Source: Pratylenchus scribneri (Eukaryota; Nematoda; Chromadorea; Rhabditida; Pratylenchidae). Taken from it: 64,000 nt of DNA. The number at the start of each line of letters is the position of its first letter. Positions within the stretch are counted from its first letter, which is position 1. The stretch covers positions 124,001-188,000 of the forward strand of contig JAQSEB010000169.1 in assembly GCA_030063045.1 (NCBI GenBank), read 5' to 3'. The position numbers and the translations under genes were made by a program. The notes under the pieces are model-generated. The model was not told the DNA's origin. It saw only the letters and a program-made list of their open reading frames with translations, and made no database searches. Of the stretch, positions 1 to 64,000 are shown one piece after another.

Positions 1-889
1 CCTTTTTGGGTATAATAAGGTTCGGGGTGGGTGTTAGGGGGTGGGACCTGGAAAAATGCATCGGCCCACCGGACAAATTAATGAATTTAAACATGGTTTT
101 GAGTGAGGTTGGTTTTGGCCAGGTGGTTAGCAGAGGGGGAAAACCGGTTTTTGGACTTAGAATTTGGCCGAATTTTTTAATTTTTCGTTTATAACTTTTT
201 TGTATATGAATATTTTGAAAAATTATTTTGTCGTCGCCCTGCACTAAAATGGGGGCTTCAAAATGGTATATAGCATGTGGGGGTGCGCAGCTTGGCCTAG
301 GAGGAGTTTGTTAACTTCTGTGCGCAAGTCATGATTTGGCCATATCTCGCTCCAGAGCTAAGTCTATAGTGGAAGTGGGAGTTGGAAGATGAAAATTGGG
401 ACTCGGGGGTTTTCGGCTATGGCGAATTCAATTATGACATTAGTTTTGGGATTCGCGCAACTGGCGGTTTGTAAACCGGTTCAAAAAAAAGTTCAAAAGT
501 GGAAATTTTGTCGGATTGAGCTGAAAATCGGGACTCGGGGGTTTTCGAGTACGGGGAATTCAAAAATAGCATTGGTTTTGGGATCCGCGCGACACGTGGT
601 TTGCAAACCGGTTTAGAAAAATTAAAGAAAAGGAAATTTTGTTGGATTGAGGTGAAAATTGGGACTTATGGATTTTCGAATATGGGGAATTCAAAAATAA
701 TATTGGTTTTGGGATCCGCGCGACATGTGGTTTGCAAACCGGTTTAAAATGGAAATTTTTATTGGATTGGGTGAAAATTGAGATTCTGTGGTTTTCGGGT
801 ATGGAGAATTCAGAAATGATGTTCATTTTATGATCTATGAAAAAGGTGGTTTGCAAACCAGTTCAAAAATTTTTAAAATAGGGAAAAAA

Positions 890-1035
890 ACGGGCGAGCG
901 AAGCGAGCCTGCACACGACCTAAAGAAGGGCTGGCGAGCGAAGCGAGCCTGCACACGACCTAAAGAAAGCTGGCGAGCGAAGCGAGCCTGCACAGACCTA
1001 AAGAAAAGCTACTGAGCGAAGCGAACCTGCCCACA
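890..1035. repeat. 40-base minisatellite, copy set 1
   Basis: About four copies of a 40-base unit containing GCGAGCGAAGCGAGCCTGCA and then ACGACCTAAAGAA. It is much richer in GC than the surroundings and lies in the 3' part of the first large unit. Confidence 0.85.
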
Positions 1036-2231
1036 ATTTTTAAATAATTAAAAAATTCGAATCCCTAGGGTAGGTCGAACGCGCCTTGGCGCGTTTACAA
1101 ACACACCCAACATAAATCCCCCTCCCATATATTCCTTAACTCCATGTATTCCTTATACCCACTTCCCTTACTCCCCACTTTTCGCACGCCCGCTAGTTAT
1201 ATACAATATAAAAAGCTAATGTCAGGCGGTTTTTCGGGTAAAATAAGGTTCGGTTTGAGAGTTGGGGGATGGGACTTCGATAATTATATCCAAAATGCGT
1301 TCGTTTAGAAAAATTTAAGAGGGTTTGGTGTGAGGTTGAGTTTGGCCACATGGTTAGCAGAGGGGGAAAACCGGTTTTTGGACTTAGAATTTGGTCGCTT
1401 TTTTTACATTTTCGCTTATAACTTTTTTGTGTGTTAATATTTTGCAATGTTTTATAGCCCTCACCCCGCACCCATGTGAGGGCTTCAAAATGGTATATAG
1501 CATGTCGGGGTGCGCAGCTTGGCCAAGGAGGAGTTTGTTAACTTCTATGCGCAAGTCATGATTTGGCCATATCCCGCTCCAGAGCTAACCCTATAGTGGA
1601 AGTAGGAATTGGAAGATGAAAATTGGGACTCGGGGGTTTTCGGCCATGGGGAATTCAAATATGACATTAGTTTTGAGATCCGCGCAACGGGTGGTTTGCA
1701 AACCGGTTTAAAAATTTTCAAAAAGTGAAAATTTTGTCAGAATGAGGTGAAATTTGGGACTCGGGGGTTTTCGGGTATGTCAAATCCAAATATGACATCA
1801 GTTTATTGTTCTGCGCAACCAATGGTTTGCAAACCGGTTTAGAAAAGTTAAAAAAAAAGGAAATTTTGTTGGATTGAAGTGAAAATTGGGACTTATGGGT
1901 TTTCGAATATGGGGAATTCAAAAATAATATTGTTTTTGGGATCCGCGCGACACGTGGTTTGCAAACCGGTTTAAAATGCCCAAAAATGAAAATTTTGTCA
2001 GAATGAGGTGAAATTTGGGATTCGGGGGTTTTCGAATATGGAGAATTCAAATATGAAATCCGTTTTGAGATCTGCGCAAGGAGTGGTTTGCAAACCGGTT
2101 CAGAGAATGTCCAAAAATGGAAATTTTGCCAGAATGATGTGAAAATTGGGATTTGGGGGTTTTCGAATATGAAGAATTTAAAAATGAAATCCGTTTTGAG
2201 ATCTGCGCAAGGATGGTTTGCAAACCGGTTC

Positions 2232-2430
2232 AAGCCTGCACACGACCTAAAGAAGGGCGGGCGAGCGAAGCGAGCCTGCACACGACCTAAAGAAGAGTGG
2301 GCGAGCCTGCACACGACCTAAAGAAGGGCGGGCGAGCGAAGCGAGCCTGCACACGACCTAAAGAAGAGCGGGCGAGCCTGCAAACGACCTAAAGAAGGGC
2401 TGGCGAGCGAAGCGAGCCTGCTCACGACCT
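2232..2430. repeat. 40-base minisatellite, copy set 2
   Basis: About six copies of the same unit as at 890-1035. Some are shortened by loss of the GAGCGAAGC stretch, for example near 2295-2310. Confidence 0.85.
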
Positions 2431-3372
2431 TTAAATAATTTCAAAATCCGAAACCCTAGGGTAGGTCGAACGCGCCTTGGCGCGTTAACATGAACAGAAG
2501 CCTATAATCCCTCCCGACATCTTACCAAATCCTCCCCACATATTCCTTACACCCACTTCCCTTACGCCCCACTTCCCTAACGTCCACTAGTTATATTCAA
2601 TATAAAAAGCTTTGTCACACGGTTTTGCGGGTAGAATAAGGTTATGGATGAGAGTTGGGAGGTGGGAGTTCGAAAATTATATCCAAAAAGCGTTCGTTTA
2701 GAGAAATTTAAGAGGGTTTGGTTTGAGGTTGAGTTTGGCCAGGTCGTTAGCAGAGGGGCAAAACCGGTTTTTGGACTTAGAATTTGACCCAATTTTTTAC
2801 TTTTTCGTTTATAACTTTTTTGTGTGTGGATTTTTTGAAATGTTTTTTGGCCTATGACCCGCACCCAAGTAGGGGCTTTAAAATGATATATAGCACGTTG
2901 TGGTGCGCGGCTTGGCCTAGGAGGAGTTTGTTAACTTCTATGCGCAAGTCATGATTTGGCCATATCCCGCTCCAGAGCTAAGTCTATAGTGGAAGTGGGA
3001 GTTGGAAGATGAAAATTGGGACTTAGGGGTTTTCAGCCATGGCGAATTCAAATTTGACATCAGTTTTTTGTTCTGCGCAACCAGTGGTTTGCAAACCGGT
3101 TCAGAAAAAGTCAAAAAGTGGAATATGGGTGGATTGAGGTGAAAATTGGGACTTATGGGTTTTCGAATATGGGGAATTCAAAAATAATATTTTTTTGGGA
3201 TCCGCGCGACACGTGGTTTGCAAACCGGTTTAAAATGGAAATTTTTATTGGATTGAGGTGAAAATTGAGATTCTGGGGTTTTCGGGTATGGAGAATTCAG
3301 AAATGATGTTCATTTTATGATCTATGAAAAAGGTGGTTTGCAAACCGGTTCAAAAATTTTTAAAATAGGGAA

Positions 3373-3685
3373 AAAGCGGGCGAGCGAAGCGAGCCTGCAC
3401 ACGACCTAAAGAAGAGCGGGCGAGCGAAGCGAGCCTGCACATGACCTAAAGAAAAGCGGGCGGGCGAAGCGAGCCTGCACACGACCTAAAGAAAAGCGGG
3501 CGAGCGAAGCGAGCCTGCACACGACCTAAAGAAGAGCTGGCGAGCGAAGCGAGCCTGCACACGACCTAAAGAACGGGCGAGCGAAGCGAGCCTGCACGCG
3601 ACCTGGAAAATGCGGGCGAGCGAAGTGAGCCTGCACACGACCTAAAGAAGAGCTGGCGAGCGAAGCGAGCCTGGCCGCGACCGTT
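3373..3685. repeat. 40-base minisatellite, copy set 3
   Basis: The longest of the three sets, with about eight copies. Copy number differs between the three large units, so the minisatellite expands and contracts independently of the large array. Confidence 0.85.
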
Positions 3686-3996
3686 AAATAATTTCAGAAT
3701 CCGAATCCCTAGGGTAGGTCGAACGCGCCTTGGCGCGTTAACATGAACAGAAGGTTGTAATCCGTCCCGACATCTTACCAAATCCTTCCCACATATTCCT
3801 TAAACCCACATCCCTTACGCCCCACTTCCCTTACGTCCACTAGTTTAAAAAAAATAAAAAATTATTAATTAATTTTTTTATCAAAAGAATGAGAATATTT
3901 GGTTTTATTAGATAAATTTTATTTCTTAATTTTTGAAAGTTTTTGTTAGGATTTCGTTTTTTAAAGATTAATAAAATAACAAATGAGGAAACGAAC

Positions 3997-5298
3997 ATGA
4001 ATCCAAGCATTTGTTCCAACACTTCCGATCGGATATCCTCAATTTGGACAATTCCATTCTGCGCTTCGATCATTCCATTATTCTTGAACATTGCCGCAAA
4101 AACTGGAGATTGACATGCCAAAATTCCTTTGTAGACCTTTAAAATTAGGTAAATTTAACTAGAAAATAATAGAATTTAATGGATGTGGACCTTAAATTCC
4201 TTTCCTTCTGCGGCCAAAATGCAGTCTGAATATTGGTCCCCTTGGTCGATCAAATTGCCTATGTTTTCAGAGTATTGCATTCTATAAAATTTAAAAAAAA
4301 TAAAAAAACGCATCACTCTGGAACTTTCAATGTTAACTTATCTATAGCGGAAAAAGAGTGACCCAATTATTAGTTACGATTTGCTCAAATAATGGAAAAA
4401 TATACAGAATAAATGTTTTTAAACGAATTTTTATTAAATTTTAGTGTTTTAAAAATGACGCATTTTTGGTCAAGTAAAAAGGTCACCCCGATAGCGGAGT
4501 GTGTTCAAATTTTTATCCTAATTAGTTCAGAATTCTCTACATTGGAATATTTAAGTCTATTTTTAAACATTTCTACCTATTAATCATGGTCATTTACGCA
4601 AACTTTATTTTAAAGCATGGTCTTTATAAATTAAAAAGACTGATCAATGTCAAATTAATCTGGCAAATTCCCAATAAAATTTTACTTACTCGATGCCATA
4701 TAGGATATTGCCATATGGAATATTTGCATTAATCGCGACGCTGAGAATAATTGAATCGGCTGATTTATTGTACCAATCGGATTCGGGATCCATTAAGTAC
4801 TGTAAATTAAATTAATTTTAAAAAAACTTGCTAATTTCTTTCAAACCAAATTTTTACTTACTTTTAATGCCATGAATCGGAAATAACCGCCTCCATTTTC
4901 TTTTGCATGGAAAACGTGCTGGTATTCACGGACAAAATCCTCCTTTCCTTCCTTTTGGGCCAACAATTTCAAAACAACCAAAGCATGGCAACGCCAATTT
5001 GTGTCTAAATTTCAACTTTTGTAAAAATTCAAAATTAATTTGCCATACCTTCATTTCCTTCATTACATTCTAAGAAAAAGCCGAGACATTTTTGCGGGGA
5101 CATTCCGCGTGGAAAATGGTCAATGGATGGTTTATTTGCGCACATAAAAATTCTCCATGGTAGTCCTCGAACAAAAATTGCTTTACTTTTTTTATCCTGT
5201 TTTTTCTTGGCAAATTCGCTGAACTTCTGTATTTCCATTGTAATAACTCCACTTGATTTATAACAATCATCAGCAGACTGCATTGTTGTATTGGACAT
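3997..5298 (-). pseudogene. MATH-BTB protein gene lacking its 3' exons
   Basis: Five exons join in frame on the minus strand: 5298-5049, 5004-4862, 4799-4690, 4281-4191 and 4136-3997. They give about 244 residues. The first three exons read as a MATH domain (GVITMEIQKFSEFA, GLPWRIFM, then GGGYFRFMALK and DPESDWYNKSADS). The last two read as the start of BTB (QYSDCILAAEGKEFKVYKG, ACQSPVFAAMFKNNG). In this family such proteins usually act as substrate adaptors of cullin-3 ubiquitin ligases. The fifth exon ends on a phase-2 donor (AT|GTTCG), but the expected YTGK, BACK and terminal exons, which the paralogues carry, are not found before the tandem array begins at 3844. Either the gene is truncated by that array, or the missing exons lie beyond the window. 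No in-frame stop interrupts what remains. Confidence 0.8.
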
Positions 5299-6749
5299 AA
5301 TAATATAACGATGAATTAAGTAGAATCTTAACTGAATTTTTCTGCAAAAATTTTAAAAAAATGGATAAATTTAGGAAGTGTGGATATACTCAGAAATTTT
5401 ATGAATGAACCAAAATTCAAAATTGAAAATGAGAAATTATCAAATTTCAAATCAAAATCAGTCAATCACAGATTAAAAAATAAGAGAAAAGGATGACCAA
5501 AAAAATAAACTTCAACTCAACGGTCTATTGCTCGATGAGGGCAAATTAAAATTGGGAATGGGAAATATTACTTTTTTAATTGTTACAAAAGATTGTAAAA
5601 TGCCCGGGGACATCTCCAGAATAGGCAAATGGTAATACATACAAATATGGGCACGGTCATCATGGACACCTCTAATTGTACTAAAATGGGTACTTCAGAC
5701 TACAAAGTCCACATTAGTACAAATTAATAATTTTAATTTTAAATTGAAAATTATTAGAAAGATAAAATATATAAAAAAAATGTTATTAAATTTATTTCTC
5801 CAAACATTTTTGTATTTTTGTTTTTTCTCAAATATTTTAGCAAAAATATTGCTTTGCGTCAATTTCAATAAATATTTCCCAAATAAGTTTATCTAGCGAA
5901 GGATTTATACTAAAAACCGAAATATAGATGAAAAATAAAATATATAAAGAAAATTTTGAATCATTCATCAACATATTGCACTGAAAAATGCGCAATCGAA
6001 TTCCAATTAATTCCAATTTACATTTTTGTCAAATTTCCAATTCCGCACAATTTTCATACTGTTGTGATAACCATTTTTGGATAAAAAAATTATTGCATAA
6101 TTAATTTTTCAAAGTATTCTAAAAATTTTTCCAAATTTTTGGAGGTAATTACATATTTTGTTTTTTGGTAATGATACCCTGTTTTGAATGTAATTCAAAA
6201 AATGAAATATTTCCATAAAATACAAATTGATGATGACAAAAGCATGAAAATAAAGTTTCTTAATATCTATTCCATGCCAATTACGTATTATAATGATGAT
6301 TTTAAAAAGTGTACTTTTGCTTTAAACTTCCTTCAAAAAATGTCATTAAGAAATAATAATGTCATGTATTCTTTTAATACGGAACAAAAAATAAGAATAA
6401 TATGTTTTCGCGAAATTTTTGAATTTGTGTGCATGGTTACCAATTAAATATTCATACTTTTCTGGCTCATCAAAATGTCATTTTTCTTATGCAATATACT
6501 GTCTTTTATTAATATAATAGGTGAATCGTGAATGAATATAACAAGAATCTATCTTTGTTATTTTACTTCCACTCTAATTAAAATTTTAGTTTCAAAATTT
6601 TTGATTTTTTAGCAAAATTTTTGGCTTTCTTAATTAAAAATTCGTTAAAATTTGATGAAAGAATGGCTTTAATTTTTACATCTGTTACAGTTAATTATGG
6701 GAATTAGAGAGCTAGCTAGCTAATTTCGGGAATCTCCCTTTAATTTTTG

Positions 6750-6930
6750 GCTAAATTTATACCAATCGATGCGTCTTGATGAGTTCTACAAAATGGTAAA
6801 AGGTTTGTCGGGTTTAAACCGGTTACTGATTTATTAGAAGTCAAACTGGTTACTGATTTACAAAAATGGTCTAGAGGCAAAAAAAGTATTTTTAGTGGGA
6901 AAAAAGAAATTTTAGTGGCAAAAAATATTT
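6750..6930. repeat. R1 fold-back repeat, single arm
   Basis: Right-hand arm of the dispersed R1 family: ACCAATCGATGCGTCTTGAT, then a FAGTTCTACAAAATGG-like step (GAGTTCTACAAAATGG), then AAACCGGTTACTGATTTA. The opposite arm is not recognisable here. Confidence 0.6.
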
Positions 6931-7281
6931 TCCAAAATGAATGAGAAATTTTAAAATTTATAATTTCAGCAATTCAAATGTTGACCCAATTGTTGTGTTG
7001 CAACTTTCCGTCAGCCTCTTCAATGAATGCAGTCAGCGTCAGTAACAATATTACCAATAATAATATTAATAAAACACAACCAACAATGAATGCTTGGACA
7101 CGTCCATCAAAATGAAAGGAAGATTTTAAGGGAACTTTACAAGACCTATTTTATTATAATTTTTTATATATTTAATTATAATTTTTTTGTATATATTTTA
7201 TTTAATTTCTTGTATATTTATTTTAATATATTTTTTGGTATATTTTATTATTTTTTTTTATATATTTTATTATAATTTTTT

Positions 7282-7640
7282 ATTTATTTTTATTATTTTT
7301 GTATATTTTATAATTTTTTGTATATTTTATTAAATTTTTTGTTTATTTTTATTATTTTTGTATATTTTATAATTTTTTGTATATTTTATTAAATTTTTTG
7401 TTTATTTTTATTATTTTTGTATATTTTATAATTTTTTGTATATTTTATTAAATTTTTTGTTTATTTTTATTATTTTTGTATATTTTATAATTTTTTGTAT
7501 ATTTTATTAAATTTTTTGTTTATTTTTATTATTTTTGTATATTTTATAATTTTTTGTATATTTTATTAAATTTTTTGTTTATTTTTATTATTTTTGTATA
7601 TTTTATAATTTTTTGTATATTTTATTATAAATAATTTTTT
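7282..7640. repeat. 59-base AT-only tandem repeat, about 6 copies
   Basis: Nearly identical 59-base units made of TTTTTGTATATTTTATAATT followed by TTTGTATATTTTATTAAATT and a TTTGTTTATTTTTATTATT stretch. Copies differ little, which suggests recent slippage or unequal exchange. Confidence 0.9.
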
Positions 7641-8008
7641 TGTATATTTTATTAGAATTTTTTTATATTTTTGAATAGAAATAATGATAAAAATTAATTT
7701 TCGGATTTAAAAATTATTATTTTTTAAGACTTTTTTTTTATAAATTTTCACAATTATTTTTGAAAAAGATGGAATTTTTGAAATTTTTCTTCCATTTTTA
7801 ATTTACTTTCCAATCTCTCTAATCATTATATTAAAATTTATTAAATTAATAAATATTTATCTCCCATTTTATTCTCATTGATAATGTTTATTCAACAAAT
7901 AAAGAAAAATTTTGATTTTATAAAGTCAAAATTGTGTATAAAGATGATCATTTTCCATCGCTTCCATATTTCAACATTTCCTCTATTATTTCCTCAGTTG
8001 TATTTGCC

Positions 8009-8766
8009 TCATTCAATAATTGCTTGCACAATTTCATCGACCAAATCCTCATTGTTTCCTTTCAGCAACATTTTCCAACCCTCAGTTTTAATAACCTTTT
8101 ATTAAAATGTTCAAATTATTATTAAAATATTTTAAATATTTCCACCATTTTTGCATTTTCTTCGATGAATTTGATTGCTTCGGCCTTGAGGTGTTTGGCG
8201 AAATGAAGGCTGGCCAAAACCAGCAATTCGCATGCATTCTCATTGGTTAAAGAATCGGCCAACATGTTCTCAAAAAATTCCTATTGAATTAAATATTTAA
8301 TTGTTAATTTTCATTTCACGTTCAGTCCAATAAGCTCATATTTTTCGGCAGCAATCAGCAAGTCTTCCTCCAAGTTTTTTGTTGTTACAATTTGTGTATC
8401 CGGTTTTCCGGTGTATCTGAAAAATTGCATTTCCCATTCATTATAGATGCAATAAAAAGCGAGTATTTTGTAAATAAGCAGAAAAATTTTCGTCTTACAA
8501 AAATAATCTTTTTTGGGTAATATAATTTGGCCTAGAATTTTCTAAGTTACCTACACTAAACTAATCCTGACCTAATAACATTCTGTGGCTAAGTTATAAA
8601 AATATTTTCTCCAAATACAATATTTCTCTTATTTTTATATTATTTATTTAATTTATTTAAAAAAATTATAAAAAAAGTAAACCAACATGAATCGAAGCAT
8701 CTGCTCCAAAACATCCGATTTGATGTCGACAATTTCGACGATCCCATTCTGCGCTTCGATCATTTC
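8009..8766 (-). pseudogene. 5'-truncated BTB gene copy (BTB end plus BACK-like tail)
   Basis: Four exons join in frame: 8766-8687 (partial), 8416-8320, 8280-8146 and 8095-8009, ending in TGA. They encode the end of BTB (MIEAQNGIVEIVDIKSDVLE, then YTGKPDTQIV and EEDLLIAAEKYELIGLN), a helical BACK-like stretch (NACELLVLASLHFAKHLKAE) and the tail VIKTEGWKMLLKGNNEDLVD. Homology to the complete paralogue at 10112-11453 stops abruptly upstream of MIEAQNG at about 8766. The first half of BTB and any MATH domain are missing. The intron between 8320 and 8280 is only 39 bases. With no start region, a functional product is unlikely. Confidence 0.8.
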
Positions 8767-9253
8767 TTGTATATCTTCCATTTACTAACAAATATGTTTG
8801 AATTTGCCTGGCTTTTTTCAAATGCCATTTAACAGAGAAATGCGATTTTTTGTTGCGCAAATTGATGAAGAAGGTACAATTTTGTAAGTATAGAAAAAAA
8901 ACACTAAAAGCCAAAATGAAAAAGGGCATTTTATTTTGTTTATGGACAAAAATTTGTGCACATAAAACGCCCGATCAACCATTCAATCTACATTTTCGCA
9001 TTTTTTTTGACTTTTATGAATTAACTGTTCAATTAATTTTGGGAATGGGATGGTAATTATTTTATATTTTTACAATTTTAAAAAATTTAAAAAACAGTTG
9101 AATAAAAGTTTAATATTTGATAAAAGAAGATTAGTTCTTTTTTCAAAAAAACTAGATATTTGTTAAATTTTTTTAGACCATAATTATAGTTATAAAACTC
9201 ATAAATCCTATAAGGATTAGGACTATGGCAATTGGCAAATAAGTGTTAAAATC
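8767..9253. other. Intergenic, nothing recognised
   Basis: AT-rich sequence between the truncated BTB copy and the inverted-repeat element at 9254. The open frames are short and carry no domain signal. Confidence 0.5.
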
Positions 9254-9809
9254 CAGGGGCCGTAGCAGAAGAAGGCGGTTAGAGTTAAATGACGGCGAAC
9301 TTCGTGGTTAACTCGTAGCAAATGAAAAACTGCCAGTTCGTGGTCAATTAACGTGGTCAAATAACCTCGTGGTTAACGTTAACCATGACAGCTAGCAAAA
9401 GAACAGAGTTGATGGTTATTTAACCACGAGTTGGTGGTAAAATGCAGACTCCCAACTTTTTTTCGAATTCATCTTACCACGAGCCTTTTAGACCCTTTAA
9501 AGACTTCCAAAAATTCTGAAAAAAATCATGCCTATAGTTTAAAGTCTCCTCTTTCTAATGGTATAAATTTTAAATTAAAATCTCAAAAAATAAAAAAGAT
9601 ATAAATTTTTAAAAGAGACTACCAAATAACAAGATAGCAAATGAAGGGAGTTCAGAGTTAATTGACTGACTTTCACAGTTTCGACCTATAGTTCATGGTT
9701 ACGTTCATTTGCTACCGGTTACCACGAAGTTTGCGGTTATCTGACTCAGTCAAATGACATTGATTAAATAACCAAGTCAAATAACTACATTCTTCTGCTA
9801 CCGCCCCAG
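9254..9809. mobile_element. Non-autonomous inverted-repeat element, about 556 bases
   Basis: The left end reads CAGGGGCCGTAGCAGAAGAA. The reverse complement of the right end reads CTGGGGCGGTAGCAGAAGAA, with scattered further matches inward (AACTTCGTGGT, AGCAAATGAA in both arms). The inside holds many copies of the short word AACCACGAG/CTCGTGGTT. It has no coding capacity. The ends resemble hAT-type CAGGG termini, but I cannot see a matching 8-base target duplication, so the class is uncertain. Confidence 0.65.
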
Positions 9810-10111
9810 AATTTAGTGAAGTGAAAAATAAATCTGAAGATTTGCCAGTGAAAAAATAAATTCGAAAAGATCGGAACAAAATATCCGATATTATTTATTC
9901 ATTAATAAACTTTATATAATTTCTTGAAAAATTAGACCTAAGTATCCTTCATGATTTTATTCAAAGACGAAATCGTTTTAATTTTTGAAAAAACAAATAA
10001 AAAAAGTTTGATTTAATAGTCAAAATTGAGTATAATTATTTTGATGATCCATTTTACATCGCTTCCATATTTCAGCATTTCCTCAATTATTTCCTCGATT
10101 GTATATTTGCC

Positions 10112-11453
10112 TCATTCGATAACAGCTTTAAAAATTTGATCGACCAAATCCTCATTGTTTCCTTTCAGCAACATCTTCCAACCTTCCGTTTTAATAACCT
10201 TTTAAAATGTTCAAATTATTATTTAAAAAATAGTTAAAATATTTTTCCAACCATTTTTGCATGCATTTTGATGTATTCAATTGCCATGATTTTGAGATGT
10301 TTTGCGCAATGTTGACTTGCCAAAACCAGCAATTCGCAAGCATTCTCATGGACTAAAGAATCGACCAAAACATTCTCACAAAATTCCTGTGTAATAGTGA
10401 ATATTTGATAAATATTTAAAATATCAATTTTTCTGTGTGGAAGATTCTTAAATAAATAAAGAGCAGTTCAAAAGTAGTCGATTTCTAAATCGGAGTAAAT
10501 GTCCACTAATTGTTTTTTTTCCACATCCCAACATTTTGTGTTTTTGTTTGTCCAAACATCCAAATATTTTTTGTTTTTGTTTCTCAAAATATTTTTTGTT
10601 TTGTTTCTCTAAACATTTTTTGTTTGTCCAAACATCCAAACATTTTTTTGTTTTGTTTCTCCAAACATTTTGTTTTTTCCCCAGCATTAAATAGTTTTTA
10701 TTTTTATAAACAATTTGTTTTTTCAATTTTTAATTTTTCAAAACATTTTTATTTTAAATCAAAAATTTAAATTAGCATTTGCACTTCTTAGAAATTGTCC
10801 TAGTATATTTTTAATATTCGTTTCACCTTCAATCCAATAAGCTCATATTTTTCGGCCGCAATCAGCAAGTCCTCCGCAATGTTTTTTATTTTTAACATTT
10901 CTTTATTCGGTTCCTTCCCTGTGTATCTAAAAATAGAAAGTGGATATTTTTATTAGTTCAAAAAATTATAAAATAAAAAAAACCAACATGAAACGAAGCA
11001 TTTGTTCCAAAACTTCCGATTTGATGTCGACGATTTGGACAATTCCATTCTGTGCTTCGATCATTTGATTGTTCTGGAACATTGCCGCAAAAACTGGAGA
11101 TTGACATGCCAAAATGCCCTTGTAGACCTTTAAATTAAATTGAATTAAGATATAAAATTAGTAATTGAGGACCTTAAATTCCTTTCCTTCTACGGCCAAA
11201 ATGCAATCTGAATATTGCTCTCCTTGGTCGAACAAATTGCCCATGTTTTCAGAAGCGGCAAGAATATTTTTATTTGTGGGGATTTCTAAAATTTGCATTA
11301 TTATTTTTTTGGGGACTGGAGGGGGAATAAACTTTCACCTTTTCGCATTATTTTTGGTTTGGTGCTAGATGTTGAAATGGCTGCCTCATAGTACAGTGGT
11401 GGCACAGAGAAGAGGCTATTTCCAAATGGTTGTGGAGCACCGAATAAAGACAT
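10112..11453 (-). CDS. BTB-domain protein without a MATH domain, apparently complete
   Basis: Six exons join without a break: 11453-11339, 11285-11173, 11127-10988, 10926-10827, 10386-10252 and 10198-10112. They make 229 residues ending in TGA. Residues 1-45 are an unusual lead (MSLFGAPQPFGNSLFSVPPL and onward, ending PTNKN). BTB follows (QYSDCILAVEGKEFKVYKG, ACQSPVFAAMFQNNQ, MLRFIYTGKEPNKE, AEDLLIAAEKYELIGLK), then a short BACK-like segment (ENACELLVLASQHCAKHL) and VIKTEGWKMLLKGNNEDLVD. The likely role is oligomerisation and cullin-3 binding. Without MATH, any substrate choice must lie elsewhere. Related copies at 3997-5298 and 8009-8766 show a tandemly duplicated family. Intron 4 (10826-10387) contains a satellite-like array at 10510-10690. 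Donors after exon 2 begin GTCC, which is weak but shared with the paralogue. Confidence 0.82.
10510..10690 (-). repeat. Short degenerate array related to the giant satellite, in BTB intron 4
   Basis: Read on the gene's sense (minus) strand, this region repeats AAAATGTTTGGAGAAACAAA, ATGTTTGGATG and ACACAAAATGTTGGGATG, about six to eight degenerate copies. These match the units of the 41.58-58.96 kb satellite, especially its degenerate left edge (41580-41770). The array lies in the intron after ..KYELIGLK. Confidence 0.8.
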
Positions 11454-12079
11454 TATTTATTCAAAGAAATATTTATATGCTGATATTCTGCTTTGAAAAA
11501 AATTATTGGGTTCAATAATTTTTCACGCGAATGGAAAGAAAACCATGAATAATTGGTTCATTTATTTATTAGCAAATTTGCTAAATCTTGATTTTCATTT
11601 AATTACTTCTCCACTTGATTTTCTAGAAATTAGTAAGATTCCATTTATATGGACTTTGACATAATAAAAACGACTAGGTAGGAAGGAGTTTGAGAGCGAA
11701 TTATATTATAAAAAATGAAAAATAAAGATGGGACATTAAAATTTCAATGGACAATTGCAGATTAAAAATAATAAGGAAATGTATTACATAAAAAGTAAAA
11801 ATGAATATTTGTGAAATTGCACATTCATATTTTCGAAGATTTCAACAGAAAGCGAATAAAGAGCAATGGAAAATTCAAATGCACATAAAAGGCCCTTCTT
11901 CCCCTTGGTGGGGAATTTTTCGGGAATTCTTGTATTCCCGAACCCGAGTTGGTCCCGAAAATTCAAAAAATTCTTCGGGCGCGATCCCGTTAGGGATTCC
12001 CGAATCATTCCAGAATCGGGTTCCTGAATTTTCCCGAACAGGATCCCATTCGGTCCGATCTCTACCGAAAATATGTGAA
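11454..12079. other. Intergenic, no gene recognised
   Basis: AT-rich. Between about 11900 and 12070 there is a GC-richer stretch full of CCCGAA/TTCGGG words (for example TTCTTCGGGCGCGATCCCG). It gives two opposite open frames but no recognisable domain. It may be a fragment of another dispersed repeat. Confidence 0.4.
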
Positions 12080-12195
12080 CAATAAATTATTTGAACATTT
12101 TTAAAGGTTATTGAAACGGAGGGCTGGAAGATGTTGCTCATGGGAAATTTGAGAATTGGTCCATCAAATTGTGAAAGGCATTGTTCAGGAATACG
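12080..12195 (+). pseudogene. Frameshifted scrap of a BTB last exon, opposite strand
   Basis: After an intron-like stretch ending TTTTTAAAG (12098-12106), the plus strand reads VIETEGWKMLLMGN, matching the last exon of the BTB genes. A +1 shift is then needed to continue as LVHQIVKGIVQEY, matching LVDQIFKAVIE. No upstream exons are visible. The intron 3' end is conserved too, so this is a genomic duplicate and not a processed copy. Confidence 0.75.
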
Positions 12196-12329
12196 AATAC
12201 GAACTAAACAACATGGAATCGGATTGCCAAGTGCAATGAAAACGATGAAAAATTACCTTCAACACTTTTTTATTTCGGTACTTATTATATCTTATATCGT
12301 TGGTATCCCCTTTTTGGGTCAAAATTTTT

Positions 12330-12780
12330 TCCTTTTTTCGGTCAAATTTTATACCAATCGACGCGTCTTGACGTGCTGGTTATGAAAAAGTTAAAATTTT
12401 GAAGATCCTAGAACTTTTGGCCAAGTTAAGGCCATTTGAAAATCGCAAAGGTGAAGGGTCCCTCCCCCCTTTGGGTCTGAACTCGAAAAATTTTTTGAAA
12501 ATTTTTTCGGTCAAATTATAGCTCATTCGACAGGTCTCGACGAGCAGAGTGCAAATCTGTCATCGGTTTCGCATAAAACAGAAAAAAAGTTACAGTTGCC
12601 TCAAATGCACTATAGTTCCAACACATTCCAGCGAGAATAAAATGGTAATAACTTTTTTAGTTTTAAGTTTTATGCAAAACCGATGACAGATTTGCACTCT
12701 GCTCGACAAGACGCGTCGATTGTATATCATTTCCGAAAAAATACCTTTATTTCTTTGATGATAAACTTTTTATTTAGAGT
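12330..12780. repeat. R1-related fold-back element
   Basis: Arms near 12528-12575 and 12670-12725 are inverted copies sharing GCAGAGTGCAAATCTGTCAT and ATCGG(T/C)TT..GCATAAAAC. The left flank carries ACCAATCGACGCGTCTTGAC, an R1 word. No coding sequence. Confidence 0.7.
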
Positions 12781-12939
12781 CAAAATAAATTCAATTAAAT
12801 CTTAAAAACAATCAGTCAGCAATTTTGAACCAACTCTTGAAAAAAAATTAATGAGATAGCCTAAAATCTATTTATTGCATTGTAAAATAATGGTTCAAAA
12901 GAAGAGGCAAAAATAGAGATTTCCATAAAAATATAGGTT

Positions 12940-13300
12940 ACTATATTTTACCGAAAAAACAGGTTTTTAACTAACAAATCAGTAACAGGATTTAGACAAA
13001 CCTTAAAACATTTTGTAGAACTCATCGAGACGCATCGATTGGTACCAATATAATTTGTCTGATTTTGGTCCAAAATTAAAAGGTATTAAACCGTTAAACC
13101 GTCTTTTGGTTTTAAGTTCAAAACTTTTTTAGTTTTAGCCCAAACCATGCATATTGAATTCCAATCCAATCGATGCTTCTCGATGAGATCTACAAAATGG
13201 TATAAAGTTTGTAAGATCTAAAACCGGTTTCTGATTTACTGAAGTCAAAAACTCTTTTGCCGGTAAAAAAGCATTTTTGTCGTTAAAAAATATTTTCCTT
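12940..13300. repeat. R1 fold-back element, both arms
   Basis: Left arm: CATTTTGTAGAACTCATCGA then GACGCATCGATTGGT. Right arm, inverted: ACCAATCG-like CCAATCGATGCTTCTCGATG then AGATCTACAAAATGGTATAA. Between them AAACCGTTAAACCGTC pairs loosely with its own complement. This is the clearest full-length R1 copy in the window. Confidence 0.75.
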
Positions 13301-13332
13301 TTTAAATTTGATATCAAATAAGCGCTTAAATA

Positions 13333-13638
13333 TTAAGCCCCAAAATCATGGAAGGGGATATTGACGAGGGGGAAGTCACAAGATATTTTGATGGGTGTGG
13401 GGGCTATGAATTTGCATAATAAAATGTGAAATGAATAGACTTTACTGAGAGGGGCTCCGAAAGATCGCATCGGTTTCGGCTGCCAATCCTCGCGCAAATC
13501 TCCTCTCAAATGTGGTGGATGGATGAATTTGGATATTTTGGGGGATTTTCCCGTGGGATTTTGTTGTGGGAGGGGACGGAATTTAGGGATCCATGACCTC
13601 ATGAATTTTTGGAAAGATTTATTTCGCACTTTTTGCAA
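13333..13638 (-). CDS. Doubtful 101-codon open frame, unknown
   Basis: An open minus-strand frame with base composition richer in GC than its flanks, including REDWQPKPMRSFGAPLSK. It contains a possible 5' splice site (CTCA|GTAAAG) near 13445. No domain is recognised and no partner exon was found. It could be a lone exon of a divergent gene or a chance frame between two R1 repeats. Confidence 0.2.
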   Translation of the reverse strand: MQKVRNKSFQKFMRSWIPKFRPLPQQNPTGKSPKISKFIHPPHLRGDLREDWQPKPMRSFGAPLSKVYSFHILLCKFIAPTPIKISCDFPLVNIPFHDFGA

Positions 13639-13759
13639 TGTGCAAATTTTATTGGGAAAATTTTCAGCAAAATTCAGCTGATAAAATTTTATTTGTCATT
13701 ATAAAAATCCTTTATTTCATTTGATTTAGATATCTCTGAAAAATATTTACTATTTTTTG

Positions 13760-14175
13760 GCATTAAAATTTACTATTTTTTGGCATTAAAATTTATGTTT
13801 TTTGGTACTAAAAATGCTTTTAAGTTTTTGTCTCTAATAAATCAGAAACAGGTTTTACAGCACACAAACTTTATCCAATTTGCAGATTTCATTTAGACGC
13901 ATCGAATGTTATTTAATTTGCCATGATTTGGTCAAAATTAAAGAGTATTAAACCGTTTAAACCGTTTTCCAGTTTTTGGTTTTAAACACTTTAATTTTGG
14001 GCCAAAACCTGACAAATTATACAACAATCCATGCGTATCAATGAGATCTACAAAATAGTATAAGGTTTTTAGGGTCTAAAACTTGTTTTCATTAGAAGTC
14101 AAAAACTGTTGTGCCGTTAAAAAAGCATTTTTGCCCCTAAAAAGAGTAATTTTTGTCGGTAAAAAATAGTAACCG
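13760..14175. repeat. R1 fold-back element
   Basis: Left arm contains AATCAGAAACAGGTTTTACA, TTTAGACGCATCGAATG and GGTCAAAATTAAAGAGTATT. The right arm contains the inverted set (CAATCCATGCGTATCAATGA, GATCTACAAAATAGTATAAG, AGAAGTCAAAAACTG). Confidence 0.75.
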
Positions 14176-14516
14176 TTTTATTTATTTATTTTTGATTTTT
14201 TGACTTAAAATCTGCGCTTTTTTCTATTTATAATTTAATTCTCTATAAAAAGTCAAATCCATTCATTAATTTATTTTTCCCATTTTCCATTCATTCATTT
14301 CACCCCCTCACATTTTCCCATTTCCACAGCTATACTTCCCCATTTGTCCTTCCTTCGCGCATTCTCCTCCCTCACTCCAAATTTATTCCCCTTTGTTCAC
14401 CGCGGCGGTTCACTCTTTTTCAAAGAAGAATGAGGCTGAAGGCCACAAATTTGAGGGCCAACAATCCAAATTTGCCTCCTTTCATCCATCCAAATCCAAC
14501 CATTCATCAGCCTGAG

Positions 14517-14655
14517 GGCCCCATTTCAATTCCAACTTTAACTTTTAACTTTGAATTTTTTTCCCTTCTAAAAATTCAAAGTTAAAAGTAACTTTGAAAT
14601 TTTTCCCTTCCAAAAGTTCAAAGTTAAAGTTAAAAGTTGGAATTGAAACGGGGCC
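14517..14655. mobile_element. Small inverted-repeat element, 139 bases, CTGAG duplication
   Basis: Left end GGCCCCATTTCAATTCCAAC and, reversed, right end GGCCCCGTTTCAATTCCAAC. The arms continue for about 60 bases with repeated AACTTTAACTTTTAACTTTG words. The pentamer CTGAG flanks both sides (14512-14516 and 14656-14660), consistent with a target duplication. No coding capacity. Confidence 0.7.
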
Positions 14656-14660
14656 CTGAG

Positions 14661-16107
14661 GCCATCATTCTTCCTTCATTCATCCCCACATTTTATCTTT
14701 TCTATCCAATCTTTGCGCACATTCCCAATTTTAGACACTTCCCAATGGCCAAAGCCCGCTGGGAAAATTAATCGAATTTATTTTTGGTGTCATTTTTCCG
14801 ATCCCCAGAGAAAATGGCCATTTTTGCAGATTTTGGGAAATGTCCAGTTGCCCAAAAAAATAATAATTTCGGGCAAAGCTTCGTTTAAAATATTCAATAT
14901 AATAGAAAATTTTAAAATATAAATTTGTGTTTAAAAATTTTAAATGTTTAATTGATCCATATTTTTAAAATATTTCATATTTTTTAGTCAAAAATATGTA
15001 TAAATCTTAGGCATCAATGGTAAAATATAAAATGCTTAAAGGATCCATTAAATATTTTTGAAATTCTTTCAACAAATTTTTTCACCAAAAATGTGACTAT
15101 GAAATTTTTGAGCTTTTTTAACTTTTATGAAATCTGAAATTAGATCAATTTAACCTATTATTTATTATTGCATAGTTCTCTTTTATTTTTGCATCTCATA
15201 AAAAAGTGGATTAAAAAATTTATTTTAAGTCGTAAATTTGTCAAAAATAAATATAAAAAAATGAAGCGTTGTTCCTGTGATCAAAATAAATTTTTTAAAA
15301 ATAAAATTATGCTTTAATTTTTACTATTTAAGCGTTGATTTTGAATTTATGATTAGATTCATTTTTTCTCATAAATTTTAACATTTTTTGCATACTTTAA
15401 AAATTATTTTTAATTGATAAATTTAAATTACTATTATTTTAAAATTAATTTCGTCATTATTATTTTATATAAAAAAGAATAAAAATGATAATTGATAACA
15501 TTTGTGTAAATTCCATTCATATTCGATTTGAATATGCTTACATTTTTCTTCGCTTTTAATTTTTTTATCAATAATTTGCCCAAATTCCTTCATTTACCAG
15601 TTTCCATTCCCAAATTTGGGCTTTTTTCCCTCTTTTCCAATCCATAATTCTCGAACACTACTTCTCCAATTTTTGTTGCCATTTTATATATTGACATTTG
15701 CCTCAACCGATATTAATCATTCATAATCGGCTGATGATAAAACAAAAATTTTTCTTAGGAATTTGTTCGTTTTCTTTCGTCTAAAAAGACCATTTTCCAA
15801 ATCTTCACATTATACATAATAAATTCAAAATTGGAAAAATGCAATACTTTTTCAAAAATTCACTTTATCCCATTATCACATATTACCCCAATCCCTTTCC
15901 AAAAAAAATAAAATTTGCCTTTCATTTTTGTTTCTAATCGCATTAAACCGGTTGATAAGGGGCTGAAATGAACAAAAGGAATTTCGGAACAAATAAAAAC
16001 GAACATTTTTTAGTCCATATTATTCGCATTATTGTCATCCATATAATAATTGATTTTCTCCATTTTACCATTTCAAATTTATCAATTTTATAACTATAAA
16101 AATTTTT
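14661..16107. other. AT-rich region upstream of the myosin gene
   Basis: No gene recognised. Pyrimidine-rich stretches occur at 14290-14400 and 15590-15660. A 69-codon frame at 14713 has no domain. The myosin promoter presumably lies here, but no specific element can be identified. Confidence 0.4.
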
Positions 16108-16109
16108 AG
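16101..16109 (+). promoter_or_regulatory. 3' splice acceptor just before the myosin start codon
   Basis: AATTTTTAG ends at 16109, nine bases before the ATG at 16119. In nematodes such an acceptor close to the start is typical of a trans-spliced leader site. It could also end a 5' UTR intron. Confidence 0.5.
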
Positions 16110-16118
16110 CCATCAAAA

Positions 16119-19100
16119 ATGGGCATAAAAAATTTGGAATTGGCCCAATTCAATGATGAATATTCAAATAATCGCCAGCATCAACAACAATTTGAGCACG
16201 GGAATAATGGAGCAAATGTAATTGTGAATGGTGGCAATGGATGTGGAGTGGCCGATTTGATCCTTCTACCAGAAATTTCCCTTGAAGCAGTAGTCAACAA
16301 TTTGAAAAAGAGGTTAAAAATTTGGGGCATTCGGGGAAAATAATTAAATAATATTTTTTATATTTTTTACCTCACAAATTTTCTGTATATAGTGCAATTA
16401 ATTGGATAAATTGCAATGCTTTTATTTTTCATAAAAATTTGAAACCCATAAAAAATTAATAACTTTTCGAAAATATATTATGGACAACTAATTGTCAAAA
16501 TATATAATTGATATCAAGTTTGGCGGACAAAATTATTTCTGAAAAAAAATGAATAATATAAAAAATTGATTTTCTAAAAATTATGAAAAAAAAAATATAA
16601 AAAAATAATCATTTTAATTTTAAAAAAAATTTTTAAATTCTAGAATCTCAAAAATTTAAACTATTAATAATTTTAAAAATATAGAAAATCCATTATCGTG
16701 AAATTAAATAAAATATGAAATATTGCGGGATAAAAATAGTCTTATAAAAATCAAAATTTTAATCAAAATCAAATTAAAAATTCAATTTGATTTTCTTAAA
16801 TTATATTTCTAAAACTACTTATCCATATTACGACCAATTTTGGGAATAGGCCCCTTTGTGGAATCTCGACTTCTTGGCATCGTAAGACTCGAGAGTGGGC
16901 TCAGTCGATTCAGCATGCTCGATTTACTCTATTTTCAATTTCAGACCGGTTGCTAGGTTTAGAGTAGGATAGGGCCGGCATGAGTTCTAGGGGTTAGGGT
17001 AGGGTAGGGATTAGGGCTAGGGGATTGAGGATGGCTGAAATTGAAATTTCATAGGGTAAATCGACCATGCCGAATCGAATGAGTCTAATCCCGAATCTGT
17101 ACGATGCTGGGAAGCCGAGAATTCCCAAACGGACCAGCCTGAAAAACTGGCCATTCCTTCCCCAAATTGGCCACAACATCCATCCAATCAGATTCCAACA
17201 TTGCCTGCCCTACACATTTATTGGCGAAGTGCTCGTCGCTGTCAATCCCTATCGCACATTGGACATTTATGGCCCCCAACAAATTGGCCAATATCGTGGC
17301 CGCGACCTCTACGAGCGTGGCCCACACATTTTCGCCATTGCCGAAGCAGCCCATCGTCAAATGCGTGCCGAAGGACGCGACACATGTTTGGTCATTTCCG
17401 GGGAGTCGGGCGCCGGAAAAACTGGTCAGTTTAAATCGATTTTATAAAAAAATAGGGTTTTAGAATTGTCTGTTTATAGAAAAAATAGGACATACACTAT
17501 ATGAGAAGAATAAGTTTCAAATTATTTGATGCTAAAATTGCAGAATAAGATAAATGAAATAATAAAAAAAAATTATAGGTAATTTAAGAATTAATAAAAT
17601 TGAAAAATTTTACTAACAAAAACAATTATTTTTGCAACACATAAATAATTATTAGAGAGCGGATTTATATTGGCGAAAATTCCTGAAATATTGGTGAAAA
17701 TATTGAAAGAAAATCTCTTGACGAAAATTAATGCAGATTTTTTTTTAAAAAATTGGTATTTATCTAAAATTTCTTTAAAAAATTTTTCCGTTGTACAGCT
17801 TTCACAAATTATATATACATTTAAATTTTTTTGCAAAAAATTTAAAAATTAATTTTTACAAAAATGCAATTTTTAAAGAGAAGTTAATATTTTTTCAAAA
17901 AATTACCAAATTAATTTTTTCATAAAAATTAAAAAATTTTTTCTATAATTTTTAAAAAAACAAAATTTTTAAAAATAAACTATAAAGTTTATATATTGTC
18001 ATTGATTTTAATTTAATAATCCTTTTTAAAAATTATTTCTGTAGAATCCAGCAAATTGGTGATGCATTATCTGGCCGCAATAACCAATCCAAGATATCGA
18101 AAAGACATTGAACGGTAGGTAATTAAAAAGAATTCTAATGAATTGAAAAAGTGAATAAATTATATAAAGAAAAAAAAAATAAATTTAAATTAATTTTTTG
18201 GCAATTTTTCCCATAAAATTATCTATTAAAATAATAAAATTAAACTTTTTTAAAAAAATCATTTATAATTATTTAATTATTATTATAGAGTGAATTCAAC
18301 ATTTCTTTTGGCCACCACCGTTTTGGAGAGCCTTGGCTGTGCCAAAACCCAACGAAATGATAACAGCAGCAGATTCGGCAAATTCATGCAAATTCAATTC
18401 GATTTCAACGGTGACCCAGTGGGCGGCTATGTCACAAATTATTTGATTGAAAAAGGCCGTGTTGTGGGACCGCAAATTGGCGAACGCAATTTTCACATTT
18501 TCTATCAAATTTTGGCCGGATTGCCAGAAAATGATTTGATGGAATGGACGGGACGAGGGGAAAGGGATTTTGGGCAATTTGAACGATTTTTGGGCGGCTG
18601 TGAATGTGGTGGCAAAATGGCAGCAGCCAAAGAAGAAAAGAGCGCATTTTTGAAGACCAAACAGGCATTGGAGGCAACTGGCGCATTTGAGACAAAGGAA
18701 ATTCAAACGGTGAATTTTTATTATGGAATTTTATTTAATCAACGGCCTGTTCCGATTTTATTTGGGCCTATTATGATTTTATTTCAGCCTTTTCTGATTT
18801 TAAATTCCATTTTCATTTTCGGATATCCGACCATTCAAATAAATAATTGCTTTTGAATAATTAATATTTAACAAAAAAATTGATTTTTTAATATTTAAAA
18901 GACTCCAAAATATTAAAAAATTTTATTTCATCAAAAAATTATTTTAATTTTGAAGCTTTGGCGTTCCCTAATTGGAATTTTACATTTGGGCAACATCGAA
19001 TTCAAGGAAGGTGGCACAAACACGTCAGCTTATCCAGTCGATCGTCAACCCTTGGAAATGGCAGCCAATTGCCTTCGAATTCAACCAGTCGAATTGGGAA

Positions 19101-22100
19101 AAGCCCTCGTTAGCCAAAGTGTTCCAGCTCGAAATGATCCCGGAATTCGAAGGGAATTGGACGCGAAAGGAGCGGAACAGAGCCGAGACGCATTGGCCAA
19201 AGCCATTTATGAGCGATTATTCAGTTGGGTATTGGGCCGGTTGAATCAGTCAATTCGAGTGCCGGAACGAATGGCTGCTGGCAAGGGACGAGTGATTGGA
19301 GGTGAGGAAATATTATTAAAGCACGAATTTATATTGACGAAAAATCCTGAAATATTTATTGAAATATTGATGAAAAAATCGAAAAATATTGACGAAAATT
19401 TCAAAATATGAGCAAAATATTGATTAAATATTGATGAAAGTTTTTTTGAAAAATTTCAATTTTTCAAAAAATTTTTTCTTAAAAATAAAATCTTATTCAT
19501 AAATTTTTCAAAAATATGTCAAAAATAAATTTTCTATTTTTTTCCAAAAATTTCCAAAATCAATTTTTAACTATTTTTTTCATTACAATTTTACCAAAAA
19601 ATTTTCATTTTTTTCAAAAAACTAAAAATTCTTCAAAATATTGACGAAAATGGCCAAAAAATACCAAAAAAAATACCGAAATATTGATCAATATAGACAA
19701 AAAAAATGTAATGAAAATGAACAAAAACATTGAAAATGTTTTTCGTTTTTATTACTTTCTCACTGATTCCTCTATAAAAATAATAGGATAAATGATAAAT
19801 TAAATAAATAAATATAAATGTAAATAAAAATAATAATTTATTTAATATTTCCCCCTCCATTTTAGTATTAGACATTTATGGATTTGAAGTGTTGGGCCAA
19901 AATGGATTCGAACAATTGTGCATAAATTATTGTAATGAACGGCTGCAACAATTATTCGTGGAATTGGTGCTACGAAGAGAACAGGAGGAATATCGGAGGG
20001 AAGGTATCAAATGGAAACAGGTTGGCTTTTATTTTGAAAAAAAAATGTGAATTTGGACTGAAATTTGGAATAGTAAAGGTACTGAACCGCCCCCGGTAAG
20101 TCCCTCCTTGGAAACTGTAGCTACCGTATACCACCTAGTCAGCAAAACGTGTAGGCTAGTTGGAAGAGAGCGCGCAGTTGAACGGATACTTTTTTTGGCT
20201 TTCTTGGTATACGGTAGCTGCAGTTTCCAAGGACGGACTTACCGGGGCGGTTCAGTACCTTTACTTGAGAATTTGGACTGAAATTTGGAACATTTTTTCT
20301 TATATGAATAGATTGATTTCTTCAACAATCAATCAATTTGTGCCCTCATCGATGCCCCTCGAATCGGCATTTTGCCTTTGCTGGATGAGGCTTGTGCTAC
20401 TGTGGGCCAAATCAACGATCAGGTTGGAGGAACAGAGAGGAAATTTAGATATATTTTTGGGCAAATAAAACAATAAAAAAAATTTTTTTTTGTCATAAAT
20501 ATTTTTTGACGTTTCAAATAAATTTCAATAAAATTAGAATACCATAATTACATATAAATCTAATTGGCCCAAATGTTGGAATTTAAGGCCAGATTTTTAC
20601 AACTCATAAATAATTTTCTATATCCATTTTATAATAATTTATTAAAAATAGGTGAATATCAAAATTAATAAGAAGATGAAAGTGATGTCGAAATTTAAAA
20701 ATTTAAAAAAATATAATTGAATTTTAAGAATATTTTTCTTTCATATTTAAATGTCGAATTTTAATGATTAATTTATTAATGTAATTTGTTACAGATATAT
20801 TTGGAGGAATTGAACCAAAAATTGGCTGATCATGGCCATTTCGATTCGCGCCAACTGAGCCATCGACGAAAATCAATGCAATTTGGTGAACATTTTCGGA
20901 TAACCCATTATGCAGGGGAAGTGACTTATTCAGTGGGCGGATTTATTGGTTAGTTACAAAATGGCTGGTTAAAAATGGATTGAGAACTGTTTATATTTTT
21001 ACAGAGAAGAATCGGGACAGCCTTTTCCCTGATTTGAAGCGACTCATTTGCTCAAGGTAAAACCAAATAGTGAAATAAAATATTTTTTTTAAAATTAATA
21101 TATAAATTTGTCGAACTAAAATAATTTTTACTAATTTTTTTTTCTTTTCTCACAGTGAGGAACAATTACTTCGCGATCTGTTCCCGGAAGGACATAAAGA
21201 TCCGTCTGCCGTCAGCAAAATGCCACCAACTGGTTTGTAGGGAAAGGGGATTTTTAAATAATAAATTTAAATTTTTTTTAATTTTTAAATTATAATTCCA
21301 TTGAAATAATTGAAATAATAATAAAAAAATAATTTCATATTTTTCCCATTTTTAGCGGGTGCCCTTTTCCGCCAATCAATGGCCGAATTGGCCCAACAAT
21401 TGGAGCATAAATCGCCTCACTACATTCGATGCAAAAATCGACAAAAACATAGATAAAGACATTTTTACGATGGTTTCAAGCTATTTTAAATTCGAACTAA
21501 TTTTGAGCAACCAATCAATATACAAATTTGCAAATTTAATGATAATATTTAATTTAAGAAATAATTTGATGAAAAAATTCTTTAAAAAATCCTTTTACTA
21601 ATTTTAAAAATGATTTTTTTACAATTTTTTGTACACAGGTCCGATACCTTGGTCTATTGGAGAATATTCGAGTTCGACGAGCCGGATTCGCCCATAGGGT
21701 GGATTATGAACGATTTGTCCAAAGGTACAAAATTAATTTTAAATCCCATAAATTTTCTTTTGAAATTTTTTTAATAAAAAATGAGAAAAATTAATTTTAA
21801 ATCCCATAAATTTTTCTTTTGAAATTTTTTTAATATTATATGAGAAAAATTAATTTTAAATCCCATAAATTTTCTTTTGAAATTTTTTTAATTAAAAATT
21901 GAAAAAAATCAATTTTAAATCCCATAAATTTTTCTTTTGATAAAATTAATAAATTTCAGATATATTTCGAATGAGATTATGTAATTTATGGATGCCATTG
22001 ATTTTTACGAACGAATAAAAATTTTTTAAAAATAAATGTGAAAATTAAATTAATTTTTATTAGATACTTTTTATAAGATTTATTGAAAAATTAAGCAAGT

Positions 22101-25100
22101 GAATAATTATAAAAAAATAAATTGAAAAAAAAAATTAAAAAATTTATTTAAATTTCATAAATTATATTACGGAAATAAAATTTAAGATTTTGAGTCGAAT
22201 TCTAAAGAAAAATTATTCACTCAAAAATTTTTGAACAAAAATTAAAAAATAATATAATAAAAAAATAAATGAAAAAATCATCAAAAAAATATTCAATTCT
22301 TCAATTAATTCGGCGCTGTAAATTTTTTTTCAGATATAAATTGATTTGCCCTCAAACTTGGCCAAATCCGCCACCCCAAAATTCGGCACGCGAAAGTGCC
22401 ATGTGCATTGTTCGCCATTTCGATGGACTCCAAGACGACTGTGTGGCTGGCCAAACAAAATTATTTATTGGATCGCCAAAAACCCTATTTCGATTGGAGG
22501 AATTGCGCGCGGCTGAAATACCTAAGGTTGGAAACATAATAAAAATTAATAATGAAACCTGTAAAATGGGTTGCATTTGCATTCCATTCACGTTTTTGAT
22601 TTAAAAAAAAAATCAAAAAATTTCATTTTTGGGATTATTGAAGGTAAAAAAATTTTTTGCAGGAAAAAGAGGTTATCACATTTTTTCATTCCCAATTTTT
22701 GTCCTCAGTTGATAATTTTGCTGCAACGAATGTTTCGCGGCACATTGGCCCGCATGGAATGTCGCCGCCGTCGGGCAGTTCGTCGCATTTGGTGCCGTTA
22801 TCGTCGATACAAACTTCGCTCATACATTTTGGCTGTTTGTCATGCATTTCGGTGAGCGAATTAAAAAATTTAAGAAATTTACGAAAAAAATGAATAAATG
22901 AATTATTAATTAAAAATTTGTGATACAAAAAGTATTAAAGTGAGAAAATATTATTTATTATACATTTTTATAATTTTTTTGCATTTAATTAAAAATTGAA
23001 TTTTCTGATCAAATTAAAAAATGTGAAAAATTAATTTTAAAAATCCTTTTCAAAATTATGATTAGAGAATATTCCACAAAAATTAGAAATTTTCTTAAAA
23101 ATTTTGCTTTAATTTTAACTCCAAAAATTTTTTATTTTAGCTGAATTATTTTTTTTTAATTTTAAAAATCATTTCAAATTTTAATTTATTTATATTTAAT
23201 TTAATATTTAAATTAAATTTTGATTTTATTTTTTGTAATTGGATTTCTTGGTTGGCGAATTTATTTTAAACGAAAAATTAAATTATTTAAAAATTTAGAA
23301 GAATAAAAATTTTATGAGTTATAAAAATTAACAAAGGAAATTTATTTTTTTTTAATTAAAATAGTAATAAGATTTTTTGTGCATTTAAATGGGATACTTT
23401 CCGAAATTTAAATTAAATTATGATTTTATTTTTTATAATTGGATTTTCTCGTTTTGCGAATTTCTTTTAGAGAGAAAAATTAAATTTATTTAGAAATTTA
23501 GAAGTAACAAAAATTTTATGAGTTACAAAAATTAACAAAGGAAATTTATTTATTTCAATTAAAATGGATAATTTTTTCCGTAAAATACAAAATATCATTC
23601 GAATCCCCCCCCCCCCCCCCCCCATAATAAGCAGAAATGTGAGCCAAAGCCAGGATTTGGGTGCCCAAATTCAATGGCCAACCCCACCATTGCCATTGTC
23701 CGAATTCGGCCATCAATTGCGAAAAATGCATGCACTTTGGCGTGCGGCACAAATTCTGAGCCGAATGCCCGAGCATTTGAGACGTTCATTGCCTCAAAAA
23801 TTGGCAGCATTCCAGGCATTTTCCTCCTCCTCTTCCCCATTGAGACGAAATGAATGGGGATATGGCCGAATGTGGCTGGGCGACTATTTGGCCACTCCGC
23901 ATGAACATTCAAAAATTGGGGGCATTATGGTGATGCCATCGATGATGGATGCTTCCAAAATGGCAGCCGCATATACAAAGTTGGTTATTTATTTATAGGA
24001 ATTTGAAGTAAATTTAAATAATTGAGAAATATATAATTTGTCGAAAAATTATTGAAAAAGTCAAAAAGATTATAACGTTTTAATGGTTTGTCCTAGACCC
24101 CCAAACCATATATGCTGAAAATCAAATGCAGCTTATAGTTTTTTTGAAAAAAAAAAATAAAATAAATTTTGAATTTTTTTGAAAAAAATACAACTTTTTG
24201 AAAAAAAATTGTGAAAAAAAATTTTTTTGTTATTTCTAGTAAAAAAAAAATAAACAAAAAAATAATTTTGAATTTGAAAATAATTGAAAATAATTAATTT
24301 TGAAAATAATTTTGAAAATTTTTAAAAAATTTTTCAATGTATATAAAAATTTTTAAAACTTTTTTGAATACAAAACTTCAAAATTTTAATAATTTATGAT
24401 TATGATTATGCCGTCCTTTTATTTCAGATCCCTGTTCGAACTGAACCGTCAACATCCATTTCAGCGTGTGCTCTTCTCCGGCTATGCCCTCAAATTTAAT
24501 CGCTTCAATAAATGTGCCCTTCGGGTTCTGCTTGTCACCGATCAATTTGTGGCCAAATTGGATTCCAAAAAACGTTTTCAACTTCTCAAAGAACCAATTC
24601 CACTGAGAGAGGTCCATCCATAATTTGAGGCTAAAATTTCTTAAATTCAAATTTTTTTCTTATTTGCCAAAAATTTTAATTCAACAAAATTGTTACAAAA
24701 TATTTTTCTATAGTAAAATTTTGTACGCTAAAAGTTAAACAAAAATTTATATCCTAAATCTAACTTGAAAATTTAAGACTCTTTTGCCAAATGACTTGGA
24801 AAATACCGATTTTTAAGCAACATTTACACAAACGGAGCCAACGCGTTAGCTCCGAGAGGAGCGGGATTTTTGTGGACCTTCAAAATATTTTTTCTACCTG
24901 ACCAAAAAAAAAATAATTTTTTTATCAAAAAATAGAGCAGACTTTAATGCATCTGATGGTAAATTTTTAAACATTTCTGACGATTAGAAAAATTTTTAAA
25001 ATTTTTTAAGCTAACGGCTAGGACGATTCAATTGGAATTGAATCGTTGGCTCTGAGTTGGCACAGGCGTTGGCTCCAAAAATTCTAGTAATTTTTCTACT

Positions 25101-25803
25101 CATCAGAAAATTATCAAATTATACTATCCGATGGACTAAAGTCAGCTCTATTTTTTGGTATAAAAATTATTTTCTTTGGTCAGAGAGAAAAAATTTTTTG
25201 AATGTCCCCAAAAATCCTACTTCTCTTGGAGCCAATGCGTTGGCTCCGTTTTTGTGAACATAACTTTAGGCAAATGAGTTTTGGATAAATTCTATATAAT
25301 TTAATCGGTGGTAAATTAATATTATCTCCAAAATATTTAAAGATCCAATCGATGAGTGTGTCCAGTGAGGAGGGCGGCGGCAACAATGTTTTCATTTTTC
25401 ATATTGGCCGAAATGATTGGGTTGGATGTTTGCAGCCACCAAATCCACTGGAGGATCGGGTCGGTGAACTTGTTGGCACATTGGCTGCCCATTTTGAAAG
25501 GTTTTTATATTCTAATCTAAATTCCAACACTAATTCTGAATTTTAAGCAATTTTGATCAAAAACTTTTGGTCAATGTCTGCTCACCCATTCTTCACTGCA
25601 TTTTGGGTGGCAAAAATCGTGAGCTACGAATTTGCCACCACAAAATTGTGGTCAATAATGGAATAAATGCTACTGATTTTGAAGGGGAAGGACAAATAAA
25701 TCAACAAAATGGGGCACCGCCGCCGATGGAAAATGTGTTTCGTAGTTGCAATGGTGGGAAAGAGATTGAATTTTGCAATGCAGGATGTCCGAATAGAGGA
25801 TAA
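16119..25803 (+). CDS. Class I unconventional myosin heavy chain (myosin Id-like)
   Basis: An actin-based motor that links membranes to actin. There are 18 exons: 16119-16312, 17192-17424, 18045-18114, 18289-18709, 18956-19301, 19866-20020, 20312-20422, 20795-20948, 21005-21056, 21156-21232, 21356-~21432, 21639-21724, 22334-22526, 22709-22851, 23632-23979, 24428-24611, 25343-25500 and 25548-25803. Every junction but one keeps frame, giving about 1,085 residues. Landmarks in order: an N/Q-rich lead, [28 protein letters not shown]-loop GESGAGKTE, switch [11 protein letters not shown], switch [43 protein letters not shown], two IQ-like motifs ([13 protein letters not shown] and the next basic stretch), then a TH1 membrane-binding tail. 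There is no SH3, so it fits the short-tailed Id group. After HYIRC in exon 11 the expected IKPN region is missing and the frame stops at 21448-21450. This is either an indel, an undetected exon or an assembly error. Confidence 0.93.
16965..17035. repeat. G-rich, telomere-like degenerate tract in myosin intron 1
   Basis: Repeats of GGGTTAGGGTAGGGTAGGG and ATTAGGGCTAGGGG, with four or more GGG runs. It resembles degenerate TTAGGC/TTAGGG-type sequence. The runs are too irregular to call an interstitial telomere. Confidence 0.45.
20074..20263. mobile_element. 190-base inverted-repeat element in myosin intron 6
   Basis: The ends TAAAGGTACTGAACCGCCCC and, reversed, TAAAGGTACTGAACCGCCCC match. The arms extend about 58 bases with few mismatches (AAACTGTAGCTACCGTATAC against AAACTGCAGCTACCGTATAC). 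Just outside lies a 22-base direct repeat, at 20049-20070 and 20269-20290. No coding capacity. Confidence 0.8.
23605..23623 (+). repeat. Run of 19 C next to a myosin 3' splice site
   Basis: Nineteen consecutive C residues, then ATAATAAG ending at 23631, where exon 15 begins ([10 protein letters not shown]). It takes the place of the usual T-rich tract. The exact length may be unreliable in an assembly. Confidence 0.85.
24827..25256. mobile_element. 430-base inverted-repeat element in myosin intron 16
   Basis: Left end CACAAACGGAGCCAACGCGT and, reversed, right end CACAAAAACGGAGCCAACGC. The two arms pair for roughly 190 bases (AAAAAATAGAGCAGACTTTA on the left against AAAAAATAGAGCTGACTTTA on the right). 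It has an AT-rich middle and no open frame of interest. Confidence 0.75.
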
Positions 25804-27578
25804 AAAAGGAGTTTTATTGTAGTCATTTCAATCATGTCATCATGAGAATATTTCTTTCTGGAAAATATTTTAAATGCCACTAAAATTTCTCTAAATTCTT
25901 CTAAAAATGCTTTTTTCCCACTGAAACAGTTTTTGACTTCTAGCAAATCAGAAACCAGTTTTAGACGACACAAACCTTATACAATTTTGTAGATCTCCTC
26001 GAGTGTCGCATTCGCATCGAATAGTAGATAAAAATGTCAGGTTTTGCTTAAAATTAAAGAGTTTAAAACCAAAAACTGGAAAAATGGTTTAAACGATTTA
26101 ATACCCTTTAATTTTGACCAAACCCTAGCAAATTATATAACAATCGATGCTTCTCGATGAGATCTACAAAATAGTAAAAGGTTCTAAAACCGATTTCTTA
26201 TTTATTAGAAGTCAAAAACTGTTTTTTTGCAAAAAAAAATACTTTTTATTCTGCAAAAAAATAGTAACCTATATATTTTTGAAGCTTATGCGAATATATT
26301 TATATTTATTCCCAAATCTAATCAAAATCTAATTAATATTTAAAGCAAAATCATATAATATATATATATCAAAATTTTATTAATCTTTTATGCTTATTTG
26401 CCAATTATAATATTTTAAATAAAATTTTTAAAAATTAATTGGATTCAAATTTGAATTATCACATTCAAAAAGAATATAAATTTAAAATATATCAAAATTT
26501 TTCTATATAAAATTCAAATAAATTATTTTGCTTATTTTAATATTCTGATTTTTATTTTGAATAAATTTTTTAAATTTTAAAATTATTTTTGAATGGTGAT
26601 TTTGTCATCTATTATTAAATTAATATTATTGACTACTTTATTTATGTCCATATTAATATAAAATATTTATAAGTTATAAAAACTTAAAATTTAAGACTAA
26701 ATTTTTCTTTATCCAAAATTTATTTTTTTATTATTTAAAAGCTTCCCATGAACCAACCCAACACCACCCCCCCCCCCCCCCTCCAAAGGCCATGATGAAT
26801 CAAAAAATTGCCGGCAAATTATTTTTTATTGCTCCAAAAATTTTGACAAGAAAAATTGCTAGCAATATCCACATTTCCGCCAAATAAGTGAAATTGCCTT
26901 AGTAAAAATTGCCTTAGATTTGCTATGGCAAGTTTCGGAAAAGTATACACTGATTGCGTGGCAAGAATATTGTCGGCATGAAAATTGACTATATACACAA
27001 GACCAAGCTCTCTCGTGACACTGTTAATTTAGTTTAGACACAATAAAAAAAATATAACTCTACATATAATGCCGATGAGAAGAGAAGGGGAAATAATTCA
27101 GAAACGGAAGTGTAGATAAAAATTAAACAGTGAATTTATTTATGATATCTAATTTTAATTTTTAATCGATACAGTTTTTTTGCCAAGGATTCTTTTGACG
27201 AGAAATCGATTTTTTTGCCGAAAGTTTAATAACACTTGTTAATGCTTGATCCTAGACAAAATAATAACTAAAAAAATTTAAAACACCTTTTTTAAACGGC
27301 TTTTCTTATAAAAATTCGGTATATTACATATTTTCAAAGGCAGATTAATTCATAAAATTTAGAAAGAAATTTATCTAGCGAAATAATTTATATTTTATAC
27401 TAACAAAGCAATCGAAAAATGAAAAAAATGACAGTATAATTTATAAAGAACAGAATTGAAAGCCATTCATCGAAATTGTCTGAATAAAAAAGTTTTCCAA
27501 TCCAATTTTGGCCTGTTCACATTCCGAATGTGTCAACAAGTTTTGGATCAAATTTATAACAAGTTCCGCAACATTGAT
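25804..27578. other. Intergenic region after the myosin gene
   Basis: Contains one R1 element (25890-26275), a run of 15 C at 26767-26781 and an R1-like scrap near 27175-27260 (GCCGAAAGTTTAATAACACT). Otherwise it is plain AT-rich DNA with no gene seen. Confidence 0.6.
25890..26275. repeat. R1 fold-back element, both arms
   Basis: Left arm has AATCAGAAACCAGTTTTAGA and GTAGATCTCCTCGAG. Right arm has ACAATCGATGCTTCTCGATG and AGATCTACAAAATAGTAAAA. A middle with GGTTTAAACGATTTAATACC is shared with other R1 copies. Confidence 0.75.
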
Positions 27579-27824
27579 TTAGACAATCATTGGCGGGGTT
27601 GTAGTTGATGGTGGTGTAGTTGTTGATGGCTCATCGGGTGCTACAAGCGCTTTGGCAATTTCTTTTGCCAATTCTTCGGTGATTGTAGCTGGCTCATCGG
27701 GTTCGGGTGCCATAAGTGCTTTGACAATTTCTTTTTCCAATTCTTCGGTGGTTGGAGCGCATTGGACTTTGGCCATCATGTTGATTAGGATGGTGAAGAG
27801 GACGATGGAAAGAATCGCTACCAT
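27579..27824 (-). CDS. Small secreted protein with two internal repeats
   Basis: Eighty-one residues in a single exon. I chose the start at 27824 because it puts a clear signal peptide first: MVAILSIVLFTILINMMA, then KVQC with cleavage expected near C22-A23. A longer frame from 27914 would bury the signal. The mature part has two copies of a helix-like motif, TEELEKEIVKALMAPEP and TEELAKEIAKALVAP, joined by acidic DEPATI and followed by a Thr/Pro tail (STTTPPSTTTPP) suited to O-glycosylation. No family is recognised. Short secreted proteins of this kind in parasitic nematodes may be effectors, but nothing here proves that. The upstream sequence lacks an obvious TATA element. Confidence 0.65.
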   Translation of the reverse strand: MVAILSIVLFTILINMMAKVQCAPTTEELEKEIVKALMAPEPDEPATITEELAKEIAKALVAPDEPSTTTPPSTTTPPMIV

Positions 27825-28594
27825 TTTGAGATTAAATAATTTTGTTGGGGAATTTAATTTTGGATGAATGAAAATCGTTCCATTTTGGATCAGTTTATGT
27901 ATGCCTTCAATCAATTGCCCCTATCAATGTTTCTTTCAAGCCAATCGATTAATTCATGGATGATCATTGTGAAACGAAACTTTATAGATTGATCCAATTG
28001 GCCATATGACAACATTAGACCATCCACAATTGGAATTTTATTCGGGTAAAAATTCCAATCCCGAAAATTTCAATTCCGAAAAAAATGAATTCCACTTTAA
28101 TCTCACAAATATTGAAATGGTGGGCCGGTTTTGAATCCGAAAATTTCGGATTACCCAAATTGTAATACGAAACCTATTCCACATTTTTAAAAGCCAGCGG
28201 CAATTTGTTTCAGACATGCTCCAACATTTTACGCAACATATGATTTTTTCTGGGAAAATGGTTTAATTTACCTGTACCTGACATAAAAATCATCCGTGAA
28301 AAAAAAATGCACATGTTTTTACTGCTTCACTTTCCAATGCATCCTTCTCCCCATTGCATCAAAATGGCAGAAGAATGTGATTTTCTCGGTTAATTTGGAG
28401 GAGGGCTTGCATAAAAATCACCCGTGAACAAAAAAAAGACACTTGTTTTGCTTTTTATATATACTTCCATCTTTTTTCTCCATTCTCAAATTGCACCCAA
28501 AATACGCTGATCAACAATTCATTTTATGATTTGGATTATTTGATTTAATGTTTTGGAAAATAATAATTCAATGAAAGATTTAAAACTCAAAACA

Positions 28595-28715
28595 AATATT
28601 TTTGGCGAACATTTTCTGGAAAGGGTAAACAAAATTTGGCGAACATTTTCTGGAAAGGGTAAACAAAATTTGGCGAACATTTTCTGGAAAGGGAAAACAC
28701 AATTTGGCGATTGGT
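28595..28715. repeat. 33-base tandem repeat, 3 copies
   Basis: Units of TTGGCGAACATTTTCTGGAA followed by AGGG(T/A)AAACAAAA. The same motif forms the larger array at 34740-35165, about 6 kb away. Confidence 0.85.
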
Positions 28716-28734
28716 AAAAAAAAGAGAAAAGTTT

Positions 28735-29075
28735 TTTTTGCCGAGAGATTTGGGTTCTTTTGCCGAGAGATTGGGTTCTTTTGCCGAGAGATCTGTTTTT
28801 TGATTATAACTTGTTAGTGTTTGATTCTAGAACTCTAAACCTTATACCTATTTTTATAGAGCTCGTCACGACGCGTCGATTGATATATAGTTTGTTGAAG
28901 TTTGGTTCAAAACTAAAAGAGTTATAAACCAAAAACCAAAATATGGTTTAAACGGTTTAATAAAATGGGTAAACGGTAAAAGGTTTGGGGGTCTAGGATA
29001 AAGCATTAAAAAGTTATACTCAAAAAACCGATCTCTCGGCAAAAGAACCCAAATCTCTCGGCAAAAAACCCCACC
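28735..29075. repeat. R1 fold-back element with GCCGAGAGAT ends
   Basis: The left end repeats TTTTGCCGAGAGATTTGGGT three times in degenerate form. The right end carries ATCTCTCGGCAAAAGAACCC, the inverse. Inside are TATAGAGCTCGTCACGACGC, ACCAAAATATGGTTTAAACG and GTTTGGGGGTCTAGGATAAA. Confidence 0.8.
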
Positions 29076-29513
29076 CGTAAAAAAAGAGGGAGAAAAAGAA
29101 AATAGTAGTTTGTTGTTTCATTTTCATATAGACACTAAACTCACCACTCTCACTCTTTAAATTCTATGCTGCCAATGCCAACCACTATTCTGTTGCCCGT
29201 AGGCTCTTGCCCCTAGCAGTTGGCTACCTCTCTTTCGCTTGCTTATTATTTTATTCCTTTTGCTTATCGATCCTACTTCCTACTTTGTGTGGTTTTTAAC
29301 TTATTTGAAATGATGAAAAATCCTTCATTAAGTTACAAAAATTCACTCAAAATAAAATGGCAATTTCATATTCATAATTTAGGAACTTATTTACATATTT
29401 CCTAAAAAATAATAAATTCGCTTATGAATTAAGTTTGACCAGCAGAATAATAGTTTCGTTAATATATGTATAATTATTTATAAAAATTAAATCCAAGATT
29501 TCCCCCAAACACT

Positions 29514-32500
29514 ATGAAATTACAATTGTTTTTTCTTGGCTTTTTCCAATTATTTGCTTCATTGCTTCTTTCTATTTATCAACGACTACGTTTTATCATA
29601 ATTTATCCAAAACTTGGATCCGTCCCCCGGATGAGACAAATTTCTTCAGATATTTTGTTGGATATTGCTGATTTCCTCATCCCTAAGCAGCGCCAACAAC
29701 TTTTGCTCGTAAATCGCCAATTTCTGATAACAATCGAAAGGGGAATGCAAAAATTTTGGTTCACAGAGGAATTTTGTGTAAGTTTGTTAGTTATTTATTT
29801 CTACCAATTTCCCTAGAAATGTAACATATTCATTGGTTCTGACTGAGTTGAGAATTGAATGATCCAATTCCAATTGAACAATTATAAAATTTTGTAATGA
29901 TAAGAAATTTTATTATCGAAAGATAAAATAAGAATGGGCAAAACTTTAATATTTTTAAATGTTTTTAGAAATATAGATTTGATAAATTTGCATTTTATAA
30001 ATTATAATCTAGCTTGATCTTGACCTATCATCACTTTTCTGATCAAATGGCAATTTTCCGGCATGAAAATTTTATGAATAATTTTTTCCCGAATTACAAA
30101 AAAAAATTTCCTTACCCTAACAAATATGTTCATGTCATGAGAAATGCGAATGCAATTGGTTTAAAAACCGAAAATTTTGTGAATTATCATTTGATATTAT
30201 ATATCCCATTGTATTTCAACCAAAAAATATAAAATGTGAATGATTTAAGAAATAAATAATTTTTAAAATAATTTTTCATATATTATTTTTTATGAATAAG
30301 AATTAATCTCTCACTTAATTCACAACTCTCACTATTTTTCTTTTTAAATTAAAAATATAAGTTTAATTTTTAAAATAGATTTCAAATGGCGATTTGATGA
30401 TTGATAAGCGCAATGTGCTAACTTATCAAGCAAATTTGGACCAATTGTTTGGAAAACGAAATTTGTTCCTTCGCATTCGGTTGCGTTTAGTGGAAAATGT
30501 TGAGGCCGGCGAGCTTGGGCGAGGTGATGCCCTCATACTGGCAGCAGAGTATAGACCGCTCAATGGGGGCGAGAACAAAGAAGCAATTCTTGCTAATGAA
30601 AATACGCGTCACGATGATATGTTTATATGGGAATATTTCAAGAAGCGAATAGGCGCATGGAAAAGCAGTGGAATGAATGGAGCTGTTGGGCGCAAAAATG
30701 GTACATTTTCAGTAGAGTATTCCAATCCAAAGTCGATTTTTAGATCGTCTCGGTTTTGTAACCCGGTTTTCGGCTTCTGAAAAATGTCGGTTTTCGGTTT
30801 CTCCTATTTTCGGTTATTTTAAAACACAAATTCCGAATTTCGATTTTAAATTGCATCGATTTTCTTAAATTGAAACCAACTTTGGAGTTTGGACTACACT
30901 TCCTATTTTTATTTATTTTCTACTATTAAATATTAATATTTTTCGTGAAAAAAATTCATAAGAATATTATATGAATATAAAAAGTTTAAAAACATGGCAA
31001 AACGTTCACATTAAAATTAGAAAGGCAATATTTTAAATTATAAAGGCAGGAATGGATCGAAAATAAAAATTTTCTATTTCAATCATTATAATTCGAAGAA
31101 CTTATTAAGCCAATTATTATATGCATAAAATTCAAAATTTCAGAAATTTTAAGCTCATAAATTAGCTAAATAATTAAAGAAATCTACTTTTTATGGAAGA
31201 GCAATGATTGATTCTGGTTTATTAGCTCTCATCATTATTGGAATTTTAATAATATTAAAAAATAAAAAAAATATTTAATTAAAATGCTTGAAAATTTGGT
31301 TTTTTATTTTTCAAACCAGATCTAAAGCAATTTGAGCGCCGACTATTGATCAGTTCGGGCAATTTGATGCGGGGAAAAACGCATCGACTACAAATGATGG
31401 GAAATACTTTGCAGCTTAAGTGCCGACTTAAAATGGAAGATCAGCGTTGGAAAAATGAAGACAAACTTGGAGAATACAATAAATTTATGAAATTTAGGTT
31501 ATTCTTAGAGAAAATTTTTGAAATTTAATAATTTTAGAAAATTCCTAAATTTCCTGCTGAAATTCCTAAAAATCATTAATTTTGAAAAATTAAATAATTT
31601 TCTGAAATTCCTTTATTTTTTGAAATTTAATAATTTCCTGAAATTCCTAAAAAAATTAGAAATGTTTGCATGCTATATTAGTAAAATTGATAATTTTCGA
31701 TATCATTCATTAAATACAAAAGATATTCTTTTTTCCTATTGCAAAAAGCAATTGGCAAAATTTATGCAAAAATTCTATTTATTTGTATCTTTTAAAAAAT
31801 ATCTGAATTAAAAAATGTTTTTTTAACCAATTAATTATATAGCCTAATATCTATTTTTTCAGCTCACCAGCAAATATGATGAATCCCGTTACGGCAGCAT
31901 TAGCATCCTCCTTTGTTCTCGAGGATTCGTTCACCTATGAAATTTTGCGTTCTTCAGAAATTTGTTGGCCTAAGCCTAGGACAATTAATAGGCCAATGCC
32001 TGTTCGCAAGGAAGCATTAAAATTTTGGAATGGTTTCTGCGGACGAAATTTCTATGAGGATACAAGTGTAAATATTTCCCATCATCTTTACCTTTTTTAT
32101 TGGTTTAGCAAAATATCTAAATTTAGAAAAAAAATTTTATATTAATCCAGTAAATTGTTTATAAGAAATAAATATTTAGGGTAAAAATTATTATTTGTCA
32201 AATTCATTTCCAATATTAATATCAGGCACAATAATTACTGCATTTAAATATAATAGTAAAAATATTTTACCAAGACAGGATATTTGCCGGTAACAGTAAT
32301 TGAGGATGAAGTGAAAAACTAGAATTAATTTATGACTAAAAATGAATATCTCAAAAATATTATTTCATTTTTCATTATAATTTTAATCAAAATATGTGGT
32401 TGAAAAATTTTTTATTCCAATATTATATTTTTCGATTATGCTTCCTATATAAATATTAAAAATTAAACCAATATATTGATAATATTTCTAATTCCATTTC

Positions 32501-32942
32501 CAATTAAATTAATTGAACAAGATCTTATAAAACTCATAAAATTAAAAAAAAACAGTGCAATATTCCTACTACTTAATTCCCTTTATTCCTCTTCAGTTTA
32601 TTCGACCAATCTGCCATTTGGAAATTGTTGGAGACGATATTACATTTATGATGGATTGCAACGATCTTCTAGAGACTCGCAAAGGTGAAAAAACCTCTAT
32701 TAACAAAGATGAAATTGGATTCCATATTTGCGCTGAACAAATTATATGCAGATACAATAATGATTGTGAGAAAATATTTTTTACATTTCATATGGACAAT
32801 TTTTTTCTAAATTTTAGTTTGCTTAAAATATTATTTGCATCGACTGATTCGAATCCCAAGAGAAATTGATGAAAATTCATGGACTTGGACCAGGGATCGT
32901 TGGTTTGGTTTATTTACGGCAAAAGCAAAGCTGAAAAATTGA
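29514..32942 (+). CDS. F-box protein, 6 exons
   Basis: Exons 29514-29777, 30379-30700, 31320-31497, 31863-32067, 32597-32765 and 32818-32942 keep frame throughout and give 420 residues. The F-box is MRQISSDILLDIADFLIPKQ followed by RQQLLLVNRQF at about residues 40-70. This motif normally binds SKP1 in an SCF ubiquitin ligase. The remaining 350 residues resemble no domain I recognise (FLRIRLRLVENVE, SFVLEDSFTYEILRSSEICW, IVGDDITFMM, WTWTRDRWFGLF). The first 35 residues are strikingly hydrophobic (MKLQLFFLGFFQLFASLLLS), like a signal peptide or anchor. The Met at 29631, directly before the F-box, is an alternative start that would remove it. An open stretch inside intron 1 (30014-30232) may be an extra exon, but no join keeps frame. 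Confidence 0.72.
30740..30900. repeat. Dispersed repeat with CGGTTTTCGG words, copy 1
   Basis: Lies in F-box intron 2. Shares TAACCCGGTTTTCGG, AAAAATGTCGG, ATTTTCGGT and ATCGATTTTCT in order with 60335-60480. Confidence 0.55.
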
Positions 32943-32999
32943 TCATATAATGTGACTTTATTTATTCTCATTTTTTCTGAATGTATAATATTATTTTTA

Positions 33000-33245
33000 A
33001 TCCGATATACCAAAACATTAAACCCATTTTATAGAGCTCATCGAGACGAGTCGATTGATGTATGGAGTTTGGCCAAAATTCTAAATAATAAAGCGTTTAA
33101 ACCTATTTTGGTTTTTGATTTAAAATTCTTTTAGTTTTAAACCAAACCTCGACAAACTAGCTTTTTAAAATGATTCTATAGGTTTATGGGCCTTGGATCA
33201 AACATAAGTTATTATTTTGTCGACAAAAGAATACAATGTCGAAAA
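33000..33245. repeat. R1 element, mostly left arm
   Basis: Carries TTATAGAGCTCATCGAGACG, AGTCGATTGATG and TTAAACCTATTTTGGTTTTT, then a short right part with GGGCCTTGGATCAAAC and GTCGACAAAAGAATAC. Confidence 0.65.
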
Positions 33246-33309
33246 AAATTTCACCCTTTTAAAACCCGTTTATTATCCATCCAAATATTCATTTTTCGAT
33301 CACTTTTCA

Positions 33310-33640
33310 TTCCTCCAGTTCTGATTCTAATAATTCCGCCTTTTCTGATTTTAATAATTCCGCCTGTTCTCATTCTAATAATTCCGCCTGTTCTGATTTT
33401 ATAATTCCTCCTTTTCTGATTTTAATAATTCCGCCTGTTCTGATTTTATAATTCCTCCTGTTCTGATTTTTATTACCGCTTGTTCTGATTTTAATAATTC
33501 CGCCTTTTCTAATTTTATAATTCCGCCTGTTCTGATTTTAATTATTCCGCCTGTTCTGATTTTTATTTCCGCCTTTTCTGATTTTAATAATTCCGCCTGT
33601 TCTGATTTTATAATTCCGCCTGTTCTAATTTTTAAATTCC
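33310..33640. repeat. 24-base minisatellite, about 14 copies
   Basis: Units of TTCTGATTTTAATAATTCCG followed by CCTG, with 21-26 base variants. On the plus strand it encodes a short repetitive frame (ILIIPPVL), judged to be a by-product. Confidence 0.85.
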
Positions 33641-33749
33641 ATATATTTCCTATTCAGATTTGCAATTTCCGAATATTCTGATTTCTGTGATCTAATTTCG
33701 AATTTTCTGATTTGACCCTTCCACTTTTTGCAGGTTTTTCAAAAATCAG

Positions 33750-34365
33750 TAAAATAGGGAAAACTCATGAACATATTTGATTAGGGAAAACTCGAGAACG
33801 GGAATAATTGGGGAAAACTCAGGAACGTGTTTGATTCGGGAAAACTTTGAAACCGGGAATGATTCGGAAAAACACAGGAACGCAATTTTAGGGAAAAAGA
33901 GAACGTCAATTTTAGGGAAAACACAGGAACGCAATTTTAGGAAAAAAAGGAATGGCAATTTTAGGGAAAACAAACGGCAATTTTAGGGAAAACACTGGAA
34001 CAGCAATTTTAGAGAAAACACACGGCAATTTTAGGGAAAACAAGGGAACAACAATTTTAGGGAAAACAGAAGAAAGGCAATTTTAGGGAAAACAAGGGAA
34101 CAACAATTTTAGGGAAAACAGAAGAAAGGCAATTTTAGGGAAAACAAGGGAACACAATTTTAAGGAAAACACACGGCAATTTTAGGGAAAACACTGGAAT
34201 GGCAATTTAGGGAAAACACACGACAATTTTAGGGAAAACACTGGAATGGCAATTTAGGGAAAACACACGACAATTTTAGGGAAAACATACGGCAATTTTA
34301 GGGAAAACACTGGAATGGCAATTTTAGGGAAAACACGGGAACAACAATTTTAGGGAAAAAAGAGA
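33750..34365. repeat. Degenerate minisatellite built on AATTTTAGGGAAAAC
   Basis: About 25 units of GGCAATTTTAGGGAAAACAC with variable linkers (GGAACAA, TGGAATG, ACGAC). Unit length is 20-32 bases. Confidence 0.85.
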
Positions 34366-34374
34366 AAATATATT

Positions 34375-35165
34375 TTGGAGAAAATTTTCCCAAAAAGGAA
34401 AACACATTTTAGCAAACATTTTCCCGGAAAGTAAAAAAAATTTTCCTTATAATGGTCGAAAAGACTGTCAGTCAAACAATACATTAATTTTTCCCTTTCC
34501 AAATTTTTCAGTGCTTTCCATCTCTCACAAATCGCAATCTTAATTTTACTATCAAAATCACAAAAAAAAATGATAATAAAATCGCCCAATTTAATATGTA
34601 ATATCAAAATATATTAAGCGTCAAAAATTTCTGATCGAAAAGTGTACTTACCATTATGGAGAACTTATAAGGAAGAATGATAATTAAAATGATAATGATA
34701 AATAGGTCTAAATTTTCAAGACAACAAAAGGGGAAGGAAAAAACATTATGACGAACATTTTCTGGAAAGGGAAAAAACATTTTGACGAACATTTTCCGGA
34801 AAGGAAAAAAACATTTTGGCGAACATTTTCCGGAAAGGGAAAACACATTTTGGCGAACATTTTCCGGAAACAGAAAACACATTTTGGCGAACATTTTCTG
34901 AAAAGGGAAACACATTTTGGCGAATATTTTTCGGAAAGGAAAAATACATTTTGGCGAACATTTTTCGGAAAGGAAAAATACATTTTGGCGAACATTTTCC
35001 GGAAAGAGAAAAAACATTTTGGCGAACATTTTCTGGGAAGGAAAAAACATTATGACGAACATTTTCTGGAAAGGGAAAAAACATTTTGACGACCGGAAAG
35101 GAAAAAAAACATTTTGGCGAACATTTTCCGGAAAGGGAAAACACATTTTGGCAAACATTTTCCGG
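34375..35165. repeat. 34-base tandem repeat, GGCGAACATTTTCCGGAAAG
   Basis: A dense block lies at 34740-35165 (about 12 copies) with degenerate copies from 34375. Each unit reads ACATTTTGGCGAACATTTTC then CGGAAAGGGAAAAC. Long minus-strand frames (to 184 codons, FPENVRQNVF repeats) and plus-strand frames arise because few stops fit the unit. They are not called as genes. Related to 28595-28715. Confidence 0.9.
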
Positions 35166-35768
35166 GGTAATAGTTCGGTTGGTATACACCTTTTTTTGGG
35201 GAAAAATACAAATTAATTTTATTGATCTCAAAATACATATAATCAATTATCTATTACCATTCGTCAATTCATCATCTTAAATGCATAACTCATAAATTGA
35301 TTAAAATTTAACCTCTTCTTTTCATGTTTTTAAATCGTCCATCCTATTTCTTAATCCTCTTTTCTTATTTTTTGATTTATTAACCTTAAAAATTAATTTT
35401 TGTAATGGCCCGGAGCTTTGCTACTGCCGCTGATAAATAAATGAATTTTTCCATTAATGTCGAATCAAAAATCGGTTAAGTCTACGGTGCACCCATCGAA
35501 TTTTGCTTCAAATTATCAGAATTTGGCATTTATTAAGACGCGCGAAATTATAATTTAAAATTTCATTTGGCTTCCATTTTCCAAGCTAGACGCAATTTTT
35601 GAGTAGCTGACCTTTAAATTGATTGAATTCTTTAGTTTTTTCCCAATTTTTTATCATCAAAATTGCGTTTACTAAAATCCTAAAATTATTAACAATCTAA
35701 ATTAAATCCAAAATTTAGCATACATTCCGAATTTATTATCAATTTTATTCAAATTGAAACTGCAAAAA
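35166..35768. other. Intergenic, upstream of the Pro/Arg-rich gene
   Basis: Plain AT-rich sequence. No promoter element stands out before the ATG at 35769. Confidence 0.4.
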
Positions 35769-38700
35769 ATGATGGCAAATTCACAAAATGTCGACCCTGA
35801 TGATCCATATTTCATCCCATCTGTGCCAATGTACGTCGAAAATTTGGGCCAAGACAACGACGACACACTGGGCGATGAATTTTTTCAACGTTTGCCATTA
35901 ATAAACTTATAAATTCAACAATAAAATTTGCAGTTTTGGCACTTGAAACCACACGAGAAAATGCGAATGCGGCCTTTAACTTGGAAATGTCAAAAGCGCA
36001 GGAACAGCCGCAAACTCGTCAACGACCCCAGCGCCGTTCTGCACTTCAACAACAAAATTTGGGCGACGACCAACCGGCTCTGCCACCTCAACGCCGTTCC
36101 CTGATGATCAATTCGGCACAAAAACAGCGGCAATCAACCACCACCAATGGATCATCATCAACATTCCGCCGATCAATTTTGGGCGGAGGACAAAATCAAC
36201 AACAACCACCGCCGCAATTGGCTCGTGGACCGGTGACACGTTCGCAAAGTGCTGCCCGCGCCTATCCACCACCGGATCAAATCGTCATTGACCCGTTTCC
36301 AAAGTTTGCTTTTATTAATTAAAAAACTAAATGATTGAATATAAAACGGGTTGTTTCCATAAAACCTTAAGATGGTCAATAAACTTTGAGATGGTCTGTA
36401 AAACCTAAAGATGATCCAAACTTTAAGATGGTTCGTAAAATTTTTAAGATAGTCCTTAGACCTTAAACTGATCCTCCAAAAAACTGAGATGGTTCATAAA
36501 TCGGCCTAAAACCCTGATGGTCCGTAAAACCTTAAGAGGGCCCAAAAAACATTAAGATGGTCCAAAAAATCCAGAGAGGGCGGACGAAAACCTTAAAATG
36601 GAAAAAAAAAACTTGCTTAAGATGGTCCATACTCCATAAAACCCAAAAATGAACCATTGACGTTAAGATAAAATATAAAACCGAAAGAGGGAGAGATCAA
36701 AATATCTAATAAAAGCCCAAAAACCTAATGCCTGATAGCCCAAAAAATTTTAAGAACCATAAAACTTTACGATTGCTTAAAACACCTTAAGAAGGACCTT
36801 AAACTCAGAGAGGGCTCAAAAAACCCTTAACATGGACGATACAATACAACACAAGAGCAAGAGAAGCCAAAAACCTTGACATGACCCGAAGAATCTTAAG
36901 TGCAGAGTGCACCATAAATCATAGCTCGGCAAGGGGGGAGGGTCGTCATGGGTGGCTGCGTGGTTGGTTGTGGGGTAGTTCCACCCTAATCTTTCATGCG
37001 TAGTCCCTATTTCGGATTTTTTGCGCTGCAGGCGAAAATTTAGAGCCAAAAACAACCCCGCAGGGCAAAATTAGACCTAAAAATGGCCGCGCAGCGAAAA
37101 ATTTTCCAATTTTTCCAAAAAATTTTTCAATTTTTCCCTTCCTCCCCCTGCTTAGTGCGTGGTTCCCACCCGGTAAATCCCCTGAGTGCTGCGTTGTGGG
37201 GGGGGGGGGGGGGGGGGTCGGACCCCCCCCCCTTGCCGAGCTATGCCATAAATTTATAATTTAATCAATAAATTTATCCAAAAAACGATTTATAATAATA
37301 TTTGTTTGCATTTCAGCGATGTGCCAAAAGTTCAAGCTCGACCACGGCCCTTGCGTCGTTCAATGATGATGGCGGCGGCGGCTGCTTTTCAGCCTGTTGA
37401 TGCTGTTGGAGGACAATCGGAGCCAGCAAAACAATCTACCACCACCGACGATGAGTAAGTTTGAGTTGGGATGGGGCACAAAATTCGGAAAACTTACATC
37501 CTCAATTTACAAAAGAGAACTCTTCACATGATATTTGGGAAATTTTTCTTTTGTAATTTATAAACAAACACCCTAGCCAACCTTGAACTTACCCTAATCT
37601 AAGCCTTTACCTAAGGAATTAGGCTGCAAAACGCAGGGTTCTTTACAACTTATTCAAATTTCGGATTTAAACTAATTATTTTCAAATATTTTTTTTTTAT
37701 TAATCTTGGAAAAAACAATCCAATTCAATAAAAAAACTAAAAGTTTTCCGAAATTCTATCCACTTAATAATTTTTCCAAAAAGTTGGTCAATTTTAGAAC
37801 GTATTTGAAAATTTCTTTCCATTATTTATTGCTTTTTTGGATTAATAAAACTACTAAATCACATTTCAATTTTATCATTTTTTGACAATCCTTAAGAACT
37901 TGTGTCCGAATTTTTTTTCAAAAATTGTATTTTAGGAATTTTCGGGATATTTTAAAAATATTCATATAAATTTTTTAATTAAATTTATTATTTATCAATT
38001 TTATCCTTTTTTTTTGACAATCCTTATAAGAATTGGTGTCCGAAATTTTTTTAAATTTTCAAAAAATTATTTTTAGGATTTTCAGGGTTTTTTAAATATC
38101 CATTTAATTTAAAAAAATTTTTTTATTAAACAGGGTGCGCCAAGTCATCACTGCTGCTGCCAGCCCTCCTCCACCAACAACCACTGTTGCCGTTGAACCA
38201 CCCAAAAGTGTTGTTCCTCCTCCGGTTTTGGCCAGCCCACTTCCTTCTTCAAAAGTCAACATCAAATCGTCGGCAGCATTGATGAGCCCACTTCCTCCAC
38301 CCACAAAAATTCCAAAATCATCGGCCGCCACCGTCATTCAACCACCAATGCGTTTTGGCACTGCATCCGCCCAACGTCGTTCTGTTGTTGGCCAAAAGTG
38401 AGTGCACAAATATTTTTGGGGTTAAATTTTTTTAGTATAGAAAATTAAAAAAAAACAAATAACAAATGTTATTGGCACTAAATTGTGGCCAGCATATTCG
38501 TTAGTGTATATAGCATTCCCCAAATTTCTTTATTTAAAATTGGTAATAGAAGGTTTCAGCAAAAAAGTAGATTTTAAAATTTCTAAACTGGTCTTCGGAA
38601 TATTTCCAAGATTAAATCGTAAAAAAATCAAATGATGCTTTCGGATTTAGTTGGATAAAAAACCTTAAAATCTATTTCTTTCAAACATAAATTTAACTAG

Positions 38701-39444
38701 CAAAAAATGATTTTATTTAAATGTTTTAAACCAGAAAATCAACCAAAAAATTTCAAAAACACATTAATTAATTACAAAATTTTTCTCAATAAATTTTTAT
38801 TTTTTCAGTCGTCCTTCCACATCTCAGCAGCAACCTTCCAAAAAGCCATTCATTCAACCACCAATGCGATTTGGCAATGTTCCAGCACCGCGGCCCAATT
38901 CTTCCATGGTTCAAGGGTAAGTCATGGGGAATTAAAATGATGAATAATATTTAAAAAAATGTCGAACCAAAAATTCCCTGCTTAGATAATAATTAGCAGA
39001 AATTAGCAAACACAGATTTTTACTTTTTTTCGGGAAATTTGGTCAAAAAATAAGTTCGAAACCTTTAAATAAGAATTTCAGTTTTATTGCATTTTTACAG
39101 CAAATTGTTTCCCTCAAAATGGTTTCAAAATTGGGTTAAATATAATCAAAAAAAAAAAATAGATTTTTCTTAAATTTACCAAAAATAGGTTCGAAACCTT
39201 TAAATAAGATTTTTGGTTTTTTTATTGTGATTTTAATGAAATTTTCCTCTCAAAATTATGCCAAAATAGGTCAAAAAAAGTCAAAATCTTAATTTTAAAT
39301 ATTAATTTTCAATTCAATTAAATCCCAATTTTTTTTCACAGTTCTCCAATGTCAGTATCCCGTGTTCGTGAAAATGCAACGATGGGTTCACGGCGTTCAG
39401 CATTTCGTGGAATGAACAGCAGCTCCCGTGTCGAAAATCACTGA
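35769..39444 (+). CDS. Disordered Pro/Arg/Gln/Ser-rich protein, 6 exons
   Basis: Exons 35769-35889, 35934-36303, 37317-37454, 38134-38397, 38809-38916 and 39342-39444 join in frame for 367 residues ending in TGA. Intron 1 is only 44 bases. The protein begins acidic (DPDDPYFIPSVPM, GQDNDDTLGDEFFQR). It then becomes rich in Arg, Gln, Ser and Pro, with recurring short motifs: PQRRS, FRRSIL, LRRSM, QRRSV and SRRSAF (RRS-type), and QPPMRFGTAS with QPPMRFGNVP. No globular domain is recognised and no transmembrane segment is seen. The RRS motifs could be basophilic kinase sites, and binding to a partner through the short repeats is plausible. Both are inference. Intron 2 holds a degenerate tandem repeat and an inverted-repeat transposon. 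Confidence 0.75.
36330..36905. repeat. Degenerate tandem repeat with CCTTAAGATGGTCC words
   Basis: Roughly 20 diverged units of 25-30 bases around AAAACCTTAAGATGGTCC. It fills much of intron 2 of the Pro/Arg-rich gene. Confidence 0.75.
36920..37245. mobile_element. hAT-like miniature element, 326 bases, 8-base target duplication
   Basis: Terminal inverted repeats CATAGCTCGGCAAGGGGGG at 36920-36938 and its complement ending at 37245. The element is flanked by identical CCATAAAT at 36912-36919 and 37246-37253. An 8-base duplication is characteristic of hAT elements. The inside is GC-rich for this genome, with a run of 20 G (37198-37217), TCGGA and then 10 C. No coding capacity, so it would need a transposase supplied elsewhere. 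Confidence 0.85.
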
Positions 39445-40060
39445 ATGAGACCAAAAGAAAATGATGGATGGATGAGAAAATGGAAAATCAGAGATCCTGC
39501 ATTTTTTGATATTTATTTTTGAACATCACATTTTACACAATTTATTTTTGAATGATTTTAACTTTTATGAATATTTTGGTATTTATTTAAATAATTATGT
39601 GCTGGTTAAAAAGCATCAAAAAATGCTTGGAAAAAATAATTTCATTTAATTTATGTATAAAAATTTTTCCAATTTTTTGTACGATTTCATAATTATTTTT
39701 AAAATTAATTATTAATATTTAACATTTTATGTGAAAGATTGAAGTGATAATTTAATTGTTATCATTTTTTATAATATCATATCAAATTTTTTAAAATCAA
39801 TCCAATTAAAATGGACTTTCAAGTCTCAAACTATAGTTTAAATCACTTTTAGGCTAATTTCCAATTTCTTAGAAAATGATTTCTTTACCTCTGAATTAAT
39901 TAATTAAAAAGCCCTAATTTAACTACTGATAACTTTACCCTACTTATTCCATTCCATCCAAATCACTTCAAAAATTATAATTAAATTATATTTAAATTAA
40001 TCAGTTTAATTTAAGCAAAAAAGAGAATTGATTAAAGAAAAACTTCAAATAAATTGAAAA
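39445..40060. other. Intergenic between two plus-strand genes
   Basis: AT-rich 3' flank of the Pro/Arg-rich gene and 5' flank of the MATH-BTB gene. Nothing specific is recognised. Confidence 0.4.
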
Positions 40061-43000
40061 ATGACCCAAAACAACGATAATGACATTTCCGGCAAAATTC
40101 GCATCAAAACTTGTTTGAAAGAATTGGAGGATGAAGAGGGCGGACCAAAGCCGGTGTCGTCTACCATCCATCAAATTGGCGGACTTTCTTGGTTAATAAT
40201 TTGTTTAATTAAAAAAATTTAAAAATAGATGTCAAATAGTCAAATAATAACATTTACCAAATTTTTAGGGTTAAGTGGCATTTTATTATCGGTAAATTAT
40301 CGATCGGGTTCCATTTTTGGCGAAAGCTTAATAACTTGTTACTTTTGATCTCCGACTCAAAGCTTATTTGATAGAACTCATCGAGACGCATTAATTTGCA
40401 TATAGGCTATTGAGGTTTGGCTCACAACTAAAAGAGTTGTAAACCAAAATATAGTCTAAACGGTTTAATACTTTGAATTTTGGCCAAAACAAACAATACA
40501 GCAATCGAAGGATCTCGATGAGCTCTCTCAAATGGTATAATTAAGCATAAACAATTTTTTGGGTTAATCGATTCTTGTGTAAACTTTTAATTATATAGGA
40601 AAGTTAGCATTTCTTAAATTATTCCATTCCAAAATGCAAAATCCAATAATAGAATCTCTCTCTTACAGGCGAATGGAGGTGGAAAAAGCGTCATCTGAAT
40701 CGGAGGGCTATTTGAATTTGAAAGTGTGTTGCAATGAAGAAGTGAAGGACACCCTTTGGCTTTGCAAAGTGGATTTCTCGGTGCGCAGTGGATATGCCGA
40801 AGACCCAGACACCGAGGAGTCATTTTTGTTCGGTCCTTCCTGCGGATTCAACACAAATTATTGGATTCTGAATAATATTTTCGATGTGGGCACAAAGGAG
40901 GATTACTCGGATGATGAAGAGGATTGGCTTGCGGATCAAATCGATATCAAATTGAACATCAAAATTACGCGCATTCAGAAATGGTGAGTTATTGAATAGA
41001 ATTTGAATTTAAAAACATTTAAATTCTAGGCTTCCACCGTTTGACACAATCTTGATGATGAAAATTGGCGAATATCGAACGGAATCATTTTCCATCAATA
41101 AACATGTATATTTTATTTTTCAATAATTTACATTTTAATCTAAAATTTTCTCTCCCAGTCGTTGGCCTCCTTTTCCAACTATTTTCACAATTTGTTTTTC
41201 GGCGATTGGATCGACAATAGACGGGGAGTGGGCAATGGCAATTCTTTTGAAATTGTGGAAACCGAGGATTTTGATGTGCATGCATTCGAATTAATGGTTT
41301 ATTCGATAATGTCAATGGGTGCAATGATGCATGAGTCCAATTTTCTGGAAGGCAACGGTAATTCAAATAATAAATATTTAAATGCCATAATCGATTGTAT
41401 TCAGGCCAAGTGGCCATCAAAATCCTGAAATTATCAATCAAATATGACATGGCCATTTTGTTCGACTATTGCGAAAATGTTTTGATGGAGTGCGAAGATG
41501 GGCCAAAATTGGAGTTGCTCGAATTGGCGGAACAGTGCTCACTCAACAATCTCAAGGTCAGTGGTTAAAAACACCAAATTTTTTAGGAAACAAAAACATA
41601 AAAATGTTGGGAGAAATAAAAACACAAAATGTTTGGGAAAAAATGTTTGGATGAACAAAAACACAACAATGTTTGGAGGAATAAAAACAAAGTGTTTGGA
41701 GGATAAAAACACAATATTTGGGAAAACGAAAACATAAAATGTTGGGAAAAACACAAAATGTTTGAGGCAACAAAAAACATAAAAATGTTTGGGGCAACAA
41801 AAACATAAAAATGTTTGGGGCAGCAAAAAAAAATGTTTGGAGCAACAAAAACAAAATGTTTGGGGCAGCAAAAACAAAATGTTTGGAGCAACAAAAACAA
41901 AATGTTTGGGGCAACAAAAACAAAATGTTTGGGGCAACAAAAAACATAAAAATGTTTGGGGCAACAAAAACATAAAAATGTTTGGGGCAGCAAAAACAAA
42001 ATGTTTGGAGCAACAAAAATAAAATGTTTGGGGCAGCAAAAACAAAATGTTTGGAGCAACAAAAACAAAATGTTTGGGGCAACAAAAAACATAAAAATGT
42101 TTGGGGCAACAAAAAACATAAAAATGTTTGGGGCAACAAAAACATAAAAATGTTTGGATGAACAAAAACAACAATGTTTGGAGGAATAAAAACAAAATGT
42201 TTGGGGCAACAAAAACAAAATGTTTGGGGCAACAAAAACAAAATGTTTGGAGCAACAAAAACAAAATGTTTGGAGCAACAAAAACAAAATGTTTGGGGCA
42301 ACAAAAACAAAATGTTTGGGGCAACAAAAACAAAATGTTTGGGGCAACAAAAACATAAAAATGTTTGGGGCAACAAAAACAAAATGTTTGGAGCAACAAA
42401 AATAAAATGTTTGGGGCAGCAAAAACAAAATGTTTGGAGCAACAAAAATAAAATGTTTGGGGCAGCAAAAACAAAATGTTTGGAGCAACAAAAACAAAAT
42501 GTTTGGGGCAACAAAAAACATAAAAATGTTTGGGGCAACAAAAAACATAAAAATGTTTGGGGCAACAAAAACATAAAAATGTTTGGATGAACAAAAACAA
42601 CAATGTTTGGAGGAATAAAAACAAAATGTTTGGGGCAACAAAAACAAAATGTTTGGGGCAACAAAAACAAAATGTTTGGAGCAACAAAAACAAAATGTTT
42701 GGAGCAACAAAAACAAAATGTTTGGGGCAACAAAAACAAAATGTTTGGGGCAACAAAAAACATAAAAATGTTTGGGGCAACAAAAACATAAAAATGTTTG
42801 GGGCAGCAAAAACAAAATGTTTGGAGCAACAAAAATAAAATGTTTGGGGCAGCAAAAACAAAATGTTTGGAGCAACAAAAACAAAATGTTTGGGGCAACA
42901 AAAAACATAAAAATGTTTGGGGCAACAAAAAACATAAAAATGTTTGGGGCAACAAAAACATAAAAATGTTTGGATGAACAAAAACACAACAATGTTTGGA

Positions 43001-46000
43001 GGAATAAAAACAAAATGTTTGGGGCAACAAAAACAAAATGTTTGGGGCAACAAAAACAAAATGTTTGGAGCAACAAAAACAAAATGTTTGGAGCAACAAA
43101 AACAAAATGTTTGGGGCAACAAAAACAAAATGTTTGGGGCAACAAAAACAAAATGTTTGGGGCAACAAAAACAAAATGTTTGGGGCAGCGAAAATAAAAT
43201 GTTTGGGGCAACAAAAACATAAAAATGTTTGGGGCAGCAAAAACAAAATGTTTGGGGCAGCAAAAACAAAATGTTTGGAGCAACAAAAACAAAATGTTTG
43301 GGACAGCAAAAACAAAATGTTTGGAGCAACAAAAACAAAATGTTTGGGGCAACAAAAAACATAAAAATGTTTGGTACAACAAAAAACATAAAAATGTTTG
43401 GGGCAACAAAAACATAAAAATGTTTGGGGCAACAAAAACATAAAAATGTTTGGGGCAACAAAAACAAAATGTTTGGAGCAACAAAAACAAAATGTTTGGG
43501 GCAACAAAAACAAAATGTTTGGAGCAACAAAAACAAAATGTTTGGAGCAACAAAAACAAAATGTTTGGGGCAACAAAAACAAAATGTTTGGGGCAACAAA
43601 AACAAAATATTTGGGGCAGCGAAAATAAAATGTTTGGGGCAACAAAAACAAAATGTTTGGGGCAACAAAAAACATAAAAATGTTTGGGGCAACAAAAAAC
43701 ATAAAAATGTTTGGGGCAACAAAAACATAAAAATGTTTGGATGAACAAAAACAACAATGTTTGGAGGAATAAAAACAAAATGTTTGGGGCAACAAAAACA
43801 AAATGTTTGGGGCAACAAAAACAAAATGTTTGGAGCAACAAAAACAAAATGTTTGGAGCAACAAAAACAAAATGTTTGGGGCAACAAAAACAAAATGTTT
43901 GGGGCAACAAAAAACATAAAAATGTTTGGGGCAACAAAAACATAAAAATGTTTGGGGCAGCAAAAACAAAATGTTTGGAGCAACAAAAATAAAATGTTTG
44001 GGGCAGCAAAAACAAAATGTTTGGAGCAACAAAAACAAAATGTTTGGGGCAACAAAAAACATAAAAATGTTTGGGGCAACAAAAAACATAAAAATGTTTG
44101 GGGCAACAAAAACATAAAAATGTTTGGATGAACAAAAACACAACAATGTTTGGAGGAATAAAAACAAAATGTTTGGGGCAACAAAAACAAAATGTTTGGG
44201 GCAACAAAAACAAAATGTTTGGAGCAACAAAAACAAAATGTTTGGAGCAACAAAAACAAAATGTTTGGGGCAACAAAAACAAAATGTTTGGGGCAACAAA
44301 AACAAAATGTTTGGGGCAGCAAAAACAAAATGTTTGGAGCAACAAAAACAAAATGTTTGGGGCAACAAAAACAAAATGTTTGGGGCAACAAAAAACATAA
44401 AAATGTTTGGGGCAACAAAAACATAAAAATGTTTGGGGCAGCAAAAACAAAATGTTTGGAGCAACAAAAATAAAATGTTTGGGGCAGCAAAAACAAAATG
44501 TTTGGAGCAACAAAAACAAAATGTTTGGGGCAACAAAAAACATAAAAATGTTTGGGGCAACAAAAAACATAAAAATGTTTGGGGCAACAAAAACATAAAA
44601 ATGTTTGGATGAACAAAAACAACAATGTTTGGAGGAATAAAAACAAAATGTTTGGGGCAACAAAAACAAAATGTTTGGGGCAACAAAAACAAAATGTTTG
44701 GAGCAACAAAAACAAAATGTTTGGAGCAACAAAAACAAAATGTTTGGGGCAACAAAAACAAAATGTTTGGGGCAACAAAAACAAAATGTTTGGGGCAACA
44801 AAAACATAAAAATGTTTGGGGCAACAAAAACAAAATGTTTGGAGCAACAAAAATAAAATGTTTGGGGCAGCAAAAACAAAATGTTTGAAGCAACAAAAAT
44901 AAAATGTTTGGGGCAGCAAAAACAAAATGTTTGGAGCAACAAAAACAAAATGTTTGGGGCAACAAAAAACATAAAAATGTTTGGGGCAACAAAAAACATA
45001 AAAATGTTTGGGGCAACAAAAACATAAAAATGTTTGGATGAACAAAAACAACAATGTTTGGAGGAATAAAAACAAAATGTTTGGGGCAACAAAAACAAAA
45101 TGTTTGGGGCAACAAAAACAAAATGTTTGGAGCAACAAAAACAAAATGTTTGGAGCAACAAAAACAAAATGTTTGGGGCAACAAAAACAAAATGTTTGGG
45201 GCAACAAAAAACATAAAAATGTTTGGGGCAACAAAAACAAAATGTTTGGGGCAGCAAAAACAAAATGTTTCGGGCAGCAAAAACAAAATGTTTGGAGCAA
45301 CAAAAAACATAAAAATGTTTGGGGCAACAAAAAACATAAAAATGTTTGGGGCAACAAAAACATAAAAATGTTTGGATGAACAAAAACAACAATGTTTGGA
45401 GGAATAAAAACAAAATGTTTGGGGCAACAAAAACAAAATGTTTGGGGCAACAAAAACAAAATGTTTGGAGCAACAAAAACAAAATGTTTGGAGCAACAAA
45501 AATAAAATGTTTGGGGCAGCAAAAACAAAATGTTTGGAGCAACAAAAACAAAATGTTTGGGGCAACAAAAACAAAATGTTTGGGGCAACAAAAAACATAA
45601 AAATGTTTGGGGCAACAAAAACATAAAAATGTTTGGGGCAGCAAAAACAAAATGTTTGGAGCAACAAAAATAAAATGTTTGGGGCAGCAAAAACAAAATG
45701 TTTGGAGCAACAAAAACAAAATGTTTGGGGCAACAAAAACAAAATGTTTGGGGCAACAAAAAACATAAAAATGTTTGGGGCAACAAAAACAAAATGTTTG
45801 GGGCAGCAAAAACAAAATGTTTCGGGCAGCAAAAACAAAATGTTTGGAGCAACAAAAAACATAAAAATGTTTGGGGCAACAAAAAACATAAAAATGTTTG
45901 GGGCAACAAAAACATAAAAATGTTTGGATGAACAAAAACAACAATGTTTGGAGGAATAAAAACAAAATGTTTGGGGCAACAAAAACAAAATGTTTGGGGC

Positions 46001-49000
46001 AACAAAAACAAAATGTTTGGAGCAACAAAAACAAAATGTTTGGAGCAACAAAAACAAAATGTTTGGGGCAACAAAAACAAAATGTTTGGGGCAACAAAAA
46101 ACATAAAAATGTTTGGGGCAACAAAAACATAAAAATGTTTGGGGCAGCAAAAACAAAATGTTTGGAGCAACAAAAATAAAATGTTTGGGGCAGCAAAAAC
46201 AAAATGTTTGGAGCAACAAAAACAAAATGTTTGGGGCAACAAAAAACATAAAAATGTTTGGGGCAACAAAAAACATAAAAATGTTTGGGGCAACAAAAAC
46301 ATAAAAATGTTTGGATGAACAAAAACACAACAATGTTTGGAGGAATAAAAACAAAATGTTTGGGGCAACAAAAACAAAATGTTTGGGGCAACAAAAACAA
46401 AATGTTTGGAGCAACAAAAACAAAATGTTTGGAGCAACAAAAACAAAATGTTTGGGGCAACAAAAACAAAATGTTTGGGGCAACAAAAACAAAATGTTTG
46501 GGGCAGCAAAAACAAAATGTTTGGAGCAACAAAAACAAAATGTTTGGGGCAACAAAAACAAAATGTTTGGGGCAACAAAAAACATAAAAATGTTTGGGGC
46601 AACAAAAACATAAAAATGTTTGGGGCAGCAAAAACAAAATGTTTGGAGCAACAAAAATAAAATGTTTGGGGCAGCAAAAACAAAATGTTTGGAGCAACAA
46701 AAACAAAATGTTTGGGGCAACAAAAACAAAATGTTTGGAGCAACAAAAACAAAATGTTTGGAGCAACAAAAACAAAATGTTTGGGGCAACAAAAACAAAA
46801 TGTTTGGGGCAACAAAAACAAAATGTTTGGGGCAACAAAAACAAAATGTTTGGGGCAACAAAAACAAAATGTTTGGAGCAACAAAAACAAAATGTTTGGA
46901 GCAACAAAAACAAAATGTTTGGGGCAACAAAAACAAAATGTTTGGGGCAACAAAAACAAAATGTTTGGGGCAACAAAAACATAAAAATGTTTGGGGCAAC
47001 AAAAACAAAATGTTTGGATGAACAAAAACAACAATGTTTGGAGGAATAAAAACAAAATGTTTGGGGCAACAAAAACAAAATGTTTGGGGCAACAAAAACA
47101 AAATGTTTGGAGCAACAAAAACAAAATGTTTGGAGCAACAAAAACAAAATGTTTGGGGCAACAAAAACAAAATGTTTGGGGCAACAAAAAACATAAAAAT
47201 GTTTGGGGCAACAAAAACATAAAAATGTTTGGATGAACAAAAACAACAATGTTTGGAGGAATAAAAACAAAATGTTTGGGGCAACAAAAACAAAATGTTT
47301 GGGGCAACAAAAACAAAATGTTTGGAGCAACAAAAACAAAATGTTTGGAGCAACAAAAACAAAATGTTTGGGGCAACAAAAACAAAATGTTTGGGGCAAC
47401 AAAAAACATAAAAATGTTTGGGGCAACAAAAACATAAAAATGTTTGGGGCAACAAAAACAAAATGTTTGGGGCAACAAAAACAAAATGTTTGGAGCAACA
47501 AAAACAAAATGTTTGGAGCAACAAAAACAAAATGTTTGGGGCAACAAAAACAAAATGTTTGGGGCAACAAAAACAAAATGTTTGGGGCAACAAAAACATA
47601 AAAATGTTTGGGGCAACAAAAACAAAATGTTTGGGGCAACAAAAACAAAATGTTTGGGGCAGCAAAAACAAAATGTTTGGAGCAACAAAAACAAAATGTT
47701 TGGGGCAACAAAAACAAAATGTTTGGGGCAACAAAAAACATAAAAATGTTTGGGGCAACAAAAACATAAAAATGTTTGGGGCAGCAAAAACAAAATGTTT
47801 GGAGCAACAAAAATAAAATGTTTGGGGCAGCAAAAACAAAATGTTTGGAGCAACAAAAACAAAATGTTTGGGGCAACAAAAAACATAAAAATGTTTGGGG
47901 CAACAAAAAACATAAAAATGTTTGGGGCAACAAAAACATAAAAATGTTTGGATGAACAAAAACAACAATGTTTGGAGGAATAAAAACAAAATGTTTGGGG
48001 CAACAAAAACAAAATGTTTGGGGCAACAAAAACAAAATGTTTGGAGCAACAAAAACAAAATGTTTGGAGCAACAAAAACAAAATGTTTGGGGCAACAAAA
48101 ACAAAATGTTTGGGGCAACAAAAACAAAATGTTTGGGGCAACAAAAACAAAATGTTTGGGGCAACAAAAACAAAATGTTTGGAGCAACAAAAACAAAATG
48201 TTTGGAGCAACAAAAACAAAATGTTTGGGGCAACAAAAACAAAATGTTTGGGGCAACAAAAACAAAATGTTTGGGGCAACAAAAACATAAAAATGTTTGG
48301 GGCAACAAAAACAAAATGTTTGGAGCAACAAAAATAAAATGTTTGGGGCAGCAAAAACAAAATGTTTGGAGCAACAAAAATAAAATGTTTGGGGCAGCAA
48401 AAACAAAATGTTTGGAGCAACAAAAACAAAATGTTTGGGGCAACAAAAAACATAAAAATGTTTGGGGCAACAAAAAACATAAAAATGTTTGGGGCAACAA
48501 AAACATAAAAATGTTTGGATGAACAAAAACAACAATGTTTGGAGGAATAAAAACAAAATGTTTGGGGCAACAAAAACAAAATGTTTGGGGCAACAAAAAC
48601 AAAATGTTTGGAGCAACAAAAACAAAATGTTTGGAGCAACAAAAACAAAATGTTTGGGGCAACAAAAACAAAATGTTTGGGGCAACAAAAAACATAAAAA
48701 TGTTTGGGGCAACAAAAACATAAAAATGTTTGGGGCAGCAAAAACAAAATGTTTGGAGCAACAAAAATAAAATGTTTGGGGCAGCAAAAACAAAATGTTT
48801 GGAGCAACAAAAACAAAATGTTTGGGGCAACAAAAAACATAAAAATGTTTGGGGCAACAAAAAACATAAAAATGTTTGGGGCAACAAAAACATAAAAATG
48901 TTTGGATGAACAAAAACACAACAATGTTTGGAGGAATAAAAACAAAATGTTTGGGGCAACAAAAACAAAATGTTTGGGGCAACAAAAACAAAATGTTTGG

Positions 49001-52000
49001 AGCAACAAAAACAAAATGTTTGGAGCAACAAAAACAAAATGTTTGGGGCAACAAAAACAAAATGTTTGGGGCAACAAAAACAAAATGTTTGGGGCAGCAA
49101 AAACAAAATGTTTGGAGCAACAAAAACAAAATGTTTGGGGCAACAAAAACAAAATGTTTGGGGCAACAAAAAACATAAAAATGTTTGGGGCAACAAAAAC
49201 ATAAAAATGTTTGGGGCAGCAAAAACAAAATGTTTGGAGCAACAAAAATAAAATGTTTGGGGCAGCAAAAACAAAATGTTTGGAGCAACAAAAACAAAAT
49301 GTTTGGGGCAACAAAAAACATAAAAATGTTTGGGGCAACAAAAAACATAAAAATGTTTGGGGCAACAAAAACATAAAAATGTTTGGATGAACAAAAACAA
49401 CAATGTTTGGAGGAATAAAAACAAAATGTTTGGGGCAACAAAAACAAAATGTTTGGGGCAACAAAAACAAAATGTTTGGAGCAACAAAAACAAAATGTTT
49501 GGAGCAACAAAAACAAAATGTTTGGGGCAACAAAAACAAAATGTTTGGGGCAACAAAAACAAAATGTTTGGGGCAACAAAAACATAAAAATGTTTGGGGC
49601 AACAAAAACAAAATGTTTGGAGCAACAAAAATAAAATGTTTGGGGCAGCAAAAACAAAATGTTTGGAGCAACAAAAATAAAATGTTTGGGGCAGCAAAAA
49701 CAAAATGTTTGGAGCAACAAAAACAAAATGTTTGGGGCAACAAAAAACATAAAAATGTTTGGGGCAACAAAAAACATAAAAATGTTTGGGGCAACAAAAA
49801 CATAAAAATGTTTGGATGAACAAAAACAACAATGTTTGGAGGAATAAAAACAAAATGTTTGGGGCAACAAAAACAAAATGTTTGGGGCAACAAAAACAAA
49901 ATGTTTGGAGCAACAAAAACAAAATGTTTGGAGCAACAAAAACAAAATGTTTGGGGCAACAAAAACAAAATGTTTGGGGCAACAAAAAACATAAAAATGT
50001 TTGGGGCAACAAAAACATAAAAATGTTTGGGGCAGCAAAAACAAAATGTTTGGAGCAACAAAAATAAAATGTTTGGGGCAGCAAAAACAAAATGTTTGGA
50101 GCAACAAAAACAAAATGTTTGGGGCAACAAAAAACATAAAAATGTTTGGGGCAACAAAAAACATAAAAATGTTTGGGGCAACAAAAACATAAAAATGTTT
50201 GGATGAACAAAAACACAACAATGTTTGGAGGAATAAAAACAAAATGTTTGGGGCAACAAAAACAAAATGTTTGGGGCAACAAAAACAAAATGTTTGGAGC
50301 AACAAAAACAAAATGTTTGGAGCAACAAAAACAAAATGTTTGGGGCAACAAAAACAAAATGTTTGGGGCAACAAAAACAAAATGTTTGGGGCAGCAAAAA
50401 CAAAATGTTTGGAGCAACAAAAACAAAATGTTTGGGGCAACAAAAACAAAATGTTTGGGGCAACAAAAAACATAAAAATGTTTGGGGCAACAAAAACATA
50501 AAAATGTTTGGGGCAGCAAAAACAAAATGTTTGGAGCAACAAAAATAAAATGTTTGGGGCAGCAAAAACAAAATGTTTGGAGCAACAAAAACAAAATGTT
50601 TGGGGCAACAAAAAACATAAAAATGTTTGGGGCAACAAAAAACATAAAAATGTTTGGGGCAACAAAAACATAAAAATGTTTGGATGAACAAAAACAACAA
50701 TGTTTGGAGGAATAAAAACAAAATGTTTGGGGCAACAAAAACAAAATGTTTGGGGCAACAAAAACAAAATGTTTGGAGCAACAAAAACAAAATGTTTGGA
50801 GCAACAAAAACAAAATGTTTGGGGCAACAAAAACAAAATGTTTGGGGCAACAAAAACAAAATGTTTGGGGCAACAAAAACATAAAAATGTTTGGGGCAAC
50901 AAAAACAAAATGTTTGGAGCAACAAAAATAAAATGTTTGGGGCAGCAAAAACAAAATGTTTGGAGCAACAAAAATAAAATGTTTGGGGCAGCAAAAACAA
51001 AATGTTTGGAGCAACAAAAACAAAATGTTTGGGGCAACAAAAAACATAAAAATGTTTGGGGCAACAAAAAACATAAAAATGTTTGGGGCAACAAAAACAT
51101 AAAAATGTTTGGATGAACAAAAACAACAATGTTTGGAGGAATAAAAACAAAATGTTTGGGGCAACAAAAACAAAATGTTTGGGGCAACAAAAACAAAATG
51201 TTTGGAGCAACAAAAACAAAATGTTTGGAGCAACAAAAACAAAATGTTTGGGGCAACAAAAACAAAATGTTTGGGGCAACAAAAAACATAAAAATGTTTG
51301 GGGCAACAAAAACATAAAAATGTTTGGGGCAGCAAAAACAAAATGTTTGGAGCAACAAAAATAAAATGTTTGGGGCAGCAAAAACAAAATGTTTGGAGCA
51401 ACAAAAACAAAATGTTTGGGGCAACAAAAAACATAAAAATGTTTGGGGCAACAAAAAACATAAAAATGTTTGGGGCAACAAAAACATAAAAATGTTTGGA
51501 TGAACAAAAACACAACAATGTTTGGAGGAATAAAAACAAAATGTTTGGGGCAACAAAAACAAAATGTTTGGGGCAACAAAAACAAAATGTTTGGAGCAAC
51601 AAAAACAAAATGTTTGGAGCAACAAAAACAAAATGTTTGGGGCAACAAAAACAAAATGTTTGGGGCAACAAAAACAAAATGTTTGGGGCAACAAAAACAA
51701 AATGTTTGGGGCAACAAAAACAAAATGTTTGGGGCAACAAAAAACATAAAAATGTTTGGGGCAACAAAAACATAAAAATGTTTGGGGCAACAAAAACATA
51801 AAAATGTTTGGGGCAACAAAAACAAAATGTTTGGGGCAACAAAAACAAAATGTTTGGAGCAACAAAAACAAAATGTTTGGGGCAACAAAAACAAAATGTT
51901 TGGGGCAACAAAAACAAAATGTTTGGGGCAACAAAAACAAAATGTTTGGAGCAACAAAAACAAAATGTTTGGAGCAACAAAAACAAAATGTTTGGGGCAA

Positions 52001-55000
52001 CAAAAACAAAATATTTGGGGCAGCGAAAATAAAATGTTTGGGGCAACAAAAACAAAATGTTTGGGGCAGCAAAAACAAAATGTTTCGGGCAGCAAAAACA
52101 AAATGTTTGGAGCAACAAAAACAAAATGTTTGGGGCAGCAAAAACAAAATGTTTGGAGCAACAAAAACAAAATGTTTGAGGCAACAAAAAACATAAAAAT
52201 GTTTGGGGCAACAAAAACATAAAAATGTTTGGGGCAGCAAAAACAAAATGTTTGGAGCAACAAAAACAAAATGTTTGGGGCAGCAAAAACAAAATGTTTG
52301 GAGCAACAAAAACAAAATGTTTGGGGCAAAAAAAACAAAATGTTTGGGGCAACAAAAAACATAAAAATGTTTGGGGCAACAAAAACATAAAAATGTTTGG
52401 GGCAACAAAAACATAAAAATGTTTGGGGCAGCAAAAACAAAATGTTTGGAGCAACAAAAATAAAATGTTTGGGGCAGCAAAAACAAAATGTTTGGAGCAA
52501 CAAAAACAAAATGTTTGGGGCAACAAAAAACATAAAAATGTTTGGGGCAACAAAAAACATAAAAATGTTTGGGGCAACAAAAACATAAAAATGTTTGGAT
52601 GAACAAAAACACAACAATGTTTGGAGGAATAAAAACAAAATGTTTGGGGCAACAAAAACAAAATGTTTGGAGCAACAAAAACAAAATGTTTGGAGCAACA
52701 AAAACAAAATGTTTGGGGCAACAAAAACAAAATGTTTGGGGCAACAAAAACAAAATGTTTGGGGCAACAAAAACAAAATGTTTGGGGCAACAAAAAACAT
52801 AAAAATGTTTGGGGCAACAAAAACATAAAAATGTTTGGGGCAACAAAAACAAAATGTTTGGAGCAACAAAAACAAAATGTTTGGAGCAACAAAAACAAAA
52901 TGTTTGGGGCAACAAAAACAAAATGTTTGGGGCAACAAAAAAAAATGTTTGGGGCAACAAAAACAAAATGTTTGGAGCAACAAAAACAAAATGTTTGGAG
53001 CAACAAAAACAAAATGTTTGGGGCAACAAAAACAAAATGTTTGCAAAAACAAAATATTTTGGGCAGCGAAAATAAAATGTTTGGGGCAACAAAAACAAAA
53101 TGTTTGGGGCAGCAAAAACAAAATGTTTGGGGCAGCAAAAACAAAATGTTTGGAGCAACAAAAACAAAATGTTTGGGACAGCAAAAACAAAATGTTTGGA
53201 GCAACAAAAACAAAATGTTTGGGGCAACAAAAAACATAAAAATGTTTGGTACAACAAAAAACATAAAAATGTTTGGGGCAACAAAAACATAAAAATGTTT
53301 GGGGCAACAAAAACATAAAAATGTTTGGGGCAACAAAAACAAAATGTTTGGAGCAACAAAAACAAAATGTTTGGGGCAACAAAAACAAAATGTTTGGAGC
53401 AACAAAAACAAAATGTTTGGAGCAACAAAAACAAAATGTTTGGGGCAACAAAAACAAAATGTTTGGGGCAACAAAAACAAAATATTTGGGGCAGCGAAAA
53501 TAAAATGTTTGGGGCAACAAAAACAAAATGTTTGGGGCAACAAAAAACATAAAAATGTTTGGGGCAACAAAAAACATAAAAATGTTTGGGGCAACAAAAA
53601 CATAAAAATGTTTGGATGAACAAAAACAACAATGTTTGGAGGAATAAAAACAAAATGTTTGGGGCAACAAAAACAAAATGTTTGGGGCAACAAAAACAAA
53701 ATGTTTGGAGCAACAAAAACAAAATGTTTGGAGCAACAAAAACAAAATGTTTGGGGCAACAAAAACAAAATGTTTGGGGCAACAAAAAACATAAAAATGT
53801 TTGGGGCAACAAAAACATAAAAATGTTTGGGGCAGCAAAAACAAAATGTTTGGAGCAACAAAAATAAAATGTTTGGGGCAGCAAAAACAAAATGTTTGGA
53901 GCAACAAAAACAAAATGTTTGGGGCAACAAAAAACATAAAAATGATTGGGGCAACAAAAAACATAAAAATGTTTGGGGCAACAAAAACATAAAAATGTTT
54001 GGATGAACAAAAACACAACAATGTTTGGAGGAATAAAAACAAAATGTTTGGGGCAACAAAAACAAAATGTTTGGGGCAACAAAAACAAAATGTTTGGAGC
54101 AACAAAAACAAAATGTTTGGAGCAACAAAAACAAAATGTTTGGGGCAACAAAAACAAAATGTTTGGGGCAACAAAAACAAAATGTTTGGGGCAACAAAAA
54201 CAAAATGTTTGGGGCAACAAAAACAAAATGTTTGGGGCAACAAAAAACATAAAAATGTTTGGGGCAACAAAAACATAAAAATGTTTGGGGCAACAAAAAC
54301 ATAAAAATGTTTGGGGCAACAAAAACAAAATGTTTGGGGCAACAAAAACAAAATGTTTGGAGCAACAAAAACAAAATGTTTGGGGCAACAAAAACAAAAT
54401 GTTTGGGGCAACAAAAACAAAATGTTTGGGGCAACAAAAACAAAATGTTTGGAGCAACAAAAACAAAATGTTTGGAGCAACAAAAACAAAATGTTTGGGG
54501 CAACAAAAACAAAATATTTGGGGCAGCGAAAATAAAATGTTTGGGGCAACAAAAACAAAATGTTTGGGGCAGCAAAAACAAAATGTTTCGGGCAGCAAAA
54601 ACAAAATGTTTGGAGCAACAAAAACAAAATGTTTGGGGCAGCAAAAACAAAATGTTTGGAGCAACAAAAACAAAATGTTTGAGGCAACAAAAAACATAAA
54701 AATGTTTGGGGCAACAAAAACATAAAAATGTTTGGGGCAGCAAAAACAAAATGTTTGGAGCAACAAAAACAAAATGTTTGGGGCAGCAAAAACAAAATGT
54801 TTGGAGCAACAAAAACAAAATGTTTGGGGCAAAAAAAACAAAATGTTTGGGGCAACAAAAAACATAAAAATGTTTGGGGCAACAAAAACATAAAAATGTT
54901 TGGGGCAACAAAAACATAAAAATGTTTGGGGCAGCAAAAACAAAATGTTTGGAGCAACAAAAATAAAATGTTTGGGGCAGCAAAAACAAAATGTTTGGAG

Positions 55001-58000
55001 CAACAAAAACAAAATGTTTGGGGCAACAAAAAACATAAAAATGTTTGGGGCAACAAAAAACATAAAAATGTTTGGGGCAACAAAAACATAAAAATGTTTG
55101 GATGAACAAAAACACAACAATGTTTGGAGGAATAAAAACAAAATGTTTGGGGCAACAAAAACAAAATGTTTGGAGCAACAAAAACAAAATGTTTGGAGCA
55201 ACAAAAACAAAATGTTTGGGGCAACAAAAACAAAATGTTTGGGGCAACAAAAACAAAATGTTTGGGGCAACAAAAACAAAATGTTTGGGGCAACAAAAAA
55301 CATAAAAATGTTTGGGGCAACAAAAACATAAAAATGTTTGGGGCAACAAAAACAAAATGTTTGGAGCAACAAAAACAAAATGTTTGGAGCAACAAAAACA
55401 AAATGTTTGGGGCAACAAAAACAAAATGTTTGGGGCAACAAAAACAAAATGTTTGGGGCAACAAAAACAAAATGTTTGGAGCAACAAAAACAAAATGTTT
55501 GGAGCAACAAAAACAAAATGTTTGGGGCAACAAAAACAAAATGTTTGGGGCAACAAAAACAAAATATTTGGGGCAGCGAAAATAAAATGTTTGGGGCAAC
55601 AAAAACAAAATGTTTGGGGCAGCAAAAACAAAATGTTTGGGGCAGCAAAAACAAAATGTTTGGAGCAACAAAAACAAAATGTTTGGGACAGCAAAAACAA
55701 AATGTTTGGAGCAACAAAAACAAAATGTTTGGGGCAACAAAAACAAAATGTTTGGGGCAACAAAAACAAAATGTTTGGGGCAACAAAAAACATAAAAATG
55801 TTTGGGGCAACAAAAACATAAAAATGTTTGGGGCAACAAAAACAAAATGTTTGGAGCAACAAAAACAAAATGTTTGGAGCAACAAAAACAAAATGTTTGG
55901 GGCAACAAAAACAAAATGTTTGGGGCAACAAAAACAAAATGTTTGGGGCAACAAAAACAAAATGTTTGGAGCAACAAAAACAAAATGTTTGGAGCAACAA
56001 AAACAAAATGTTTGGGGCAACAAAAACAAAATGTTTGGGGCAACAAAAACAAAATATTTGGGGCAGCGAAAATAAAATGTTTGGGGCAACAAAAACAAAA
56101 TGTTTGGGGCAGCAAAAACAAAATGTTTGGGGCAGCAAAAACAAAATGTTTGGAGCAACAAAAACAAAATGTTTGGGACAGCAAAAACAAAATGTTTGGA
56201 GCAACAAAAACAAAATGTTTGGGGCAACAAAAAACATAAAAATGTTTGGGGCAACAAAAACATAAAAATGTTTGGATGAACAAAAACAACAATGTTTGGA
56301 GGAATAAAAACAAAATGTTTGGGGCAACAAAAACAAAATGTTTGGGGCAACAAAAACAAAATGTTTGGAGCAACAAAAACAAAATGTTTGGAGCAACAAA
56401 AACAAAATGTTTGGGGCAACAAAAACAAAATGTTTGGGGCAACAAAAAACATAAAAATGTTTGGGGCAACAAAAACAAAATGTTTGGAGCAACAAAAACA
56501 AAATGTTTGGGGCAACAAAAACAAAATGTTTGGGGCAACAAAAAACATAAAAATGTTTGGGGCAACAAAAACATAAAAATGTTTGGGGCAGCAAAAACAA
56601 AATGTTTGGAGCAACAAAAATAAAATGTTTGGGGCAGCAAAAACAAAATGTTTGGAGCAACAAAAACAAAATGTTTGGGGCAACAAAAAACATAAAAATG
56701 TTTGGGGCAACAAAAAACATAAAAATGTTTGGGGCAACAAAAACATAAAAATGTTTGGATGAACAAAAACACAACAATGTTTGGAGGAATAAAAACAAAA
56801 TGTTTGGGGCAACAAAAACAAAATGTTTGGGGCAACAAAAACAAAATGTTTGGAGCAACAAAAACAAAATGTTTGGAGCAACAAAAACAAAATGTTTGGG
56901 GCAACAAAAACAAAATGTTTGGGGCAACAAAAACAAAATGTTTGGGGCAACAAAAACAAAATGTTTGGGGCAACAAAAACAAAATGTTTGGGGCAACAAA
57001 AAACATAAAAATGTTTGGGGCAACAAAAACATAAAAATGTTTGGGGCAACAAAAACATAAAAATGTTTGGGGCAACAAAAACAAAATGTTTGGGGCAACA
57101 AAAACAAAATGTTTGGAGCAACAAAAACAAAATGTTTGGGGCAACAAAAACAAAATGTTTGGGGCAACAAAAACAAAATGTTTGGGGCAACAAAAACAAA
57201 ATGTTTGGAGCAACAAAAACAAAATGTTTGGAGCAACAAAAACAAAATGTTTGGGGCAACAAAAACAAAATATTTGGGGCAGCGAAAATAAAATGTTTGG
57301 GGCAACAAAAACAAAATGTTTGGGGCAGCAAAAACAAAATGTTTCGGGCAGCAAAAACAAAATGTTTGGAGCAACAAAAACAAAATGTTTGGGGCAGCAA
57401 AAACAAAATGTTTGGAGCAACAAAAACAAAATGTTTGAGGCAACAAAAAACATAAAAATGTTTGGGGCAACAAAAACATAAAAATGTTTGGGGCAGCAAA
57501 AACAAAATGTTTGGAGCAACAAAAACAAAATGTTTGGGGCAGCAAAAACAAAATGTTTGGAGCAACAAAAACAAAATGTTTGGGGCAAAAAAAACAAAAT
57601 GTTTGGGGCAACAAAAAACATAAAAATGTTTGGGGCAACAAAAACATAAAAATGTTTGGGGCAACAAAAACATAAAAATGTTTGGGGCAGCAAAAACAAA
57701 ATGTTTGGAGCAACAAAAATAAAATGTTTGGGGCAGCAAAAACAAAATGTTTGGAGCAACAAAAACAAAATGTTTGGGGCAACAAAAAACATAAAAATGT
57801 TTGGGGCAACAAAAAACATAAAAATGTTTGGGGCAACAAAAACATAAAAATGTTTGGATGAACAAAAACACAACAATGTTTGGAGGAATAAAAACAAAAT
57901 GTTTGGGGCAACAAAAACAAAATGTTTGGAGCAACAAAAACAAAATGTTTGGAGCAACAAAAACAAAATGTTTGGGGCAACAAAAACAAAATGTTTGGGG

Positions 58001-59266
58001 CAACAAAAACAAAATGTTTGGGGCAACAAAAACAAAATGTTTGGGGCAACAAAAAACATAAAAATGTTTGGGGCAACAAAAACATAAAAATGTTTGGGGC
58101 AACAAAAACAAAATGTTTGGAGCAACAAAAACAAAATGTTTGGAGCAACAAAAACAAAATGTTTGGGGCAACAAAAACAAAATGTTTGGGGCAACAAAAA
58201 CAAAATGTTTGGGGCAACAAAAACAAAATGTTTGGAGCAACAAAAACAAAATGTTTGGAGCAACAAAAACAAAATGTTTGGGGCAACAAAAACAAAATGT
58301 TTGGGGCAACAAAAACAAAATATTTGGGGCAGCGAAAATAAAATGTTTGGGGCAACAAAAACAAAATGTTTGGGGCAGCAAAAACAAAATGTTTGGGGCA
58401 GCAAAAACAAAATGTTTGGAGCAACAAAAACAAAATGTTTGGGACAGCAAAAACAAAATGTTTGGAGCAACAAAAACAAAATGTTTGGGGCAACAAAAAA
58501 CATAAAAATGTTTGGTACAACAAAAAACATAAAAATGTTTGGGGCAACAAAAACATAAAAATGTTTGGGGCAACAAAAACATAAAAATGTTTGGGGCAAC
58601 AAAAACAAAATGTTTGGAGCAACAAAAACAAAATGTTTGGGGCAACAAAAACAAAATGTTTGGAGCAACAAAAACAAAATGTTTGGAGCAACAAAAACAA
58701 AATGTTTGGGGCAACAAAAACAAAATGTTTGGGGCAACAAAAACAAAATATTTGGGGCAGCGAAAATAAAATGTTTGGGGCAACAAAAACAAAATGTTTG
58801 GGGCAGCAAAAACAAAATGTTTGGGGCAGCAAAAACAAAATATTTGGGGCAACAAAAACAAAATATTTGGGGCAACAAAAACAAAATATTTGGGGCAACA
58901 AAAACAAAATGTTTTTTAAGGAAAAAAATGAAATGTTTTTTAAGGAAAAAAATGAAAAATATTTAGAAAAAACAAAAATATTAAGGAGTTCAATTATTAA
59001 TCCTAATTGATTATTATTTAAAGGATCGTTGTCTGAATCGTTTGAGCATCAAAGACTTGACCAAGGATTTTGCCAAGACCAATGACATTTATTCTCGTCT
59101 TTCCAAAAATACCCAAGAGCGGCTGGATGCCATTTTGGCGGAAAAGACCAATGTGATGCGCAATTCCCTGGAGAAAATGGATGATGCAGTTCGTTCAAAA
59201 AAGCCACGGCTTTCTTCTATGGCTGATCAAATTGACAAAATGAAGGAAATTTTGGGACACAAATAA
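40061..59266 (+). CDS. MATH-BTB protein gene with a 17.5 kb satellite-filled intron
   Basis: Exons 40061-40191, 40669-40983, 41030-41105, 41159-41357, 41405-41556 and 59024-59266 join in frame for 371 residues ending in TAA. Residues 1-170 form a MATH-like domain (HQIGGLSWRMEVEKA, YLNLKVCCNEEV, CGFNTNYWILNN). BTB follows (TESFSINKHSLASFSNYFHN, then EIVETEDFDVHAFELMVYSI), then helices like BACK (QVAIKILKLSIKYDMAILFD, KLELLELAEQCSLNNLK). The C-terminal exon is predicted helical (TKDFAKTNDIYSRLSKNTQE). The likely role is a cullin-3 substrate adaptor. The last intron, 41557-59023 (17,467 bases), is phase 0 with a normal donor GTCAGT and acceptor TTTAAAG. An AATAAA lies at 59382. The gene is divergent from the BTB cluster at 4-11 kb but shares intron position there. 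Splicing of such an intron needs RNA evidence. Confidence 0.88.
40265..40560. repeat. R1 fold-back element in intron 1 of the MATH-BTB gene
   Basis: Left arm has TAGAACTCATCGAGACGCAT. Right arm has GGATCTCGATGAGCTCTCTC. The middle has TAAACGGTTTAATACTTTGA. Confidence 0.7.
41580..58960 (+). repeat. Giant intronic satellite, 23-27 base unit, about 700 copies
   Basis: The main unit is 23 bases, AAAATGTTTGGGGCAAC then AAAAAC. 26-27 base variants carry CATAAAA. Common point variants are GGGGCAGC, GGAGCAAC, AAAATAAAATG, GGGACAGC and GCGAAAATAAAA. A rarer pair (GGATGAACAAAAAC with GGAGGAATAAAAAC) marks higher-order copies. The left edge (41580-41770) and right edge (58840-58960, units with ATATTTGGGG and then TTTTTTAAGG) are the most diverged, as expected of an array homogenised in its centre. 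The minus strand lacks stops in all three frames, giving frames of about 5,770 codons that repeat every 23 residues (FVFVAPNILFLLPQTFCFC and so on). The period is not a multiple of three and there is no independent sign of coding, so I read it as non-coding. Confidence 0.95.
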
Positions 59267-59944
59267 GCAAAGCAGAATAATGAAGAATCTAGAAAGATAT
59301 CTATGATAGTTGATACATATATAATATTCCCGATCTCTATTATTTATTCAATTTAAATCGCCGACATTTCAAATTGCCTTAAATAAAGACATAAAATGTA
59401 TAAACAAATTATGATAGTTAGTTTTATTGATGGCTAAGGGAGTCAAAAAATTGACAAAAACATTGTAAAGAAAAATGCTGTTTTTAATTGATTTTTATTG
59501 TGTGACCAATTTGATATTTTTGTGTTTAATAGTGAATAGTTATGCATAATTAATAATGTAGCGGTGAAAATTTGGACTAGAGTCTCAGGAAGACACATTA
59601 TTTTTTATTGGATTTGACAGAAAATGAATTTAAAATTTAAATGATGTTTTGTAACTGGTTTTAAAGTTTTTAAATTGCAACACATTATATTAAATCCAAA
59701 TCCAATTGGTTTTTTAATCCCTGTTAATTGGCGAAAACCGGTTTTGGTTGTCTTTAAAAATTTTTTAGGCGAAAAGTGCCAGAAGTATAAGTTTTTTAAG
59801 ACAATTTACATCAGAGTAAAATTTATTCAATTAAATATTTAAATAAAATAATAAATAACAAATTGGTAAAATTATCAATCAATTAAAAATCAATTTCATC
59901 AAGTCATTCTATTATTTCCAATTTCCATAATATTTCATAGCTCA
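59267..59944. other. 3' flank between convergent genes
   Basis: Intergenic DNA between the stop of the MATH-BTB gene and the stop of the minus-strand gene. It contains the poly(A) signal at 59382 and no gene. Confidence 0.5.
59382..59387 (+). terminator. Poly(A) signal AATAAA of the MATH-BTB gene
   Basis: A canonical AATAAA, 116 bases after the TAA stop. It supports the terminal exon. Confidence 0.55.
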
Positions 59945-61410
59945 TCATAAAAGGTATTTAATCGGTATTTTGGCCGGTGCCTCCCTCGCAATCGTCTCTG
60001 TCCCATCATTATGTCGCACCAACATATCGGCCATTTGTTCACGTAACCAAGGCAATGCCCTCAATGGTAGCAATAAATGTATTGGAGTTGAATTATTGTT
60101 GTTTTCAATGGGCAATTTGAATGCCAAAAGTAGAATGCACAATTCCGGTTTGATATCCGCTTTGCCCTCATTTGGGAAAAATAACAATTCCAATTGAAAT
60201 TTTCGTAGTTTGCCAATCATTTCGACAGTTCGCACTTTCAATAAACGTTTGGCGGGTTGACTTTTACCTAAAAAATAGGAATTTTTATACTGCACCGTCA
60301 GACCCCATCCCAGGAAAAATTTTTAAAACTAAAGATTAGAATAGGACAGATTCAGGTTTTTCAAGCGTGTCGGTTTGAAACCCGGTTTTGGATTTTTGAA
60401 AAAAATGTCGGATTTCTATTTTCGGTCATTTTGAGCAAAAAAAATTTATCGATTTTCTCAAGTCGAAACCGACTTTTTGCACAATCATCTTTTTAATTAT
60501 CTCCCATACTTTCCGAACCTTGATTAAGCAATTTTTGACCAACATTTTTCGTAGCCAATTCCAAAATGAGTTCATCCAATATACGTACGAAGGCATAGGC
60601 ATCCTCAGGAAATAAAATTTTACCGAAATCTATGATTAAGGGCATGTTCTGAAATTTTGTAATTAAGATTTTTTTAACAAAAGAATAAAGAATATACATC
60701 ATGTTTTGCGCTCATCTCGAAAAATTTATGACCTCTTTTGCCTTTTGCAAATCGGAGTTTTAGGACTGTTCCATTGGATTTACTCAACCGAAAATAATCA
60801 TTGAAAATAAGATTATTCGTAATTGTTCGAATTTTGTGTTGTTCTTTTTGTTCCATCGCAGCATTTGTTGTTGGTATTTTCGGCAATGTTGTGGAGGATG
60901 AAGAATTTGCATTTTCATCAGGAAGAGAAGATGAGTTTGCGCTATCATTTACTGAATAAGTTTTAAGGTACTTGTGCCGTTTGAGTACGCTTTTTTGAAA
61001 GTGAAGGGTCGCTCTATGGGTCATCAGGTTTAGGATTAGGGTCATCAGGGGAGATAGGTTACGGATATGATGGAGTGAAAATCATCTCATGTTTCTTTAA
61101 ATCCTAACCCTACCCTTCCCATAAAAAGCGGACCCAAACGGCAAAAGTACCAGTTTTAACTTTATTTAGGTAAGTAAGAAGATTTCATACTTTCATTTGG
61201 AAGAGAAGATGAGTTTTCATTTTCATTAGCCAAAGGAGAGTTGTTTTCGCCACCATCCGCCGGTGAAGATGAATTTGCAGTTTCATAGGGAAGAGAAGAT
61301 GAATTTTCACTTTCATTGGCCAGAGAAGAGTTTGCGCCATCATCGGCTGTAACTGGAAGAGGATGGATGCCATCATTTCCGGTGCTGTAGAATTGATAGC
61401 GCTGGCAAAG
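59945..61410 (-). CDS. Unrecognised protein with Ser/Asn/Glu-rich lead (5' end not found)
   Basis: Four exons join in frame: 61410-61191, 60951-60698, 60648-60519 and 60267-59945. They give 308 residues to the TGA. The first 100 residues are low-complexity repeats of the type NE(S/N)ENSSSLP (GANSSLANESENSSSLP, then DENANSSSSTTLP). The rest is globular in appearance: LKLRFAKGKRGHKFFEMSAK, PEDAYAFVRILDELILELAT, LRKFQLELLFFPNEGKADIK, ELCILLLAFKLP and LLPLRALPWLREQMADMLVR. I do not recognise the family. The first exon opens at an acceptor (TTTTTTTCAG), so upstream exons with the start codon are missing. A frame at 61634-61840 (YSQQIVGAVHPQYLVANVC) is a candidate, but no splice join keeps phase. 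It could be a broken gene. Confidence 0.58.
60335..60480. repeat. Dispersed repeat with CGGTTTTGG words, copy 2
   Basis: In an intron of the minus-strand gene. Shares an ordered set of words (AACCCGGTTTTGGATTTTTG, AAAAATGTCGGATTT, ATCGATTTTCTC) with 30740-30900. Confidence 0.55.
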
Positions 61411-62059
61411 CTGAAAAAAATGATTTTTGTTTCATTTTTCATGGCTTTGAGAATGTTTTATGTAATTTTTGACATGGCATATTTGGTAGTGTTAATTCAC
61501 TGATCCATTTTTAAGTGGTTTTCTTGTAATTTTTTAACTTTAAATCATTCAATTTATCGAAAAATTATCCATAATTGAATTCATATCTTCCCGAAGACTA
61601 TGCCTATGCTGCTTTTATTGTTTTGTTATTTAATCACAGGGAAACGGAAACCTTTTGATGATAAGGAAATTGGCAATGAAATTGGCTAAAATTCTTATTC
61701 CGTTGTTGGATTTGCAAACATTGGCCACCAAATATTGTGGATGAACTGCGCCAACAATTTGTTGAGAATATTCGGTTGCTTGCCTTATTAGCGGAGCGGA
61801 ATAATTGATAAAAGTAATGATGACGTTTGTAAAGAAGCATTTTCTGGCTAAAAATGCTTAACTTAAATTTTAGCTGTTCAATATTCATTAAAAATTAAGA
61901 ATTAAATTGAAAGGTCTCATTTTTAGGCCTTAAGCCCTGACTCTTGATCTAATGCATTAATGAATGATGTTGGAAAATCGTACGGGAATAAATTTAAGTG
62001 ATTTTGTTAAAAAATGAGATCTACATCTACACTACATTAAACTTTAGACCTTTTTGCAT
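61411..62059. other. Region upstream of the minus-strand gene
   Basis: Holds the unplaced minus-strand open stretch at 61634-61840, otherwise nothing recognised. Confidence 0.4.
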
Positions 62060-62460
62060 TTGAGAAAAGGTTTTTTTTTGCCAAAAGATTGGGGTTCTTT
62101 TGCCGAGAGGGCGGTTTTTTGATTATTTTAACTTTTTTTTTGCTTCATATTAGAAATTAGACCCTCAAATCTTTTACCCGTTTTATAGAGCTCATCGAAA
62201 TGCATCGATTGATGTATAATTTTTCAAGATTTGGCCAAAATTCAAAGTATTAAACCGTTCAAACTTATTTTGGTTTATAACTCTTTTATTTTTGAACCAA
62301 ACCCCAACAAACTATACATCAATCGACGCATCTCGATGAGCTCTATAAAATAGGTATAAGGTTTGGGGGTCTTCGATCATGCACAAAAAAGTTAAAATCA
62401 AAAAACTGATTTAAGGACAAACGAATCCGATTTCAAGGACAAAAAACCGCACCCACCCAT
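62060..62460. repeat. R1 fold-back element
   Basis: The left end has TTTTGCCGAGAGGGCGGTTT. The arms carry TATAGAGCTCATCGAAATGC and, inverted, GACGCATCTCGATGAGCTCT. Lies just upstream of the retropepsin-like gene. Confidence 0.75.
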
Positions 62461-62578
62461 ATTTATAATATCGAGATTATATAAGCTAGCTAATCTATTT
62501 AATTAAATAATCATTAAAAAATTAAGCAACATCAAATAAAATAAAAAAAAAAAAACTATTATTCGCAACTATCTACAA

Positions 62579-63656
62579 ATGGCACATATTGGCATTTATT
62601 TGAATGGAAGTGGAAAAGTATTGCGTGCCTCGATCAACACTGGTTCTGTGGTTTCTTGGTGTCAACAAAGTTTGGTCGAGCAATTGGGCTTAAAAATTAT
62701 TCCGCTCGAGAAGCCAACGAAGGTTTTTTTTATTTTATTTAAAATTAAATGGGTGCGAATTTTTTGCCGAGAGATTTGCATTCTTTTACCGAAATAATAA
62801 CTTTTAGACCCTGGCCCTATATACCTTATACCATTCGATAGAGCTCTTCAAGATGCATCGCTTGGCCTATAGATTGTTGGGGTTTAAATCAAAACCAAAA
62901 AAGTTATAAACCAAAAACGAAAATAGGGTTTAAACGGTTTAGCACCATTTAATTTAGGCCAAATCTTGACAAATTATATATCAAACGACGCATCTAGAAG
63001 AGATCTATAAAATAGGTAAATGTTTGGTGTTCTAGGATAAAAATCAATCACTAAAAAATACCGATCTCTCGGCAAAAAGTGTCGGTACGCCACAACTGGG
63101 CGACCGACAGGCCAACGGGAACGGCGCTTGTAGCCAATTAAGGACTAAACCGATATAGATAATTTTGGTATCAAATTAAAGAGCGCACTTCTGACTATCG
63201 ATAGATATAAAATTTATTTAGTTTGGTTCAGAATTGGAATTGATGTACTTAGAAAGCCATTAAATAAGACTACTATTATAAATTTGCGAATTTTTCACGG
63301 TTTTTTGAACACAATTCCATCAAATCTTAACCAATTCAAATAAATTTTATATCAATCGATAGCCAGAAGTGCGCTCTTTAATTTGATACCAAAATCATCA
63401 ATAACGGTTTAGCCCTAATTAGCTAAAACCGCCGTCGCCCTGTTGGCCCTTCACCCAATTGGGTGTGTCCCAAAAATTGACCATCTTCTCTATAATATAT
63501 ACAATTTTCCACAACTCTCATTCACAGGGATTATCAATAAAGGGCGAGATCCAATTGTTGGGCACCGTGACCACAACGGTTCAGCTGAAGGACTCCGGTT
63601 TGCGTCTCGACAATTTCCCATTCATGGTGGCCAAATATTCGCAACCAATCCCAATG
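62579..63656 (+). CDS. Retropepsin-fold (aspartyl protease-like) protein, partial, catalytic Asp replaced by Asn
   Basis: Two exons are in the window, 62579-62722 and 63528-63656, and they join in phase 0. The second ends on a good donor (ATG|GTAATT), so the gene continues beyond what I can model. The product starts MAHIGIYLNGSGKVLRASIN, then TGSVVSWCQQSLVEQLGLKI and, after the join, IKGEIQLLGTVTTTVQLKD and DNFPFMVAKYSQPIP. This pattern (hydrophobic-x-D-T-G-S/A, then a leucine-rich helix, then strands) is the retropepsin-like half-domain of retroelement Pol and of cellular relatives. Here the motif is INTGS, so the catalytic aspartate is Asn. The 805-base intron, whose donor GTTTTT is weak, is packed with inverted-repeat elements. 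It may be a domesticated, non-proteolytic domain or a decayed retroelement piece. Confidence 0.55.
62750..63085. repeat. R1 fold-back element with GCCGAGAGAT ends, inside an intron
   Basis: Left end TTTTTTGCCGAGAGATTTGC, right end ACCGATCTCTCGGCAAAAAG. Inside are ATAGAGCTCTTCAAGATGCA and ACGACGCATCTAGAAGAGAT. Confidence 0.8.
63091..63466. mobile_element. 376-base inverted-repeat element
   Basis: The ends CACAACTGGGCGA..AGGCCAAC and, reversed, CACCCAATTGGGTGA..GGGCCAAC match imperfectly. Inner arms match well: TTTTGGTATCAAATTAAAGA then GCGCACTTCTG, present on both arms, followed by CTATCGAT. It abuts the R1 element to its left in the same intron. Confidence 0.75.
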
Positions 63657-63744
63657 GTAATTATTCTTGTTTTTTTTTCATATAGGCTAATTAAGTGCAA
63701 TAATTTTTTGAAAAAGGAAAATACTATTTAATTTGTCGAAAATA

Positions 63745-63995
63745 TTTTTGTGAAAATGCCGAAAATATTATAACGGTTTAGTGGTTCGTCCTAGACCCCG
63801 AAACCATATACCCAGATAGAGAACAAGACGAATCGAATGGTATATTGTTTGTCATGGTTTAATTGGTTTTGAACCAAAACCCATACAATGGTTTCAGTAG
63901 TTTAATGCCCTTAATTTTTGATCAAACCACGGCAAAATATATATCCAATCGACACGGCTTGACAAGTTCTATCGATTGAGTGATACTTTTGACCG
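63745..63995. repeat. R1-like fold-back element at the window edge
   Basis: Left arm CGTCCTAGACCCCGAAACCA and CAAGACGAATCGAATGGTAT. Right arm ATCCAATCGACACGGCTTGA then CAAGTTCTATCG. A scrap of the same kind is at 24070-24125 (GTCCTAGACCCCCAAACCAT) in myosin intron 15. Confidence 0.7.
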
Positions 63996-64000
63996 GGGGG

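Follow-up and report, generated by a model that had tools for sequence, protein, structure and literature searches.

An expanded minisatellite array in intron 5 of a BTB gene of Pratylenchus scribneri, with shorter arrays in the same intron of paralogues

Intron 5 of a BTB gene in the nematode Pratylenchus scribneri consists almost entirely of one minisatellite array, and shorter arrays of the same repeat family lie in the same intron of several paralogues. We think it likely that an old intronic minisatellite, whose unit became shorter, was amplified in place and is probably spliced out as inert sequence. The case is known in kind, being an expanded intronic minisatellite, but it is larger than usual and has an informative history in the sister genes. 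The window, meaning the whole stretch of 64,000 bases that was analysed, corresponds to C169:124001-188000, and the genome searched comprises 227,248,964 bases in 276 contigs.

The gene lies on the plus strand, and its six exons form a spliced frame of 371 codons plus stop (Table 1). Introns 1 to 5 measure 477, 46, 53, 47 and 17,467 bases, are all of the GT-AG type and keep the frame. Intron 5 starts with GTCAGT, ends with TTTAAAG and is in phase 0 on both sides. The first-pass annotation had given this intron as 41557-59023, with flanking exons that join in frame, and described all other introns as short; the coordinates are right, and the remaining four introns are 46-477 bases long. Exon 6 is an open frame over 80 codons with an acceptor and a stop, and an AATAAA is found past it at 59382.

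Table 1. Positions, in window coordinates, of the gene parts and of the subdivisions of intron 5
Feature	Positions	Strand	Description	Basis
Exon 1	40061..40191	+	Coding, ATG start; first part of weak MATH match (residues 32-82)	Spliced frame, Pfam, paralogue exon matches
Exon 2	40669..40983	+	Remainder of weak MATH match	Spliced frame, Pfam, paralogue exon matches
Exon 3	41030..41105	+	BTB match (residues 158-267) begins	Spliced frame, Pfam, paralogue exon matches
Exon 4	41159..41357	+	BTB	Spliced frame, Pfam, paralogue exon matches
Exon 5	41405..41556	+	BTB end and start of BACK-like match (residues 278-317); donor AAG/GTCAGT	Spliced frame, Pfam, paralogues
Intron 5	41557..59023	+	17,467 bases	Spliced frame; same intron in paralogues
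Left intron edge and degenerate first units	41557..41639	+	Common to paralogues C27, C68	Identity of first 100 bases
Tandem array	41640..58914	+	Unit 22-27 bases, mostly 23; about 720 copies; sense strand A-/G-rich	
Longest exact internal repeat	48120..51690	+	Two overlapping 2,274-base copies, starts 48120 and 49417, lag 1,297	
Right intron edge beyond main array	58915..59023	+	Acceptor TATTTAAAG/GATC	
Exon 6	59024..59266	+	Final 80 codons and stop; residues 292-317 of BACK-like match	Spliced frame, Pfam, paralogues

The predicted protein passes the Pfam cut-off for BTB (PF00651; 23.6 bits versus 20.5), so the BTB part of the earlier MATH-BTB label stands; for its MATH part there is a match below the cut-off (17.5 versus 21.2 bits). 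The BACK match (PF24570) is also below its cut-off, with 20.2 versus 27.4 bits. In the three paralogue proteins scanned against Pfam, BTB passes in all three, BACK is below the cut-off in all three and MATH is listed in none; counted together with the window protein, PF00651 is above and PF24570 below the cut-off in four out of four proteins. A search for protein relatives outside the P. scribneri genome gave 1,411 word-sharing candidates, none of which reached E 0.001 or better, and no match to the window protein was found among the sequences of solved structures up to E 1.

Tandem Repeats Finder reports a single array at 41640-58914 with a period of 23, 723 copies and 91% matches, which makes up 17.3 kb of the 17,467-base intron 5. 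Cutting the array at the core yields 720 monomers of 26 types, of which 518 are 23 bases long, 91 are 27, 89 are 26, 17 are 24 and 3 are 22, and the remaining two are fused; less regular units extend leftward to about 41567-41600. The unbroken satellite of roughly 700 copies reported earlier is thus one array of about 720 units of 22-27 bases. The exact 23-mer has 332 + 37 occurrences in the genome and none in the reversed-read control, which is far beyond chance. Intronic minisatellites have units of 7-180 bases repeated head to tail between two exons of one gene; the period of 23 bases falls in this range, and splice phase together with the intron position in paralogues places the array between what are predicted to be two exons of a single gene.

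The sense strand of the array has a GC content of 0.32, a GC skew of 0.25 and an AT skew of 0.46. None of six splice-site-like patterns was found on either strand of the array. For five of the six, shuffles gave an expectation of at most about three occurrences, GTRNGT being the exception (23.6 times sense and 37.2 antisense), and a low-complexity repeat that lacks splice-like words counts as a single event and not as thousands. Word counts in the array generally represent few words repeated many times and not many independent facts. On the minus strand, all three frames of window 41539-59048 are open for 5,785-5,821 codons because TTA, CTA and TCA are absent from the array; we regard this as a by-product of composition, and three simultaneously open frames speak against minus-strand coding.

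The two ends of the array differ. The first nine units are degenerate, with 0.61-0.88 identity to the consensus, and most 60-unit blocks of the interior are homogeneous with a mean identity of 0.92-0.94; at the right end identity does not fall off gradually, and only the last unit is poor. Of the array, 83.5% lies within exact repeats of 500 bases or longer, 65% within those of 1,000 or longer and 21% within those of 2,000 or longer.

Ultra-low-input HiFi workflows include PCR amplification. According to the passages on sequencing in the P. scribneri genome paper (PMC10138993), the assembly reads are ultra-low-input HiFi reads from 500 worms with a mean length of 7 kb, of which those below 5 kb were removed first. 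The array length rests on this assembly, and reads of such a mean length do not usually span 17 kb. Such a library is what would make the length an artefact of assembly or amplification, which we judge improbable: the longest exact internal repeat, with 2,274 bases, is shorter than the reads of at least 5 kb kept for assembly, and the 26 monomer types make positions within the array distinguishable.

We searched the genome with the protein; of 199 candidates 110 were scored, and these gave 125 matches, which indicates that the family is larger than the 22 paralogues read besides the window gene. These 22 come from 20 regions; L038 and the beginning of L029 each hold a partial copy that was excluded. 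The position of intron 5 and its flanking exon pair recur in the paralogues. In 7 out of the 22, this intron holds an array that belongs to the same repeat family and runs in the same direction, with approximate unit counts of 28 in C27, 53 in C68, 57 in C173, 60 in C21a, 34 in C194b, 5 in C194c and 10 in C60a. C194a and C21c each have a one-unit relic, whose local alignment beats all 100 shuffles in either case. With our approximate matcher, no repeat unit was found in the exon 5-6 intron of the other 13 paralogues, and in C4, C33, C41c, C71 and C10 this intron is only 42-47 bases long. About half of the longer exon 5-6 intron of C21b and C60b, the second gene copies in L027 and L033, consists of a different, GATGAAGA-rich repeat.

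The first 100 bases of the left intron edge are 0.93 identical to the window in C27, 0.88 in C68 and 0.67 in C173. A protein tree built from 21 of the 23 copies groups the window gene with C27, C68 and C173 in one clade (support 1.0) and C21a, C60a, C194b and C194c in another (0.97), which is not sister to the window clade. As the array-bearing paralogues are not one clade, gain or loss of the repeat in this intron may have recurred. From these sequences, the repeat would either predate both clades and have been lost several times, or have arrived more than once. At the other side of the intron, window 58959-59160, which covers the right intron edge and the start of exon 6, has a divergence of 0.24 to both C27 and C173, and the 600 alignment columns that follow only 0.08-0.15.

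Since the exon pair and the intron position recur in paralogues, a gene transcribed to its end must transcribe and remove the repeat. Splicing from 41556 to 59024 is predicted from this paralogue structure. The earlier proposal that the cell transcribes and splices across the repeat therefore holds as far as one gene with a nearly all-satellite intron is concerned, and the crossing itself is conditional on transcription to the end.

Not all copies have the full exon set. C68 has exons 1-5 and the array, and its exon 6 is absent among the contig matches listed and in the 8 kb fetched; in C21d, exon 6 was not found in the fetched region either. Both cases would fit a gene that has come apart, in which exons 1-5 and exon 6 of the window copy have ceased to work as a single gene, the former ending in the array and exon 6 being a leftover. 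On the window branch, polarised by C27 and C173, exon 6 has 10 amino-acid-changing and 4 silent codons, which points the same way (exons 1-5 have 14 and 6), but the exon 6 counts are too few to prove selection. We give a broken gene little credence, as exon 6 has kept its open frame over 80 codons, its acceptor and stop and its splice phase, and its dN/dS to C27 is 0.23, with 0.53 for exons 1-5.

In C68 (L020, about 4583-5146), a second satellite with a unit of about 25 bases (AATTCTGATTTTTGTG...) adjoins the first array at the place where exon 6 is expected. TTCTGATTTT is also found in an array of the window at 33309-33640.

The unit form distinguishes the window array from the others. Out of 422 genome copies of the junction word of the 23-base form, 420 are in the window array and the remaining two at C45 and C138. 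For the 25-base form, a junction word counted 50 times genome-wide is missing from the window array and is present three times in the C27 intron. The best periods of the 22 other arrays measured are 25-28 and their spans 110-1,888 bases. The privacy of the junction word implies that the 23-base form gained its copies within this intron, which is also its most likely place of origin. The family as a whole is dispersed: a 20-base unit pattern with up to 3 mismatches has 8,884 forward and 7,373 reverse matches in the genome, and 10 and 21 in the reversed control. Among the matches listed, the family extends over 5.2 kb at C38:250783-255981 and over at least 5.5 kb at C48:964307-969834; the window array is the longest among the arrays examined, which does not prove it the longest of the genome. 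Elsewhere in the window, a small array at 10526-10678 belongs to the family but is oppositely oriented. The arrays at window positions 1-3700 are built from a unit of roughly 131 bases and from one of roughly 40 bases (GCGAGCGAAGCGAGCCTGCACACGACC).

Taken in order, a short minisatellite would have been present in intron 5 before several members of the gene family diverged. The shorter 23-base unit would then have arisen in the window copy, as the 25-base form found elsewhere suggests, and would have been amplified in place, both by single units and by segments tens of monomers long. The exact duplications point to replication slippage and unequal exchange as the probable means, and the expansion appears to be recent. 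The array would probably be removed with the intron and tolerated as inert sequence, and we assign no function to it.

Exchange between paralogues offers a different role for the array, namely as a junction at which the last exon is swapped or removed. Signs of it come from C27. Its exons 1-5 are nearest to the window gene (dS 0.139, compared with 0.277 to C173) and its exon 6 is nearest to C173 (dS 0.132, compared with 0.343 to the window gene), and the intron edges follow the same split, with the left edge matching the window (0.93, versus 0.68 for C173) and the right edge C173 (0.88, versus 0.74 for the window). Informative sites of this trio differ between exons 1-5 and exon 6 (Fisher p 0.0007), a second trio, C21a-C194b-C60a, has a similar switch (p 0.003), and C68 is homologous to C27 only up to the point at which its array gives way to another satellite. 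These p values are uncorrected, since the trios were picked after the distances had been seen; the other Fisher comparison of each trio does not reach significance (0.78 and 0.096), and nothing is seen in the control trio C21b-C60b-C21a (0.77 and 0.18). Moreover, switches of kinship also occur in exons 3-4, in intron 1 and upstream, and mosaicism of exon 6 is also found without the repeat, for example between C41b and C10 in raw distances. Similar mosaicism in repeat-free paralogues weakens the case for the repeat as the cause of exon swapping, and we consider exchange at the array an unlikely explanation; the repeat may be one exchange junction among many.

A further alternative is that the array acts as a switch between isoforms. 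The full protein would come from transcripts that run through the array, a truncated BTB protein lacking exon 6 from those that end or are cut inside it, and the ratio of the two would depend on array length. Reading on past exon 5 without splicing adds, after codon 291, only V-S-G before a stop, exon 6 carries residues 292-317 of the BACK-like match at 278-317, and C68 has exons 1-5 and an array but no exon 6 match in the sequence covered. AATAAA occurs 69 times in the array versus 25 expected in first-order shuffles, but these sites stem from few amplified monomer types and so are not independent, and C68 may simply be a damaged copy. There is in our judgement only a small chance that the array works in this way. 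It is even less probable that array length is an evolving dial, in which an AATAAA-dense sense repeat free of the splice-like patterns tried shifts transcripts from the full protein toward one cut off within the BACK-like match, with settings that have become fixed differently among paralogues. If true, these settings would run from no array, in an intron of 42-47 bases, by way of the 17 kb here, to a missing last exon in C68.

Returning to the repeat as a probably inert part of the intron, its presence inside a gene is not peculiar to this locus. The first-pass annotation had seen a satellite out of its usual place, and this does not hold for P. scribneri, where the family occurs in apparent introns of several unrelated genes. 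Outside the BTB family it is seemingly intronic at 9 out of 15 loci read (L039-L053), a sample that is not random, as it was taken by exact or rare unit variants with 6 of 16 rare-variant loci fetched. The repeat looks intronic and sense in L040, L042, L044, L045, L046, L048 and L053, intronic and antisense in L047 and L049, sense and beside or between genes in L039, L041 and L050, and unclear or intergenic in L043, L051 and L052. For L044, L045, L049 and L053, the host has Pfam support from one side of the array or both; other hosts were recognised by a home-made coding model, by paralogue matches (L040, L042) or by eye (L046 partly, L047). L053 has an Srt-type receptor gene as host (2.3e-16 on one side, and 0.054, below the cut-off, on the other), L044 an F-box-associated gene (FBA, 7.4e-13, one side) and L045 a zinc-finger gene (PF13465, 2.4e-11, one side). 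L040 and L042 are a pair of paralogues whose exons correspond on either side of the array.

We also considered whether the repeat is always sense to its host. With the BTB family counted once and L040/L042 once, there are 7 sense and 2 antisense host genes, which is not a significant excess (two-sided binomial about 0.18), and the idea was rejected. The sense orientation is common to all 7 array-bearing BTB paralogues, which are of common descent and not independent.

The periodic An/Tn clusters (PATCs) of C. elegans have a period near 10 bases. In the array, the periodicity power between 9.5 and 10.6 bases does not exceed 14.7 times the median, beside 616 times at 23.93 and 1,285 times at 24.03 bases, and we rejected a PATC-like function on this weak signal near 10 bases. 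What the array has in common with PATCs, as described in the passages cited here, is A/T-rich, repeat-like DNA, and PATCs can act from introns (PMC9071541, PMC7725773). Nematodes are rich in short-unit tandem repeats according to parts of the same literature (review Nematode chromosomes, PMC9071541; Caenorhabditis satellite families, PMC4595182), and tandem tracts in C. elegans are reported to reach 50 kb (PMC9071541), so that size alone is not without parallel in nematodes. Those passages on minisatellites describe no single tract-filled intron or its history in paralogues (PMC9071541, PMC4595182).

Slippage and unequal crossing-over are said to act on internal tandem repeats in recently duplicated human genes (De Grassi and Ciccarelli 2009, PMC2812944). 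As far as the excerpts of that study go, these human repeats resemble the present one in having units of about 30 bases and copy numbers that vary between close paralogues, but they average about 160 bases and were chosen in exons or exon-intron boundaries (PMC2812944), whereas the array here is 17.3 kb and wholly intronic. The Drosophila Y genes kl-3, kl-5 and ORY are likewise described, in sections of PMC6508621, as protein-coding genes with satellite introns, which are transcribed across if the gene is expressed; such expression is said to need the RNA-binding proteins Blanks and Heph (PMC6508621). Their introns contain megabases of satellite in male-germline genes (PMC6508621), whereas ours contains 17 kb. 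At 17,467 bases, intron 5 is far from the hundreds of kilobases to megabases of a gigantic intron of the Drosophila type. In the literature, with partial coverage of matching papers, we found nothing on this array or on intronic satellites of Pratylenchus, and the terms 'satellite' and 'intron' have no occurrences in the available main text of the P. scribneri genome paper (PMC10138993).

Within one genome, the same intron thus comes with 0, 1, 5, 10, 28, 34, 53, 57, 60 and about 720 units (approximate counts). This series makes the effect of repeat length on transcription, splicing and the choice of the 3' end testable with ordinary RNA data. The locus-private unit would moreover make the expansion datable once the same intron is read in sister species.
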